From contig NZ_FXYD01000001.1 of NCBI RefSeq assembly GCF_900185015.1, forward strand, positions 372,001 through 436,000: 64,000 nucleotides of DNA, given 5' to 3'. Positions within the stretch are counted from its first letter, which is position 1, and each line of letters starts with the position of its first letter. Below, one piece after another: positions 1 to 64,000 of the stretch. The position numbers and the translations under genes are program-made. The notes below the pieces were generated by a model. The model made no database searches and was not told the DNA's origin. It saw nothing but the letters and a program-made list of their open reading frames with translations. The stretch comes from Octadecabacter ascidiaceicola (GTDB taxonomy: Bacteria > Pseudomonadota > Alphaproteobacteria > Rhodobacterales > Rhodobacteraceae).

Positions 1-72
1 AACCAGTTGATCCGTATTGAGGAACTTTTGGGCGAAACAGCAATCTACGCTGGCCGTTCAATCCTGCGCTAA
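1..72 (+). CDS. C-terminal end of an unidentified protein (5' truncated by window)
   Basis: An open frame without a start runs from the first base to a TAA at 70-72 and gives 23 residues ending in AGRSILR. It is followed at once by a strong hairpin terminator, which supports it as the true 3' end of a gene. I do not recognise the family from so short a tail. Confidence 0.55.
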   Translation, partial: NQLIRIEELLGETAIYAGRSILR

Positions 73-94
73 GTTTACAGACCTAAACGTCAAA

Positions 95-122
95 GGCCCT
101 CGCACATCGCGGGGGCCGTTTT
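95..122 (+). terminator. Rho-independent terminator
   Basis: The arms GGCCCTCGC (95-103) and GCGGGGGCC (109-117) form a 9-bp stem with one G-U pair and a 5-nt loop, followed by GTTTT. It lies 22 nt after the upstream stop codon. It abuts the stop codon of the convergent gene at 122, so it may serve mainly the plus-strand gene. Confidence 0.8.
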
Positions 123-1183
123 CATTGAAAACGTGATGGGCGATAAGACGCAAGTAGCACATCGAACGCATCACTGTTGCCCAACACTTCAGCCGCAACC
201 GCCTCCCCCGTAATCGCGGCAAGGGTTACGCCAGAATGCATCACCGCAACGTGCAACCCGTCCGGCCCGACAGCGCCAATAACGGGTAGCCCGTCTTGTG
301 GAACCGGCCGATAAGCGAGCGTAACACTATCCCATTCAAGCGGTTCATCGGCAATCATTGGATCAAGCCACCCAAGCACTCGCCTAACAATTTCATCTGG
401 CGTTTCGAACACTTCGCTTGCGCTATCGCTTTGATGGTTTGCGGTTGCCGATGCCATCAAACGCCCGTCAGTAAGCTGGCGCACTTCACCATGGGCTGTC
501 ACCAGAACAGACGACACTTTCCCCGCAATCGGTTTTGTTGTCACCATTGCACCTGGGCGAATAAGCATCGGCAACGTCACATCCACCGTCGCCAAAATAT
601 CCGGCGCGCCATTTCCAGCTGCCACGACCACCTTGTCAGCGGCTATAAAGCCCATCTGCGTTTCAACGCCGCAAACGGCTCTGTCCTGTTGTGCAATGCT
701 TTTCACACGAACACCTGATACCAAATGCGCGCCCGAAGCGGCCAAAAGCACCGAGGCAAGCGCCCCAGATTCCGCGACGCCCTCGGTTGGAAACAACAAT
801 AGTTCTTCGGGAAGATCGCGCAGCTCCGGTTCCTGATTACAAACGGCGACTTTCTCCATTTTCTCAACCGGGTATCCTAAGTCCGAAAGCGCATCATGCT
901 TTTTCGTCAATCCGCGCCCCTGTTCTTCCCACCAAAGAGCGCCCTGCATCGTGATTGGTAGATCAGGCTGGGATGCCCTCAACCGCGCGTATGCTTCCAT
1001 ACCCGCAACGCGCAAACGATGATGCCCCTCGTCAGCATAAAAACTGGCGTTAATCCAGCCAAAGGAAGCATCGGTCGCAGCAGCAGAATTACATGTGATA
1101 ACAGTTACATCTGCACCACTAAGAGACAGGTTATAGGCAATGGACGCCCCGATGATACCAGCTCCAATTACGACAACTTTCAT
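122..1183 (-). CDS. FAD-dependent oxidoreductase, D-amino-acid oxidase (DAO) family
   Basis: The 353-residue protein starts with a beta-alpha-beta dinucleotide-binding motif (GAGIIG at residues 7-12, followed by an acidic/polar second strand). It ends with the DAO-type segment containing RPVPQDGLPVIG and a final MHSGVTLA stretch that contacts the flavin in this family. Members oxidise amines or amino acids such as glycine, sarcosine or D-amino acids. The substrate cannot be told from sequence. The gene stands alone on the minus strand: the upstream plus-strand gene is convergent and the cupin gene at 1230 is divergent, 46 nt away. Family is secure, substrate unknown. Confidence 0.85.
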   Translation of the reverse strand: MKVVVIGAGIIGASIAYNLSLSGADVTVITCNSAAATDASFGWINASFYADEGHHRLRVAGMEAYARLRASQPDLPITMQGALWWEEQGRGLTKKHDALSDLGYPVEKMEKVAVCNQEPELRDLPEELLLFPTEGVAESGALASVLLAASGAHLVSGVRVKSIAQQDRAVCGVETQMGFIAADKVVVAAGNGAPDILATVDVTLPMLIRPGAMVTTKPIAGKVSSVLVTAHGEVRQLTDGRLMASATANHQSDSASEVFETPDEIVRRVLGWLDPMIADEPLEWDSVTLAYRPVPQDGLPVIGAVGPDGLHVAVMHSGVTLAAITGEAVAAEVLGNSDAFDVLLASYRPSRFQ

Positions 1184-1229
1184 GACCGCCTCCCTTGGCC
1201 TTCCACCATCTTCAGCTTAGCCTTACGCC

Positions 1230-1649
1230 ATGACAGCACAAGAGATCATCGACGCGTTAGACCTCGCGCCACACCCTGAAGGCGGGTACTTCCGTCAAAC
1301 TTGGATCGACGAAGACAGCTCAGGCCGCCCGGCCGGAACTTGCATCTACTTTCTGTTGAAGAACGGCGAAACCAGCCATTGGCACACAGTGGATGCGGTT
1401 GAAATCTGGCACTACCACGCCGGCGCACCCCTTATTCTAAACGTTTCGGAAACAGATCGCGGCCCAAAAAAAGAAATCCACCTCGGCCCCGATATTGCAG
1501 CGGGCGAGTGCCCGCAGGGGATCGTCCCAAAAGACTGGTGGCAAGCCGCATGCACGACGGGCGATTGGACATTGGTCAGCTGCACCGTCAGCCCCGGGTT
1601 CTCGTTTGATGGATTCAAACTCGCTGAGCCGGGATTCGACATAAACTAA
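1230..1649 (+). CDS. Cupin-superfamily protein (DUF985 / cupin_5 family)
   Basis: The 139-residue protein has the typical DUF985 opening (LAPHPEGGYFRQTW, about residues 11-25), a SHWHTVDAVEIWHYHAG core around residues 50-67, and a closing VSPGFSFDGFKLAEPGF motif. These proteins form RmlC-like jelly rolls related to yeast YML079w. No enzyme activity is established for the family. It is divergently transcribed from the FAD oxidoreductase. The start at ATG 1230 puts the conserved N-terminus in frame. Downstream lies an IS-rich gap. Confidence 0.85.
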   Translation: MTAQEIIDALDLAPHPEGGYFRQTWIDEDSSGRPAGTCIYFLLKNGETSHWHTVDAVEIWHYHAGAPLILNVSETDRGPKKEIHLGPDIAAGECPQGIVPKDWWQAACTTGDWTLVSCTVSPGFSFDGFKLAEPGFDIN

Positions 1650-2044
1650 GTGGCGCGACCGGAAACGTTATAGGGGCTCTGTCCTGTCCTTCGGACTCCC
1701 CGAGGTTTAAGGAACAAAAGAAGACGGCCCATCGTTTCGCCATGAGTGGAACCCTTTGCTCGACACCTATAGCACCGAACAGAGGGCCTTCTTCCGTTAC
1801 GATCTTTGCTCCTCAGCGCGGACCGCATCCTCGTTACCCCGCATTAAGGTCGCTGTGTCACCAGCGAGGCTTTTGCTTTTTCTACCTCGGCTTATTGCCC
1901 TCCTATGTTGGGGCTCATTGGGTTCTTTAGGATAATTTATTCCCGTAATCGCAGCAAAATGCACTGATCGATACCGGAGTCGAATCCTTTATTTACAACG
2001 TGTTACGATATTTTTTCGGCTTTTTCGTTTTCGCGAACTGGCTC
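1650..2044. other. Gap without a recognisable gene; probable decayed mobile-element DNA
   Basis: No convincing coding frame was found between the cupin gene and the IS3 fragment. The stretch contains an 11-bp imperfect inverted repeat (1720-1730 against 1784-1794, one mismatch). Several short frames in it are rich in Ser, Arg and Pro, as expected of non-coding DNA. Because both flanking fragments at 2045-2470 are IS-derived, this is probably the remainder of older insertions, but I cannot assign a family. Confidence 0.4.
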
Positions 2045-2195
2045 TGACCTGAGCCCCCAAAACGCCTCCAAATTTGTGTGGAGTCCGCCCAAGAAAAGGT
2101 CGGACAAATGAAGGCACGATTTACGGACGAACAGTTCATTGCGATGATCAAGGAACAGGAAGCGAGCAAGAAGACCGCTGACGTCTGCTGCAAGG
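2045..2195 (+). mobile_element. IS3-family left-end fragment with truncated orfA
   Basis: The fragment begins with a TGACCTGAGCCCCC terminal sequence typical of IS3/IS407-group left ends (2045-2058). It continues into an orfA start at ATG 2108 whose product begins MKARFTDEQFIAMIKEQ and continues to TADVC, the N-terminal helix-turn-helix region of IS3-family OrfA. Similarity stops at about 2191-2195, before the HGIS motif expected next. The element is therefore a 150-bp remnant with no orfB and no right end, and cannot move by itself. Confidence 0.75.
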
Positions 2196-2470
2196 CGCTG
2201 GCCGCTCACCAAACCATCTGCAATACACCGCGCGACGGTCTTCTCAAACAGGTGGCGCAGCAGTTTGCTGTCCCGAAAGCGCCCGTGCCGGTTCTTGGAG
2301 AAGGCCGAATGATTTGGCACTGGATCAGACAAATCGAGGCGGCAGAACCAGCGATATGCGAGGTTCAGATGCACCTCTTCGCACAACCGGCGCTCTGACC
2401 GAATACCGAAGCAATAGCCCACCAGCAGCATCCGGATCAGCAGCTCAGGATCAATCGATGGTCTTCAAAT
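2175..2470 (-). pseudogene. IS5/IS1182-type transposase N-terminal fragment
   Basis: Read on the minus strand, the frame gives SIDPELLIRMLLVGYC, then IRSERRLCEEVHLNL, then VPNHSAFSKNRHGRFRDS and LVSGQRLAADVS. This is the DUF772 region conserved in IS5/IS1182-type transposases. The frame is open to 2003, but after about 2178 it no longer resembles a transposase because it runs into the antisense of the IS3 fragment. Upstream a TGA closes the frame a few codons before SIDPELL, so the usual N-terminus of about 50 residues is gone. The DDE catalytic domain is absent. Confidence 0.8.
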
Positions 2471-2524
2471 CAAGAAGACTTTTTTAACAGAATTGGAGCA
2501 AAGCGGACTTTGGAAAAGTCAGCC

Positions 2525-4006
2525 TCAAAGGATTTCGGAGAGCTTTAGCCGTTGAATTTTCCCTGATGGGCCCTTTGGCAATTCTTTCATGAAATGTATT
2601 CGGTCCGGGGATTTGAATGCGCCAAGACGCTGCGAGCACAAGGACAACAGGTCAGCTTCGGCCAACCTTGAACCTTCGCAGACGGCAACTGCCGCTTCGA
2701 CCCGTTCGCCGTACCGCGTACAGGGCCGAGCGAACGCTGCGGCCTCAACGACCTCGTTGTGACTGTAAAGAATCTCATCAATTTCACGCGGCGCAATGTT
2801 TTCGCCGCCTTTGATGATCAGCTCCTTTAAGCGACCTGTTACAAAGACATAGCCGTCTTCATCCATACGTCCAAGATCGCCCGTGCGCAGCCAATCGCCA
2901 GCAAAAGTAGCGGCAGTGGCGTCTGGATTGGACAGATACTTGCGCATAACGTTCGGGCCGCGCACGGCGATTTCGCCCTCGGCGCCGCGCGGGGCCTCTG
3001 TCAGGTCACTGGCCATGATCTGCACGTCATTGCCAAAGCCCACACCAGGCGAGCCAATTTTTCGCACGCCCGGTGGCAGTGGGTTGGATAAAATCTGGGC
3101 GGCTGTTTCCGTCAATCCCATGGTTTCAATGATCGGCACACCAAAGCGCGTTTCAAAAGCCGATTGGGTTTCCACGGCGAGGGCCGAAGACGCAGATCGC
3201 CCGAACCGAAGGCGCGTGCCCGCCTGTGGATTAGCCGCACCGTGCAACAAATGGCTGATGATGGTCGGCACAACCGAGAACCAAGTGGCCTCGCCCTCAG
3301 CAATTTGGGTCCAAAATTTACTGGCGGAGAACTTCGACACCATTACCAGCGATCCACCTGACACCAACGCACCCATCACGGTCACGCACAGCCCGTTGAT
3401 GTGATAGATTGGTAAAACGCAAAACCCGCGATCGTCACCACTCAGCCTGTGGGCCACAGCAGTGGTCCAGCCGCCCGCCATAAGGCTCGAATGGCTATGC
3501 ACAACGCCTTTGGGTTTCCCAGTAGTGCCTGATGTATACATCAACAATGCATGGTCGTCGGGGCCGATATCCGACAGTTCTGTCATCGCGGACAGCGCCG
3601 CGGGGTTCAATTCAACCACACCTTTTGGGGCGACGTTCCCAAAGGTCTCACGCTGAGACGGATGCACCATTGCAAAGCGCGCGCCAGAGTGGTCAAGCGC
3701 GTAGGCAATGGCATCCGGCCCCGCCGCAAGGTTGATCATCGTCGCACGAAACCCACCGTAAAGCGTGGCGTAGGTGGCAATCAGTCCGTCGCGCCCGTTG
3801 GGGTGGATGATGGCAACGCTTTCGCCTTTCGCGATACCTTGAGCTGCCATTTTCTGGGCCATGTCACGGGCGTCATCGCGCAAGCTGCGCCATGTCAGGG
3901 TCTCAGATGTTTCGGGGAACACAACGGCGATCCCATCCGCGTCTGCACGCGCGTCCAACCAATCACGAACTGTGCCGTTGGGGGGATGTGCGGGGTCAAA
4001 TATCAT
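2525..4006 (-). CDS. sauT: AMP-forming acyl-CoA ligase, probable sulfoacetate-CoA ligase
   Basis: The 493-residue ANL-superfamily enzyme has the P-loop motif LLMYTSGTTGKPKG (residues 154-167), the adenylate-binding GLTETAA segment, the YLRTGDLG-like segment WLRTGDLGRMDEDGY, and a C-terminal catalytic Lys in LPKGPSGKIQR (about residue 483). Such enzymes convert a carboxylic acid, ATP and CoA into acyl-CoA, AMP and PPi. The gene overlaps the acylating aldehyde dehydrogenase gene by 4 nt (ATGA). That pairing matches SauT-SauS of sulfoacetate catabolism, where sulfoacetate becomes sulfoacetyl-CoA and then sulfoacetaldehyde. The CoA-ligase family is secure, while the substrate is inferred from the neighbour and another short acid is possible. 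Confidence 0.75.
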   Translation of the reverse strand: MIFDPAHPPNGTVRDWLDARADADGIAVVFPETSETLTWRSLRDDARDMAQKMAAQGIAKGESVAIIHPNGRDGLIATYATLYGGFRATMINLAAGPDAIAYALDHSGARFAMVHPSQRETFGNVAPKGVVELNPAALSAMTELSDIGPDDHALLMYTSGTTGKPKGVVHSHSSLMAGGWTTAVAHRLSGDDRGFCVLPIYHINGLCVTVMGALVSGGSLVMVSKFSASKFWTQIAEGEATWFSVVPTIISHLLHGAANPQAGTRLRFGRSASSALAVETQSAFETRFGVPIIETMGLTETAAQILSNPLPPGVRKIGSPGVGFGNDVQIMASDLTEAPRGAEGEIAVRGPNVMRKYLSNPDATAATFAGDWLRTGDLGRMDEDGYVFVTGRLKELIIKGGENIAPREIDEILYSHNEVVEAAAFARPCTRYGERVEAAVAVCEGSRLAEADLLSLCSQRLGAFKSPDRIHFMKELPKGPSGKIQRLKLSEIL

Positions 4007-5418
4007 TTGCCGACCTGTGCCCAGTACTCGCCAAAAATATCTTCAACAGCAGGTTCGCGAGGCGGTATTTCACGCACGATTTTGGTGCTTTGGATGAAGT
4101 GTTTCCAATGCAGATTTTCGTCGATGGAATTGCCGCCCCATGACCCACACCCCATAGACAGCGAGAATGGCATCCCGTTGTTGAATGCGCCGCCCGTTGC
4201 AAATGTATGCGCCTGATTGACGATCACGCGGCTGGTGGGGATTGCATTGGCAAGCGTTAAGGGCCGTGTGTCATCCTTGGTATGGATGCCAACGGAATGG
4301 CCCGCACCTTGGTGGAGTTGAACTTTGCGGGTTGTCGCAACCGCCGCGGCGAAATCATAAGCACGGTAGACGGTTAGCACGCGGCTGAGTTTCTCACCCG
4401 ACAACGGAAAATCAGGCCCGATGCCGTTGCTCTCAACCGCTATGAATTGTGTGTCCGCAGGGACTTCGCCCGTTAGACCCAAGGCCTCGATCATTGGTGC
4501 CGCATCTTGGGCAATAGCACGTGGGTTCAGGTGCCCCTTCACCCAGAGCGTGCTGGTGATTTTGCTGTCATCCGTGATCAGCGCGCCGCCCGCTTTGGCC
4601 AGCTCAGCCATGAACGCATCATAGATTGCATCCAGCACCACGATTGAATTTTCTGAACTGCACGATGTGGCATTATCAAATGTCTTGGAGGCTGCGATCT
4701 TCTGCGCCGCCGCCGCAAGGTCAGCGGTTTCATCCACGATGACACAAACATTGCCCGCCCCGACCGCCAGCGCGGGCGTGCCACTGGTGTAAGCGCGTCT
4801 TACATTGTTCTGACTGCCCGTCACCACGATCAGATCAGCGATCTCCAGCAAACGCTGGGTCTTTTCCTTGGAGCCACGGCCAGGGATCATTTGCACCAGA
4901 TCATGATCTAACCCGAGCTTGTCGAACTCGGCGTAAATATAGCCCAGCAAAGTCTCGCACGTCGGCACACCTTTGGGGGACGGTGAAACAATAATGGCAT
5001 TGCCGCATTTCAGCGCGTTGATGATATTGTTGGCGGGCGTCGCGCCGGGGTTGGTGGAAGGCACAACAGCCCCGATCACACCAATCGGACGAGCGATTTC
5101 GGTTATTCCGGTTTCTGGATCATCACTGATGATGCCATAGGTCACTGCATCGGCGATATCGCGCATCAGGCCCAATGTCTTGCGATGGTTCTTGGTGATT
5201 TTGTCCGCGACATTGCCGAGGCCCGTGGTTTCAACAGCCAGTTCGGCGAGGTGTTTGTTGCGGCTCGGCTCCATAATCGCCCAAGCGGCGGCTTGGGCGG
5301 CGCGGTCATAAATTGCCTGCGATCCATTTATCTCAAAGGAGGCCTGTGCCGTGCGCGCACGCGCAACGATCGCCTCAACTTCTGCAATTTCTGCGGCGAT
5401 GGGATCAATGGCGGTCAT
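4003..5418 (-). CDS. sauS: CoA-acylating aldehyde dehydrogenase, probable sulfoacetaldehyde dehydrogenase
   Basis: The 471-residue protein is an aldehyde dehydrogenase of the short CoA-acylating type (related to EutE/AdhE N-domains). It has PSTNPGATPANNII (residues 120-133), a GxGxG-like GAGNVCV segment, and the nucleophile Cys253 in NATSCSSENS. It lacks the general-base Glu region of hydrolysing ALDHs. The length matches sulfoacetaldehyde dehydrogenase (acylating) SauS. It would reduce sulfoacetyl-CoA to sulfoacetaldehyde, to be cleaved by Xsc, which is not in this window. It is the fourth gene of a tctABC-sauS-sauT operon. The specific substrate is inference. Confidence 0.75.
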   Translation of the reverse strand: MTAIDPIAAEIAEVEAIVARARTAQASFEINGSQAIYDRAAQAAAWAIMEPSRNKHLAELAVETTGLGNVADKITKNHRKTLGLMRDIADAVTYGIISDDPETGITEIARPIGVIGAVVPSTNPGATPANNIINALKCGNAIIVSPSPKGVPTCETLLGYIYAEFDKLGLDHDLVQMIPGRGSKEKTQRLLEIADLIVVTGSQNNVRRAYTSGTPALAVGAGNVCVIVDETADLAAAAQKIAASKTFDNATSCSSENSIVVLDAIYDAFMAELAKAGGALITDDSKITSTLWVKGHLNPRAIAQDAAPMIEALGLTGEVPADTQFIAVESNGIGPDFPLSGEKLSRVLTVYRAYDFAAAVATTRKVQLHQGAGHSVGIHTKDDTRPLTLANAIPTSRVIVNQAHTFATGGAFNNGMPFSLSMGCGSWGGNSIDENLHWKHFIQSTKIVREIPPREPAVEDIFGEYWAQVGK

Positions 5419-5435
5419 GGGAAATCCTTTGGTTT

Positions 5436-5460
5436 GGCGGGGCCACGATACAGCCCCGCC
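5436..5460 (-). promoter_or_regulatory. Intercistronic hairpin between tctC and sauS
   Basis: The arms GGCGGGGC and GCCCCGCC are perfectly complementary (8 bp) with a 9-nt loop. They sit in the 62-nt gap after the tctC stop codon, and no T-run follows on the minus strand. This looks like an mRNA-stabilising or partially attenuating hairpin that would allow more binding protein than enzyme, rather than a full terminator. Confidence 0.6.
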
Positions 5461-5480
5461 GTTGTTCGTTTGCTAGGCAA

Positions 5481-6446
5481 TTAGAGGTCGGCCAGAAGCG
5501 CCTCAAGCGTCACTTGACGCTGTGCCCACATTTCCTGCACTTCGGCGCGGTTCATGATGTGCATAGGTGAACCACCTGCCGCCATACGCGATGCCACGCG
5601 GCCGTTCTCGAACATTGTTGGTACGACTGCCGCAAGGTGATCGATAATCGCCTGATCCGTGCCTGCTGGTACCATCACACCGCGGTAGTTCACCGATGCA
5701 TTGTCGATCTCGTAACCTTGCTCCATCATTGTTGGCACATCATCGATGAACGCATTGCGCTCAAGATCAAAAACACCAAGGATTTTGACTGTGCCTGCTT
5801 CACGTGCACGGAACGCATCAGACAGGTTGTTCACGCCGCCCAGAACCTCACCTGCAATCACAGCGCGCATAGCACCAGCACCGCCTGCATTGTTCGGGAT
5901 ATAGGCCAATTCTACACCAGCCGCTTTTTCAAGCTGAAGCGCAGCAATGTGGTGACCCACAAACAGACCAGCACCCGAGAACGTCAAACCACCTGGATTG
6001 GCGGTCGCATAGGCAATCACGTCAGCCATTGAGTTGAACTCGCTGTCGGCACCAACCACGAAAACCGCAGGGTCCGCGCCCCAGTTTGCGATGGGTTCAA
6101 AGCTGTCGGTGGAATAGTCTACGCCGCCCTCGATGGACTGCGCGATGAAGTGGGGCACGTTGTAGGCGCCAAGCGTGTAGCCATCGGCCTCGGCCTGCGC
6201 CAGCCAGTTCCAACCGACGCGACCACCCGCGCCAGATTTATTCAGAATGGCGATGGGCATGTTCAACGCATCTTCGTTGCCAGCTGTCATGGTGACGATG
6301 CGTGCTTGGAAATCTGTCGCGCCGCCAGCACCATAGCTGACCATCAACATAACGGGACGTTCAGGGTAATCGCCATGCCCTTCGGCCATCGCGGTTCCGG
6401 TCATCGCCGTCAGCGCCAATGCGGCACCTGCAATCCATTTTTTCAT
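5481..6446 (-). CDS. tctC: TctC-family periplasmic solute-binding protein of a tripartite tricarboxylate transporter
   Basis: The 321-residue protein has a clear signal peptide (MKKWIAGAALALTAMTGTAMA, cleavage after residue 21), followed by the Bug/TctC fold start PERPVMLMVSYGAGGATDFQARI. The longer open frame to 6692 is rejected because ATG 6444-6446 is preceded by a strong GGGAGAG site and directly precedes the signal peptide. It would capture a carboxylate or sulfonate in the periplasm and deliver it to TctAB. Its position before the acyl-CoA ligase pair suggests that their acid substrate is the ligand. Confidence 0.88.
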   Translation of the reverse strand: MKKWIAGAALALTAMTGTAMAEGHGDYPERPVMLMVSYGAGGATDFQARIVTMTAGNEDALNMPIAILNKSGAGGRVGWNWLAQAEADGYTLGAYNVPHFIAQSIEGGVDYSTDSFEPIANWGADPAVFVVGADSEFNSMADVIAYATANPGGLTFSGAGLFVGHHIAALQLEKAAGVELAYIPNNAGGAGAMRAVIAGEVLGGVNNLSDAFRAREAGTVKILGVFDLERNAFIDDVPTMMEQGYEIDNASVNYRGVMVPAGTDQAIIDHLAAVVPTMFENGRVASRMAAGGSPMHIMNRAEVQEMWAQRQVTLEALLADL

Positions 6447-6490
6447 TTTCTCTCTCCCTTGGTTATATCCCAAAACTGCCTCCCGCAGAT

Positions 6491-6955
6491 TTAGGAAAAA
6501 ATCTCTCGCGGTGTGTACACGTTCAAAAGCATCGCAAAGAGACCGTACATGACCGCTATAAATCCAGCGGTAATTAGAACCCGTTTGACCCATGTCTTCG
6601 CCTCTGTGTGGGGGGCGGGATCGTAGACGGTTAGTAGGATGAAAAAGGCAATTGCGGTGGCCGTGTAAAACCCAAGTTCTTTGGCGGCCCAAAATGCATA
6701 AATCAGTGTGACAATCAGGCCGGGCAATAGGTTACGCATATCTTGGCCGCTGAGGCCTTGACCAACTTTGGTGCGACCCAGCACCGCCTTAACGAATGTC
6801 CAAATCGCGAGGATCGCGAACACCGTCGCGATTAGGCGAGGAAAGACAAACGCATCCGCAGGTTCTTGCGTAAAGCTGATGTAAGCGACCGAAACGCCCA
6901 CAGCGGCAATCGCGCCCGAGGCGAAGATGTGCTGGGTACGGGGAAGATCGTTCAT
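6491..6955 (-). CDS. tctB: TctB-family small membrane subunit of the tripartite tricarboxylate transporter
   Basis: The 154-residue protein has four hydrophobic stretches (about 11-31, 38-56, 76-105 and 128-147) in the order typical of TctB, with the AFVFPRLIA segment near residue 34-42. It forms the inner-membrane complex with TctA. Its start overlaps the tctA stop by 4 nt (ATGA) and it is followed 44 nt later by tctC, so the three are co-transcribed. Confidence 0.85.
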   Translation of the reverse strand: MNDLPRTQHIFASGAIAAVGVSVAYISFTQEPADAFVFPRLIATVFAILAIWTFVKAVLGRTKVGQGLSGQDMRNLLPGLIVTLIYAFWAAKELGFYTATAIAFFILLTVYDPAPHTEAKTWVKRVLITAGFIAVMYGLFAMLLNVYTPREIFS

Positions 6956-8463
6956 GCGCTGGCCTCTTCTTTGGTGGTGTAACGGCGTTGGCGCAATTCC
7001 ATCCAGATGGAGTAGCCAATCGAAGCGACAACGATCAAAATCAGCAACCAGTTCAGCCAGCCCGTAAAGAAATAAGCCATCTTGCCGACGGTGGCATTGG
7101 CGATCATCGCACCTTGCATGAAGTTTGCCTCTGCAATGGGTCCAAGGATCAGACCAAGGACCAGCGGTGCTGCCGAAAAACCGAAGCGTTCAAGGAAATA
7201 CATGGCAAGGCCAAGGGAAGCCATGACGTAGACATCCCCCATAGAGTGACCAACGGAGTAGCTGCCAAACACCGCGAGCCCAAGGACGACAGCGGCCATC
7301 ACCGAACGCGGCACACGGGCTACATTGGCTGCCCAACCCGCGATAAACAGGCCGAACATACACATCAGGATTTGCCCAACCAACATCGAGTTGATGAAAG
7401 GCCAGACCACTTGGGGGTATTGCGTGAACAAACTTGGTCCAGGGAAAATGCCGTGGATGAGCAAACCGCCAAGCAGAACAGCAGCGGTCGGTGATCCCGG
7501 TATCGACAGCGTCAACAATGGGACCAACGACGGGCCAACCATCGCATTGTTTGCACTTTCCGCGGCAATGACACCTTCGGGGTGACCTGTGCCAAATTTC
7601 CCGCTCTCGGGGCTCATCTTTTTGGATTGATCATAGGCGACAAGACCCGCGATCTGCCCGCCGACGCCGGGGATCAAGCCGATGATTGAACCAACGGACG
7701 TGCCAATCGCCAGCGCACGTTTGCGGCTGAATACTTCGCGAAACGCAGCGCCGATGGGATGGCGCTGCACGACGATTATCTCGGCATCCACGTTTGAGCG
7801 CCCCTTCGCGAACATGGCGATCACTTGCGGAATAGCGAACAGGCCAATCAACGCAGGAATTATGTTGATGCCGCCGCTAACAGAAGAATGAAAGATGAAG
7901 CGTTGCGCGCCCATGATGTCGTCAAATCCGATCGTGGCAAGCCACAGGCCGATGCACCCTGACAGCAGGCCTTTGACAACCGAACTGGAATCTAGCGTGC
8001 CGATAACAGTAACGCCTAAAATGGCGAGCCAGAACAGTTCGGACGGACCAAATGCCAGCGCCCAAGTGGCCAGAACCGGTGTCAGGAAAATCAACAAGAA
8101 CACACCAAACAGACCGCCAATCGCCGATGCTATAAACGAAATTTGCAACGCCTTGGCGCCTTCGCCCTTTTGCGCCATCGTGTGACCATCCAGTGTGGTC
8201 GCAATATTGGCAGGTGCCCCCGGAATTTTTAGTAAAATCGCACTGACTGCGCCTCCTGCCACTGTCGATGTATAGGCTGCCCCAAGCAGGATAAGCCCCT
8301 GTTCTGGGGCGAGTTTGAAGGTGAACGGAATCATCAATGCGACCGTCATCGTCGGCGACAAGCCCGGCGTTGCGCCAAGTATCAAGCCGCCGATCGTACC
8401 CAGCAACAACAGCCCGAAGTTGATCGGGGTGAACACGTCGCCCATGTAGTACAGAAAATCCAA
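6952..8463 (-). CDS. tctA: TctA-family large membrane subunit of the tripartite tricarboxylate transporter
   Basis: This is a polytopic protein of about 503 residues with the TctA signatures GATPGLSPTMTVALMIPFTF near the N-terminus and IGLIPGVGGQIAGLVAYDQ in the middle. I place the start at TTG 8461-8463 (protein LDFLYYMGDVFTPINFG). A GGGGAGG Shine-Dalgarno lies 9 nt before it, and the nominal ATG at 8481 would be partly formed by that very site. The alternative ATG start adds only six residues. It is the first gene of the operon and is divergent from the LacI regulator. Confidence 0.88.
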   Translation of the reverse strand: MDFLYYMGDVFTPINFGLLLLGTIGGLILGATPGLSPTMTVALMIPFTFKLAPEQGLILLGAAYTSTVAGGAVSAILLKIPGAPANIATTLDGHTMAQKGEGAKALQISFIASAIGGLFGVFLLIFLTPVLATWALAFGPSELFWLAILGVTVIGTLDSSSVVKGLLSGCIGLWLATIGFDDIMGAQRFIFHSSVSGGINIIPALIGLFAIPQVIAMFAKGRSNVDAEIIVVQRHPIGAAFREVFSRKRALAIGTSVGSIIGLIPGVGGQIAGLVAYDQSKKMSPESGKFGTGHPEGVIAAESANNAMVGPSLVPLLTLSIPGSPTAAVLLGGLLIHGIFPGPSLFTQYPQVVWPFINSMLVGQILMCMFGLFIAGWAANVARVPRSVMAAVVLGLAVFGSYSVGHSMGDVYVMASLGLAMYFLERFGFSAAPLVLGLILGPIAEANFMQGAMIANATVGKMAYFFTGWLNWLLILIVVASIGYSIWMELRQRRYTTKEEASA

Positions 8464-8522
8464 GCGCCGAGGCCTCCCCATCTTTGCAGTTGATCTTTGA
8501 CGCTAAACAATGAAAATAGTTT

Positions 8523-8536
8523 TGCAAATGTTTTCA
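8523..8536. promoter_or_regulatory. Probable LacI-family operator
   Basis: The 14-mer TGCAAATGTTTTCA fits the LacI/GalR/CcpA-type consensus TGNAANNNNTTNCA. It lies in the divergent promoter region between tctA and the LacI-family gene, 59 nt upstream of tctA and 14 nt upstream of the GTG chosen for the regulator. A wider ATGAAAA/TTTTCAT inverted repeat (arms from about 8509 to 8537) surrounds it. The position predicts substrate-inducible repression of both the transporter operon and the regulator. Confidence 0.55.
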
Positions 8537-8550
8537 TAAATGGATGGCAA

Positions 8551-9582
8551 GTGACTGATACAAAAGTAAAACAAGTCGATATTCTATCGGTTGCAAAGGC
8601 TGCTAACGTATCGCCGTCAACGGTGTCGCGCTATTTCAACCATCCCGAACTGGTCAAACTGGTCACGCGGCGCAGAATCGAAACGGCAGTACGCAAACAA
8701 GGCTATATTCGCAATCGCGCCGCCCAAACCATCCACGGCATTCGCAGCGGAACCATCGGCGTGATTGTCCCCACACTAGACCACGCGATCTTTGCCGAGG
8801 TCGTGCAGTCGTTTTCAGATACGGTCGCAGAACAGGGCTTTACGATCCTGTTGGCCTCGCACGGATATGATCAACAGCGCGAATATGCGATCCTGCGCAA
8901 GATGCTAGAGCACCGTGTGGACGGTATCGTTTTGACGGGTCTGGATCACGACGACGCGGTTTTTCGCCTGATCGACAGCCAGACTATTCCGTCGATCCTG
9001 ATGTGGAATTACGCCGAAGACGCACGATATCCAAGCATCGGCTCCGACAACAATTCTGCGGGCGTGATGATTGCTGAACATGTGCTGTCTCAGGGTCACC
9101 GTGACATCGCCTGCATGTTCCCCCCGACCGGCGGAAATGACCGTGCTCAGGAACGCTTACTAGCCGTCATGCAAACACTTACAGACGCGGGGATTTGCGT
9201 GCCGGATCATTGGCAGTTGACGACAGTTTATAGCATCTCGGCCTCAAAACGAGATACCTTGGAGTTGCTGAATCGAACTGATCGACCCACGGCAATCATT
9301 TGCGGCAACGACATTCTCGCGACGGGTGCGCTCTACGGGGCCGCAGCTGCCGGATTGCGCGTGCCGGACGATATTTCCATTACGGGAATTGGGGATTTCA
9401 AAGGATCCGCCGAGATTGAGCCTGCCCTCACGACAGTCCGTATTCCCGCGAAACGCATCGGTCACAAAGCAGGGCTCGCGCTGTCTTCAGCCATCATCAA
9501 CCCCAGCTCAGTGGCCACCGGTGTTCACTGCAAACCGAAGCTCATTATAAGATCATCAAGCAAGCCGCTGAGTGGACAGTAG
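8551..9582 (+). CDS. LacI-family transcriptional regulator
   Basis: The protein opens with a canonical LacI helix-turn-helix (VDILSVAKAANVSPSTVSRYFNHPELV) followed by the hinge and a periplasmic-binding-protein-like sensor domain (IGVIVPTLDHAIFAEVV to the C-terminus). Starting at GTG 8551 gives 343 residues and leaves the operator 8523-8536 outside the gene. An in-frame TTG at 8497 would make 361 residues but places the operator inside the coding region and adds a non-conserved tail. It probably controls the adjacent tct-sau operon. Confidence 0.85.
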   Translation: MTDTKVKQVDILSVAKAANVSPSTVSRYFNHPELVKLVTRRRIETAVRKQGYIRNRAAQTIHGIRSGTIGVIVPTLDHAIFAEVVQSFSDTVAEQGFTILLASHGYDQQREYAILRKMLEHRVDGIVLTGLDHDDAVFRLIDSQTIPSILMWNYAEDARYPSIGSDNNSAGVMIAEHVLSQGHRDIACMFPPTGGNDRAQERLLAVMQTLTDAGICVPDHWQLTTVYSISASKRDTLELLNRTDRPTAIICGNDILATGALYGAAAAGLRVPDDISITGIGDFKGSAEIEPALTTVRIPAKRIGHKAGLALSSAIINPSSVATGVHCKPKLIIRSSSKPLSGQ

Positions 9583-9931
9583 CCAATCCAGCATTCAAGA
9601 GCGACAAAAGTCATCTGCGTCGAAACAGAAATTACTATACGTCGCGAATTGATTTTTGCACGGTCGAAAACCGCAGAAAGCCGACCTTGGAAGAATGTCT
9701 ACTAACGGCAGCTTTGTCCCGCTAAGCGGCCAGTCATAATCCCTACTATGAATGTCAGCTTTGAGCATTGACATGCTACTGGCGTAACGCAGAAATCTGA
9801 CAGAAATAAAACGACTATGCATTGACTCTATTTCGGCCCAATCAACCGTGGGTGGATCGAAATCTGCTAACCGGTTTTACGTTAAGGAACTCGGCGGCCG
9901 CCAAATGCAGCTGCCGGGTGTCATATATGTG
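9583..9931. other. Intergenic stretch without a supported gene
   Basis: No frame here looks coding. The frames present have biased, low-complexity composition and no recognisable domain. A small CCGC/GCGG hairpin with the surroundings CGGCAGCTTTGTCCCGCTAAGCGGCC (about 9706-9731, quoted loosely by position) is reminiscent of intergenic repeat debris. Nothing else is seen. Confidence 0.4.
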
Positions 9932-10279
9932 TTAGTCTGAACTTGTGTCGCTCGAGGGTTTCGACATGTGATCCGCAACAAGCAGCTCGGCAAAATCCTT
10001 GATCTTCTGCTTCTCTTCATCCGTCAGCTTCATTTGCATCTTTGGCGGCTGCGGCGGGCCGATGAACTCTGTTTTATCTTTCATCAGCTCTTCGTACGTC
10101 AGTAGCTTCAGCTCAACGATCACAGGTCGTCGATCTTTTCCGTGTTCATCTAAGTACGGCTCGAAGATCCCGCCTGACAGTTCATCGATCAGCTCTTGCA
10201 AGAGCATCCGCTCGTCGTTGTGCACCATCTTGTAGTTCACGAAACGCCATTGCCGGAGAAGCGCCAGTAGCGAACTCAA
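9932..10279 (-). CDS. Hypothetical protein, charged, about 98-115 residues
   Basis: The product is rich in Glu, Lys and Asp with a coherent hydrophilic pattern (LLQELIDELSGGIFEPYLDE, RRPVIVELKLLTYEEL, KMQMKLTDEEKQKIKDFAELL), unlike the antisense noise nearby. Either TTG 10279 or the internal ATG at 10228 (MVHNDERMLLQEL) could be the start. I favour the latter because the residues before it look non-conserved in style. It has no signal peptide or membrane segment. I do not recognise the family. It stands alone in a gene-poor, IS-scarred gap and could be a recent import or a 5'-damaged gene. Confidence 0.5.
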   Translation of the reverse strand: MSSLLALLRQWRFVNYKMVHNDERMLLQELIDELSGGIFEPYLDEHGKDRRPVIVELKLLTYEELMKDKTEFIGPPQPPKMQMKLTDEEKQKIKDFAELLVADHMSKPSSDTSSD

Positions 10280-10489
10280 TGGAGAGCAGGTCAGAACTTG
10301 GGGCTAGAAGCCCGTTAAGCGGTCAAAGCCGTCCTTAGATAGCTATCGATGACATAAATGACATAAAATGAAGGGACCGACCAAAACACCCCTCCCAATC
10401 GATAACTGCATCGTGCTCAGCACAGATACGGCAGGCACTAACCGGCGCTACAATGGGTATTTGAGCGGTTTTACCGATGACCCGATGAG
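10280..10489. other. Short non-coding stretch
   Basis: It holds a tandem ATGACATAAA-like repeat at about 10349-10368 and a small GGGGCT/AGCCC-type hairpin near 10301-10314. There is no convincing gene. Confidence 0.3.
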
Positions 10490-10717
10490 TTACTCGATCC
10501 CGTATTCTAGGAGTAATGCCTCAAGGTGTTCATCGCTATGGAATACGACGTCAACGTCATCAGTACTGATCAAACGCCCCCAGAAACCTCCTGACGGCGT
10601 TTTTAGCTCCTCGAACATTTCCAACCGCAAAGTTCGTGCGGAGCGGTAGCTTATCCCACAAAATGATACGTGTACTTTACAAAATAGTCGAAATATCAGC
10701 TCGACCGAACCACATGG
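10490..10717 (-). pseudogene. Possible gene remnant, unrecognised
   Basis: A minus-strand frame open from 10717 to a TAA at 10490-10492 encodes a tail that looks protein-like: EMFEELKTPSGGFWGRL, then STDDVDVVFHSDEHLEALL and a final EYGIE. The only ATG is at 10618, which would give about 42 residues. The upstream part (rich in Phe, Cys and Ser) looks less coding. It may be the 3' end of a gene that lost its start. No family assignment is possible. Confidence 0.3.
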
Positions 10718-10997
10718 TCATTCGTCCACAGTCCATCATTTCATCAGCCTGAACGACTGCTTTGCGGACTTTTCTGCCGTTCGGGGTGTTGAATTGTATG
10801 TCCGCTCTTTGACGTACCACATCGGGTCCCCTCTGTTTACTTCGATAGCGATTTCCCCCAATGCTTCCTTTTCGCCAAAAGTGTGCTGCGCCCCAGTAAT
10901 ACTGCGGCGCGGACATTAGGTACGTTGCGCGGTTTCTAAACCAATCACAAAACGGTCTGAGTATTGGTGCCGTTTGGGGTAAAAAGGACCACGTCAA
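10718..10997. other. Intergenic stretch without a supported gene
   Basis: A 106-residue minus-strand frame crosses this segment, but its composition (many Trp, Arg and Cys, no domain) does not look like a real protein. It probably represents degraded DNA between the remnants and the end of the kinase-mutarotase gene. Confidence 0.35.
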
Positions 10998-12239
10998 TTA
11001 AGCCAAATGAAACACTTCTTCCATTTCCGCCCACCATTCGCCATCTGCTCGGGTTTCAAAAGGGTCCTGCATTGGTCCGCAAACCGCCCACCATTCTTGG
11101 GTTATGGGGTCAGCCGCAATGGCTGCATTGTCAGCTTCGAAATCGCTTCCAGTATATTCAAAATACCCAAACATAAGGAACTCGGGTTTTTTGAGATAGA
11201 TAGAATAGTTTGTGAAGTGGGACGCTTTTAAACGACTAAGCACACCGGGCCAAACGTCGGCGTGGAGGCGTTTGTATTCATCTAGGTGCTCTGGCCGTAG
11301 ACGAATGACACTGCCCATACGGTTTGCTTTGGAGGCTGCCACGCGCGGCAAGATAGCGCCTTGATGCGTGACAACACGGGCCGCCAATGCATGGGCTTCG
11401 ACCGCGGCTTCTGCTTGCGTCTTGTCAGCTGCGATTGCCGCAAGGTAGGCACCGTTGAAACTATCACCAGCCCCTGTTGTGTCGACAACTCTGTCGGCTT
11501 TGGCAAAGTTTTCGATGTCGTCGGATAATGGGATAAGCAATGGTCCTGCATCGCCACACTTCAACGCGCCAGATTGCGCACCTGTCGCAACGATACGATT
11601 AACGATACCCGAGGTGGTCTTGTCGCCGAACAAATCCGCTTCGTCTTCGTATGACGGCAAGGCGATGTCAGTGATTTCCCAAAAGCGGGTTATCTCGCGA
11701 CGCGCGGTGGTTGTCGCGTCCCACAGTTTGGGCCGGTAATTGGAATCAAAAGCGACCTTGAGGCCTGACGCGCGGTGCGCGGCTAAGGCATTCCAAAGGC
11801 GGTCGCGTGCATTTGGCGTCAAGATAGCAAGGGTGATGCCCGACAGATAGACCAGATCAGCCATCTCAATCGCTGCCAAATGCGGTGAGGTGTCGGTAGC
11901 AAACATGGCGCGCGCGGCAGAGGCGTCGCGCCAATAATGGAAGCTCCGCTCGCCGTTTTCGTCATTTTGGATGGCGTATATACCGATTTGGCGGTTTGGG
12001 TCGCGGCTGACGTGATCGGTCTGAATACCTTCGCGTGTCATCAATTCCAAAACAGCATCAGACAGAGTATCTTCCCCGATAGCCGTAACATAGTGGACGG
12101 CGATATCGCGGTTTTGGACCGATCGGGCACAATAGATGGCGGTGTTCAGCGTATCGCCACCAAAGGCAACTGCTAGGTCGGATGCACGACGCGAGATTTC
12201 TGCCAAAGGTTCGCCAATGCACAAAATGTTATAGGTCAT
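10998..12239 (-). CDS. 2-keto-3-deoxygluconate kinase fused to an L-rhamnose/L-fucose-type mutarotase
   Basis: The protein has 413 residues. Residues 1 to about 300 are a PfkB-family kinase with strong KdgK character: FGGDTLNTAIYCAR (26-39), FHYWRDASAAR (100-110), YLSGITLAILTP (131-142) and the catalytic DTTGAGDSFNGAY (253-265). Residues 308-413 are a complete RhaM-type mutarotase domain (about 106 residues, with IRLRPEHLDEYKRLHADVWP, YSIYL and the Trp-rich WWAVCGPMQDPF and WWAEMEEVFHL). KdgK phosphorylates KDG to KDPG for Entner-Doudoroff cleavage. The mutarotase interconverts sugar anomers. So the first and last steps of one pathway share a polypeptide. The start overlaps the lactonase stop by 4 nt. 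Confidence 0.88.
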   Translation of the reverse strand: MTYNILCIGEPLAEISRRASDLAVAFGGDTLNTAIYCARSVQNRDIAVHYVTAIGEDTLSDAVLELMTREGIQTDHVSRDPNRQIGIYAIQNDENGERSFHYWRDASAARAMFATDTSPHLAAIEMADLVYLSGITLAILTPNARDRLWNALAAHRASGLKVAFDSNYRPKLWDATTTARREITRFWEITDIALPSYEDEADLFGDKTTSGIVNRIVATGAQSGALKCGDAGPLLIPLSDDIENFAKADRVVDTTGAGDSFNGAYLAAIAADKTQAEAAVEAHALAARVVTHQGAILPRVAASKANRMGSVIRLRPEHLDEYKRLHADVWPGVLSRLKASHFTNYSIYLKKPEFLMFGYFEYTGSDFEADNAAIAADPITQEWWAVCGPMQDPFETRADGEWWAEMEEVFHLA

Positions 12240-13090
12240 GATAATAGCTCCAAGCCATAAAAGCGGGTGGCAGTGCCACCGTAGATGTCTGCTTTGTCCT
12301 GATCATTCAGATCAGCGAAAAGCGTGTCAGACACAGCGCGCCACTGCGCATAGTCCCCTGCAAGGTTTAGGACAGGCCAATCGCTCCCCCACATGGTTCT
12401 GTTGGAACCAAAGTGGTCCACAACATAGGCAACCACATCCAGTAGGGATTGAGCGTTCCAACCTGGACCCGCTTCATTTGCGAGGCCAGAGATTTTACAC
12501 ATTGTATTGGGCAATGCTGCCAAGCGTGCCATGCCATCGCGCCATGTATCACCAGCGTCAGCGCCACCTGCTATGATGGGCTTGGCGCAATGATCTATCA
12601 CGATGGACAACTGCGGCAGGTCCGCCGCGACACCTGCAAGAACGTCCAGATGGCACGGCACGACAAGGGCGTCCAATCGCAGTCCGCGTTCTGCAACGGC
12701 CGCCAAATTGGCCATAACAGTCGGTTTTGAAATCCAGTTGGTGTCTTCGATGTCTTGTAGCATCGGCCGCACGCCCTTGAAGACGGATGATGCCATCAAG
12801 TGATCCAATACGCTTGGGCATACTGGATCTTCCAGATCAACCCAGCCAACCACGCCTTTTATAAAGGGGGTGTCTTTGGCTAAGCGAAGGAGAAATTCTG
12901 TTTCAGCTATCGTTGCGGCCGCTTGGACTACGACAGTTCCTGCAATGTCGTGTTTTGCCAACAGGGGTGACAGGTCAGCCGGCAGGGTGTCGTGGCGGAT
13001 TTCAGCGACGTCGTCAGTCATCCAATCGTAGTCACCGCGTGTAATTTGCCAAAAATGCTGGTGTGCATCGATTTTAGGAGATGTGGACAT
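12236..13090 (-). CDS. cog3618 amidohydrolase-family sugar lactonase (L-galactono/L-fuconolactonase type)
   Basis: The 284-residue TIM-barrel amidohydrolase has the metal-binding start DAHQHFW (His10 and His12), VIDHCAKP with His167, and WGSDWPV with Asp237. This is the pattern of the cog3618 lactonases that open L-fucono- and related lactones. In this operon it would hydrolyse the lactone made by the aldo/keto reductase to the aldonate. It is the first gene of the minus-strand pair and is translationally coupled to the kinase-mutarotase. Its 89-nt upstream gap to the tagaturonate-reductase-like gene carries one copy of the shared 21-bp operator. Confidence 0.85.
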   Translation of the reverse strand: MSTSPKIDAHQHFWQITRGDYDWMTDDVAEIRHDTLPADLSPLLAKHDIAGTVVVQAAATIAETEFLLRLAKDTPFIKGVVGWVDLEDPVCPSVLDHLMASSVFKGVRPMLQDIEDTNWISKPTVMANLAAVAERGLRLDALVVPCHLDVLAGVAADLPQLSIVIDHCAKPIIAGGADAGDTWRDGMARLAALPNTMCKISGLANEAGPGWNAQSLLDVVAYVVDHFGSNRTMWGSDWPVLNLAGDYAQWRAVSDTLFADLNDQDKADIYGGTATRFYGLELLS

Positions 13091-13123
13091 CAGGCTTTCC
13101 TCGAAGACGTGGTTGACTTAAGA

Positions 13124-13144
13124 TGTTTTGTATAATTAAAAACA
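13124..13144. promoter_or_regulatory. Predicted GntR operator, copy 1
   Basis: A 21-bp element with arms TGTTTT and AAAACA separated by 9 nt lies midway between the lactonase and the uxaB-like genes. Its right half (AATTAAAAACA) is identical to that of copy 2 at 16237-16257. A TATAAT lies inside it at 13131-13136, so binding would block transcription in this divergent region. Confidence 0.6.
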
Positions 13145-13194
13145 CCCAAACGTAAAGCGCCGAGTTTCACCTTGCGCCCTTGAGAGGATCGCCT

Positions 13195-14307
13195 TTGCAG
13201 CCCACGCCCATTCTTCAGTTCGGAACGAGCCGCTTTTTGCAGGCGCATGCCGATCTATTTGTCTCGCAAGCGATGCAAAACGGCCAAGAGGTTGGTCCGA
13301 TCACGGTAGTGCAAAGCTCTGGCGATCCAAGCCGTGCTGCGCGTTTGGCCGCACTGGTTGGGTCTTACCCTGTTCGTGTCGAAGGCTTGATCAAAGGTAC
13401 AAGGGTGCAGGAAACGCTGGATGTAACAAGTGTTGCACGGACACTGTCGACATCCACGGACTGGGATGAAGTTGCGCGTATCTTCGTGGAAGAGGCAAGA
13501 ATCGTTTTGTCGAATACTGGTGATACCGGATTTGCGCCCCAAAAATGCGACAGCGATCCATCTTTCGACCAAGCCATGTCATACCCCGCCAAGCTGACCC
13601 ATCTTCTACGGCTTCGGTTTGCAAATAATTCAGCCCCTATTCAGATCATGCCGATGGAATTGATCGTTGATAATGGGACGGTCTTAAAGACCCGTGTCAT
13701 GGCGTTGGCACAGAATGATGGGCCCGAATTTCGGGACTATTTGGAACGTGAGGTGATATGGGTGAACTCGCTGGTGGACCGGATTGTGTCACAACCGCTG
13801 GAACCGGCAGGTGCCGTTGCCGAACCCTACGCGCTTTGGGCGATTGAGGATCAACCCGGTCTTGTCCTGCCGTGTGACCATCCCTCAGTGCAACTCGTGC
13901 CATCGTTATCTGACATTGAGGCGCTCAAGCTCTTTGTCCTGAACCTTGGCCATACGTTTCTGGCGGATCGGTGGCTTCGCAATAAAGGCGCTGATGATGT
14001 GCTTGTGCGTCATATTGTTGACGACGCCGCTGAACTTGCGCAGCTCAAGTTCGTTTTGCAAAATGAGGTCCGCCCGGTGTTCGTCGCAGCGCGCCTTGCG
14101 GATGCGTTCGATGCTTATGTCGTCACCACCATAGAGCGCTTTGCCAACCCATTCCTCGACCACCGGATCGCTGATATTGCACAAAACCATGCCCAAAAAG
14201 TCGGCCGCCGGATTTCGGCGATGCTGGACTGGGCCGTTGCAAAGGGCGATCTCTCAGCAAAGCCGATCCTGTCAGAAATCGCCGCACAACATAAGGAACA
14301 CACCTGA
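13195..14307 (+). CDS. Mannitol-dehydrogenase-family oxidoreductase, probable D-tagaturonate reductase
   Basis: The protein is about 370 residues in the UxaB/fructuronate-reductase branch of the polyol dehydrogenase superfamily. It opens with a nucleotide-binding FGTSRFLQAHADLF segment. It shows the substrate-domain motifs PMELIVDNGTVLK and FVLNLGHTFLADRW (in the place of the family's LNxxHT active-site segment), and YALWAIEDQPG. It would reduce D-tagaturonate to D-altronate with NADH. I choose TTG 13195 because GAGAGGA sits 6 nt before it; TTG 13180 would overlap that site. It is shorter than E. coli UxaB (about 480), with loops missing between the two domains. Stop and next start overlap (TGATG). 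Confidence 0.78.
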   Translation: MQPTPILQFGTSRFLQAHADLFVSQAMQNGQEVGPITVVQSSGDPSRAARLAALVGSYPVRVEGLIKGTRVQETLDVTSVARTLSTSTDWDEVARIFVEEARIVLSNTGDTGFAPQKCDSDPSFDQAMSYPAKLTHLLRLRFANNSAPIQIMPMELIVDNGTVLKTRVMALAQNDGPEFRDYLEREVIWVNSLVDRIVSQPLEPAGAVAEPYALWAIEDQPGLVLPCDHPSVQLVPSLSDIEALKLFVLNLGHTFLADRWLRNKGADDVLVRHIVDDAAELAQLKFVLQNEVRPVFVAARLADAFDAYVVTTIERFANPFLDHRIADIAQNHAQKVGRRISAMLDWAVAKGDLSAKPILSEIAAQHKEHT

Positions 14308-15281
14308 TGAATATCATCACAAAACCGGTCGGCAAGACCAACGTTTCTGTCACGTCCCTGTCCTTTGGCTGTGCCAGCATTGGTAACTTGGGCGGTGTTG
14401 TGCGCGACGCAGACGCCACGGCAGTCATGCAGCGCGCGTGGGAGGCGGGCATTCGCTATTTCGACACGGCCCCACACTACGGGCGCGGGCTGTCCGAGCA
14501 ACGCATCGGTACATTTTTGCAGACTAAGCCGCGTGACGCCTATGTGCTGTCCACCAAAGTTGGCCGCGTTTTGTCTCCCGGTGCTGCGATGGACGAGGCC
14601 GACGGCTTTGCTCAGCCTTTGCCAAACGCCGTCCGCTACGACTATTCCGCCGATGGCATCCGTGACAGCTTTGAAAGCAGTTGCGAGCGGCTTGGCACAA
14701 GTCATATTGAGATCCTCTTTGTCCATGACATTGGCGACTACACACACGGGGTTGCAGGGGCTGCGCATTTGGACGACCTTCTGGGATCAGGGATGGGCGC
14801 GCTGCGCGATCTCAAACAAGCGGGACGCATTGGCGCGATTGGGCTTGGGGTGAACGAAAGTCAGGTCTGCATCGACGTGATGCACCATGAAACATTAGAT
14901 ACAATTCTGCTGGCCGGACGCCTGACCTTGCTTGATCGCGAGGCCGAGGCAGGTTTGCTTGATTTATGTGCATCCCAAGGCACGAGCCTTGTGTTGGGTG
15001 GAATCTTCAATTCTGGTATTTTGGCAACGGGCCCAAAACCCGGTGCTTGGTTCGACTACGCGCCAGCATCACAAGATATCTTAGATCAGGTTACTGCATT
15101 GCAAGCGCGTGCCGAAACCGCTGGCCTGACACTGGCCGAAGCGTCGTTGCAATTTGCATTAAACCATCCGGCGGCGTGTTCGGTGCTACTTGGCACTGGC
15201 AAGGTGAGCTCGCTTGAGCGCAATCTCGCAGCCGCAAACAAAGATCTCTCTGCAGAGGCCCTTGCTTTTGTAACAACTTAA
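14307..15281 (+). CDS. Aldo/keto reductase, probable L-galactose (D-threo-aldose type) 1-dehydrogenase
   Basis: The 324-residue AKR has the catalytic tetrad visible as Asp53 and Tyr58 in FDTAPHYGRGLSE, Lys84 in LSTKVGR, and His140 in ILFVHDI. The start TSLSFGCASIGNLGG and the late LNHPAACSVLLGTG are typical of the D-threo-aldose/L-fucose/L-galactose dehydrogenase group (AKR relatives of plant L-galactose dehydrogenase and pyridoxal 4-dehydrogenase). It would oxidise L-galactose to its lactone. It is coupled to the tagaturonate-reductase-like gene and converges on the GntR gene with a 4-nt overlap of stops. Confidence 0.8.
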   Translation: MNIITKPVGKTNVSVTSLSFGCASIGNLGGVVRDADATAVMQRAWEAGIRYFDTAPHYGRGLSEQRIGTFLQTKPRDAYVLSTKVGRVLSPGAAMDEADGFAQPLPNAVRYDYSADGIRDSFESSCERLGTSHIEILFVHDIGDYTHGVAGAAHLDDLLGSGMGALRDLKQAGRIGAIGLGVNESQVCIDVMHHETLDTILLAGRLTLLDREAEAGLLDLCASQGTSLVLGGIFNSGILATGPKPGAWFDYAPASQDILDQVTALQARAETAGLTLAEASLQFALNHPAACSVLLGTGKVSSLERNLAAANKDLSAEALAFVTT

Positions 15282-16219
15282 GACCCGTGGCTGTTCGCCT
15301 TAAGCGAACTCAACAGGGTTTGTTTTGACGTGGCAAGGTGGCGTTTTGCAGCGGCCTGAGCGCTGTTCAAATCGCGGCTACGTAAGGCATCGATGTAATC
15401 CAAATGTTCCCTGATAGCGTTTTCGTTGCGGACGCGTTCATCCGACTTATTCCACTGAAAGTGATAGTGGAACACGAGTGAGATGACCTTTTGGAACTCC
15501 TTCACGAACCTGTTTGTGACCACGTTATTGATGGCTGTGTGGAAAGTTTCATCCAACTGTGAAAAGTCATGAAAGTCCTGATCAATTCGGTCGAGCAGGT
15601 CGTTGTGATCGTTCTCAAGCTGATCAAGACGCAGCCAAATTTCATGCGAGTCCGGCAGCGTCACAATATGACTGACCGAATTGATTTCGAGCAATGTGCG
15701 GAAGTCTGACAGTTCGAGCGCGTAGTCCCGTGTGAACCCGTGCAGGACCCAGCCCCCCTTTGGACGTCTGACAACAATTCCAAACCGGCTGAGGGATGAA
15801 AAGAATTCTTGGAGTGTGTGCGCCGCGACTGAAAACTCTTTGGACAGTTGTGCGACGTTCAACGTGGTGCCCGGCGGGACGTCCATGCGCAGAACCCAAT
15901 CAAGGAATCGCCCTTCCAATTCGTCAATGTTTAGAAGAACAGGGGGCGCTTCGACACGATCCGTTTTTGTGGATCGCCGTTTTATGACTTTTTCACGGCC
16001 TTGTAGTACAATCATTGCTTGTTCATCTAACCGTGCCAAAACCCTGCGCACCACGGTTCGGCTAACTCCAAGACGCAATGCCAAGGCATTTTCTGACGGC
16101 AACAGGGCGCCAATTTCCATGGCGTCACAGATAGTTAGCATTTCAGTATGTGCTTCGACAAAGCGGGTGTTCGTACGTGCCATTGAGCTTCTTGTTCCTG
16201 ATTGTGACATGACCTTCAT
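15278..16219 (-). CDS. GntR-family (FCD-type) transcriptional regulator with an apparent second winged helix
   Basis: The 313-residue protein has a GntR wHTH near residues 28-68 (LLPSENALALRLGVSRTVVRRVLARL). A second DNA-binding-like segment spans about 98-160 (FLDWVLRMDVPPGTTLNVAQLSKEFSVAAHTLQEFFSSLSRFGIV, then RPKGGWVL). An FCD all-helical effector domain follows (residues 170-305), with His residues in FHTAINN, FHYHFQW and REHLDYI that could bind a metal. It is divergent from the ABC importer operon and sits between the two halves of the sugar regulon, so it probably controls both. Confidence 0.82.
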   Translation of the reverse strand: MKVMSQSGTRSSMARTNTRFVEAHTEMLTICDAMEIGALLPSENALALRLGVSRTVVRRVLARLDEQAMIVLQGREKVIKRRSTKTDRVEAPPVLLNIDELEGRFLDWVLRMDVPPGTTLNVAQLSKEFSVAAHTLQEFFSSLSRFGIVVRRPKGGWVLHGFTRDYALELSDFRTLLEINSVSHIVTLPDSHEIWLRLDQLENDHNDLLDRIDQDFHDFSQLDETFHTAINNVVTNRFVKEFQKVISLVFHYHFQWNKSDERVRNENAIREHLDYIDALRSRDLNSAQAAAKRHLATSKQTLLSSLKANSHGS

Positions 16220-16236
16220 AGCTGTCTTTTACGAAA

Positions 16237-16257
16237 TGTTCAAAAAAATTAAAAACA
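16237..16257. promoter_or_regulatory. Predicted GntR operator, copy 2
   Basis: A 21-bp element with TGTT and AACA ends. Its last 11 bases are identical to copy 1 at 13124-13144. It lies immediately upstream of the TTGACG -35 box of the importer promoter, 17 nt from the GntR start codon. Confidence 0.6.
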
Positions 16258-16258
16258 C

Positions 16259-16287
16259 TTGACGTCGCAATATTGACGCCGTACGGT
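16259..16287 (+). promoter_or_regulatory. Probable promoter of the sugar importer operon
   Basis: TTGACG (16259-16264) and TACGGT (16282-16287) are separated by exactly 17 bp, 62 nt upstream of the permease start codon. It is flanked by operator copies 2 and 3. Confidence 0.5.
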
Positions 16288-16305
16288 TTTTTATTATTAA
16301 AGACA
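16285..16305. promoter_or_regulatory. Predicted GntR operator, copy 3
   Basis: This 21-bp stretch matches copy 1 at 17 of 21 positions by eye (shared GTTTT, TAT, ATTAAA and ACA). It overlaps the -10 box at 16282-16287, a position suited to repression. Confidence 0.5.
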
Positions 16306-16349
16306 TAAAACTCTCAGATGAGTTGGATTGTCGCGGGAGGAAGATCAAC

Positions 16350-17363
16350 ATGGCTGCCAATGACGGCAAATCAAAACTCAGCTTTTTGCCCAGTGGGTCG
16401 ACGCTGCACAAGATCTCAGCATTGCTGACGCTGCTCTTGTTGATTCTGGCATTCTCGTTCACGAGCCCTGCCTTTCTGACAGTGAACAACGGTTTGACTG
16501 TTTTGCTCCAGACTTCGGTCATTGGCTTGTTGGCGATTGGGATGACCATGGTCATCATAACTGGCGGCATCGACCTGAGTGTTGGCTCGGTCTTGGCCTT
16601 GGCCGGGGTGGTCGCCGGACTGGTCATCAAGGCTGGTGTGCCAGTTATCCCTGCCATGGCGCTTGGCATTATGGCGGGCGCGGCATGTGGGTTCGTAAAC
16701 GGTCTTGTCATCACCAAGATGCGGATCACGCCCTTTGTCGCAACGCTCGGTATGATGATGATTGCACGTGGTATTGCGCTGCAATTGACAGGCGCGGCCC
16801 CGATCAGTCGTCTTGGCGAGGCTTTTGGCACGCTTGGCAACGGTACATTCTTCCGCGTGGTTGAGATGCAGGACAACGGTTTTCCAAAGGTTATCTTTGC
16901 AGGTGTTCCTTATCCGGCTGTGCTGTTGATCATTGTCGCGATCATCGGCGCGTTCCTTTTACAAAAGCGTCAGATCGGTCGTCATATCTTTTCCGTAGGT
17001 TCTAACGAAGAGGCGGCACGCCTGTCGGGTGTAAATGTCGACCGTACAAAAATTTGGGCCTACACCGCGTCAGGTGCATTGGCTGGGCTTTCAGGCATGG
17101 TTTTGATGTCTCGCCTTGTCACCGTGCAGCCAAACGAAGGCGTCATGTACGAACTGGATGCCATCGCAGCATCCGTCATCGGCGGAGCGTCCCTGATGGG
17201 CGGCGTCGGCAGCATTTCCGGCAGTATGATCGGATCATTCATCATCGGCGTTCTACGCAATGGCCTGAATATGGCGGGCACCTCTGCCTTCATTCAGCAG
17301 ATCATTATCGGGATCGTGGTGATCGGGGCGGTCTATATCGACCAGTTCCGGAACAAGAAATAA
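16350..17363 (+). CDS. Sugar ABC transporter permease (RbsC family)
   Basis: The 337-residue inner-membrane protein has 8-10 hydrophobic segments and RbsC/AraH hallmarks: IGLLAIGMTMVIITGGIDLSVGS (about residues 54-76), RITPFVATLGMMMIARG, and the EAA-like GSNEEAARLSGVNV followed by DAIAASVIGGASLMGG. ATG 16350 is chosen because GGGAGG precedes it by 9 nt. It is the first gene of the importer operon permease-binding protein-ATPase. With the downstream catabolic genes it implies import of a free hexose or deoxyhexose, L-galactose by inference. Confidence 0.9.
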   Translation: MAANDGKSKLSFLPSGSTLHKISALLTLLLLILAFSFTSPAFLTVNNGLTVLLQTSVIGLLAIGMTMVIITGGIDLSVGSVLALAGVVAGLVIKAGVPVIPAMALGIMAGAACGFVNGLVITKMRITPFVATLGMMMIARGIALQLTGAAPISRLGEAFGTLGNGTFFRVVEMQDNGFPKVIFAGVPYPAVLLIIVAIIGAFLLQKRQIGRHIFSVGSNEEAARLSGVNVDRTKIWAYTASGALAGLSGMVLMSRLVTVQPNEGVMYELDAIAASVIGGASLMGGVGSISGSMIGSFIIGVLRNGLNMAGTSAFIQQIIIGIVVIGAVYIDQFRNKK

Positions 17364-17397
17364 CTAACGACACGAAAGTCTTCAAAGGGAGGAAACC

Positions 17398-18339
17398 ATG
17401 AAGAAATTACTTACAACAGCCCTCGTTACAGGCGTCCTGGCGACAGCAGCATCCGTTGCAGCCGCAGGTGAAATCGCTGTAATCGTCAAGACGACGAACT
17501 CCAGCTTCTGGCAGAACGTCAACAAAGGCGCGTCCGCAGCCATCGAGGGCATCAGCGAACACACGATGACGTTCAACGGCCCAGCCGCTGAATCTGCAAT
17601 AGCTGATCAGGTTGCTTTGGTTGAGAACGCCATCAACCGTGGCGTTGCAGCGATTGTGCTTGCACCATCCGACCCAGAAGCTCTGGCGCCAGTCGTTCGG
17701 CGTGCGTTTGAAGCCGGTATTCCTGTTGCAATCATCGACAGTGGCTTGGCCGAAGGCAGCGAGCAATACTTCCAAGCATTCTTGTCCACAGACAACTGCG
17801 CTGCTGGTCAGCAAGCTGCACAGATGATGATCGACAACGCAGGGTCGACCGGCAAAGTTGCCGTCATGTCATACGTTGCTGGCGTAGGCTCTGAAATCGG
17901 TCGCGTTGGTTGCTTCGTTGACTACATCGGCGAAAACTCTGATATCGAAATCGTTGGTCCACTGTATTCACAGTCCCAAATGGCGACTGCTTTGAACCAG
18001 ACAACCGACCTTCTGGCTGCAAACGACGATTTGATTGGTATCTTCGGTGCCAACGAGCCAACAGCCATCGGCATGGGCCGCGCAATCGAACAGGCTGGCA
18101 AAGCGGGTCAACTGGTCGCGATAGGTTTCGACGGCAACGCTGATCTGCAAGACATGGTCAATAGCGGCACATTGCTGGCAACAGCCGTGCAAGGTTCTTT
18201 CCAAATGGGTGAGCTTGGCGTGAACGCTGTTGCTGACATTCTGGCGGGAACACCTGTCACTGACTTCATCGACACTGGCGTTGTGATGGTCACAAAAGAG
18301 AACATCGACACACCAGTCGCACAGAACGTTCTTTACTAA
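17398..18339 (+). CDS. Periplasmic sugar-binding protein (peripla_BP_4 / RbsB-like)
   Basis: The 313-residue protein has a signal peptide ([24 protein letters not shown]) and the RbsB-like start [21 protein letters not shown], which carries binding-site aromatic and Asn residues. Later motifs are [25 protein letters not shown] and [22 protein letters not shown]. It captures the sugar for the importer. A good GGGAGGA site precedes it by 8 nt. It is followed by an intercistronic hairpin, usual for genes whose product is needed in excess. Confidence 0.9.
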
Positions 18340-18356
18340 TTGCGCTTGTTTTACTC

Positions 18357-18384
18357 GGGTCGACGCGTTTACGCGCGTCGGCCC
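18357..18384 (+). promoter_or_regulatory. Intercistronic hairpin after the sugar-binding protein gene
   Basis: GGGTCGACGCG (18357-18367) pairs with CGCGTCGGCCC (18374-18384) over 11 bp with one G-U wobble and a 6-nt loop, without a T-run. It probably protects the binding-protein message from 3' decay and lowers expression of the ATPase downstream. Confidence 0.6.
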
Positions 18385-18409
18385 AACTTCTTCTCTGATA
18401 GGATTTCAA

Positions 18410-19195
18410 ATGTTGGACACAGCCTCTCAAAATACGCCTCTGATCCAGATGATGGATATCGATAAGCAGTTTGGTGGTGTCCATGCTGTGCAAGGTGTCT
18501 CTGTTGATCTCTATCCAGGTGAAGTCGTTGGTGTTTTAGGTCATAACGGTGCCGGAAAATCCTGCCTGATGCGTATGCTATCGGGCGCCATGACGCTCAG
18601 CGGTGGGCAAATAAATGTCAACGGAACCACTGTTGAATTCAAGTCGCCGCAAGACGCAAAGAAATATGGGATTGAGACGATTTACCAGACTTTGGCATTA
18701 GCCAATCATCTGGATGCAGCCGCTAATCTCTTCCTCGGCCGCGAGCTTAAGACCCGTTTCGGGAACCTTGATGAGGCACGCATGTATGCCGAGACAAAGG
18801 AAGCCTTACGCCAACTCAACCCGAATTTCAAAAATTTGAAAGACCCCGTTTCCAAGCTGTCCGGTGGTCAAAGACAAGTTATCGCAATTGCCCGCGCGAT
18901 CTATTTTCAAGCAAAAGTACTGGTCATGGACGAGCCGACTGCGGCGCTTGGCCCCTCGGAAACCGCAATGGTCGCGGATTTGACAATCCGTCTGAAGAAC
19001 GAAGGCATCGGGATCTTCCTGATCAGCCACGACATGCACGACGTCTTTGATTTGTGCGACCGCGTGATCGTGATGAACAAGGGGCGCAACGTTGGTGCCT
19101 TCGCGATTGGCGACGTGAATAAGGACGACATCCTCAGCCTGATCATTAAAGGCACATTGCCTGATGATTGGACACCACGGGGGCAAGCCGCATGA
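18410..19195 (+). CDS. Sugar ABC transporter ATP-binding protein, single-domain
   Basis: The 261-residue ATPase has Walker A GHNGAGKS (residues 44-51), signature LSGGQRQ (150-156), Walker B VLVMDEP (170-176) and the switch His in LISHDMHDV. It resembles one half of RbsA/XylG-type ATPases, so it must act as a homodimer, as in FrcA-type systems. It overlaps the downstream dehydrogenase by 4 nt (ATGA), which ties the importer to catabolism in one transcript. Confidence 0.9.
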
Positions 19196-20205
19196 GCACT
19201 GATACAATGCGCGCCGGTGTTGTCGTTGAACCTGGCACCTTTGCGGTGCAAGACCGCCCCGTCGTCACCGAAGTTCCTGATGGCTGGGTTCTGATTGATA
19301 TCTGCGCAGTTGGGCTGTGCGGCACAGACTATCATATCTTTGAGGGCAAGCATCCGTTTCTCGCCTACCCCCGCGTCATCGGTCACGAGCTCAGCGGGCG
19401 TGTTCTTGAGGACACAGATAACTGGTCGGCCGGCGATCTTGTTGTGGTAAACCCGTATCTGTCATGCGGCGATTGTCGTGCTTGCCGACGTGGTAAGCCG
19501 AACTGCTGCTCAAAAATCGAAGTGCTTGGTGTTCACCGCGATGGTGGGCTCGTCCCCCAGCTGGCTGTCCCTGCGCAAAATCTTTACGCTGCGGATGGGT
19601 TGACCTCTCTACAAGCCGCAATGGTCGAGTTTTTGGCCATTGGCGCGCATGCTGTGCGGCGATCTGGTGTCACCAACGGTGACACGGTGCTTGTGACAGG
19701 TGTCGGGCCCATTGGGATTGGTGCTGCTCTTTTTGCACGTCTTAAGGGCGCGCATGTCACATTGCTGGATCTCAGTACAGAACGCCTTGCTATGGCGGCT
19801 GACAAATTCGGTTTTGACAGCGGACACACGAGCGTTGAGGCGGCCATCAAAGCCACGGATGAAGGTTATGATGTGCTCTTTGACGCAACCGGACATGGCG
19901 GCGCGATTGAGGCGGGCTTTCCTGCCGTAGCCCATGGCGGATCGTATGTACTGGTGAGCGTTGTCAAAGATGACATCACCTTTAACGACCCTGAATTCCA
20001 CAAACGTGAAATGCGCCTTATTGGTAGCCGCAACGCGCTCAAGGTAGATTTCGATTGGGTCATGTCAGCCTTCCGCGACAATTTGATTGATGCCGATGCG
20101 CTTAGCTCTAACGTCATTTCCCTAGATGACTTGACGATTGCATTCGGTGAATTGGCGGCAGATCGTGCAGGCCTGATTAAGGCGATTGTGCAATTAAATG
20201 AGTGA
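19192..20205 (+). CDS. Zn-dependent alcohol dehydrogenase, probable L-galactonate 5-dehydrogenase
   Basis: The 337-residue medium-chain dehydrogenase has catalytic zinc ligands Cys43 ([10 protein letters not shown]) and His65-Glu66 (VIGHELSG). Structural zinc Cys residues are at 92, 95, 98 and 106. The Rossmann segment [28 protein letters not shown] follows. It resembles the LgoD/RspB-type polyol dehydrogenases. In context it would oxidise C5 of L-galactonate to give D-tagaturonate. The start ATG 19192 overlaps the ATPase stop. Family is certain, substrate inferred. Confidence 0.8.
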
Positions 20206-20212
20206 GGACGCG

Positions 20213-21706
20213 ATGGCCAAAACGCTGCGCCTGAACGAGATTGATAATGTTGCCATCGCGCTATCCGCGCTGGAAGCAGGTGAGGATATCGCAACAACCG
20301 CGATCCCGCGCTCACATAAAGTGGCGATCGTTGACATTGCGGCGGGTGCCCATGTGCTACGCTACGGCCAAATCATCGGCAGAGCAGAGCGTTTCATTCC
20401 CGCCGGCACGCACGTGCATGTCCACAACATAAGCATGAGCGGGCATTCCAGCGAACATGCCTTTTCCTCGTCTGTTAAGCATCTCATGGCACCTGAATTT
20501 GCCCGTACATTCGAAGGCTATCACCGAGAAGATGGTAGTGTTGGTACCCGCAATTATATCGGCGTGCTCACGTCGGTAAATTGCTCGGGCTCGGTTGCGC
20601 GTTTCATCACTGAGACGGTGGAAAAGTCTGGCATATTGGGTGATTATCCCAATGTCGACGGTATTGTGCCAATCGTACACGGCAGTGGATGTGGCATGGC
20701 CAATCGCGGCGACGGCTACGATATCTTGCTACGCACATTGTCAGGCTATGCGCGCAATCCAAATTTCGGCGCGATCCTATTGGTTGGGCTTGGCTGTGAA
20801 GTGCTGCAACTCGCTGAACTGGTGGGCGACCGTAAGATCACCAAAGACGGTGCGTTACGCTACATGACGATCCAGCAGATGGGCGGTACACGCCGTACCA
20901 TTGAAGCCGGGCTTGCGCATGTTGCGTCACTTGCGGAACTAGCGAACCAAGCAAGCCGCGCGCCCGCGCCAGTATCTACGCTGACTTTGGGCATGCAATG
21001 TGGTGGATCGGATGGATACTCCGGCTTTACCGCTAATCCGGCTTTGGGCATCGCATCCGATCTATTGGTGCAACATGGCGGTACATCGATCCTTTCGGAA
21101 ACATCCGAAATTTACGGAGCAGAACATCTTTTGACTTGCAGGGCTGTGTCGACGGATGTCGGACAGTTGCTTTTGGATAAGATTACGTGGTGGGAAAACT
21201 ACTGCGCGGCTCACGGCGCAAAAATGGACAACAACCCCAGTCCCGGCAACAAGCGCGGCGGTCTGACAACAATCCTAGAAAAATCGTTGGGAGCTGTCGC
21301 CAAGGGTGGTCAGGCCCCGTTGTCGGGCGTTTTTGATTATGGCGCAACTCTCACAACTAAGGGCTTCGTCTTTATGGACAGCCCAGGCTACGATCCATGC
21401 TCTGTCACAGGGCAGGTTGCGTCAGGTGCAAACCTTATTGCGTTTACGACCGGCCGTGGGTCTGTTTCAGGTTATAAGCCTGCACCTTGCATCAAGCTGT
21501 CATCAAACTCCGATCTATTTGCGCGCATGGGCGAAGACATCGACATCAATTGCGGCGACATCGTGGAAGGCGTTTCACTTGCTGCGAAGGGCGCAGAAAT
21601 CTTTGAAAAGCTTATTGATGTTGCTAGTGGCCAAGAGACGAAAAGTGAGGGCTTTGGTTTTGGAGGTGTTGAGTTCGTACCCTGGCAGATGGGCGCTGTG
21701 CTATAA
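20213..21706 (+). CDS. uxaA: Altronate dehydratase family protein (UxaA)
   Basis: The 497-residue protein has an N-terminal SAF domain (to about residue 80, with ALEAGEDIATTAIPRSHKVAIVDI and VHVHNISM). The UxaA/GarD catalytic region follows (FEGYHREDGSVGTRNYIGVLTSVNCSGSV, HGSGCGM, LGMQCGGSDGYSGFTANPALG, FMDSPGYDP, FTTGRGS). It dehydrates D-altronate to 2-keto-3-deoxygluconate with Fe2+. ATG 20213 is preferred over 20198 because GAGGA lies 7 nt before it and the gene then does not overlap the dehydrogenase. It is the last gene of the importer operon. Confidence 0.88.
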   Translation: MAKTLRLNEIDNVAIALSALEAGEDIATTAIPRSHKVAIVDIAAGAHVLRYGQIIGRAERFIPAGTHVHVHNISMSGHSSEHAFSSSVKHLMAPEFARTFEGYHREDGSVGTRNYIGVLTSVNCSGSVARFITETVEKSGILGDYPNVDGIVPIVHGSGCGMANRGDGYDILLRTLSGYARNPNFGAILLVGLGCEVLQLAELVGDRKITKDGALRYMTIQQMGGTRRTIEAGLAHVASLAELANQASRAPAPVSTLTLGMQCGGSDGYSGFTANPALGIASDLLVQHGGTSILSETSEIYGAEHLLTCRAVSTDVGQLLLDKITWWENYCAAHGAKMDNNPSPGNKRGGLTTILEKSLGAVAKGGQAPLSGVFDYGATLTTKGFVFMDSPGYDPCSVTGQVASGANLIAFTTGRGSVSGYKPAPCIKLSSNSDLFARMGEDIDINCGDIVEGVSLAAKGAEIFEKLIDVASGQETKSEGFGFGGVEFVPWQMGAVL

Positions 21707-21866
21707 TCGAGCTGTAGCGTCATGCAAAAGGTGCAAACTATATTTGCGGCGTAAATCAGTCGAAATCCCACCGATGTCGCAATTGCCAGCTCTGGTTTTG
21801 ACAGAGACCGAAGGGTTGCGGTCTTTCCATGTATCAACGAGACGCCCAGCATCTCACAAATCGCTC

Positions 21867-22082
21867 CTAAAGCGCCGATCGGAAAGCGACGAGCCCAACC
21901 TTGAGAAATTGCGCCATGGTTAGTTCAGCATCCATCAAGAGATCGACTATCGTCGGGACCCCATTCGCGAACGCCAAACGTGACACAAATGATGTTGTCG
22001 TCTCATCAGGATGGCGTGGAACCGTGTTCTTCAATCTCATGGGTGTGGATTTTGCAAAGAAAAAGGGGGGCCACAAGGGCAC
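21867..22082 (-). pseudogene. TniQ-like N-terminal fragment (decayed)
   Basis: The minus-strand frame contains LKNTVPRHPDETTTSFVSRLAFANGV, which resembles the PDE(S/T)xxSFxxRLAxxNG opening of TniQ-family transposition proteins. It continues to AQFLKVGLVAFRSAL before a stop. Coding-like sequence then seems to continue in another frame toward 21720, consistent with a frameshifted remnant. Similarity is by eye only and short. Confidence 0.35.
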
Positions 22083-22365
22083 CCCGAGGTTCGAATGACT
22101 GAGCTCACTAGTTTACCGCCCGGTTTGTTTTATGCCTGCGGCTCAGTCCTCGTCAGGAAGTAAGCGCACTTACCCCTGGTCTCGTTGCGGGCCCCATAAG
22201 CAAAGACCCCGCGCCATCTCACATCGACACCACTTAAAAAATGCCGATATTCACTTGTTTTCGGTCATTATTTCGAAATTCTCGCAAAACAATTAGCCCC
22301 CACTTCTTAACGCCGGATTTGGCCGAAATTTGAAATTCCGACAAAATTACGGCTTCTGGCAGGCA
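22083..22365. other. Intergenic stretch downstream of nrdJ without a supported gene
   Basis: A minus-strand frame near 22130-22215 (AYGARNETRGKCAYFLTRTEPQA then stop) looks like repeat or IS debris rather than a gene. An imperfect inverted repeat CCGAAATT/AATTCCG lies at 22323-22341. Nothing else can be named. Confidence 0.3.
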
Positions 22366-22381
22366 GGCAGGTCGCCCTGCC
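22366..22381 (-). terminator. Weak hairpin after nrdJ
   Basis: GGCAGG and CCTGCC form a 6-bp stem with a 4-nt loop, 13-28 nt past the nrdJ stop codon, inside a GGCA repeat. There is no clean T-run, so termination here is only possible. Confidence 0.35.
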
Positions 22382-22393
22382 CGCCGGAACTGA

Positions 22394-25300
22394 TTAGCTA
22401 CAGCCAGATGTGCCACCGCAGGTGTTGCACTTCATGCAGGTGCCGTTGCGCACCAGCGTGTAGTTACCGCACTCGCCGCAGGCTTCGCCTTCATAGCCTT
22501 GCATCTTGGCCTTATCACGCGCGCTCAGGCCAGTTGTGCCCGAAGAAATCGCTGTGGTTGAAGACACAGCCTGCGCCATGCCTCCGCCTGCTGCCACGGC
22601 CGGAACCAGCGTGTCCAAGGCCGCTTCTGTGTCCCCGCCGCTGAATGCAACTGCGCCAGCGCCACCTTGCAACACCACCAGATCGTTCGGAACGCGCTTG
22701 CGCAGGTAACCTGTTGAGCTGATTTGCTTGAGCACTTCCAAGGACTTAGATGCAGCGCTGTCAGACATTTCCTGAATGTTGGACACGCCTTCTTCTTCGC
22801 CGCGGCCAAGGTCATCAAAGGACGCGCCTTCTGGCTTCACGTGGGCCAGATCGGTGCGATCGAGGTAGGACACAGCCAGTTCGCGGAAGATGTAGTCAAG
22901 GATCGACGTCGCGTTCTTGATGCTGTCGTTGCCTTGGACCATGCCGGCTGGCTCAAACTTGGTGAATGTGAAGGCATCGACGAATTCCTCAAGTGGCACG
23001 CCGTACTGAAGACCGACGGACACCGCGATGGCGAAGTTGTTCATCATAGCGCGGAAGCCAGCGCCTTCCTTGTGCATGTCGATGAAGATTTCACCGAGGT
23101 TACCGTCCTCATATTCGCCCGTACGCAGGTACACTTTATGCCCACCCACGTTGGCCTTCTGTGTGTAGCCTTTGCGACGCTGAGGCATCTTTTCGCGGTG
23201 CGATTTGATGACTTCTTTAACGACGACCTTTTCGATGATCTTTTCGGCGAGAACTTTCGCCTTTTCCATCGTGTTGCCGCTTTCCAGAACTTCGGCAGCT
23301 TCGTCATCGTCTTCGATCAGGGCTGCGGCCAATGGTTGGGACAACTTAGACCCGTCACGGTACAGAGCATTCGCTTTGATGCCCAAGGACCATGAAAGCT
23401 CGTATGCTTTCTGGCAGTCCTCGATGGTGGCGTCGTTCGCCATGTTGATCGTCTTTGAGATTGCACCAGAGATGAACGACTGGGCCGCGGCCATCATCGT
23501 GATGTGGCTGTTAACGCTTAGGAAACGCTTGCCTTTTTTGCCGCATGGATTGGCGCAATCGAATACATTGTAGTGCTCTTCTTTCAAGTGCGGCGCACCT
23601 TCCAGTGTCATCGTACCGCAAACGTGGTCGTTGGCGAGGTCTGTTTCTTCTTTGGAGAAGCCCAAGGATTTCAACAGATCAAATGTCGGGTCGTTCAGCT
23701 TGTCGGCGGGAATGCCGAGGACCTTGGTGCAGAACTCTTCGCCCAGCGTCCACTGGTTGAACACGAAGCGAATGTCGAACGCTGATGGCAGCGCGGCTTC
23801 GATCTTGTCGATCTCAACTTGGCTGAACCCTTGGCCCACGAGTGCCGTGTGGTTGATGCCAGGCGCGTTGCCCAATGTACCGTGACCAACCGCGTAAGCC
23901 TGAATTTCTTCGGCTTGTGACGTTGTGTAGCCCAATTTCGCCAAAGCTGCCGGAACCGACTGGTTGATGATCTTGAAATACCCGCCACCGGCAAGCTTTT
24001 TGAACTTCACCAGTGCGAAGTCAGGCTCAATGCCTGTGGTGTCACAATCCATGACAAGGCCGATTGTACCGGTTGGCGCAATAACGGACACTTGAGCGTT
24101 GCGGTAGCCGTACTTTTCGCCAAGCTTCAGCGCTTCGTCCCAAGTGGACATCGCGATGTCGATCAGGCCGGGGGCTGGGCAGTTGGCGTGGTCCAGCGGA
24201 ACCGGCTTTACGTCCAGCTTTTCGTAGCCATCAGACGCGCCGTAGGCCGCGTTGCGGTGGTTGCGGATTACCTTGAGCATGTGCTCTTTGTTGCGCTCAT
24301 ACCCTGAGAACGCGCCAAGCTCACCAGCGATTTCAGCGGATGTTGCGTAGGAAACGCCTGTCATGATCGCTGTCAGCGCGCCAGCCAAGGAACGGCCCTC
24401 GTCTGAGTCGTAGCCGTAGCCCATGTTCATCAGCAAACCGCCGATGTTTGCGTAGCCAAGGCCCAATGTGCGGAAGTCGTAAGACCGCTGCGCGATTTCC
24501 TTGGACGGGAACTGCGCCATCATCACCGAGATTTCCAGTGTCACCGTCCAAAGGCGGGACGCGTGCATGTAGTCTTCGACTTGAAACTCGTCGTTCTCAT
24601 AGAACGTCAGCAGGTTCATAGACGCGAGGTTACAGGCCGTATCGTCAAGAAACATGTATTCGGAACACGGGTTGGACCCACGGATCGCGCCGTCTTCTGG
24701 GCAGGTGTGCCATGCGTTGACTGTGTCATGGTACTGGATGCCCGGATCGGCACAGGCCCATGCGGCGTGGCCGACTTGTTCCCACAGATCGCGTGCTTTG
24801 ATGACCTTGTGAACTTCGCCGTTTTTACGGTTGATCAGTTTCCAGTTCGCGTCCTCTTCGACGGCCTTCAAGAAAGCGTCTGTAACACGGATCGAGTTGT
24901 TGGAGTTCTGGCCGGAGACAGAGTTATAGGCTTCGGAATCCCAGTCTGTGTCGTATGTCGGGAATTCGATGGATGTGTGGCCCTGCTTTGCATAGTCCAA
25001 CACGCGCTTTACGTAAGTCTCTGGAATAGAAACCTTTTTGGCCTCGCGCACAGCGTCTTTCAGCTGTGGGTTTACCTTTGGATCGTATGCATCAGCTTCT
25101 GCACCGTCCCAACCTTTGATCGCATCAAAGATCAGGTTCAATTTGTCTTCGTGCATCTTGGAACCGGCAACGATGGACGCGACCTTCTGCTCTTCCAAGA
25201 CCTTCCAGTTGATAAATTCTTCGATATCGGGGTGGTCCGCATCTACGATAACCATCTTGGCTGCACGGCGTGTTGTACCACCGGACTTGATCGCACCCGC

Positions 25301-26068
25301 AGCGCGGTCACCGATTTTCAGGAAACCCATCAAACCGGAAGACTTGCCGCCCCCTGAGAGGCTCTCGCCTGCTGCGCGCAAAGAAGAGAAGTTCGTGCCA
25401 GTGCCGGAGCCGTACTTAAACAAACGCGCTTCACGAACCCAGAGGTCCATGATGCCGCCTTCGTTTACCAGATCATCGGCAACGGACTGAATGAAGCACG
25501 CGTGGGGCTGTGGGTGCTCGTAGGAAGACTGGGACTTTGTCAGCTCGCCAGTTTGGTAATCAACATAGTGGTGACCCTGTGCTGGCCCATCAATGCCATA
25601 AGCCCAGTGCAGGCCGGTGTTGAACCACTGAGGAGAGTTTGGCGCCGCGCGCTGGGTCGCCAGCATGTAGCGCATTTCGTCAAAGTAGGTCTTGGCGTCT
25701 TCTTCTGTTGAGAAGTATCCACCCTTCCAGCCCCAATAGGCCCATGCACCTGCAAGACGGTCGAAAACTTGTTTCGCAGAAATCTCACCGGACATCTCAG
25801 CGCCTTCAGCAGGTACAGAGCGCCACAGGAACTCGGGAACGCCTGCCTCTTCGACTTTTACAGTCTCGGAAGGCACACCAGCTTTACGGAAGTATTTCTG
25901 GGCGATGACGTCTGAGGCAACTTGTGACCACTCTTCGGGAATTTGACAGTCATCAAGTTTGAAGACGATCGTCCCGTCTGGGTTCCGGATTTCGGACGTG
26001 GCGGACTTAAAAGCCACCTCTGCATATGCGTCCTGTCCGGATTTTGTGAAATTGCGTTCAATTTTCAT
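22394..26068 (-). CDS. nrdJ: Adenosylcobalamin-dependent class II ribonucleotide reductase
   Basis: This 1224-residue enzyme reduces ribonucleotides to deoxyribonucleotides, with a Cys thiyl radical generated by coenzyme B12 instead of a tyrosyl radical. Visible features are the N-terminal [52 protein letters not shown], the catalytic-loop region with [34 protein letters not shown] and a C-terminal zinc-ribbon-like tail with paired Cys ([10 protein letters not shown], then CMKCNTCGG). The length matches the long alphaproteobacterial form. It is monocistronic, with a 560-nt divergent upstream region that holds an NrdR box. Confidence 0.95.
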
Positions 26069-26191
26069 CGCGCTCTTGCCTCTGTCTAATACGGGCGCTG
26101 ACGTTGCAGCGGCCCTTGTCCCACATTCCGACCCTAGTTGGGTCGAACCCTATCCGCCGTTGAGACGACAAAACGCGGCAAAAAAGGCGAC

Positions 26192-26215
26192 GCGTCCCCC
26201 AAAAAGAGGGGGCGC
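26192..26215 (-). promoter_or_regulatory. Strong hairpin in the nrdJ upstream region
   Basis: GCGTCCCCC (26192-26200) can pair with GGGGGCGC (26208-26215) around an A-rich 7-nt loop. It lies 124-147 nt upstream of the nrdJ start and downstream of the NrdR box, so it would be in the transcribed leader if the promoter is near the box. Function unknown. Confidence 0.4.
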
Positions 26216-26276
26216 ACTCAAGTTCTCGATACTGTTCAGCATCTAGTAGCTCGAAACCTGTCCCACGCCGTCTGCA

Positions 26277-26292
26277 ACACTATATGTTGTGT
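26277..26292. promoter_or_regulatory. NrdR box
   Basis: The 16-mer ACACTATATGTTGTGT differs from the NrdR consensus ACACWATATATWGTGT at one position. It lies 209 nt upstream of nrdJ. NrdR is the ATP/dATP-sensing repressor of ribonucleotide reductase genes. The usual second box one to three helical turns away was not found with confidence. Confidence 0.65.
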
Positions 26293-26359
26293 CATCTCAT
26301 CCAGCTCGCACAACATCACTCAACTACACCTAGTGGGTCAACGAATTTTTTACCATAAA

Positions 26360-26368
26360 TGTGGATTA
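26360..26368 (-). promoter_or_regulatory. DnaA-box-like site (8 of 9)
   Basis: TGTGGATTA reads TAATCCACA on the minus strand, one mismatch from TTATCCACA. It lies between the NrdR box and the perfect box at 26530. Confidence 0.35.
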
Positions 26369-26529
26369 AACAGCCTTGACCGGAGCCAAGCAAGAGAACC
26401 CGCAAAACTGCTCCCGATTCTCCCTCAGGGTTACACACAGAGCTATGCCAACGCTGTTAACCTTTTAACCGTCGTAAAAATACTAACGATGCCATAACGC
26501 TACCCACCAAAGTTCACTTTTTACATGAG

Positions 26530-26538
26530 TTATCCACA
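26530..26538 (+). promoter_or_regulatory. DnaA box (9 of 9)
   Basis: TTATCCACA matches the DnaA consensus perfectly, in the divergent region between nrdJ and the lipoprotein gene. A single perfect 9-mer can occur by chance, but its position beside a ribonucleotide reductase gene is suggestive. Confidence 0.45.
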
Positions 26539-26630
26539 GCGCGGTTCGAATGCCCGTGATCTTGGAAACGTGACTTGCACCCAACGGACGCTGTGTCAGT
26601 CTTGCCACTGGAAATTGGTTGGAGAAATTT

Positions 26631-27092
26631 ATGCGTTGGGCAGTGATTGGAATCGCTTTGGCTGTGGCCGGATGTACAGAAATGCCCAGATCCACAGCGC
26701 CAGTAGCAGCCGGAGCCGCACCAAACGGGGCGCAGCAGGCTTATTTTACGGGCTATCCTGACAAACTGTTCTTTGCCGCCGCCGCTGTGTGCGACGGACC
26801 CGGCCAATCTGTGGTGCAGCCCAACGCGAATGAGGTGCGTTGCGAATCCCTGCCCGCCCCAGAATCGGCCGCAGCAATCATTTTGCAATTCGACGGCACC
26901 GTCGAAGCGCTCCCCAAATTTGTGATTTCGTTTTCGGGTCACGACACATCACAAGGGTATCTTGTCACGGCAGACAACTACATTCGCGTTCCGCAACGCG
27001 ATGGCAGTGCACAACAGGTACGTTTTCCAGACTTATCGATCGAGTCAGAGATGTCCGCTCTGCTGAGTGCCGCCGGTGGGCGGCCTCTTTAG
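26631..27092 (+). CDS. Small predicted lipoprotein, function unknown
   Basis: The 153-residue protein begins MRWAVIGIALAVAGC, a short lipoprotein signal with lipobox AVAGC (Cys15). The rest is a soluble beta-rich-looking domain (YFTGYPDKLFFAAAAVCDGPGQSVVQPNANEVRCESLPAPESAAAIILQF to the end). The ATG at 26631 is preferred over TTG 26619 because TTGGAGAAA forms its ribosome site. I do not recognise a named family. It is divergent from nrdJ and followed by the tRNA-Pro gene. Confidence 0.7.
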   Translation: MRWAVIGIALAVAGCTEMPRSTAPVAAGAAPNGAQQAYFTGYPDKLFFAAAAVCDGPGQSVVQPNANEVRCESLPAPESAAAIILQFDGTVEALPKFVISFSGHDTSQGYLVTADNYIRVPQRDGSAQQVRFPDLSIESEMSALLSAAGGRPL

Positions 27093-27145
27093 AGACGAAC
27101 ATCTTTTAAACTTGGGTTTTAGTAGAAGCGGCCATTTCTAGCCAG

Positions 27146-27222
27146 TGGTCGGGGCGAGATGATTCGAACATCCGACCCCCTGTACCCAAAACAGGTGCGC
27201 TACCAGGCTGCGCCACGCCCCG
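27146..27222 (-). tRNA. tRNA-Pro (anticodon TGG)
   Basis: On the minus strand a full cloverleaf is visible: the acceptor CGGGGCG (27222-27216) pairs with CGCCCCG (27156-27150), followed by discriminator A and an encoded CCA (27148-27146). The anticodon loop TTTGGGT reads TGG, and the T-arm carries GTTCGAATC. The D-arm has AGCCTGGTAGCGC, typical of tRNA-Pro. The length is 77 nt with CCA. Confidence 0.93.
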
Positions 27223-27282
27223 ATCCGAGGCCTCATCTAATGCCTGATTGCGCGGTTGGAAAGCCCAAAAAGACGAAAATGT

Positions 27283-27768
27283 TCAATTGATTTCACAGGG
27301 CCAAACAGCGTCATCGCCAAAGCTAGGATGTTGCATCTGATCTCCGGCCTCAAGACCAAGCATTGCGGCCAATCCGCCGTTGATCTCTAGGACGAACTGA
27401 ATGTCCTCACCGCCGAAAATAGGTGTTTCATCGAGAGGCTGGGCCATCGCGTGAATATTTTGCACAACGCCGAACTCATCCACAAACAGCATATCGAGCG
27501 GGATCAACGTATTGCGCATCCAAAAACTCGCGCGCCGCGGACTTTCATAAACAAATAACATGCCCTGCATCGTCGCCATCTCTTCGACAAACATCAGACC
27601 GCGCGAACGTTCCTCGTTGGAATCGGCAACATCCACCGTGAACTGAACTGTTCCGGCATCATCCTGAATGGTCACTGTATCTAAAGAACAGCCCGCATTC
27701 ACGGTCCCCGCAAATGCGATCGCTGCAATAGTCGAAGTAATTAGTCCCGCGGAATCGCGCTTTCCCAT
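27283..27768 (-). CDS. DUF192 family exported protein
   Basis: The 161-residue protein has a signal-peptide-like N-terminus (positively charged MGKRDS, then SAGLITSTIAAIAFAGTVNAG). The DUF192 core follows: SNEERSRGLMFVEEMATMQGMLFVYESPRRASFWMRNTLIPLDMLFVD and VLEINGG. The molecular role of DUF192 is not established. The start overlaps the end of the cold-shock gene by 28 nt, so the two are probably co-transcribed and translationally linked. Confidence 0.85.
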   Translation of the reverse strand: MGKRDSAGLITSTIAAIAFAGTVNAGCSLDTVTIQDDAGTVQFTVDVADSNEERSRGLMFVEEMATMQGMLFVYESPRRASFWMRNTLIPLDMLFVDEFGVVQNIHAMAQPLDETPIFGGEDIQFVLEINGGLAAMLGLEAGDQMQHPSFGDDAVWPCEIN

Positions 27769-28262
27769 GGCAAAACCTCTGCCGCCATGAGCCCGCGTTT
27801 ACCCTCTATGGCCCGCAGCGCAATGGCTTCACCAGGAAGCAAATCAGCAAGCCCCGCAAGCCGCAAGACTTCAATGTGCACAAACACGTCAGTGTCATCG
27901 CCGAACACATTTGCGAAACCGAAACCTTTAGCTTTTTCGAACCATTTGACGCGTGCTGGCTCTACAGGTGTCGCAGCGATTTCTTCCGGATCAAATTCCG
28001 CGAAATCGGCCAAACCAGAGGAAACTGGTTCCTGGTTTTGTTCGATCGACAGCACTTCGCTTGCTTGAAGTCCACGATCGGTTTTTGAAACCATGACTTC
28101 AATGCCCGTTCCGTCCGCAACCGAGCTCTGACCAAAATTGCGCAACACGTTCGCGTGCAACAAAATGTCAGGTCCACCGTCCGTCGCGACGATAAATCCA
28201 AACCCCTTACCCGGGTCAAACCACTTTACGTGGCCATCCATAATGTATCCGTCAGTGTTCAT
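27741..28262 (-). CDS. Double cold-shock-domain protein
   Basis: The 173-residue protein carries two CSDs: residues about 8-75 (GHVKWFDPGKGFGFIV with the RNP1 motif KGFGFI and DILLHANVL) and about 103-168 (ARVKWFEKAKGFGFAN with RNP2-like DVFVHIEVL). An acidic linker joins them. Such tandem CSD proteins bind single-stranded nucleic acid. The start may be the internal ATG at 28241 (MDGHVKWF), since neither ATG has a strong ribosome site. It is the first gene of a two-gene unit with the DUF192 gene. Confidence 0.9.
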   Translation of the reverse strand: MNTDGYIMDGHVKWFDPGKGFGFIVATDGGPDILLHANVLRNFGQSSVADGTGIEVMVSKTDRGLQASEVLSIEQNQEPVSSGLADFAEFDPEEIAATPVEPARVKWFEKAKGFGFANVFGDDTDVFVHIEVLRLAGLADLLPGEAIALRAIEGKRGLMAAEVLPWESAIPRD

Positions 28263-28395
28263 GTCGGTTTCATTCTCGTTTGTGCCAGCGCGTCCCCAAA
28301 ACTAACGCCCGCAATTTCCATCCAAAAGTTAACTGGACGGTAAGAAGCGAAAATACAAGCGTCTCCGTACGTCATTTTTCACGAAGCGTAAAAAA

Positions 28396-29001
28396 TTAAG
28401 GGCATAATCGGTCAACTTTCCAAGGGCTAAGCAGCCCAGAACGCGACCACCGGAACCTATCGTGCAACCTAAAGTTTCCATCAGCCCAGAACTCGATTTC
28501 GAGCGGAGAGATTCGGAATCCGCCCCAAAACGGAGGGCGCTTAGGGTTGATCCCTTTCGACGCCGTTACCTTTGCAACTTCAGCAACCAACGCAGCGCGT
28601 GACGATAACGGCTGCGATTGCTTGGAAGCCCATGCGCCAAGCCGACTTTTGAGGCTACGTGATGAATAGTAGTCATCCGCCTGTGGGCCGTCTTCACGCT
28701 CTACTGTACCACGAACACGGATCTGGCGCCGCAATGATTTCCAATGCATTACAAAAGCGGCTTTACCCGACTGCGTCAGCTCCTGCCCCTTCTGGCTGCC
28801 GTAATTGGTATAAAAGACAAACGCGTCTGCCTCGATCTCTTTCAATAAAACCATACGGGCATTGGGCATACCGTCAGCGTCTACTGTCGATAACGCGATC
28901 GCATTGGGGTCGTTCACCTCAGTCGTTTCAGCCTCGGTAAGCCATGCTTTCGCGATTGCGAAAGGATCATCACCAGAAAAAATTCCGCTTCGGTCGCTCA
29001 T
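28396..29001 (-). CDS. pdxH: Pyridoxamine 5'-phosphate oxidase
   Basis: The 201-residue FMN enzyme oxidises pyridoxine/pyridoxamine 5'-phosphate to PLP. It has [55 protein letters not shown], the [14 protein letters not shown] segment, and the conserved C-terminus ([17 protein letters not shown]) that binds the phosphate and flavin. ATG 29001 is chosen because the family starts with a short acidic stretch before [10 protein letters not shown]. The open frame to 29082 adds an atypical tail. It is divergent from fabI. Confidence 0.93.
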
Positions 29002-29185
29002 CGCTTTGGTCCATTCATTGTGTGTCGCACTATAGGTGGCTGCAACGCAGCTGCGGTCAAGTGCGTTCCTCGGGTCGCTCACATCTTGTAGCAGTCGCCC
29101 CTATCGCCTAAACCAATGCAATATTATCCGCCATTGCGCGGCAAAAAGGAGTGCGCCAACAAACGGGCGCTGTGAAGGGAAAGTT

Positions 29186-29998
29186 ATGTCATCCAATCTA
29201 ATGCAAGGAAAACGCGGCCTCATTATGGGCCTTGCCAACGATAAATCCATTGCATGGGGTATCGCCAAAGCACTCGCAGATGCAGGCGCAGAGCTTGCGT
29301 TCTCTTATCAAGGTGATGCCTTGAAGAAACGTGTTGACCCGCTGGCTGCATCCCTTGGCTCTAACATTGTTCTGCCGTGTGACGTTAGTGATGGCGCCTC
29401 AATTGACGGTCTATTTAATGGCCTCAAGGAGCGCTGGGATAACATTGACTTCGTCGTGCACGCGATTGGTTTCTCTGACAAAAATGAACTTCGTGGCCGT
29501 TACGTCGACACCAGCGCCGACAACTTCCGGATGACGATGGATATCTCGGTCTACTCCTTCACGGCTGTGATGCAGCGGGCTGAAAAGATGATGAACAAAG
29601 GCGGTAGCGCCATTACCCTCACCTATTACGGTGCTGAACGTATCATGCCGCATTACAATGTCATGGGCGTTGCAAAGGCCGCTTTGGAAGCCAGCGTGCG
29701 CTACATGGCTGAAGACCTCGGCAAAGACGGCATCCGTGTTAACGCGATCTCTGCGGGCCCTATCAAAACACTTGCTGCGTCCGGCATCGGCGATTTCCGC
29801 TACATCCTCAAATGGAATGAATATAATTCGCCGCTGCGCAAAAACGTGACCATCGACGAAGTCGGCGGTTCTGCGCTCTATCTGTTGTCTGATCTCAGCA
29901 CAGGCGTCACAGGCGAAACCCACCATGTTGACGCAGGTTACCATGTGGTAGGCATGAAAGCCGTCGATGCGCCTGATATGTCCCCAAATAAGGACTAG
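29186..29998 (+). CDS. fabI: Enoyl-[acyl-carrier-protein] reductase (NADH)
   Basis: The 270-residue SDR of type II fatty-acid synthesis has GLIMGLANDKSIAWGIAKAL (residues 11-30, the FabI variant of the glycine motif). The catalytic Tyr157-x6-Lys164 pair lies in PHYNVMGVAKAALEA, with Tyr147/148 upstream. The GPIKTLAASGI and HHVDAGYHVVGM segments follow. The start at ATG 29186 has an AAGGGAAAG site. The longer frame from 29036 is rejected because its first 50 residues are not FabI-like. The LysE-family gene follows 6 nt later. Confidence 0.95.
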   Translation: MSSNLMQGKRGLIMGLANDKSIAWGIAKALADAGAELAFSYQGDALKKRVDPLAASLGSNIVLPCDVSDGASIDGLFNGLKERWDNIDFVVHAIGFSDKNELRGRYVDTSADNFRMTMDISVYSFTAVMQRAEKMMNKGGSAITLTYYGAERIMPHYNVMGVAKAALEASVRYMAEDLGKDGIRVNAISAGPIKTLAASGIGDFRYILKWNEYNSPLRKNVTIDEVGGSALYLLSDLSTGVTGETHHVDAGYHVVGMKAVDAPDMSPNKD

Positions 29999-30004
29999 AC
30001 AGCG

Positions 30005-30613
30005 ATGGACTGGCCCCATCTTGTTGCGTTCAATGCCACGCTTTTGGCCGCTTTGGTCAGCCCGGGGCCTGCGATGCTTGTGGCTTTGCGCGCGACATTG
30101 TTAGGTGGGCGCGCACAAGGGATCACGACTGGGTTCGGGCTTGCAATAATGGCCGCACTTTGGACGGGCATGGCATTGCTGGGACTGGACGTGATTTTCG
30201 CTCTTTTCCCGTGGGCCTACACAACTGCGAAGGTCGTTGGTGCGACCTATCTTATTTGGTTGGCCATAAAGATGTGGCGTACAGCACATCAAACGCTTGA
30301 AACGGTCGGTGATGTTGTGTCCCGTAACCGCGCTTTTATGGCGGGGTTTTATGCCAACGTCGCCAACCCTAAGTCCATGCTATTCGCGGCTTCTGTACTG
30401 GTTGTGATTTTTCCTCCCGACATGACGCTGGGCAACAAACTGTTTATCGTACTCAATCAGATCGTCGTTGAGATCGTTGCCTACACCGCCTTCGCGATCG
30501 CACTTTCCACGCCACCGGCACGCGCAGGCTATCTCGCGCTGAAACCAGTTCTCGATCGATGCGCTGCACTCATACTCGGCGTACTCGGCCTGCGCCTAAT
30601 GCTCACAAAGTAA
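30005..30613 (+). CDS. LysE/RhtB-family amino-acid exporter
   Basis: The 202-residue inner-membrane protein has about six hydrophobic segments and the family signature near the N-terminus (LVSPGPAMLVALRATLLGGRAQGITTGFGLA). It also has the GFYANVANPKSMLFAASVLVVIFP segment in the middle, equivalent to the NPK motif of RhtB proteins. It exports amino acids or derivatives, substrate unknown. It follows fabI closely and precedes gpt by 18 nt. Confidence 0.88.
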   Translation: MDWPHLVAFNATLLAALVSPGPAMLVALRATLLGGRAQGITTGFGLAIMAALWTGMALLGLDVIFALFPWAYTTAKVVGATYLIWLAIKMWRTAHQTLETVGDVVSRNRAFMAGFYANVANPKSMLFAASVLVVIFPPDMTLGNKLFIVLNQIVVEIVAYTAFAIALSTPPARAGYLALKPVLDRCAALILGVLGLRLMLTK

Positions 30614-30631
30614 TCCATAGGGACCGCTATT

Positions 30632-31150
30632 ATGACCGACCGCCTGCCTCACGAAAAAGGGTTCCACATCTCTTGGGATCAAATCCACCGCGACAGCCGT
30701 GCCCTTGCATGGCGCCTGGATGGCAAAGGCCCTGATGATGGCGCATGGAAGGCCGTTGTTGCGATCACACGCGGCGGCATGGCCCCCGCAATGATCATCG
30801 CGCGCGAACTTGATGTGCGTACCGTGGATACAATTTCAGTGGTTTCTTACCATTCTGGTGGTGGCAAAGCAGATCAGCGACGTGAGGCCAAGGTCCTGAA
30901 AGCACCCGACCCCGAAATCATGGGCGACGGCACCGGAATTCTGATCATCGACGATCTGGTCGACAGCGGCAAAACGCTGGAACTGGTTCGTGAGCTTTAC
31001 CCGAACGCCCATTTCGCGACCGTTTACGCCAAACCTGAGGGCGAGCCGCAGGTCGATACCTTCATCACCGGTGTATCCCAAGATACATGGATCTTTTTCC
31101 CGTGGGATATGGCGTTGCAATATGTCGAACCTTACCGCGGCAAAGACTAG
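30632..31150 (+). CDS. gpt: Xanthine-guanine phosphoribosyltransferase
   Basis: The 172-residue purine salvage enzyme has the PRPP-binding motif [17 protein letters not shown] (about residues 107-123) and the N-terminal [16 protein letters not shown] and [22 protein letters not shown] segments typical of XGPRT. It ends with [11 protein letters not shown]. It converts xanthine or guanine with PRPP to the nucleotide. The next gene's ATG follows its stop directly. Confidence 0.93.
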
Positions 31151-32323
31151 ATGAAACCGTCCCTGCCCCGCACCGCCACCACGTTCTCGCCTCCTGTCAT
31201 GGAGGCGCGTCGTTGGCTGGACGGGGTGGATTTCACTGACCGCCCGCTGATCAACGTCAGCCAAGCCGCACCCGTTGATCCGCCGCCTTTGCCCATGCGA
31301 CAAGCGATGGCACAGATCATTGTCGACAATGAGGAAGCGCATTTGTACGGGCCGGTTCTGGGCCTGCCTGAGTTGCGCACGGAAGTCGCCAAGCAATGGT
31401 CCGTCAGCTACGAGGGGCAAATTTCTGCGGATAACGTTGCAATTACATCCGGCTGCAATCAGGCTTTTACTGCAGCAATTTCAACACTTTGCGCAGAAGG
31501 TGATGAAGTCATCCTGCCTGTACCCTACTATTTCAACCACCGCATGTGGTTGGACATGGCAGGTGTCAAAACCGTTCCTTTGGCGGCTAACACCGGACTC
31601 GTCCCAACCGCCGACGACGCAGCGGCCCTGATCACAGAAAAGACCCGCGCGATTGTTTTGGTGACCCCGAACAATCCCGGCGGCGTGGAATACCCTGCCG
31701 AGACGGTTAAGGCATTTGCCGACCTCGCCCGCACCAACAACATCGCGCTGATCATCGATGAAACGTATCGCGACTTTGACAACCGCACAGGTGCTCCGCA
31801 CGATCTGTTTCAAGACCCTAACTGGGGCGACACGCTGATCCAGCTCTATTCGTTTTCCAAAGCCTATCGTTTGACAGGTCACCGCGTTGGCGCACTGGTT
31901 GCCTCCCCGTCGCGTTTGGTTGAGGTCGAAAAGTTCCTCGATACCGTCACGATCTGCCCCAACCAACTTGGCCAGCATGCCGCCCTTTGGGGGATGCAGA
32001 ACCTCACGGACTGGCTCGCGGGTGAACGTCTCGAAATTCTTGACCGCCGCGCGGCAATCCAAGAACAGTTTCCACGTTTGGCGGAATTGGGTTGGGAGCT
32101 GGAAGGCTGCGGCGCGTATTTCGCCTATCTCAAACACCCATTCGATATGCGTTCAGATGATTTGGCGCGTGATCTAGTTGAAAAGGCGGGCGTCCTCTCC
32201 TTGCCCGGCACGATGTTTATGCCCGAGGGCCAAGGCACACAGCACTTACGGGTTGCCTTCGCAAACGTGGATCGAGCGGGAATAACGACATTGTTTGACC
32301 GTCTGCTGGCCTATCATAGCTAA
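31151..32323 (+). CDS. Class I/II PLP-dependent aminotransferase
   Basis: The 390-residue fold-type I aminotransferase has VTPNNPGGVEYPAE (PLP-site Asn), IALIIDETYRDF (Asp-x-x-Tyr), the Schiff-base Lys in LYSFSKAYRLTGHRVGA, and a C-terminal LRVAFANVD Arg that binds the substrate carboxylate. The amino donor is not determined. It abuts gpt with no gap. It resembles the aspartate-aminotransferase-like enzymes annotated simply as aminotransferase in roseobacters. Confidence 0.88.
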   Translation: MKPSLPRTATTFSPPVMEARRWLDGVDFTDRPLINVSQAAPVDPPPLPMRQAMAQIIVDNEEAHLYGPVLGLPELRTEVAKQWSVSYEGQISADNVAITSGCNQAFTAAISTLCAEGDEVILPVPYYFNHRMWLDMAGVKTVPLAANTGLVPTADDAAALITEKTRAIVLVTPNNPGGVEYPAETVKAFADLARTNNIALIIDETYRDFDNRTGAPHDLFQDPNWGDTLIQLYSFSKAYRLTGHRVGALVASPSRLVEVEKFLDTVTICPNQLGQHAALWGMQNLTDWLAGERLEILDRRAAIQEQFPRLAELGWELEGCGAYFAYLKHPFDMRSDDLARDLVEKAGVLSLPGTMFMPEGQGTQHLRVAFANVDRAGITTLFDRLLAYHS

Positions 32324-32400
32324 GTACGCTTGCACGCGGCCCACGCCCCGCCTATTCAGTTGCAAACGTTAAACAGACTTGAATTCTAGGCGACTGCATC

Positions 32401-34245
32401 ATGGCCAACGGCAAAACGAAAAACTTCTTTGTGTGGATCATTCTTGGTCTGTTGTTTGTTGGGCTTATGGGCTTTGGCGCGACGGGTCTTTCAGGGAATA
32501 TCAGCTCAGTCGGTAACGTGGGTGAAAAACCCCTTTCGGTGCAGCGCTATTACCAAGAATTACAAACCCAGATCAGCATTGCCAGCGCACAAGAAGGTCG
32601 TGCCCTTTCGTTCCCGGAAGCGGAAGCCGCTAGCATTCCAGCCCGCGCGTTGCAGATCGTTGTCGCGGAACGCAGCCTAGACAGCGAAGCCGCAATGCTT
32701 GGCCTTTCTGTCGGTGATGATGTTGTTGGCCAACAGGTTTTGGCAAACCCATCCTTCCGCGGAGTTGATGGCGCGTTTGATCGCTCGGTTTATCGCGAAG
32801 CGCTGTCGCGTTCGGGCACGAACGTGCGTGAATACGAAACTGATCTGCGCGAAGGCGCGGCGCGGGCCCTGCTTCAGGGTGCCGTGTTTACGGGTGTATC
32901 CGATCCAGTTGCCTTCGGTAATGTCGTGGCCAAATACAACCGCGAGGGGCGCACATTCACATGGGCTGAACTGGATGCCGCCAACGTAGAAATTGCACTG
33001 CCTGATCCAACGGACGCTGATTTGCAGGCACATTACGATACTAACCCAGAACTCTATACCAGCCTTGAAACCCGCGTGCTTCGCTATGCATGGCTGACAC
33101 CGGACATGATCCAGGACGACATGCCCATCGACGAATCCGAGCTTCGCGCCGAATACGACGCACGCATCGACGAATTCGTCCAAGCAGAACGCCGCCTCAT
33201 CGAACGGCTGGCGTTTTCTAGCGATGAAGCCGCACAAGAAGCACTCGATGCGATCAATGCCGGTGAAACCACCTTTCCCGATCTGGTGGCAGAACGCGGT
33301 CTCAGCCTTTCTGATGTGGATGGTGGCGATGTGACTGAGGCCGAAATGGGCGAAGCCGGCCCCGCGGTTTTCGCCTCTGATACCGGTGACGTTTCTGGCC
33401 CCTTCCCGAGCGACCTTGGCCCGACTTTGTTCCGTATGAACGCCGTCCTTGCGGCGCGAAACACGACATTCGAAGAAGCGATGCCAGACCTGCGCGAAGA
33501 TCAATCCGCAGCCCGCGCGCGCCGTGTTATTCAAGATCAGATCGACCCGATCACCAACCTGATGGCGGGTGGCGCGACATTGGATGATCTTGTTGAGCAA
33601 ACAGACATGGTGCTTGGTGAACTCGACTTTACCAGCGTGACAACGGACGGTATTGCAGCCTACGCTGCTTTCCGTGACGTAGCAGAAACGCAAAACATCG
33701 GTGACTACCCCGAACTCACGGACCTCGATGATGGTGGTTTGTTCGCCCTTGAGGTCGTTGACATCCGTGTGCCAGCCTTGATCCCGCTTGAAGATATCCG
33801 CGAAGACGTTGTTGACGGATGGATTGCACAGGAAACCGCAGCGGCAGTGATTGCGCAAGCCGAAGAAAAGCAGGCGCAGCTTAGCTCTGCTGTTCAAGAT
33901 TTTGCCTTCCTCGACCTCGATTCAGTCCAAGAGACAAACATTACACGTCGCGGATTCATCAATGGCGCACCGAGCACCTTCCTTCCGGAAATCTTCGAGA
34001 TGGAAGTCGGCGAGGTGCGCGTTGTGCCAAACGAGGGTAACGCAATCATTGTACGTCTCGACGCGATCACTGCGGCTGATGAAAGCGATGAAGCCTATAG
34101 CGCCGAAGTCGCATCCGTGGCGGAAACCGTGGGGGAAGGCATCGCGCAAGACATATATGAGCTTTACAGCCGCACCGTGCAGTTGCGCACGGATGTCCAA
34201 ATCAACGAACAGGCCCTTAACGCTGTTCACGCGAATTTCCGGTAA
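32401..34245 (+). CDS. PpiD-like periplasmic peptidyl-prolyl isomerase/chaperone
   Basis: The 614-residue protein is anchored by one N-terminal transmembrane helix (FFVWIILGLLFVGLMGFGATGL, residues 9-30). A SurA_N/PpiD-type domain follows (VGEKPLSVQRYYQELQ, LQIVVAERSLDSEAAMLGLSVGDDVV). A parvulin-like region lies around residues 270-360 (FSSDEAAQEALDAINAGETTFPDLVAERGLS, SGPFPSDLGPTLFRMNAV), then helical C-terminal parts. It assists folding of outer-membrane and secreted proteins. The stop is 3 nt before trpE, so trpE appears to be expressed with it. Confidence 0.85.
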   Translation: MANGKTKNFFVWIILGLLFVGLMGFGATGLSGNISSVGNVGEKPLSVQRYYQELQTQISIASAQEGRALSFPEAEAASIPARALQIVVAERSLDSEAAMLGLSVGDDVVGQQVLANPSFRGVDGAFDRSVYREALSRSGTNVREYETDLREGAARALLQGAVFTGVSDPVAFGNVVAKYNREGRTFTWAELDAANVEIALPDPTDADLQAHYDTNPELYTSLETRVLRYAWLTPDMIQDDMPIDESELRAEYDARIDEFVQAERRLIERLAFSSDEAAQEALDAINAGETTFPDLVAERGLSLSDVDGGDVTEAEMGEAGPAVFASDTGDVSGPFPSDLGPTLFRMNAVLAARNTTFEEAMPDLREDQSAARARRVIQDQIDPITNLMAGGATLDDLVEQTDMVLGELDFTSVTTDGIAAYAAFRDVAETQNIGDYPELTDLDDGGLFALEVVDIRVPALIPLEDIREDVVDGWIAQETAAAVIAQAEEKQAQLSSAVQDFAFLDLDSVQETNITRRGFINGAPSTFLPEIFEMEVGEVRVVPNEGNAIIVRLDAITAADESDEAYSAEVASVAETVGEGIAQDIYELYSRTVQLRTDVQINEQALNAVHANFR

Positions 34246-34248
34246 ATC

Positions 34249-35751
34249 ATGACACCAGATTTCGAAACATTCAGCGCTGGCTATGATGCAGGCGAAAACC
34301 AGATCGTTTACACGCGGCTGACCGCGGATCTTGATACGCCGGTGTCGCTGATGCTGAAGCTGACGAGCGCTGGAAAGCATGCTTTCTTGTTGGAATCCGT
34401 CACCGGCGGCGAAATTCGTGGACGCTATTCGATCGTCGGCATGAAACCTGATCTGATCTGGGAATGTCGCGGCACGCAAAGCAGCATCAACCGATCTGCC
34501 CGCTTTGACGAAGACGCGTTTGAGGAACAATCGGGCGATCCGCTAACAAATTTGCGCAGCCTGATCGCGGAAAGCCGCATTGATCTGCCCGCTGACCTTC
34601 CTGCCGCGTCCGCCGGACTGTTCGGCTACCTCGGCTACGACATGATCCGCCTTGTGGAACATTTGCCGGATGTGAACCCTGACCCATTGGGCTTGCCCGA
34701 CGCGGTCATGTTGCGCCCGTCCGTGGTTGCCGTTTTAGATGGCGTCAAAGGCGAAGTTATCTTGGTGGCCCCTGCCTACGCGACCTCTGGTCTGTCCGCC
34801 AAAGCAGCCTACGCACAAGCCGCAGAACGCGTGATGGATGCACAGCGCGCCCTTGAGCTGCCCGTTCCGATCACAGACCGCGCATTGGGCGACGCAGCGG
34901 ATGCGCCCGACCCTGTGTCTAATTTCACTAAGTCGGGCTACATGGAAGCGGTTGAGACAGCGAAAGACTACATTCGCGCCGGTGACATTTTCCAATGCGT
35001 CCCAAGCCAGCGTTGGACGCAGACCTATTCGGAACCTCCCTTCGCGCTTTATCGCAGTTTGCGCCGCACGAACCCATCGCCGTTCATGTTCTATTTCAAC
35101 TACGGCGATTATCAGGTCATCGGGGCCAGTCCTGAAATTCTGGTGCGTGTGTTCGGATCCGAAGTCACGATCCGTCCGATTGCTGGAACGCGCCCGCGCG
35201 GGGCCACGCCGGAAGAAGACAACGCCAACGAAGCGGACTTGATGGCGGATAAGAAGGAACTGGCCGAACACTTGATGTTGCTGGACTTGGGCCGCAACGA
35301 CACGGGCAAGGTTTCCAAAATCGGCACCGTACGCCCGACAGAACAATTCATTGTCGAACGCTACAGCCACGTCATGCACATCGTGTCCAACGTGGTTGGC
35401 GAACTCGCCGAAGACCAAGACGCCCTCAGCGCGTTCTTCGCCGGCATGCCAGCCGGTACGGTATCTGGTGCACCAAAGGTCCGCGCGATGGAAATCATCG
35501 ACGAGCTTGAGCCAGAAAAGCGCGGGCTTTACGGCGGCGGCTGTGGATATTTTTCAGCAAACGGCGACATGGACATGTGCATCGCGCTGCGCACAGCGGT
35601 ACTAAAAGGCGATCAACTGTACATCCAAGCGGGCGGCGGCGTTGTCTATGACAGCGATCCCGAAGCCGAGTACATGGAAACCGTCCATAAAAGTAACGCA
35701 ATCCGTCGCGCGGCAGCTGATGCGACTATGTTCCGATCCGGCAATTCGTAA
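34249..35751 (+). CDS. trpE: Anthranilate synthase component I
   Basis: The 500-residue chorismate-utilising enzyme has the N-terminal Trp-binding region (HAFLLESVTGGEIRGRYSIVG with the ES motif). Catalytic motifs are RAGDIFQCVPSQRW, NPSPFMFYFNYGDYQVIGASPEILVR, IRPIAGTRPRGA, LLDLGRNDTGKV, GMPAGTVSGAPKVRAMEIIDELEP and VYDSDPEAEYMET. It uses chorismate and ammonia from TrpG to make anthranilate. trpG follows only after a 5.3-kb insertion, unlike a contiguous trpEG pair. Confidence 0.95.
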   Translation: MTPDFETFSAGYDAGENQIVYTRLTADLDTPVSLMLKLTSAGKHAFLLESVTGGEIRGRYSIVGMKPDLIWECRGTQSSINRSARFDEDAFEEQSGDPLTNLRSLIAESRIDLPADLPAASAGLFGYLGYDMIRLVEHLPDVNPDPLGLPDAVMLRPSVVAVLDGVKGEVILVAPAYATSGLSAKAAYAQAAERVMDAQRALELPVPITDRALGDAADAPDPVSNFTKSGYMEAVETAKDYIRAGDIFQCVPSQRWTQTYSEPPFALYRSLRRTNPSPFMFYFNYGDYQVIGASPEILVRVFGSEVTIRPIAGTRPRGATPEEDNANEADLMADKKELAEHLMLLDLGRNDTGKVSKIGTVRPTEQFIVERYSHVMHIVSNVVGELAEDQDALSAFFAGMPAGTVSGAPKVRAMEIIDELEPEKRGLYGGGCGYFSANGDMDMCIALRTAVLKGDQLYIQAGGGVVYDSDPEAEYMETVHKSNAIRRAAADATMFRSGNS

Positions 35752-35801
35752 TCGCCTGATACTTTCCTGTTTTCTAACGCTTTCCCCCGTTTTTATGGGC
35801 C

Positions 35802-35830
35802 TTGACAGTTGCGCCATTTCCCGCTGATGC
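35802..35830 (+). promoter_or_regulatory. Possible promoter of the stcD-like gene
   Basis: TTGACA (35802-35807) lies 17 bp before TGATGC (35825-35830), 44 nt upstream of the stcD-like start. The -35 is perfect and the -10 poor. Confidence 0.35.
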
Positions 35831-35873
35831 TGACCTAACCAAACGTCAGTTACCAGTTCGCAAGGAGCGCCGC

Positions 35874-37919
35874 ATGTCCACTGATCCGTTGCTACAGCCC
35901 TACCAGTTGAAACACCTGACATTGCGTAACCGCATTATGACGACCAGTCATGAACCCGCCTATCCTGAGAACGGCATGCCGACAGAGCGGTACGCCGCCT
36001 ATCACGCTGAACGCGCTAAGGCGGGTGTTGCCCTTGCCATGACGGCCGGATCAGCCGCCGTAAGCCGCGACAGCCCGCCGGTGTTCAACAACATCCTTGC
36101 CTATAAGGATGAGGTCGTTCCCTGGATCCAGAACCTGACCGACAGCGTGCACGAACACGGTTGTGCCGTGATGATCCAGCTGACCCATTTGGGGCGGCGC
36201 ACGAATTGGAACAAGGGCGATTGGCTGCCGTCGCTTTCATCCACCAAACACCGCGAACCTGCGCACCATGCTTTCCCGAAACTGATTGAAGACTGGGACA
36301 TTGATCGGATTATCACAGATTTCGCGGACGCTGCCGAACGCATGAAAGCGGGTGGCATGGATGGGATTGAGTTGCAGGTCTACGGGCACTTGCTGGATCA
36401 GTTCTGGTCACCCCTGACCAATGATCTGGTTGGGCCATATGGGGCCGACACATTGGAAAACCGCATGCGCTTTCCATTGGATGTGGTTGACGCAATCCGC
36501 AAACGGGTTGGGTCAGAATTCATCGTCGGGCTACGCTATACTGCAGATGAGGCGCAAAAAGGTGGCATCACGCCTGAGGAAGGTTTGGAAATTTCCAAAC
36601 GCATCGCTGACACCGGACAAATCGATTTCCTCAACGTGATCAAGGGCCGCATCCACACCGATCCCGCGATGACGGACATTATCCCTGTTCAGGGTATGAA
36701 ATCCGCCCCCCACCTCGATTTTGCGGGCGAAGTGCGCAAAGCAACGGGCATGCCGACATTCCACGCATCGCGCATCCCCGATGTCGCCACTGCGCGCCAT
36801 GCGGTGCAGGCGGGTTTGCTTGATATGGTTGGCATGACCCGCGCTCATATCGCCGATCCGCATATTGTGCGCAAAATCGTTGAGGGGCGCGAAGATGATA
36901 TCCGTCCCTGCGTCGGAGCGACCTACTGTCTGGACCGGATTTACCAAGCTGGCGACGCGCTGTGCATCCATAACGCGGCAACGGGGCGTGAACTCAACAT
37001 GCCCCACGATATCATCAAATCCGATACACAGAAAAAGGTTGTCATCATTGGCGCTGGCCCCGCGGGGCTAGAGGCTGCACGGGTCGCGGCGGAGCGTGGC
37101 CATGATGTAACCGTGTTTGAGGCCGCTGCAGATCCCGGTGGGCAAGTCCGCCTGACCGCCCAGTCCCCCCGCCGCCGCGAGATGATAGGCATCATCGATT
37201 GGCGCATGGCACAGTGTGCGGCGCGGGACGTGACGTTCCATTTCAACACATGGGCCGAGGCGGAAGATGTGACCGCCTTGAACCCTGACGTGGTTATTGT
37301 CGCCACAGGCGGCCTACCCAACCTTGAGCTGTTCGAGCAAAAGGGTGAGCAAGCCCATGTGGTGTCCGCATGGGACATCATCTCAGGCGATGTGAAACCT
37401 TCGGGTAAAGTCTTGATCTATGACGAAAGCGGCGATCACCCTGCCCTGCAAGCTGCAGAAGTCGCGGCAAATGCCGGATCGAGTGTCGAAATAATGACGC
37501 CTGACCGTACGTTTTCCCCCGATGTGATGGCGATGAATTTGGTGCCCTATATGCGTTCTTTGCAGGACAAGGACGTTACATTCACCGTCACGCGCCGTTT
37601 GATGGAGGTCGCGCAATCAGGCAATACGCTGACCGCAACAATTGGCACGGATTACTCTGATCACACCTATGAAACTGTCGCCGATCAGGTTGTCGTAAAC
37701 TATGGCACCTTGCCGCTTGATGATCTGTACTTTGACCTAAAGCCTTCGTCGTCCAATGGCGGCGAAGTCGATTACGACGCGCTGATCGCGGGCCAGCCGC
37801 AAACGGTTACGCGCAATGAAGACGGGTCGTTTCAGCTGTTCCGCATCGGCGATTCCGTATCAGCACGCAATACCCACGCGGCCATTTATGATGCGTTGCG
37901 TCTGGTGAAGGATATCTAA
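35874..37919 (+). CDS. stcD: Flavin-dependent N-methylproline demethylase (StcD-like)
   Basis: The 681-residue fusion has an N-terminal old-yellow-enzyme TIM barrel ([43 protein letters not shown]) and an iron-sulfur segment with [22 protein letters not shown] (Cys residues near 345-365). A C-terminal FAD/NAD(P) domain follows ([30 protein letters not shown]). This is the trimethylamine dehydrogenase/dienoyl-CoA reductase architecture. The details match my memory of the rhizobial StcD, which demethylates N-methylproline in stachydrine (proline betaine) catabolism. ATG 35874 has GGAG 9 nt upstream. A proline-racemase-family gene follows at once, which supports a proline-derivative substrate. 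Confidence 0.8.
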
Positions 37920-37920
37920 A

Positions 37921-38958
37921 GTGCGCAGCAGCAAAACCATTCACGTCGTGTCCTGCCATGCAGAAGGCGAGGTCGGCGATGTGATCGTTGGCGGCGTCGC
38001 CCCACCCCCCGGTAAAACCCTGTGGGAGCAGCGCACGTGGATCGCCACAGACGAAACCCTTCGCAATTTCATGTTGAACGAGCCGCGCGGCGGCGTATTT
38101 CGTCATGTAAATTTACTCGTTCCGCCAGTGCATCCAGACGCCCAGATGGGGTGGATCATTATGGAGCCCGAAGACACGCCACCGATGTCAGGCTCCAATT
38201 CCATCTGTGTCTCAACCGTGCTGTTGGACAGCGGCATCATCCCGATGACGGAACCCGTAACGGAAATGACTCTTGAAGCCCCCGGCGGATTGGTACGCGT
38301 GCGGGCCGAGTGTAAAAACGGCAAAGCGGAGCGTATCACAGTGCGTAACCTGCCGTCCTTTGCTGGCGAATTGGGTGTGTCGCTGGACGTTCCCAACTTG
38401 GGGTCGATCACTGTCGACACCGCCTTTGGCGGAGACAGCTTTGTGGTCGTTGATGCAGCCGCACTGGGGTTTGATTTGGTTGAAGCTGAGGCCAAGGCCC
38501 TCGCCGAACTTGGCGTGGCAATCACCAATGCGGCTAATGAACAGCTGACATTTCACCACCCTGACAACCCCGACTGGACACATTTTTCGTTCTGCCTTTT
38601 CGCTGGGCCGATCACCCGTGATGGAAGCCACCTGACGACTTCTGCGGCTGTTGCCATTCAACCCGGAAAGATCGACCGATCCCCCACGGGAACGGCGGCG
38701 TCTGCACGTATGGCGTTACTTCATGCGCGAGGCGAAATGCAGGTGGGAGAGACTTTCACAGCGCGTTCCATCATCGGTTCCGAATTTCATGGCCGGATTG
38801 TCGATACCACAGCAGTCGGCGACACCCCTGCGATCATTCCCGAAATCACAGGGCGCGCTTGGATCACCGGAACGCACCAACATATGCTGGACCCTGATGA
38901 TCCATGGCCCGATGGTTATCGCTTAAGCGACACATGGCCTGACCTTAAGGAACGTTGA
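37921..38958 (+). CDS. Proline racemase family protein with Ser/Thr active-site residues
   Basis: The 345-residue protein has the family fold motifs [35 protein letters not shown] and [10 protein letters not shown]. The two catalytic positions differ from racemases. The MCGHN motif reads MSGSN (Ser90), and DRSPCGTG reads DRSPTGTA (Thr256). Cys/Cys enzymes are racemases or 4-hydroxyproline epimerases, and Cys/Thr enzymes are trans-3-hydroxyproline dehydratases. A Ser/Thr pair removes both thiol bases, so the reaction is uncertain. Starts at GTG 37921, 1 nt after the stcD-like stop, clearly co-transcribed. Confidence 0.8.
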
Positions 38959-38960
38959 GT

Positions 38961-39347
38961 ATGTGAAACGACACAGAGAAGAACAAAGCCAATGCAATCG
39001 CGTTTTACGATTTGATGTTCAACAAAAGTGAACCGCGTGAAGCGATCAACCAGTATGTGGGCGACGAATACATCCAGCACAATCCCCACGTTGCGGACGG
39101 CAAAGAAGCGTTCATCGCCTATTTCGAACGTATGGCGGCAGAATACCCGGGGAAAGTTACCCATTTCAAACGTGCTATTGCAAAGGACAACATGGTCGTC
39201 CTGCACTGCCACCAGATTTGGCCTCACAGCGATGACTATGCGGGCATCGACATCTTCCGGTTCGATGGCAACGGCAAGATTGTCGAACACTGGGACGTGC
39301 TGCAAGTCATTGCTGGAACATCACGAAACGACAACGGCTTGTTCTAG
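38961..39347 (+). pseudogene. NTF2/SnoaL-like protein gene with a stop at codon 2
   Basis: Directly after the racemase-like gene, an AAGGA site is followed by ATG at 38961. The next codon is TGA (38964-38966), and the frame then stays open to 39347. Read through, it encodes about 128 residues of the SnoaL/NTF2-like fold (AIAFYDLMFNKSEPREAINQYVGDEYIQHNPHVADGKEAF, then VVLHCHQIWP, IDIFRFDGNGKIVEHWDVLQ). Translation could restart only at ATG 39012, losing the first helix of the fold. Either a nonsense mutation or a sequencing error. Confidence 0.7.
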
Positions 39348-39356
39348 TCACGCTGG

Positions 39357-40910
39357 TTACTCAGCCGTCAAAATCGCACTGACCGGAACGAGCGCGACTT
39401 GGTCATCAGAGTTTGCTGTGCCCCACAAGATCAGTGCTGAAATCGTGTCAGGACGTACGCGCCCAACGAGGACAACACCGCTTTCCTGTCGCGCACGAAA
39501 TGCCGCTTGATCAACGAAGCGGCGTATGACGCGTGCATCTTGATCCTCTGCATCTAGTTCACGGTAAACAACTGCTGCCGGAACGTTGGCGGCCTCTGCC
39601 GCGCGCCCCGCCATGTTCAATCCCTGACTTACAGACACAAATCCACGCCCCTGCGCGGCAAGAATGTCCATCGCTTGTTGTGTTACATCGCGATCAGACT
39701 GAAGCCCACCCTCGCCAATGTCGAGTACCGCAACTGTTTCAGGTAGCATATTGAAAACACTCTGGAACGTAACTTCCACATCGCTTGGCAAGGCGCCTTC
39801 CGGTAGCTTCGCCAAGACGGCAACCTCAAACCCGCTCGCACGGTAGGATTCCATCAGTTCGGTTGCGTTTGCGACGCTTGGGTCAAGGGCGATGGTCACA
39901 GGAAACGAAAGGCCAGACAGTGCAGCGGCAGCTGCAGACATTGACCCATCATCAATAAGCACGATCGACATTAGTGGCTTTCCAACGACGTCGCCTGCGT
40001 TGGCCGAATAATCTATAAGCGCGTTGAGCGATTGAGCGGTCTCAGGTGCTTCACCTTCCTCCTTCTCTTCAGCTGCTCCAGGGCGTCGTATGGTTACACC
40101 CGTTCCACGATCTCCAAGCAGTGAATTCTCTCCGCCTTGAAGTTGCAGTCGTGGCGCCGCTGGTTCAGGAAAGGCAGAAGCCAAAATATCATCCGCAGGC
40201 TGATCCGTTGGCACGTTCTCAACGTCGGTATCCGGCGTGTCAGGTTCGCCAGCATCCGTTCCCAATGCATCCGCGCCTAGGTCCACAACAAAGAAGTCTT
40301 CGCCGTCTTCTTCATTCGCTTCGGGTTCAGGATTGGTTTCAATCGGGTCGGCTACAACAACATCGGCACCGACATCGACTCCAACATCCGGTTCGATAAC
40401 GATCGTTGGTTGAGACGGCGTGGTTGAAACAGTCAAATCCGCCTCAGAGTTGGGAACCTGCGGCGCAAGGGACTGCGGATTGGGAAGCACCGGATCAACC
40501 GGCTGCGCAAGCAATTCTACGCTCTCGGCTGCTTCAGGGGCTTCCATCGCGCCCTCAATCGCAACTACTTCTGGTTCATCTAACGGGTCAGTATCCGCAC
40601 GAGGGGCTACTACGTCCGCCTCAACCGCTGCTGGCGCGTCTGGTTCTGCTGCGCTCGGCTCACCGAAGGTTGCGTCGTTTTCCGGCAAAGCAGGTGCTTG
40701 TGGTTCTTCAATTGAAACGCTGCCGACAGGTGTCGATGGGCTGTTCGCTTCTTCCGGCTGTGCGGCAACGGGTTCCACCTCTGGGGCTTCAACCAATGGT
40801 GGTTCTGGTGGTGTCACACCGGCAGGCAATTCGGTTACCAACGACGCGGTACCCAGCCCCAAAGCGGAGACCAAGCCCCCAGCCAAAACTCCACCGATCA
40901 TTCCACGCAT
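39357..40910 (-). CDS. Divergent polysaccharide deacetylase family protein with long acidic linker
   Basis: The 517-residue protein has an N-terminal hydrophobic anchor or signal (MIGGVLAGGLVSALGLGTASLV). About 260 residues of Pro/Glu/Ala/Asp-rich low-complexity linker follow. A C-terminal divergent polysaccharide deacetylase domain runs from about residue 310 (LMSIVLIDDGSMSAAAAALSGLSFPVTIALDPSVANATELMESYRASGFEVAVLAKLP to GRGFVSVSQGLNMA). It is thus predicted to act at the cell wall. Biochemical activity for this divergent branch is not established. It is encoded opposite to the trp genes, between the stcD block and trpG. Confidence 0.8.
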   Translation of the reverse strand: MRGMIGGVLAGGLVSALGLGTASLVTELPAGVTPPEPPLVEAPEVEPVAAQPEEANSPSTPVGSVSIEEPQAPALPENDATFGEPSAAEPDAPAAVEADVVAPRADTDPLDEPEVVAIEGAMEAPEAAESVELLAQPVDPVLPNPQSLAPQVPNSEADLTVSTTPSQPTIVIEPDVGVDVGADVVVADPIETNPEPEANEEDGEDFFVVDLGADALGTDAGEPDTPDTDVENVPTDQPADDILASAFPEPAAPRLQLQGGENSLLGDRGTGVTIRRPGAAEEKEEGEAPETAQSLNALIDYSANAGDVVGKPLMSIVLIDDGSMSAAAAALSGLSFPVTIALDPSVANATELMESYRASGFEVAVLAKLPEGALPSDVEVTFQSVFNMLPETVAVLDIGEGGLQSDRDVTQQAMDILAAQGRGFVSVSQGLNMAGRAAEAANVPAAVVYRELDAEDQDARVIRRFVDQAAFRARQESGVVLVGRVRPDTISALILWGTANSDDQVALVPVSAILTAE

Positions 40911-41079
40911 GCGCTCGTCGCCTTCTCAATTCAGGTCCGATCAACCTCTGTTGGGTCAATTCGGGTTCAATGCGGGCCTTGACGCACCTTGCCGTGCGGC
41001 CCATGTATGGCAACACTATACAAGGGGCAGCCCGCCGGACGGTAGCCCCAAATTAACCCATCCCAAAGGTGGCAGATAA

Positions 41080-41661
41080 ATGCTTCTCTTGATCGATAAT
41101 TATGACAGCTTCACCTACAATCTGGTGCACTATTTCGGTGAACTCGGCGCGGATGTCATTGTGAAACGCAATGACGCCATTGATGTACAAGAAGCAATGA
41201 GAATGGGCGCCTCCGGTATTGTGCTCTCCCCTGGTCCATGTGATCCGGCGCAAGCGGGCATTTGTCTCGCGCTGACCAAAGCGGCCGCTGAAACAAAGAC
41301 CCCGCTGTTCGGCGTGTGCCTTGGGCACCAAACCATCGGCGAAGCGTTCGGCGGCAAAGTTGTACGCTGCCACGATATCGTTCACGGCAAAATGGGCACC
41401 ATGCACCACACCGGCAAATCCGTCTTCAAAGGCCTGCCTACCCCGTTTGAAGCCACGCGCTACCACTCCCTGACAGTTGAACGCGACAGCCTGCCAGATT
41501 GCCTTGAAATCACAGCAGAACTAGACGATGGCACAATCATGGGCCTACAACACCGCGAATTGCCAATCCACGGCGTGCAATTTCACCCCGAAAGCATCAA
41601 ATCCGAACACGGTCACGCGATGCTACAAAACTTCCTAGATACGATGAAAGTACCGGCATGA
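41080..41661 (+). CDS. trpG: Anthranilate synthase component II (glutamine amidotransferase)
   Basis: The 193-residue class I glutaminase has [35 protein letters not shown], the nucleophile Cys in [16 protein letters not shown] (about residue 79), and the His-Glu pair in [14 protein letters not shown]. It feeds ammonia to TrpE. The stop overlaps trpD by 4 nt. Because trpE is 5.3 kb upstream with a convergent gene between them, trpG must have its own promoter, probably in the 41000-41079 gap. Confidence 0.95.
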
Positions 41662-42674
41662 GCGACGCTCTAAAACCCCTGATTCACGCCGCCGCCGAGG
41701 GCCCATTGTCCCGCGCTGAGGCTGAACAAGCCTTTCAGATCCTGTTCAAAGGCGAGGCAACGCCGTCCCAAATGGGTGGTCTACTGATGGCGATGCGCAC
41801 GCGCGGCGAAACAGTGGATGAATACGCCGCCGCTGCCGCCGTCATGCGCGCTCATTGCCTGCCCGTCACCGCCCCTGTCGGCGCGATCGACATCGTTGGC
41901 ACCGGTGGTGATGGCAAAGGCACGCTGAATATTTCCACGGCGACGGCTTTTGTTGTTGCTGGCGCAGGCGTTGCCGTCGCCAAACACGGCAACCGCAATC
42001 TGTCGTCCAAATCCGGCGCGGCAGACGCGCTGAGCCAAATGGGGATTGATGTAATGGTCGGCCCCGAAGTGGTTGAACGCGGCATCGCAGAGGCTGGCAT
42101 CGGCTTCATGATGGCGCCAATGCACCACCCTGCCATCCGCCACGTCATGCCGACACGTGCCGAATTGGGCACCCGCACGATCTTCAATATCCTCGGCCCG
42201 CTGACCAACCCCGCAGGCGTCAAACGCCAGCTCACGGGTGCGTTTTCACGCGATTTGATTCACCCGATGGCCCAAACTTTGCAAGCACTGGGATCAGAAG
42301 CCGCATGGTTGGTCCACGGCAGCGATGGCACCGATGAATTAACCATTACAGGCGTGTCTTGGGTCGCCGCAATGTCCGGCGACATGATCACCATGCGTGA
42401 AGTCCACCCTGAGGACGCGGGCCTTCCCGTCCATCCCTTCGAAGCAATCCTTGGCGGTACCCCCGAAGACAACGCCATAGCATTCCGCGCCTTGCTGGAC
42501 GGCGAACACTCCGCCTACCGTGATGCTGTGCTGCTAAATTCCGCCGCCGCCCTGCTTGTCGCAGGTAAGGTCGAAGGGTTGAAAGCGGGCGCCAAACTGG
42601 CCGCCGAAAGCATCGATTCCGGTGCTGCCAAACGCGCCGTGGAAACCCTCGCCACGATTACCCAAGCCGGCTAA
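41658..42674 (+). CDS. trpD: Anthranilate phosphoribosyltransferase
   Basis: The 338-residue enzyme has the glycine-rich PRPP loop [39 protein letters not shown] and [31 protein letters not shown], all family landmarks. It transfers phosphoribose to anthranilate. Start ATGA overlaps trpG. The last base of its TAA is shared with the next start (TAATG). Confidence 0.95.
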
Positions 42675-43147
42675 TGACAGACTGGACGCCTAGATTCGAT
42701 TTCAACCGGCGCTTCTGGGCCGGTTGCGTAATCGCATTGTTGTCGTTCAGCTTCCTTGTCGTCTCGATCCTTCACTCACGTGAGACCTACAAACTCTCCC
42801 GCGAAGGCATTCAAATTGAAGCAACCGTAACCGATGCGCGCACCGTTACCTCAAACACCGAAGGCTCGCCCAAACACGTTCTCACTTACACATTCAACAA
42901 TAACGGCCAAACACAGACCAACGAACGTGTGGTGCCGGAACACTTTTTCCAAACACATCCCAGTGGCACCATCTGGACAATTACCGCTCTCCCCGATGAC
43001 ACCACGCGCCACCAACTCTATGATGGAGAAAAACGCGAAACCGCCATTGGTGCCCTCATCTTTTCTGCCCTCATGACTCTCTTTGGTACACTCCTTGCCT
43101 TGTCTGGCCCAAACTTAAACGCGCTACGGCACCGCCTCACCTCTTAA
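42674..43147 (+). CDS. DUF3592-like membrane protein inserted in the trp operon
   Basis: The 157-residue protein has two hydrophobic helices (FWAGCVIALLSFSFLVVSILH, residues 14-34, and AIGALIFSALMTLFGTLLAL, about 125-144). They flank an extracytoplasmic beta domain whose pattern (GIQIEATVTDARTV, HVLTYTFNNNGQTQTNERVV, PSGTIWTITALPDD) resembles DUF3592. Function unknown. Its start overlaps the trpD stop by one base, so it is translationally coupled with tryptophan genes though it has no evident role there. Confidence 0.75.
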   Translation: MTDWTPRFDFNRRFWAGCVIALLSFSFLVVSILHSRETYKLSREGIQIEATVTDARTVTSNTEGSPKHVLTYTFNNNGQTQTNERVVPEHFFQTHPSGTIWTITALPDDTTRHQLYDGEKRETAIGALIFSALMTLFGTLLALSGPNLNALRHRLTS

Positions 43148-43240
43148 CCCTGCCTCTGTTTCTCAAATATCCCGGGGACGCGTAGCGGGGGCAGCGCCCC
43201 TCCACCAAGAACACAGCAACCACCCCCCACGGTTTCTCCC

Positions 43241-43261
43241 CCAAAATTTCTCAAATTTTGG
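43241..43261. repeat. Perfect palindrome before trpC
   Basis: CCAAAATTT and AAATTTTGG are perfect 9-bp arms around CTC, 57 nt upstream of the trpC start. A second GC-rich small hairpin (GGGGGCAGCGCCCC at about 43186-43199) precedes it. The 170-nt gap is unusual for this tight cluster and might hold a promoter, operator or processing site. Confidence 0.5.
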
Positions 43262-43317
43262 CCACGCCCGCGGCACGCGCAATTGTCTTCCCTTTCACAG
43301 CACAGTACGTTGCGCCC

Positions 43318-44124
43318 ATGGATATTCTAGACAAAATCAAAGCCTATAAACTCGACCATATCGCCGCCTGCAAAGCAGCGCGTCCCTTGGCCGACGTCGA
43401 AGCAAGCGCCCGTGCTGCCTCACCGACGCGCGGCTTCGCGAACCGCTTGGTTGAGGCCAGCCGCGAAGGCTATGGGCTGATCGCTGAAATCAAAAAAGCC
43501 AGCCCGTCCAAAGGCTTGATCCGGGATGATTTTAACCCGCCAGAACTTGCCAAAGCCTACGCCGCAGGTGGCGCAACCTGTCTTAGCGTCCTTACCGACG
43601 TTCCGTCCTTTCAAGGCGCGGATGAATTCCTTGTCGCAGCCCGCGAGGCTGTCGACCTGCCCGTCCTGCGCAAAGATTTCATGTATGACACCTACCAGGT
43701 CGCTGAAGCCCGTGCCTTGGGGGGCGACGCCATCCTGATCATCCTCGCCTCCGTCAGCGACGCCCAAGCCGCCGAGCTCGAAGCCGCCGCAATGGAATGG
43801 GACATGGATGTACTGTTAGAGGTCCATAACGAAGAAGAATTAACACGTGCCTGTGCATTGAAATCGCCCCTCATGGGCATCAACAACCGCAACCTCAAAA
43901 CGTTCGAAACCAAGCTGGACACCACCCGCACCCTATCGCGCATGGTGCCTGCTGATCGCCTAATCGTCTGCGAAAGCGGCCTGTCCACACCAGACGACCT
44001 GTCCGACATGGCCCGCTACGGCGCACGTACCTTCCTTATAGGCGAAAGCCTGATGCGTCAGGACGATGTCACGGCCGCGACGCGCTCGTTGCTGGCTGGT
44101 GGCGCAAACATGGGTGGCATATAA
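43318..44124 (+). CDS. trpC: Indole-3-glycerol phosphate synthase
   Basis: The 268-residue TIM-barrel enzyme has [21 protein letters not shown] (catalytic Lys), [52 protein letters not shown] and [12 protein letters not shown]. It closes the indole ring from CdRP. ATG 43318 begins at MDILDKI, as in relatives. The longer frame from 43258 crosses the palindrome and is not conserved in style. moaC starts 0 nt after its stop. Confidence 0.95.
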
Positions 44125-44601
44125 GTGTCTGACAAGCTTAGCCATTTTGACGACCAAGGTCAGGCCCATATGGTGGATGTCTCGGGCAAAGCCGTGACCA
44201 GCCGCATCGCCACCGCCACTTCTTGGATCAAAATGTCCCCTGAAACGCTGGCCCATGTCACCGCCGGCACCGCCAAAAAGGGCGACGTTCTAGGCATCGC
44301 ACGTATCGCGGGCATTCAGGCAGCCAAGAAAACATCCGACCTAATCCCGCTGTGCCATCCGCTCCCGATCACCAAGGTCGCAGTGGACCTCAGTCCAGAC
44401 GAAACACTCCCCGGTGTGCACATTGAAACGACCGTGAAAACCACAGGCCAAACTGGGGTCGAAATGGAAGCCCTAAGTGCGGCCAGCGTTGCCGCTCTCA
44501 CGGTCTATGACATGCTCAAAGCAGTGCAAAAAGACATGGAAATCGGCGGCATCCGCGTCACCCTAAAAGACGGCGGAAAATCCGGCCGCTTTGAAGCATG
44601 A
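44125..44601 (+). CDS. moaC: Cyclic pyranopterin monophosphate synthase
   Basis: The 158-residue protein performs the second step of molybdenum cofactor synthesis. Landmarks: [67 protein letters not shown], and the final [10 protein letters not shown] with catalytic Lys. Starts at GTG 44125 right after trpC and overlaps moeA by 4 nt. Confidence 0.95.
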
Positions 44602-45791
44602 TCACCGTTGAGCAAGCACAGGCGCTTTGCCTTGAGCTTGTCCAAACGGGCCCGTCCGAAACCGTTCCCCTGGCAGACGCGCAGGGCAGAACCCTTGCAG
44701 CGCCGCTTCAAGCCAAGCGCGACCAACCGCCCTTTTCTGCGTCAGCGATGGATGGATACGCCGTTCAGCAGGGCGATGCCGTTCAAGGTGCAACGCTAAA
44801 CGTCATCGGGGAATCTGCGGCGGGTCATGGCTGGCAGGGCGTTGTCCAAGCGGGCCAAGCCGTTCGTATTTTCACCGGCGCACCCGTGCCGGAAGGCGCC
44901 GATTGCGTGGTTATTCAGGAGAACGTAACGGCAAACGGCGATCAAATCACCGTTGATGAACCGGCAAGTAGCAACATAAATATCAGACCACAAGGTGCTG
45001 ATTTTACGCGTGATTTCAAACTTTGCGCACCACGTGTTCTGTCATCGCCGGATCTCGCCTTGATCGCCGCGATGAACCAGCCGGACGTCCCTGTAATCAG
45101 CAAACCCAAAGTGGCGCTGATCTCAACTGGTGATGAGCTACTTATGCCCGGCGGTGATCCGTCGCCTAACCAGATCATCGCGTCAAATGTCTTTGCGCTG
45201 CACGCCATGCTGCAGGACGCCGGCGCCGAGCCAAACATTCTGCCCATCGCGCCCGACACAGCTGATGCCTTGGACGCGGTTCTGAAACAAGCCAGCGATT
45301 GGGGCGCGGATATCATCGTCACCATTGGCGGGGCGTCTGTGGGGGATCATGATCTGGTCGCCCCTGCTTTGGACCGTTTTGGCGTGACCCGCAGTTTTCA
45401 CAAGATCGCTATGCGCCCAGGTAAGCCATTGATGGCGGGCGCAAAAGGCACCACGGCTTTCCTTGGTCTCCCAGGCAATCCCGTGTCGGCAATTGTCTGT
45501 GGCCATTTGTTTTTGCTCCCCATGGTGCGCCGCGCCATGGGCCAAACCGATGTTCTGCCCCGCGCGGTCACAGCCCGCTTGACCGCGCCGATGCCAAAGG
45601 GCGGCCCACGCGCCCACTACATGCGCGCGGTGTTTGAAGAAGGCGCTGAAAACCGCACCGTGACGGCGTTTGACAAGCAGGACAGCTCAATGCTGACGGT
45701 CCTTGCCAACGCGAACTGCCTGTTGTTGCGCCCGATAGATGACGCCGCCAAAAATGCGGGTGATCCGGTCACAATCCACCCCATCGTATAA
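44598..45791 (+). CDS. moeA: Molybdopterin molybdenumtransferase
   Basis: The 397-residue protein inserts molybdate into adenylylated molybdopterin. Landmarks: [74 protein letters not shown] and [11 protein letters not shown]. It is coupled to moaC by ATGA. The next gene, lexA, has its own SOS-controlled promoter. Confidence 0.95.
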
Positions 45792-45798
45792 GAACAGA

Positions 45799-45827
45799 TT
45801 GACACAAAACGAGAACAAGTCTAGAAC
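45799..45827 (+). promoter_or_regulatory. lexA promoter with overlapping SOS box
   Basis: TTGACA (45799-45804) and TAGAAC (45822-45827) are separated by 17 bp. GAAC-N7-GAAC at 45813-45827 is the reverse of the alphaproteobacterial SOS box GTTC-N7-GTTC. It covers the -10, predicting direct autorepression of lexA. Confidence 0.8.
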
Positions 45828-45861
45828 ATCCCTTAACAAAGACCATTGAGGGAGAGGGCAT

Positions 45862-46569
45862 ATGCTCACGAAGAAACAACTTGATCTGTTGGAGTTCATC
45901 CAGAAACGGGTGCAACGTGACGGTGTCCCCCCAAGCTTTGATGAAATGAAAGAGGCGCTTGATCTGCGGTCCAAGTCGGGCATCCATCGCCTGATTACAG
46001 CGCTTGAGGAGCGCGGATTTATCCGCCGCCTCGCCCACCGTGCCCGTGCATTGGAAATCGTGAAACTGCCAGACGCCCTTCAGGCAAAGTTTGACGCACC
46101 CGTAGCGGGTGGCTTCCAGCCGCGCGTCATTGATGGCGACCGTCCTGACAGCCGCCCCGCCGGTGCACAGCCGCTTGAGAACGGCGGTGCGATTGATCTT
46201 CCGGTAATGGGACGGATCGCTGCTGGTGTTCCGATCGCTGCCATTTCAGAGATCAGTCATAATGTGTCCGTTCCGTCTTCTATGGTTGGTAAAGGCGAAC
46301 ACTATGCCCTTGAAGTTAAGGGCGATTCCATGATTGACGCCGGAATTAACGACGGTGATGTCGTGGTAATCCGTGAAAGCTCTACGGCGGACAATGGCGA
46401 TATTGTTGTCGCCTTGGTGGAAGATTCTGAAGCCACGCTAAAGCGCTATCGTCGCAACGGTGACGCCATCGCGCTTGAGGCAGCCAACCCCGCCTATGAA
46501 ACGCGTCTGTTCCGCGGTGATCAGGTCAAGGTGCAGGGCCGTTTGGTCGGTTTGATCCGCACTTACTAA
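45862..46569 (+). CDS. lexA: LexA repressor
   Basis: The 235-residue SOS regulator has an N-terminal winged helix ([43 protein letters not shown]). A linker leads to a peptidase domain with the self-cleavage bond Ala121-Gly122 (RIAAGVPIA), nucleophile Ser156 in [10 protein letters not shown] and base Lys194 in ATLKRY. RecA filaments trigger cleavage. It is longer than E. coli LexA because of the linker, as usual in alphaproteobacteria. A GGGAG site precedes the ATG. Convergent with comEC (4-nt overlap). Confidence 0.95.
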
Positions 46570-48629
46570 TCAAAAAGACGACGACGTAGGGATGCGGTGT
46601 TCCAGTACCGCTCCCCTGTTTGGTCCTGCGCGCTGATTAGCGTCAACTTCCCGTTTTCGATATAGCCCGCTAAAGCACCCGATTGGCGTAAGCGTCTGAT
46701 GTCAAAGACAGTACAGCCTTCAATGTTGTCCAATTCCTGATTGGTAATAACAAGGTCTGCGCCGCCACACCCATCGAGCGCTGCGACTGCCATTGATCCG
46801 CGCAGGTTCAACACACGACTGTCACCAACCCTTGCGAACACGGTTCGCCCCTCCTCAATCAACCCGTCACGGCTAAACGCCACGACCTGGGCAACCGGTG
46901 CGCCATCGTTTTCCAACCAATTGCCAACGGCAAAGGATTCTCCTCTTTCTTTGGAAACGGCTCGCCCTGTAGGTGTCATAACCCCGATCAGGGACCCTGT
47001 ATCTGCGATCAATAGCGCGGGACGTTCCACAATATGCCACAACACAAATGCCGATAGGACGGGGGCGACACCAAGCCAACGCAACCGACCACGCCAAAGA
47101 ACTACAAACAGACCGCCCAGCGAAATCATCGCTAGAACCTCTGATCCGGGCGTCGGTACATGGCGCAAGGCGGCGTCCTGATTGGCCACGAAGTGCGCGA
47201 CGGCCAATATCCAACGCAACCCAAGATCCATGACCCAAAGGCCAATCATCTCAAGCCCGAGTGGCGCGAATACCGTTGCAACCACGGCTGCGGGCATCAC
47301 CAGTGTTCCCATAAGCGGCACCGACAGCAGGTTCGCGATCAGGCCGAATTGCGCGATTTGGTTGAAATGGAATGCCGCAAACGGTGCGGTTGCCAACCCT
47401 GCGACCAAGGATGACAGGAAAACAGCACAAACAGATTTCACCCACCTTGGAACGTCAGGCAGCTCTAACTGTCTCATCAGCCCGAATACTGCGACCAGTG
47501 CCGTGGTCGCAGCAAAAGACATCTGGAAGCCGGGGCCGAACAGTGCTTCAGGGCGCAATGTCAGCACGATCATCGCAGCAATCGCGACCGCCCGCAGCGT
47601 TAGGGCGCGTCGGTCGAAAAGAACGGCGATTAACATAACAGCCACCATGACGAAGGCCCGCTCTGTGGATACGTTTCCACCTGACAAGGCCAAGTATCCA
47701 GCTGCCGAGACCAACGCGCCCACGGCGGCGATCTTTTTTACCGGCCAGTGCAACGCGGCATAGGGCCAAAGCGCCATGGCGTAACGCAGTGTAGAAAAAA
47801 TAAACGCCGCGAGAATCCCCATGTGCATCCCGGAAATCGCCAGCAAGTGCGCGAGGTTTGAGGCCCGCAGCGCGTTTACACTGTCCTGCCCCATGCCGGA
47901 ACGGTCCCCCGTCATGATGGCCGCCGCAAAGGCACCAGATTCGCCGTTCAGACGATCCTGAACCGCCGCACTGATCGCCACCCGTTGGCGGTAAACCCAA
48001 AGGCCCGCGGCTCCTTCTTCGGCCTCAGCGCCCAATAGAACGGGAGTGCGCGTATATCCAACGGCCCCCAAGCCTTCGAACCACGCCATACGTTGAAAAT
48101 CAAATCCCCCCGGTTCAACAGGACCGCTTGGTGGGGACAAATGCCCCGTCATCAAAACCACCTGCCCTGGCTCAGGTGCGAAAAACCCTTGTTCGCCATG
48201 TAGTGACACCCGAACCGTCGCTGGTGTGCGTTGCATTTCCATGCGCGACAGGACGACGTGGTCTAGCGTTAGCCGCACAGCGTCTGAGTTCGAGCGGTCA
48301 ATCTCGATAATACGGCCTTGGATCGGACCGTAGTACCGAAACTCCAACACAGGTTCGGCGACCATATTGGTGCGAAGCCCCGCGATTGCGAACCCTCCTG
48401 AAAGCAAAGCAAGGACTGTAATCCAAAGACTAAAACGTTCAGAACAAACGACAAGCGCACCAAACAACGCGACCGACAGTGCGAACGCTGAATATGTGGT
48501 TAGAACAGCTGGTTCGACAGGCGCAGCAAAGTACCCCGCGATACCGATGCCAAACAGAACAGGCGCCCAGCCAAACAGATCACCACGCTGCGCAGTAACC
48601 TGCGCCCATGCGTCATTCAGCATGCGCAC
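46566..48629 (-). CDS. comEC: ComEC/Rec2-family DNA uptake channel protein
   Basis: The 687-residue polytopic membrane protein has an N-terminal DUF4131 region (residues 20-190) and the competence-domain helices with [39 protein letters not shown], the family signature. About nine more hydrophobic helices follow. The C-terminal 170 residues have no HxHxDH metal motif, so the beta-lactamase-like part seen in long ComEC proteins is absent or degenerate. It would carry single-stranded DNA across the inner membrane. Divergent from gltX, 84 nt apart. Confidence 0.9.
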
Positions 48630-48713
48630 TTGTCCTTACCCCGCGCTGTTAGTATTCCCGCTTCAAGCCCGCCAATCCTAACGAAATGGTGGTTAGCAAA
48701 AGGTTAATTTCCC

Positions 48714-50117
48714 ATGTCGCAAGCTCAAGTTGTCACCCGTTTCGCCCCGTCCCCAACTGGGGCATTGCACATTGGCGGCGCTCGTACAGCATTGTTCAAT
48801 TGGCTTTATGCACGTGGACGCGGCGGTAAGTTCTTGCTGCGTATTGAAGACACAGACAAAGCCCGCTCAACGGACGAAAACACGCAGGCCATCTTGGACG
48901 GCCTGACATGGCTTGGCCTTGATTGGGATGGTGAGCCAACGTCGCAAGCCGCACAAGCTGCACGTCACGTTGAGGTTGCGCAGGAAATGCTCGCCAATGG
49001 GCACGCCTATAAATGCTTTGCCACACAGGACGAAATCGAAGCCTTCCGCGAGGAAGCGCGTGCAAACAAAACCTCGACCCTCTATCGTTCTCCTTGGCGC
49101 GATGTGGCGGATGCAGATCACCCTGATCTGCCTTTCGTTGTCCGCGTCAAAGCCCCACGGGAAGGCGCGACGACGCTTCATGACGAGGTTCAGGGCGACG
49201 TAACATGGCAGAACGAACAGCTTGATGACATGATCCTGCTGCGCAGCGACGGTTCGCCCGTTTATATGTTGGCAGTTGTTGTTGATGACCACGATATGGG
49301 TGTGACCCACGTTATTCGCGGGGATGACCATCTCGCCAATGCATTCCGTCAAAACCTGATCTACGACGCGATGGGTTGGGACAAACCCACCCTCGCCCAT
49401 ATCCCGTTGATCTTTGGTCCAGACGGTAAAAAGCTATCCAAACGCCACGGTGCGACAGGTGCGGCTGAATACCAGGCTATGGGATACCCAGCGGCCGGCA
49501 TGCGCAACTATTTGACCCGACTGGGCTGGTCCCACGGCGATGACGAGTTTTTCAGCGATGCCCAAGCTCGTGAGTGGTTTGACCTTGGCGGTATCGGCAA
49601 AAGCCCTGCGCGCTTTGACACAAAGAAGCTGGAAAACATCTGTGGCCAGCACATCGCCGTGTCAGATAATGCTGCACTGCTGCATGAATTGGAGGCCTTT
49701 CTTGCTGCGACCCAGCAAAACGCCCTGACGTCACAACAGCATGACGGATTGTTGAAAGCGATGGAAAGCCTGAAAGAACGCGCGAAGACCTTTCCGGAAC
49801 TTATTGATAAAGCACAATTTGTTCTTACATCTCGCCCTATCGAGATCACTGAAAAGGCAGCAAAATCACTCGATGATGTACACAAAGGTATACTGAAAGA
49901 ATTGACGCCGCAGTTGCAAACTGTTAGCTGGGCGAGAGACGAACTCGAAGGGATCGTGGCCGCCCTCGCTGAGGCCCATGATACAAAACTTGGCAAGCTT
50001 GCAGGGCCTCTTCGGGCGGTCCTCGCTGGACGACATGTTTCCCCTTCGGTCTTTGATATGATGCTGGTCCTTGGGCGCGACGAAACAATCGCCCGCATCG
50101 AGGACGCAACTGGCTGA
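48714..50117 (+). CDS. gltX: Glutamate-tRNA ligase
   Basis: The 467-residue class I synthetase has [24 protein letters not shown] (HIGH motif as HIGG), [28 protein letters not shown] and [15 protein letters not shown] (KMSKS as KLSKR). A helical anticodon-binding region follows. It charges tRNA-Glu, and in alphaproteobacteria one of two copies often also serves tRNA-Gln for transamidation. The gene is followed by gltA after 97 nt. Confidence 0.95.
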
Positions 50118-50214
50118 AACACTTTCGTTACCTTTTGCAGGTACGGGGTGTCTTGACCGGAAAACCGCAGACGCCACTTGGGTCCACCAAGGGCGTACCT
50201 AGAAAGGGATAAAC

Positions 50215-51501
50215 ATGACCAAGAACGCGACGTTGACGATTGATGGCAATTCTTTTGAGCTGCCGATCCACACTCCTTCTGCGGGCCCTGATGTTATCGA
50301 TATCCGCAAGCTTTACGGTCAGGCTGGTGTGTTCACATATGATCCGGGCTTCACGTCCACCGCTGCCTGTGACAGTACAATCACGTTCATTGACGGCGAC
50401 AAAGGTGAGCTTTTGCACCGCGGTTACCCGATTGATCAGCTGGCCAGCCAGTCCCACTACCTCGAAGTATGCTTCTTGCTGCTTTACGGCTACCTTCCAG
50501 AAGCCGACGAACTTGAGAAGTTTGAGCGTCTGGTAACAAACCACACGATGATCCACGAACAGATGCACAATTTCTTCCGTGGCTTCCGTCGCGATGCGCC
50601 GCCAATGGCGACAATGGTTGGTGTTGTAGGTGCGATGTCCGCGTTTTATCACGACTCCACTGACATCAACGACGAACACCAGCGCGAAGTTGCGTCCATC
50701 CGCCTTGTGGCGAAGATGCCAACGATTGCTGCCATGGCCTATAAATACTCCATCGGCCAGCCGTTCGTGTACCCGCGCAACGACTTGGACTATGCGTCCA
50801 ACTTCCTGAACATGTGTTTCTCTGTTCCAGCAGAAGAGTACCAAGTGAATCCGATCCTCGCCCGTGCGATGGACCGCATCTTCACACTCCACGCGGATCA
50901 CGAGCAGAACGCATCAACATCTACTGTACGTCTTGCATCATCTTCGGGTGCAAACCCGTTTGCATGTATCGCTGCTGGTATCGCTTGTCTCTGGGGCCCG
51001 TCCCACGGTGGTGCCAACCAAGCCTGCTTGGAAATGCTCAAAGAGATCGGTTCTATTGACCGCATTCCTGAGTTCATCGCCCGCGCGAAAGACAAGAACG
51101 ACAGCTACCGTTTGATGGGCTTTGGCCACCGCGTTTACAAAAACTTCGACCCACGCGCGACTGTTATGAAAGAGTCCGCTGACGAAGTGCTTGAACTGCT
51201 CGGCGTGGAAGACAACCCGCTGTTGCAGGTCGCAATGGAGCTTGAAAAGCAAGCGCTTGCGGATCCGTACTTCGCAGAAAAGAAGCTGTTCCCGAACGTT
51301 GATTTCTACTCCGGCATCATCCTCGAAGCGATGGGCTTCCCGACATCTATGTTCACACCAATCTTCGCGATGGCGCGGACAGTTGGCTGGATTTCCCAGT
51401 GGAAAGAACAGCTCGCAGATCCACAGCTGAAAATCGGCCGTCCACGTCAGCTGTACATGGGCGAAACATCACGCGATTACGTGGACATCGAAAAGCGCTA
51501 G
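50215..51501 (+). CDS. gltA: Citrate synthase (type II)
   Basis: The 428-residue TCA-cycle enzyme condenses oxaloacetate with acetyl-CoA. Visible landmarks are [78 protein letters not shown] (active-site His) and [14 protein letters not shown] (second His and binding Arg). The late [15 protein letters not shown] carries the catalytic Asp. GAAAGGGA precedes the ATG by 6 nt. Terminated by a strong hairpin. Confidence 0.96.
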
Positions 51502-51521
51502 GCAAACTCACATTCATGCTA

Positions 51522-51553
51522 GGGCCTCCGTGACATATCTCGGGGGCCCTTTT
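51522..51553 (+). terminator. Rho-independent terminator after gltA
   Basis: GGGCCTCCG (51522-51530) pairs with CGGGGGCCC (51541-51549) over 9 bp with one G-U pair and a 10-nt loop, followed by TTTTCG. It lies 21 nt past the gltA stop. Confidence 0.8.
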
Positions 51554-51697
51554 CGTTTGTGTAGCCCGCTAATCCTTTTAGGCTAAAAGCGTGGTGGCTA
51601 AATAGACAGGCCAGAAACAGATTGTTTCTTGATCCGCCGAGACTATCATCACAAACAAGTTTAATACTCTGTAAATTCATCACCCTGGAGTTGAGTC

Positions 51698-52858
51698 GTG
51701 GAAATTTTGTTACCGTTGTTGCTTGGGTTTGGCCTGCTCTCGTTATTCTCTGCCTCCTCCTCGGATAGCGATCCAGAAGACTCAACGCCAGATACCCCAC
51801 CTCTCCCGACAGATGGTGACGATGCGGTTGTGCTTACCGGTGGTCCAGACTTGTTTTTGGGAACGGACGGAGATGACAACATTGATGGCGGTGAAGGTTT
51901 TGACACACTCTCAGGTGGCGAAGGCAATGACACCATCGAAGGTGGGCGTGGTAAGGACTCGGTTTCCGGTGGCTCAGGATATGACACCCTCTCCGGAGGC
52001 GCATGGAACGACACCCTGGATGGCGGTTCCGGTTTTGATGACCTCGATGGCGGTGATGGCAATGACATCCTCTTTGGCGGGCTGGGTAAAGATCTGTTGG
52101 AAGGCGACGGTGGCAATGATGTGCTTCACGGCGGCGAATGGATCGATGGCCTATTCGGCGGTGACGGCGATGATACCCTTGTGGGCGACGTCGGCGACGA
52201 CATCCTGAATGGCGGTGACGGTATAGATATTCTCAGTGGCGGCGATGGCGACGATATAGGAATTGGAGGAGACGGTGCAGACACCATATTCGGCGGTGAT
52301 GGTGATGATCTACTCCTAGGAAGTTCTTTCCCTTCAATTGATCCCGCTACATTTCGGGCAATCCGCGATGGCAGTGATCTTGATGAATTTGGCCGCGACG
52401 CATTTTTAGCCGTCAAAGGTGGTGACGGCTATTTCGACTCTCTTGTAGGCGGGAATGGTGATGACTTCTATTACCTTACAGACGAAGCTGATGAAGCACG
52501 CGGTTCACACAGTGGTAAGGATACCTTCATCGTATTTTCCGAACTCGGCGAAGCCCTTGACGGAGAAGGTGATGTCACCTTCATCCATGACACTGAGGAA
52601 GTAACAATAGACGATCCACCTGGAGTTATGATTCACGGGTTCAATCCATCCGAAGACGTGCTGGTCATCCTCCATGATGGGGCTACCGCCACCCCTGTTC
52701 TTTCCTTCGAAGAAGGAGCAGCACGTTTGAACCGCAGCTACGAATCTTCCTATGTCGTCAATGTTTTCGCTGACGGTATACAAATCGCGACAGTCAGCAC
52801 GGATGAATCTGTATCTGCTGTTGACGTTCAAGCTGCGTCGGTGCTTCAGGTAATTTAA
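51698..52858 (+). CDS. RTX-type calcium-binding repeat protein
   Basis: The 386-residue acidic protein has a hydrophobic N-terminus ([19 protein letters not shown]), which may be a membrane anchor rather than a cleaved signal. From about residue 48 to 205 it has some 15 nonapeptide repeats of the GGxGxDxhx type (for example [27 protein letters not shown]), which fold as calcium-binding beta rolls. The last 180 residues hold no catalytic motif I know ([32 protein letters not shown]). Starts at GTG 51698. RTX proteins are normally exported by a type I system, but none is adjacent. Confidence 0.85.
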
Positions 52859-53631
52859 CGTCCCTCGTATTTCGCAGGGCGCTTCTCTAGGAACGCCAAT
52901 ACGCCCTCTTGGAAGTCGCGGGTTTTGCCGCATTCACCTTGCAAACGCGCTTCGGTCGCAAGCTGTTCATCTAGTGTGCTTTCAAATGACCCTCGCAGCG
53001 CGGTTTTGACGCGCTGATATGCTGCCGTTGGGCCAGCGGCGAGGTGCAAAGCGCGGTTTGCGACGTGGGTGTCGAATTCTTTCAGCGGAACTGCTTCATA
53101 GATCATGCCCATGTCGGCGGCCTGACGGCCTGTAATATTGTCCCCAAACAACGCAGCGCCCATCGCCTTTGCAGCCCCCATCTGACGCGGCAACCAATAG
53201 GTGCCACCTGCATCAGGGATCAGGCCAATACGGGTAAACGCTTGAATAAAATAGGCTTCCTCAGCCGCGATCACCACGTCAGCCGCCAGCGCAAGGTTCG
53301 CCCCCGCCCCTGCCGCCGCACCATGCACCGCGCAGATTGTCGGGATTTTGCAGTCAAAGATCGCCTTAAGCATCGGCACATATTCATCCCGCAGGGTGCG
53401 TTCCAAATCTAGGTTCGTGGCGTTACCGCGGTCTCCCAAGTCTTGTCCGGAACAAAACGCATCCCCCGCGCCACCGATCACCAACACACGTGCCTCACGT
53501 TCCGCCGCTTTAACGGCGTGAGTAATTTCAGCCCGCATCTGAACATTCAGCGCGTTTTTCATGTCCGGACGGTTCAGTGTCAGCGTGGCTACATTATTTG
53601 CTGTCTCGAGGCGGATGGCGGAATATTCCAT
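52855..53631 (-). CDS. Enoyl-CoA hydratase/isomerase family protein (PaaG-like)
   Basis: The 258-residue crotonase-fold protein has [14 protein letters not shown], the oxyanion-hole segments [13 protein letters not shown] and [24 protein letters not shown], and [25 protein letters not shown]. The Asp in IPDAGG and the DLGDRG motif fit the PaaG branch (ring-epoxide isomerase of phenylacetate catabolism), but a general enoyl-CoA hydratase role is possible. Convergent with the RTX gene, with 4 nt of overlap. Confidence 0.85.
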
Positions 53632-53720
53632 TGGGCGTCCTTTGTGTGGCGTTGCACCTACACTACTAAACTCTCCGGTTCAGAAAAGCCTAAACGCAAC
53701 GTCATAGAAACCAGCGTGGT

Positions 53721-54167
53721 TTAGGATTTCATGATCTTATCAATACGGGCCTGTTCTTCGTCGCTCAGCGCTTCAGGGCCGACGGCGCGGGACCGACCAC
53801 GTATCGTGACAGCCGCGATACCACCTGCCAAAAACAGCATAATCGGCGCGGCGAGCCACAGCGCGAAATTTGCACCCTCAACCTTTGGACTGAGCAGGAT
53901 GTATTCGCCGTAGCGGTCAACCAGGTACTGCACGGCTTCATCGTCAGTATCGCCCGCAACAAGCCGCTCACGCAGCAGAATACGCAGGTCACGCGAAATT
54001 CCTGCGTTGCTCTCATCAATGCTTTCGTTGCGACAAACTGGACAACGTAGCCCCTCAGACAGAGCACGAGCGCGAAGTTCCAGCGCTGCGTCCTCCAACA
54101 CCTCATCCGGTTGAACAGCCGCTAAGGGCGCTGCGAGCATGCACAGAATGAACGCCAGCCACCTCAT
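53721..54167 (-). CDS. ccmH: Cytochrome c-type biogenesis protein CcmH
   Basis: The 148-residue membrane-anchored protein has a signal peptide (MRWLAFILCMLAAPLAAVQP). The redox motif LRCPVCRNESIDESNA follows (Cys42 and Cys45), then RERLVAGDTDDEAVQYLVDRYGEYILLSP, and a C-terminal transmembrane helix (LWLAAPIMLFLAGGIAAVTI). It keeps apocytochrome c heme-site thiols reduced for heme ligation. Overlaps the ccmF stop by 4 nt. Confidence 0.93.
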   Translation of the reverse strand: MRWLAFILCMLAAPLAAVQPDEVLEDAALELRARALSEGLRCPVCRNESIDESNAGISRDLRILLRERLVAGDTDDEAVQYLVDRYGEYILLSPKVEGANFALWLAAPIMLFLAGGIAAVTIRGRSRAVGPEALSDEEQARIDKIMKS

Positions 54168-56200
54168 TCTGCTGGCACCGTGTTTGAGGTGGTCTTTGCC
54201 GCACCAGCCGCAACGCGCAAGCGTCTATCTGAAAGGGAAATAAAACCACCCAATGCCATCAAGATCGCACCGCCCCAAATCCAGTTCGCGAAGGGCTTAA
54301 TGTAGGTGCGCACAGCCCACCCCCCGCCGGTTTGTGGATCCCCAAGCACAACATAAACATCCCGTAGAACGCCATTACGAATGCCGGCTTCTGTTGTCGG
54401 CATCTGTGCCACTGGATAGACGCGTTTTTCGGCAAACACCTGCCCGACAAAACGACCGTTGCGATAGACATTCATCTCGCCGCCTTCGCCGTAGTAATTC
54501 GGCCCATCAATCTCAACGACTGCGGCCAATTCGATTTCGTGGATACCAACTCCCCAGCGATCGCCAACTTGGGCCACACGGATGTCCTCCGCTTCCCACG
54601 CCATTAACACAGCAACCGCAAACACCGTGATCCCAAGGCCTGCATGTGCTGTGAACTTCCCCCAGTCCGCGCGTGGCAGTCTGGTAAGGCGTTTCAGCCG
54701 ATCCGAAAGCGCACCGCGCCCTGTGCGCAGCCAAATGTCCATAGATGCGCCACCCACAACCCAAACGCCTAAGACCACGCCAATGGGCCCCATAGCAGAG
54801 CGACCCGTTTGCATTGCGAATGCCAATGCCCCGAGGGCAATCGCAAGCACCGCAATTGGTGCCATAGACTTCATAGCCTTACTTAGGCTGCCGCGTTTCC
54901 ACGCAAGCACCGCACCGACAGGCAAAATGATTGCCAACGGAACAAAGATCAGCGTGAACGCGAAGTTAAAGAACGGCGGGCCGACAGAGACCTGTTCAGG
55001 TTTGTCGAATAACCCGAACGTATAAAACGGGTTCGCCATGCCGCCGCTCCAGACGGGGCTTGCGGATGCGATCTCAACCACCAATGGCCAGATCGTGCCC
55101 CAGAAAACCACGAAGCTCGACACAGCAAGCAGCACGTTGTTGGACACCAACGCCGTTTCACGGCTGACCAGCCCGAACACGCCTTTGGCTTCCATGGCTT
55201 TGGCGCGCAAGGCAAACAACAGCAGCCCCCCGCCAACGAAAACCCCAAGGATCATAAGAATAAACACGCCGCGTTCAGGATCGTTGGCGAAGGCATGCAC
55301 CGACGTCAGCACGCCGGATCGCACGATGAATGTCCCAAGCAATGAGAACCCGAATGCAAGGATTGCTAAGAGAATGGTCCATGCTTTCAGGCTCTCGCGC
55401 TTCTCAACCACGATAGCGGAGTGCAACAAAGCAGCGGCCAATAGCCACGGCATAAAGGATGCATTTTCGACCGGATCCCAGAACCAGAAACCGCCCCACC
55501 CGAGTTCGTAATAGGCCCACCATGAGCCGAGCGCGATGCCGATGGTCAAGAATATCCACGCCGCCAAGGTCCAAGGGCGCACCCAACGCCCCCAAGCGGC
55601 ATCAACGCGCCCTTCGAGCAAGGCGGCGATCGCAAAGGAGAATGACATGCTGAGACCAACATAGCCGAGGTACAAAAACGGCGGATGAAACGCGAGGCCC
55701 GGATCTTGCAACAGCGGGTTCAAGTCTTGGCCGTTAAACGGAGGATACTCCAACCGCTCAAACGGGTTGGATGTGAACAGAATGAAGCCATAAAACGCGA
55801 TACTAACTGCAGCCTGAACGCCTAGAACTCGTGCGCGCAAGCTGGCGGGCAAGTTGCTCCCGAACCAGCTGGCACAAGCGCCGAACAGCACAAGGATCAG
55901 CAACCAAAGCAGAATCGAGCCTTCATGGTTCCCCCAAACGCCGCTAACTTTATAGAGCATCGGCTTGTCGGAATGGCTGTTGGCCGCCACTAGGCGCAGC
56001 GAGAAATCAGATACGACAAAGGCATACATTAGTGCAGCGAAACTAAATCCAACGAGAAGGAACTGCACCGTCGCCGCAGGATCGGCCAGTGCCATCCAGC
56101 CACGCCATCCCTTGTGAGCGCCAAAAATTGGTACAACCATCTGCACGACCCCAACGAGGGCGGCCAGAATCAATGCGAAGTGTCCGAGTTCAATAATCAT
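54164..56200 (-). CDS. ccmF: Heme lyase CcmF/NrfE family
   Basis: The 678-residue polytopic protein has the tryptophan-rich WWD signature WGGFWFWDPVENASFMPWL, the loop SVWGNHEGSILLWLLIL-type segment near residue 90, and NPFERLEYPPFNGQDLNPLLQDPGLAFHPPFLYLGYVG. Late helices carry SLLGTFIVRSGVLTSVHAFA. It catalyses covalent heme attachment with CcmH. It is separated from ccmE by the holin and endolysin genes. Confidence 0.95.
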   Translation of the reverse strand: MIIELGHFALILAALVGVVQMVVPIFGAHKGWRGWMALADPAATVQFLLVGFSFAALMYAFVVSDFSLRLVAANSHSDKPMLYKVSGVWGNHEGSILLWLLILVLFGACASWFGSNLPASLRARVLGVQAAVSIAFYGFILFTSNPFERLEYPPFNGQDLNPLLQDPGLAFHPPFLYLGYVGLSMSFSFAIAALLEGRVDAAWGRWVRPWTLAAWIFLTIGIALGSWWAYYELGWGGFWFWDPVENASFMPWLLAAALLHSAIVVEKRESLKAWTILLAILAFGFSLLGTFIVRSGVLTSVHAFANDPERGVFILMILGVFVGGGLLLFALRAKAMEAKGVFGLVSRETALVSNNVLLAVSSFVVFWGTIWPLVVEIASASPVWSGGMANPFYTFGLFDKPEQVSVGPPFFNFAFTLIFVPLAIILPVGAVLAWKRGSLSKAMKSMAPIAVLAIALGALAFAMQTGRSAMGPIGVVLGVWVVGGASMDIWLRTGRGALSDRLKRLTRLPRADWGKFTAHAGLGITVFAVAVLMAWEAEDIRVAQVGDRWGVGIHEIELAAVVEIDGPNYYGEGGEMNVYRNGRFVGQVFAEKRVYPVAQMPTTEAGIRNGVLRDVYVVLGDPQTGGGWAVRTYIKPFANWIWGGAILMALGGFISLSDRRLRVAAGAAKTTSNTVPAE

Positions 56201-56272
56201 GGCGCGATTATAGGTCAGATGCGCTGCGCCGCCAGCGAAACTGCGATCACAAAACTGGGCGAAACGTCACGG

Positions 56273-56848
56273 CTACGATTGGTGGTGCTGCCATTCGACG
56301 AGCGCTGGGTTTGACGCAGGCGTTACTGCTCCCAACGTCAGATCGGCTGAAGGCGAACTTTGTGCGACTTGCGGCGTGTCATACTGCATTGCCTGAAGCG
56401 AACGCGTATTTTCGATCACTGTCGGAACCCGCGCCATTGTTTGCGCGATTGATTGTTGAAAATCCTGACTATGGGCTTGATGACGTGCGCCAAAATAGAA
56501 GCTGACAATCGCTCCCATAAGCCACCACAACGGATCCGGCACCAGTGCAATGCCCTGCATTCGTGTCGCAAACCATACCGGATCAACCATCGCGACCACA
56601 AATAACCCAATGGTGCCGAACGCCAACAAGGGGCGCGGCAGACGGTTTAATCCGTCCATCAACCGGTCAAAGAAGCCCGACCGAGGTACAGCGAACTCGG
56701 ACGCGAATTGCTGCATGGATTGGCGTTTTATCCCCGCCTGACGCACAGCCGCGCCTTCGGCGTTCTCGCGAAAAACATGTGCGGTTTCGGCGACGACATT
56801 GCGGCCATCGCCAAACACGCCCGTGAATATCCGTTCAATCAAACCCAT
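56273..56848 (-). CDS. Holin of the gene-transfer-agent type (3TM)
   Basis: The 191-residue protein has hydrophobic helices around residues 70-90 (LPRPLLAFGTIGLFVVAMV) and 105-125 (PDPLWWLMGAIVSFYFGARHQAHS), with amphipathic N-terminal sequence (FASEFAVPRSGFFDRLMDGLNRLPRP). It resembles the holin family described for gene-transfer-agent release in Rhodobacterales (GTA_holin_3TM). It would open the inner membrane for the endolysin. Start overlaps the endolysin stop by 10 nt, so the pair is co-translated. Confidence 0.75.
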   Translation of the reverse strand: MGLIERIFTGVFGDGRNVVAETAHVFRENAEGAAVRQAGIKRQSMQQFASEFAVPRSGFFDRLMDGLNRLPRPLLAFGTIGLFVVAMVDPVWFATRMQGIALVPDPLWWLMGAIVSFYFGARHQAHSQDFQQSIAQTMARVPTVIENTRSLQAMQYDTPQVAQSSPSADLTLGAVTPASNPALVEWQHHQS

Positions 56849-57450
56849 CTTGCTGTCCTATCGCGATGCTGGGCGTCGCTCAGGTGAAACCGTGGCGAAA
56901 TGAACTCTTCCGCCCGTGTAATCCAACCGCCTTTCCCACCATCGCGCCGCTGTGCGTATTTACGACTGGCGGGACGCGCATCCGCGAGCGCGTAGTAATA
57001 GTTTCGTCGTGCAATGCCGTAGGCATCAACGAAGTGATCAACGGCCGCTGCCATGCCCTGTTCCGCTGCGGCGATCGTCTGCGGCCCGATCACCCCATCA
57101 ACGATCACCGCTATGCGCATATCTTGCAGCAAACGCTGCAAAATCCGAACCGCATTGGCACCGGCGTTCACATACATATCAAACACGGACGCTTGCAGCG
57201 CGGCTGGCAGCCTGCTGATATTCGGGCGAAAAAAGTAGTGGTCAATGAAAATGGTGACAGCCTGTTCGCGCGTGAGCACGCGTACGTCCTGTTCCGTCAC
57301 CTGCCCGTCGCCATCAAGATCAAGCCCAAGCCGGCGCATCGTGTGAATGGTCACACCATGATTTGTCGCACCACCGGGATCATCAGGGTCGTTAACGTAT
57401 CCGCCTTCTCGGGCGACAATACCTTCGGCGATTTCTTGAACATTGTGCAT
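56839..57450 (-). CDS. GTA-type endolysin, glycosyl hydrolase 108 (N-acetylmuramidase)
   Basis: The protein is about 203 residues. It has the GH108 start IVAREGGYVNDPDDPGGATNHGVTIHTMRRLGLD, with the catalytic Glu in REGGY, plus EQAVTIFIDHYFFRP and ASVFDMYVNAGANAVRILQ. A peptidoglycan-binding_3 tail follows (VDGVIGPQTIAAAEQ, IARRNYYYALADARPASRKYAQ). It cleaves peptidoglycan for cell lysis. ATG 57450 is chosen (MHNVQEIAEG); ATG 57468 adds six residues. It lies between ccmE and the holin gene. Confidence 0.83.
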   Translation of the reverse strand: MHNVQEIAEGIVAREGGYVNDPDDPGGATNHGVTIHTMRRLGLDLDGDGQVTEQDVRVLTREQAVTIFIDHYFFRPNISRLPAALQASVFDMYVNAGANAVRILQRLLQDMRIAVIVDGVIGPQTIAAAEQGMAAAVDHFVDAYGIARRNYYYALADARPASRKYAQRRDGGKGGWITRAEEFISPRFHLSDAQHRDRTARWV

Positions 57451-57495
57451 CGCGGCACCCCCATGCAATTGCGCATAAAGGGTGCCCGTATGGGG

Positions 57496-57978
57496 TTAAC
57501 CGCTGGTAACGGCACCGTCCGTTGCGTCGCTTGCTTGCTCTTCAACGGGTTCACAATAGTTCTGCTGCTCGTGCATGTTTTCAACTTCTGCCGGCATGTA
57601 TGTTTCGTCATGTTTTGCAAGAATTTCAACAGCTTCAAACGTGCCGTTAATGTAGTTTCCTTGCCCGACCATGCCTTGGCCTTCTTCAAACAGGCTTGGC
57701 AAAATGCCCTCAAACGTCACTGGAACAGCCGTAAAGCAATCGGTCACAACGAAGGACACATGGGTGCCCTCACCGCGCACGATTGAACCTGCCTGCACCA
57801 TACCACCGATACGGAACAGCTCAGATTCTTGTGGCGGTTCGGCCAGCACTTCACTGGGGGATCGGAAATAGTTGATACCATCGCGAAGCGCATAACCAAT
57901 TACAGCCGTGGACAAGCCAAGGGCAACGAAAGCCACGACAATAATCTGGATACGGCGTGTTTTCTTAAGCGATTTCAT
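57496..57978 (-). CDS. ccmE: Cytochrome c maturation heme chaperone CcmE
   Basis: The 160-residue protein has an N-terminal anchor (RRIQIIVVAFVALGLSTAVIGYAL), an OB-fold domain (LFRIGGMVQAGSIVRG, VTFEGILPSLFEEGQGMVGQG) and the heme-binding motif HDETYMP with His123 that bonds heme covalently and Tyr127. It carries heme to CcmF. One oddity is Cys81 in the VVTDCF segment, where relatives carry no Cys that I recall. It is downstream of argC by 9 nt. Confidence 0.93.
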   Translation of the reverse strand: MKSLKKTRRIQIIVVAFVALGLSTAVIGYALRDGINYFRSPSEVLAEPPQESELFRIGGMVQAGSIVRGEGTHVSFVVTDCFTAVPVTFEGILPSLFEEGQGMVGQGNYINGTFEAVEILAKHDETYMPAEVENMHEQQNYCEPVEEQASDATDGAVTSG

Positions 57979-57987
57979 CGGACTACC

Positions 57988-59016
57988 TTACGGGAATAAC
58001 GGAGCCATCATAAGCCCCTCAGTCTCAGGAAGACCTAACATCAGATTTGCGTTCTGCAAGGCTTGCCCGCTGGACCCTTTGGTCAGGTTATCGAGTGCTG
58101 CTATGACAATGGCCCGCCCATCGCGACGATCCGCAACCACCCCGACGTGACAGAAGTTGGACCCACGGATATGGCGAATGCTCGGGTGTTCGCCAAAGGG
58201 CAGCACGACGATGAATGGCTCGTCCGTGTAGGCCTTAACCAACACATCATGAATGGTCTGCGCATCACCCTTAACGTAATTTGTCGCAAGAATTCCACGG
58301 TTTGCAGGAATTAAGTGCGGTGTGAACTGAACCTCAACCGACCGCCCAGCAATCGCTGAAAACTCTTGATCGAACTCGCCCAGATGACGGTGCGTACCAC
58401 CGACGGCATAGGCATGCGCGCCTTCCGACAGTTCTGCGTGCAGCAGGTTTTCCTTCAAAGACCGCCCCGCGCCAGACACCGCGCAGGCCAAATCCATGAT
58501 GATTTCATCAAGGTCGATCACCCCCGCTGCGATCAAAGGCCGCAGCGCAAATTGGCCCGTCGCCGCATTGCAACCCGTTCCGGCCACTAACCGCGCTCTG
58601 GCAATCTCATCACGGTAAAACTCGGCCAGGCCGTAAACAGCCTCTTTTTGCAGCTCAACGGCTGAATGCGCGTTCCCGTACCACTTTTGATAGACCTCAG
58701 GATCGCGCAAACGGAAGTCGGCGCTGAGATCAACAATCTTTAGCGTCTTTGGCAGCTTCGAGATCACCTCTTGGCTGGTCTTATGCGGCAACGCACAAAA
58801 CGCCAGATCAATGCCTTCAAAATCAACGTCATCAATGGTTGTCAAAACCGGCAAGTCTAGATGACGTAGGTGTGGAAACACCTGGGCCATGCTTTGCCCG
58901 GCTTTGGAATTGCCCGAAAGTGCTGCGATTTCGATATGCGGGTGGCCAGCAATCAAGCGCACCAGTTCAGCGCCCGTATAGCCAGAGGCCCCAAGGATTG
59001 CGATTTTATAAGTCAT
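57988..59016 (-). CDS. argC: N-acetyl-gamma-glutamyl-phosphate reductase
   Basis: The 342-residue arginine-biosynthesis enzyme has the Rossmann start [42 protein letters not shown], the nucleophile Cys in [18 protein letters not shown], and a C-terminal [20 protein letters not shown]. It is the first gene of argC-ccmE, an arrangement that places a housekeeping biosynthetic gene in front of cytochrome c maturation genes. Confidence 0.95.
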
Positions 59017-59068
59017 TTCAATGTCTCCGTGGCCAAAACCATGTGTTCTGGCGTGCGTAAAGTATCAG

Positions 59069-59878
59069 TTAAGCGGCTTGAAACTGAATCTCTCGTCGCA
59101 GGAATTGCGTGGCGCTATTGCTCACGCGTTTTGGGTCACCAGACGTCAGGAAACAGGCCTCGCCACTGCCTACCATCTGTGGGTGGCGGTCCAGATAATC
59201 CGCTAAGCTTTCGGCAACCAGATTGGCCTGCGAAAAAACCTTAACGTCATCGCCAAGCGCCTTCTGGAACGTGTCCTGCATCAACGGATAATGCGTACAT
59301 CCCAAAATCGCTGCGTCTGGTTGTGGCATTTTACGTTTCAGCGCATCTACATGGCTGTTCACCAATGCTTCTGCCAAGATCAGATCATTATCTTCAATCG
59401 CGTCAACGACACCACCGCAGGCCTGCGCTTCGACATCAACGCCAATCGCGCGGAAAGACAGCTCACGCTGGAATGCGCGGCTGGACACGGTCGCAGGCGT
59501 CGCAAACAGCGCCACATGCTTCACGTCAACTTCGCGCGGCGGAGAATTATCCCCCCATGCACGTTCGGTCAGGGCTTCGATCAAGGGAACGAACACACCA
59601 AGCACGCGTTTTCCCTCAGGCACCCAGCCTTCTTGCATCTTTCGCAGTGCAGCAGCCGACGCCGTGTTGCAGGCCAAGATCACCAGATCACATCCGGCAT
59701 CAAACAGCGCTTGGGTCGCAGCTGTGGTTTTGTCGTAGATGTCATCAGCCGTACGCACGCCGTAAGGCGCATGGGCACTATCGGCATAGTAGACGAACGG
59801 CACATCCGGCAGGCGCTTTTGTACCGCATCCAGTACCGTCAACCCGCCTAAACCACTGTCAAATATACCTACTGCCAT
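59069..59878 (-). CDS. murI: Glutamate racemase
   Basis: The 269-residue enzyme supplies D-glutamate for peptidoglycan. It starts [19 protein letters not shown] with the Asp-Ser catalytic pair, has [12 protein letters not shown], the first Cys in [14 protein letters not shown] and the second in [16 protein letters not shown] 59878 gives the conserved N-terminus and follows an AAAGG site. The frame to 59935 would overlap the acyltransferase gene. Unusually, the C-terminus extends past the fold by about 25 residues ([19 protein letters not shown]). Confidence 0.93.
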
Positions 59879-59882
59879 CTGC

Positions 59883-60782
59883 TTAACCTTTGCGTTTATA
59901 GCGTTCGTCAAATTCATGCCCGAATGTGTGAACATTCAAAGGCTTCGGGCTTAGCTCATACGTGACTTTTCGCAAGAAATCCATGCAGCTTGTCGCATCA
60001 CTTTTATAGGCATCAAGCGTATCGGCGGGAATAGGCTTTCCGATAACAACTCGCACGTCTGACCCGACCCGCGCCCTGAACTCACGGACCAATAACCCCA
60101 TCCGCAATGTGGTGTGCAAATGGCTCGCCAATTGGAACGCGCGACTATTAGCGCCTTCAAAGAAAATCGGGACGACAACCGCATCGCTTTTTGACACCAT
60201 CTTGGCCGTGAAATTGCGCCATTGCGGGTCCATCGGTTTGGAAAAAGGCCGTGCTGACGTGCTCACTGTGCCGCCCGGGAAAATCCCCATCGCGCCACCT
60301 TCCCCAAGATAGCGCAGCGCTTCTTTGCGGGTCTCAAGGTTCAGCTTTGCGGCCTCCTTCGTTTCATCAAACGACACCGGCAAGATGACCCTTTCCAGAT
60401 CGGGGGATTTACGAAATACCGAATTTGCAAGGATTTTGAAATCCCCTCCACGGCGCTCAGATAGAATGCGCCCCATCATTAAACCATCCAGAATGCCGTA
60501 CGGATGATTTGACACGACGATCAGCGGTCCGGTCTTCGGAATATTCTCCAATGACCCACCAATCACGTTGAGGTTCAGTTTATATCGCTCTGTTATGACG
60601 CGCCAAAAGTCGGCACCCTGCGCGACCTCAGTGTCATATCCACGGGCCTTGCGGATCAGGCGAATTCGCCCTGTGGCGTTTTCCATCACTCGAATAACCG
60701 CACGTCCGCCTTTTGAGGCAGCAGAGCTGGCATAAGAAATATCGCGCGCGACTTGGTTCTTCGGCATAACATCCGTCGTCAA
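59883..60782 (-). CDS. Lysophospholipid (PlsC-like) acyltransferase
   Basis: The 299-residue acyltransferase has the HX4D motif in [16 protein letters not shown] (about residues 90-105) and the FPGGTV acceptor motif in [25 protein letters not shown] lies near the C-terminus. It resembles the hemolysin-like acyltransferases (OlsA and related) that acylate lysophospholipids or lyso-ornithine lipids. Substrate not determined. It precedes murI by 4 nt and probably forms a unit with it. Confidence 0.85.
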
Positions 60783-60830
60783 CTCATTCTGCCACTAAGT
60801 AACCCGTACTCGTTTGAACTTCCAGCGAAA

Positions 60831-63800
60831 CTACTCAGCAGCCGAACGCGTCTCTGTCGCCCGCAAAGTTGCAAGCAATTCCTCACGCCTCTTCGCTGTT
60901 TTCAGCACGTTCTCATGCTTCACAGGACCAAACCCACGAATGTCGAGCGGCAGCTTCGCCAACGCTATAGCCGCCTCCTTGGTGTCAGGGCGAACAAGGC
61001 TGCGCATCTCCTCCATGTCGGCCTCGTATTGCGTGATCAATTCACGTTCCATTTTGCGTTCTGCAGTTCGGCCAAATACATCCCACACGGTCCCCCGCAA
61101 ACCTTTCATTCGCACAAGAAGCGGGAACAGTTTCGCAGTCAGTTTTGGCATCGCGCGTTTGGTTGGCCGCCCGTTCGAACCCGCTTTACTAAAGATCGGC
61201 GGGGCAAGGTGATGGGTTAGTTTCAAATCCCCATCAAACGTCGCCTGCACCTTCTTTTTCGTGTCGATAAGTAACCGCGCGACCTCATATTCGTCCTTAT
61301 AAGACAGTAGCTTATGGTACCCCAAGGCCACCGCTTCGCGCAGGTCGCTATCACAGCTTTCCACCAGATCCGTGTATCGTTTTGCGTATGCCGCATTCTG
61401 GTAAGCCGTTAGATGCGCTTCACGGAACGCAATCTTTTCACCAAGAGATTTCGGAAGTTCCACGACGTCTGGTGATAAGACCTTAGCGGCGTCCTCAGCA
61501 TGCAAAACCGCCCAACGACCATATTCAAAGGCCTGCAAATTGCGCTGAACGGCGGTCCCATTCAGCTCAATCGCGGCACGAATGGACGCACCGGAAACCG
61601 GAATTGCACCCACCTGCCACGCAGCGCCAAACACCATCATGTTGGAGTAAATCGCATCCCCCATTAGCGCTTTGGCCAATTCAGAAGCGTCAAACATCGA
61701 CAGGCCGTCCTGAAGTCGCGCCTCAAGCGCGAGGGTCAGACGATCTGCAGGGAGTTTGAAACTAATGTCACGAGTAAAATCCCCCGTGATAATTTCATGC
61801 GCATTAACGACGCCGCGTGTACGGCCCGTTGCCATGAGACCGATGGTTTTCGATCCAGCCGAAACAACCAAATCCCCACCAATCAATGCGTCGCACTCAC
61901 CAGTCGAAACACGGATTGCATTGATGTCACTGGCCGTTTCGGCAATCCGGCAGTGAATATGTACGGCACCGCCCTTTTGGGCCAGCCCCGCCATTTCCAT
62001 CATACCAGCGGCCTTGCCATCCACATGCGCCGCCATTGCCAGCACCGCGCCAATGGTGACCACGCCCGTGCCACCGACGCCTGTGATGACTACATTGTGC
62101 GTGCCATCAATCGCTGGCAATGCAGGGTCAGGCATGTCGGGCAACGTCACCGTCGCTGTCGCGGCCTTCTTCAACTGTGCCCCTTCGACCGTTACGAATG
62201 ATGGGCAGAAACCATTTACGCAGGAGAAATCCTTATTGCAGCTCGATTGATCAATCGCGCGTTTGCGCCCAAGTTCAGTCTCGACGGGAACGATGGACAC
62301 GCAATTGGATTGAACCCCACAGTCACCGCAACCTTCGCAGACGTCCGTGTTAATGAACACGCGTTTGTCTGGGTCAGGAAACAGCCCACGCTTGCGGCGA
62401 CGGCGCTTCTCGGCGGCGCAGGTTTGTACATAAACAAGAACCGATACACCTTTGACTTCGCTCAACTCTTTTTGAACTTCCTCTAGGCGGTCACGCGTCG
62501 AAATCTTAACCGCTGATGGCACATTCGAAAGATCAGCACCCTCCGCAGGATCATGGACCATGTGCACAGTCTCAACACCCATCGCCAATACTTCACGGCA
62601 AATCTGGTCGTGGGTTAGGCCACCATCATTTCCCTGCCCGCCTGTCATCGCGACGGCGTCATTATACAGGATCTTGTAGGTCATCGTTGTGCCAGCCATC
62701 AACGCAAAGCGGATCGCCTGAACGCCTGAATGGTTGTACGTCCCATCACCGAGGTTCTGAAATACGTGACCACGGTTTGAAAACGGCGCTTCACCCACCC
62801 AGTTCGCGCCTTCGCCCCCCATCTGCGTAAACCCAACCGTGTCGCGGTCCATCCATTGAACCATATAGTGACACCCGATCCCCGCATAGGCGCGCGCGCC
62901 TTCAGGAACTTTGGTGGACGAGTTATGCGGACAACCGGAACAGAAATACGGCAAACGCGCTGCGATTTCTTCAGCATTATCAGCACGTTTTGCTTCGGCC
63001 AGCTTTGCTAAGCCGCCCTCCACCTTTTCAGAGGCACAGCCTTCCTCAATCAACACTCCGCCGAGCTTCTCGGCGATAAAGATCGGATCAAGCGCAAATC
63101 GGGTTGGGAAAAACTCCTCGCGGCGGCCGTTCTCACGGTTTTCGCCCTTATGCCAGCCGTAAACACGACGTCCGTCACGATCATCAAAAATCGCTTCTTT
63201 GATCTGCACTTCGATTAGCTTGCGTTTTTCCTCAACTGAAATGATCAACTCCAGCCCCTCGGCCCATTCATGGAAGCTGTCCATATCAAGCGGCCACACC
63301 TGCCCTACCTTATAGGTAGTGATACCAAGACGCTCGGCCTCTGCCTCATCAATGCCAAGCAATGACATGGCATGCTGCAAGTCCAACCAGTTCTTGCCCG
63401 CTGCAACTAAGCCAATTTTCGCGCCTTTGTTGGGCCACACGACCTTGTCGATCTTATTGGCACGCGCAAACGCTTCTGCCGCAAAACGTTTGTGGTCAAT
63501 CATACGGGCTTCTTGATCGACAGGCGTATCGACAAGCCGGATATTCAAACCACCTTCGGGCATGGGAAATTCAGGAGTAACAAACTCTTGAGCAAACGGG
63601 TCACCATCCACAACACTGGTGACCTCAATCGTGTCTTTCATCGTCTTGAGGCCGACCCAAACACCTGCAAAGCGGCTTAACGCCCAGGCATATTGCCCCA
63701 TATCAAGGATTTCTTGCACCCCAGCTGGCGAAACGATGGGCATATAGGCATCCACCATCGCCCAATCAGATTGGTGCAAAGTCGTTGAACTTTCGCCTGT

Positions 63801-64000
63801 GTGGTCATCGCCCATCGCCATGATGACACCGCCTGCGGGCGAGGTTCCAGCCATGTTCGCATGGCGCATTACATCGCCCGATCGATCCACCCCCGGTCCC
63901 TTGCCGTACCACAAGCCAAAGACCCCATCATATGATCCCTCGCCGCGCAGTTCCGCCTGCTGGCTTCCCCAAAGGGCAGTCGCAGCCAAATCTTCGTTCA
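60831..64000 (-). CDS. Indolepyruvate ferredoxin oxidoreductase, fused alpha/beta-gamma type (5' truncated)
   Basis: The visible 1056 residues continue past the right edge of the window. The order is a C-terminal part of the pyruvate-ferredoxin-type core (GDDHTGESSTTLHQSDWAMVDAY), a TPP domain (LPYFCSGCPHNSSTKVPEGARAYAGIGCHYM, MTGGQGNDGGLTHDQI), a ferredoxin-like Cys cluster (CEGCGDCGVQSNCVSI), and a gamma domain (VVITGVGGTGVVTIGAVLAMAAHVDG). It oxidatively decarboxylates arylpyruvates to aryl-acetyl-CoA. The fused form of about 1150 residues is usual in aerobic proteobacteria. The start lies beyond position 64000. Confidence 0.93.
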   Translation of the reverse strand, partial: NEDLAATALWGSQQAELRGEGSYDGVFGLWYGKGPGVDRSGDVMRHANMAGTSPAGGVIMAMGDDHTGESSTTLHQSDWAMVDAYMPIVSPAGVQEILDMGQYAWALSRFAGVWVGLKTMKDTIEVTSVVDGDPFAQEFVTPEFPMPEGGLNIRLVDTPVDQEARMIDHKRFAAEAFARANKIDKVVWPNKGAKIGLVAAGKNWLDLQHAMSLLGIDEAEAERLGITTYKVGQVWPLDMDSFHEWAEGLELIISVEEKRKLIEVQIKEAIFDDRDGRRVYGWHKGENRENGRREEFFPTRFALDPIFIAEKLGGVLIEEGCASEKVEGGLAKLAEAKRADNAEEIAARLPYFCSGCPHNSSTKVPEGARAYAGIGCHYMVQWMDRDTVGFTQMGGEGANWVGEAPFSNRGHVFQNLGDGTYNHSGVQAIRFALMAGTTMTYKILYNDAVAMTGGQGNDGGLTHDQICREVLAMGVETVHMVHDPAEGADLSNVPSAVKISTRDRLEEVQKELSEVKGVSVLVYVQTCAAEKRRRRKRGLFPDPDKRVFINTDVCEGCGDCGVQSNCVSIVPVETELGRKRAIDQSSCNKDFSCVNGFCPSFVTVEGAQLKKAATATVTLPDMPDPALPAIDGTHNVVITGVGGTGVVTIGAVLAMAAHVDGKAAGMMEMAGLAQKGGAVHIHCRIAETASDINAIRVSTGECDALIGGDLVVSAGSKTIGLMATGRTRGVVNAHEIITGDFTRDISFKLPADRLTLALEARLQDGLSMFDASELAKALMGDAIYSNMMVFGAAWQVGAIPVSGASIRAAIELNGTAVQRNLQAFEYGRWAVLHAEDAAKVLSPDVVELPKSLGEKIAFREAHLTAYQNAAYAKRYTDLVESCDSDLREAVALGYHKLLSYKDEYEVARLLIDTKKKVQATFDGDLKLTHHLAPPIFSKAGSNGRPTKRAMPKLTAKLFPLLVRMKGLRGTVWDVFGRTAERKMERELITQYEADMEEMRSLVRPDTKEAAIALAKLPLDIRGFGPVKHENVLKTAKRREELLATLRATETRSAAE

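Follow-up and report, generated by a model that had tools for sequence, protein, structure and literature searches.

A probable regulon for import and oxidation of L-galactose in Octadecabacter ascidiaceicola

Which sugar do the ten genes at 10998-21706 serve, and do they make up one self-contained route? A preliminary description of the window (the whole 64-kb stretch analysed here) had proposed a single regulon, leading from imported L-galactose to KDPG. All ten genes are open reading frames in the order described, with exactly matching outer coordinates, and profile searches and layout confirmed the families and the two divergent pairs. The genes for a kinase-mutarotase fusion and a lactonase diverge from those for a UxaB-like reductase and an aldo-keto reductase (AKR) across a gap of 89 bp; the gene for a GntR regulator diverges, across 103 bp, from a unit encoding an ABC permease, binding protein and ATPase, a Zn alcohol dehydrogenase (ZnDH) and a UxaA/GarD-family dehydratase. 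Neighbours within a unit either overlap or are separated by no more than 70 bp. The core proposal, to which we assign a probability of roughly 0.7 on sequence grounds, is supported by homology, an operator-like palindrome shared by the two promoters, a separate L-fucose operon and the lack of UxaC in the genome. Gene content, order, homology, shared palindrome and genome context are the observations on which it rests.

The most likely route, as predicted from the families, runs through L-galactonate, D-tagaturonate, D-altronate and KDG to KDPG, every substrate and reaction direction being predicted in the same way. The ABC importer would take up L-galactose, the mutarotase domain would speed anomer exchange, and the AKR and the lactonase would produce L-galactonolactone and L-galactonate in turn. 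The ZnDH would oxidise L-galactonate at C5 to D-tagaturonate, which the short UxaB-like reductase would reduce from the opposite face to D-altronate, so that C5 would be epimerised. Dehydration of D-altronate to KDG by the UxaA/GarD enzyme, phosphorylation to KDPG by the kinase half of the fusion and cleavage by an aldolase encoded outside the set would complete the pathway.

The palindrome, identified by motif and genome pattern search, lies at 13124..13144 in the lactonase-reductase gap and at 16285..16305 in the GntR-permease gap (both unstranded). Within three mismatches the 3.23-Mb genome contains no further copy; at the level of the palindrome this is what a single GntR regulon requires, the same operator in both promoters and nowhere else. 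Since the genome pattern was written from these two sites, both match exactly by construction and only the absence of further matches counts as evidence; a reversed-pattern control matched once. Training of the motif drew on 42 relatives, with the window and locus L084 excluded and L085 lacking such a region; its starting seed was an earlier consensus that had included the window, the shuffles were single-base and the relatives are not independent. A third, weaker copy at 16237..16257 (unstranded, motif score 14.2) was missed by the genome pattern at three mismatches. We infer that the GntR/FCD regulator (profile family; 15278..16219, minus strand, likely start near 16183) controls both divergent promoters via the palindrome; its binding there and its inducer are likewise putative.

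The importer consists of a ribose-type permease (16323..17363), a periplasmic ribose-type sugar-binding protein (17398..18339) and an ATPase with a single nucleotide-binding domain (18410..19195), all on the plus strand and assigned by profile families. The binding protein matches PDB 4wut (6.8e-127), the ligand of which we take to be D-fucose; this would not point to L-galactose. In the gap between the binding protein and ATPase genes a hairpin scan found a 12-pair hairpin (18357..18384, plus strand) that possibly sets transcript level; such sites number 13 in the region against 13.5 in shuffles, which is no excess.

The AKR (14307..15281, plus strand), a proposed L-galactose 1-dehydrogenase on the basis of PDB matches and a tree, supplies at family level the L-galactose dehydrogenase that the pathway requires: of its six PDB matches at E up to 1e-15, five are L-galactose dehydrogenases. 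For the Arabidopsis L-galactose dehydrogenase, an excerpt of PMC11066809 gives L-galactose at 0.1-0.4 mM versus L-fucose at 56 mM. The Amidohydro_2 lactonase (12236..13090, minus strand), a proposed L-galactono-1,5-lactonase, matches the L-fucono-1,5-lactonase model NF052480 (212.9 bits, below the cut-off of 400) and PDB 4dlf (1.3e-35). Profile families and PDB matches identify the fusion protein (10998..12239, minus strand) as a KDG-kinase-like PfkB kinase (residues ~4-300) joined to a RhaM/L-fucose-type mutarotase (~305-412), which is nearest the L-fucose mutarotase PDB 7byu (8.4e-43). The fusion occurs in 9 of 88 scanned loci, all nine among the best 80 of at least 548 confirmed relatives; the 88 are these 80 plus eight more, which include at least one duplicate. 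Within the open-licence literature, no publication on a mutarotase-KDG kinase fusion was found.

The ZnDH (19168..20205, plus strand, likely start near 19192) shares 37% identity with E. coli LgoD across 340 residues and matches PDB RspB 4ilk (2e-36), in line with the L-galactonate 5-dehydrogenase of the Zn MDR family that the pathway requires. The reductase (13180..14307, plus strand), a proposed D-tagaturonate reductase, belongs by profile to the mannitol-dehydrogenase family; the top-scoring model is tagaturonate reductase (169.8 bits, below the cut-off of 359), and it shares 29% identity with E. coli UxaB while having ~100 C-terminal residues fewer. Its more likely start is the TTG at 13195, preceded by GAGAGG; this correction and those for GntR and ZnDH are based on the sequence and on relatives. 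The kinase half matches PDB 3lhx ketodeoxygluconokinase (1.6e-60) and, best among NCBIfam models, KdgK (300 bits, below the cut-off of 400). The dehydratase (20198..21706, plus strand), a proposed D-altronate dehydratase, is of the right superfamily by profile and slightly nearer GarD (37% identity) than E. coli UxaA (34%); its best NCBIfam model is galactarate dehydratase (389 bits, below the cut-off of 730.85). None of the lactonase, reductase, dehydratase and kinase reaches its curated NCBIfam cut-off. A 2019 study by Watanabe in Mol Microbiol is said to treat the altronate dehydratase family and may already cover part of our reading of the dehydratase.

The set lacks a KDPG aldolase; two PF01081 genes above cut-off lie elsewhere in the genome, which provides the required enzyme. 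Uronate isomerase UxaC had no matches in this genome, the control being positive in 7 of 14 genomes, and we therefore rejected a feed from galacturonate by the hexuronate pathway. That the substrate is L-glucose or another rare L-aldose, C5-epimerised as in Paracoccus 43P (L-gluconate to D-idonate to KDGal), seems highly improbable. Strain 43P does combine C5 epimerisation with dehydration, a kinase and an aldolase in the same way (PMC12632266), and D-idonate dehydratase belongs to the UxaA/GarD family according to an excerpt of PMC6336799, but the AKR is nearest L-galactose dehydrogenases whereas 43P, compared by description, begins with an inositol dehydrogenase (PMC12632266). Moreover, LguA of Luteolibacter favours L-galactose 40-fold by efficiency (PMC12632266), and the kinase is nearest KDG kinase.

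L-fucose had been considered less likely in the preliminary description, as the set contains no fuconate dehydratase or KDF-type dehydrogenase. No ortholog of the KDF 4-dehydrogenase or the diketo-acid hydrolase that L-fucose route 3 requires was found in the 64-kb window (the best match is a 26% SDR match at 29495-29947), and no enzyme of the enolase type is encoded among the ten genes. By itself, this argument is insufficient, since 21 of 80 relatives (the best 80 of at least 548) carry KDF-dehydrogenase-like and hydrolase genes nearby, and a UxaA/GarD enzyme can act on L-fuconate (excerpt of PMC6336799); the one in the set could fill the role of L-fuconate dehydratase. What makes L-fucose unlikely for this strain is mainly that its L-fucose genes are found on contig C3. 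There, a separate and, by homology, apparently complete oxidative L-fucose operon contains relatives of the enolase-type L-fuconate dehydratase, the L-KDF dehydrogenase and the diketo-acid hydrolase, together with its own AKR, lactonase, mutarotase, regulator and importer; its homologies suggest that it serves L-fucose. Long branches in the AKR tree make the exact place of the C3 AKR uncertain. The C6 kinase of the window set also speaks against L-fucose, as it needs the C6 hydroxyl that L-fucose lacks; on these two grounds L-fucose as sole substrate was rejected for the strain.

The set might still serve both sugars, with a broad AKR, lactonase and mutarotase that would be shared with the finishing enzymes on C3. 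The mutarotase and lactonase are nearest L-fucose enzymes, and an SDR of the L-fucose-dehydrogenase family occurs in four relatives (one was scanned and scored above the model cut-off), as do finishing genes near the set in the 21 of the best 80 relatives mentioned above. We consider such sharing quite unlikely in this strain, because the C3 operon has its own version of each shared component and the palindrome was not found there with the genome pattern at three mismatches.

In the relatives, gene presence was judged in the fetched flanks of the UxaB anchor, with thresholds of our own choice; several contigs are cut (e.g. L084, L085, L091, L097), and the 80 loci are throughout the best 80 of at least 548. 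Of 394 genomes sampled from the family, 31 carry the reductase, the present one included. The catabolic families co-occur more than by chance: AKR, lactonase, GntR, the three ABC genes, ZnDH and UxaA are all present in 18 of the 80 loci. The complete set is also present, for example, in the culturable Zongyanglinia (L089 or L093). Six of the 80 combine a TRAP importer with ZnDH, UxaB and UxaA and have neither AKR nor lactonase, so that the set divides at the aldonate; this, and the dehydratase being the sole PF04295 (UxaA/GarD-family) gene of the genome, further supports L-galactose. Of the L-fucose finishing genes, the hydrolase was found in 23 and the SDR in 22 of these 80 flanks, and both in 21, sometimes directly behind UxaA; an example of the order UxaA-SDR-FAH is seen in L118 and L120. 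Accordingly, relatives may use either sugar, and L-aldonates may be direct substrates of UxaA.

Direct action could also be envisaged for the strain itself, with UxaA dehydrating L-galactonate to 2-keto-3-deoxy-L-galactonate, the C3 dehydrogenase and hydrolase finishing to pyruvate and L-glycerate, and C5 epimerisation as a side branch. According to excerpts of PMC6336799, D-altronate, L-galactonate, L-fuconate and D-arabinonate have a common C2-C4 configuration, the first three of these are weak substrates of a UxaA/GarD enzyme, and a member from Acidovorax is termed L-galactonate dehydratase from unpublished data. The L-KDF dehydrogenase uses L-KDGal with about one fifth of its efficiency on L-KDF (excerpt of PMC11199699), and UxaA and the SDR gene are only 0-28 bp apart in eight loci. 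However, ZnDH, the UxaB-like reductase and the KDG-type kinase would all be needless, yet they are kept in the set, and the missing palindrome at C3 argues against this scheme too, which we regard as unlikely.

Tentatively, and with less than an even chance of holding as a whole, L-fucose and L-galactose catabolism in these alphaproteobacteria may be one modular system. Mutarotase, aldose dehydrogenase and lactonase would form a shared front, and in relatives one UxaA-type dehydratase would handle two substrates differing only at C5 and C6. C5 epimerisation would act as the switch, directing the 6-hydroxy sugar to phosphorylated KDPG, while the 6-deoxy sugar proceeds to pyruvate and lactate. 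In the window strain, the branches would by now be two separate regulons whose fronts are paralogous, with a single protein joining the first dedicated function to the last.

The link to red-algal galactans made in the preliminary description remains unproven, as GH16 and GH29 were not found in the genome. Within a search of these two families, local breakdown of agar or fucan was rejected as well. A sulfatase adjoins a diverged version of the set in 4 of 88 loci (three genomes, L053 and L114 being one), and a GHL6/GH42M-like protein, scanned in L053, neighbours the diverged set. The L-galactose reading gives testable roles to loosely named families in marine alphaproteobacteria: the short UxaB-like reductase, the GarD-like dehydratase, the unnamed AKR and the kinase-mutarotase fusion. 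With an L-fucose operon as its counterpart in this genome, the set offers a clean test of how enzymes discriminate CH3 from CH2OH at C6; Arg60 of the AKR, which is Phe in the C3 paralogue, is a candidate contact for the C6 hydroxyl.

Among known systems, E. coli LgoD, UxaB and UxaA (37%, 29% and 34% identity) perform the same aldonate reactions, but entry is at L-galactonate, and lgo, uxaB and uxaCA are dispersed over separate loci. The Phocaeicola (Bacteroides) vulgatus pathway attributed to Hobbs 2014 reportedly includes a lactonase, Bvu0220. The dehydrogenases of that species, BVU_0219/0222, take L-galactose to D-tagaturonate, as cited in PMC12632266. With L-fucose route 3 (FucM, FucA, FucB, FucC, FucF, FucG; excerpt of PMC11199699) the set shares a front of mutarotase, sugar dehydrogenase and lactonase; that route ends in pyruvate and L-lactate, whereas the set has C5 epimerisation and a kinase instead of a KDF-type dehydrogenase or hydrolase. 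The closest functional parallel is the L-galactose route of Luteolibacter sp. LG18, proven by enzymology and gene disruption (PMC12632266, J Bacteriol 2025). Likened by function, its lgu genes (LguA-H) provide an AKR-type L-galactose dehydrogenase, L-galactonate 5-dehydrogenase, D-tagaturonate reductase, D-altronate dehydratase, KDG kinase and KDPG aldolase. LG18 alone has a different activator type (LguR), a PPi-using kinase (LguH) outside the cluster, the aldolase inside it and a C4 epimerase for L-glucose, and no lactonase, mutarotase or importer is named for its cluster (PMC12632266); the window set, unlike LG18, has GntR, a lactonase, the kinase-mutarotase fusion and an ABC importer. The LG18 authors found no organism with the six orthologs but without lguG, i.e. 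specific to L-galactose (PMC12632266); the present strain is a candidate for such an L-galactose-only specialist, by function rather than by shown orthology. Titles and abstract beginnings in the open-licence literature gave no report of an L-galactose pathway in Rhodobacteraceae, Roseobacter or, with porphyran, Alphaproteobacteria. As the chemistry has already been published for LG18 and, as cited there, for P. vulgatus (PMC12632266), the set is best seen as a variant of a known pathway.

All ten genes of the set (10998-21706) are present as the preliminary description had them, and family scans assign them to a PfkB kinase fused to a RhaM mutarotase, an Amidohydro_2 lactonase, a mannitol-dehydrogenase-family reductase, an aldo-keto reductase (AKR), a GntR/FCD regulator, a ribose-type ABC importer whose ATPase has a single domain, a Zn alcohol dehydrogenase (ZnDH) and a UxaA/GarD dehydratase. 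Neighbouring genes of a unit either overlap or are separated by no more than 70 bp, and the divergent intergenic gaps measure 89 and 103 bp. The 1.4 kb that separate a LacI regulator from the set (9583-10997) contain no frame longer than 115 residues, and their final 240 bp alone are common to the nearest relatives.

L-galactose dehydrogenases make up five of the six PDB matches of the AKR at E up to 1e-15 (best 8scc, 1.1e-28). The fusion protein matches L-fucose mutarotase (7byu, 8.4e-43) in one half and ketodeoxygluconokinase (3lhx, 1.6e-60) in the other; the lactonase matches 4dlf, and an L-fucono-1,5-lactonase model below its cut-off. Identities are 37% between ZnDH and LgoD, 29% between the reductase and UxaB, and 37% and 34% between the dehydratase and GarD and UxaA, respectively. 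K250, N255 and H258 are invariant across 20 aligned reductases and correspond to the residues responsible for catalysis in the mannitol dehydrogenase family. The binding protein matches 4wut (6.8e-127), the ligand of which is presumably D-fucose.

The proposal that the set forms one regulon is supported by a palindrome shared by its two divergent promoters. The GntR-permease gaps of 42 relatives, without the window, served to train a motif whose starting seed had included it. The motif's top seven positions in the 64-kb window (scores 10.8 to 21.0) are overlapping registers of three elements, all inside the two promoters; the next-best position, 55249, scores 9.0. In the lactonase-UxaB gap, which was left out of the training, no more than one of 50 single-base shuffles equalled the best site in each of 29 loci, the window included. 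With up to three mismatches allowed, a 21-base pattern derived from both window sites themselves matched only those two sites in the whole 3.23-Mb genome (reversed control: one match). The palindrome is a candidate operator, to which GntR would bind.

A search of the genome with the hydrolase and short-chain dehydrogenase (SDR) of a relative yielded close copies (80% and 75%) on another contig, C3, adjoining a second mutarotase (55%). By homology, this 20-kb stretch (L175) appears to hold a complete oxidative L-fucose operon at 3376-14780, with a second lactonase and a second AKR (45% and 43% to those of the window), an IclR-type regulator, its own ABC importer and two enolase-superfamily genes. 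The best PDB matches of its SDR are 8y11 and 8y46 (7.5e-95), L-KDF dehydrogenase entries according to PMC11199699. The hydrolase matches L-2,4-diketo-3-deoxyrhamnonate hydrolase (8gsr, 1.1e-97), with 425 bits in the NCBIfam model, below the cut-off of 500. One enolase matches L-fuconate dehydratase (2hne, 5.3e-166), its top match 4ip4 being named by family only; the best model of the extra one (L175:10431-11543) is L-talarate/galactarate dehydratase, below cut-off. A third RhaM-like stretch (C3:18330-18614; 36% to the window mutarotase domain) lies within a 256-residue open frame.

With C5 epimerisation and a kinase dependent on a C6 hydroxyl in addition, the window set forms the 6-hydroxy counterpart of the C3 operon. 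The genome contains one UxaA/GarD-family gene and no UxaC, and the window kinase finds only itself as a strong match there; across the kinase part no other match exceeds 26%. A quick tree of 59 AKRs, for which the program warns of long branches, places the window AKR within a group of 50 reductase-linked AKRs (SH-aLRT 99) and the C3 AKR outside it. Arg60, in a YGRG motif, is found in 14 of 19 aligned AKRs, including that of the window, and is a candidate C6 contact; the other five, including the C3 AKR, have Phe, Tyr or Leu.

Against a purely L-galactose reading stand the neighbours of the reductase in related loci. Among the best 80 of at least 548 loci, the fetched flanks hold the hydrolase in 23, the SDR in 22 and both in 21. 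In eight loci (L096, L111, L117-L121 and L126) a distance of 0-28 bp separates the SDR from UxaA. L122, L133, L136 and L139 each carry an SDR from a single cluster, whose scanned member, that of L136, scores above the L-fucose dehydrogenase model cut-off. PMC6336799 describes a UxaA/GarD enzyme with weak activity on three substrates of the same C2-C4 configuration, D-altronate, L-fuconate and L-galactonate, and PMC11199699 gives L-KDGal as a further substrate of L-KDF dehydrogenase. Relatives may therefore run a dual L-galactose/L-fucose system. Direct dehydration of L-galactonate is a live rival to the route through the reductase.

Sampling found the reductase in 31 of 394 genomes at the family level and in 5 of 385 at the class level, both counts including the strain's own. 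None of the 18 other genomes of the genus, several of them incomplete, gave an ortholog-strength match; matches were weak in 11 (the best 5.4e-14, spanning 205 residues) and absent from seven. The nearest relative among the matches listed is a Loktanella MAG (96% in the reductase), whose common sequence with the left flank ends about 240 bp past the kinase. The right flank has no match in the related loci L084-L087, the contigs of L084 and L085 ending within the set. This fits a moving cassette, with gene loss as the alternative.

By our own thresholds and within the fetched flanks, the best 80 of at least 548 relatives contain ZnDH in 62, GntR in 52, AKR in 51, permease, binding protein and ATPase in 45 each, UxaA in 39, lactonase in 34, mutarotase in 26 and kinase in 21, with nine kinase-mutarotase fusions. 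AKR, lactonase, GntR, importer, ZnDH and UxaA are joint in 18 of these 80; UxaA was not seen in 41 and AKR in 29, in part because contigs are cut. Six of the 80 have ZnDH, UxaB and UxaA together with a TRAP importer (and four of these six the kinase) and lack AKR, lactonase and mutarotase, so that the set divides at the aldonate, which is what the pathway predicts. In L102, L106 and L108 (two Jannaschia, one Oceaniglobus) the flanks fetched around the reductase hold neither ZnDH, AKR nor UxaA, which would suit a pathway that is scattered or decaying.

L-galactose occurs in red algal galactans and ascidian tunics. The suggested red-algal galactan source is possible but unproven, with neither GH16 nor GH29 found in the genome, and our guess is that the strain takes up free sugar that others release. 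In L053, L056, L114 and L129 (L053 and L114 from one genome) a diverged set lies beside a sulfatase, a GHL6/GH42M-like protein and a second ABC importer, hinting that these strains feed on a sulfated polysaccharide or oligosaccharide. Beside the reductase of L056 a UxaA-like dehydratase is encoded by two neighbouring genes (L056:10552-12074), resembling the two-part L-fuconate dehydratase mentioned in PMC6336799.

The chemistry of the proposed route is already known: the same order of L-galactose reactions has been proven in Luteolibacter (PMC12632266), and that paper also cites a P. vulgatus L-galactose pathway (Hobbs 2014). In the open-licence literature searched we found no report of the pathway for Rhodobacteraceae or Roseobacter, nor of a KDG-kinase-mutarotase fusion. 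What distinguishes this case is the gathering of importer, lactonase, mutarotase, kinase and regulator into a single two-promoter regulon, and the joining of the first and last dedicated functions in one fusion protein.
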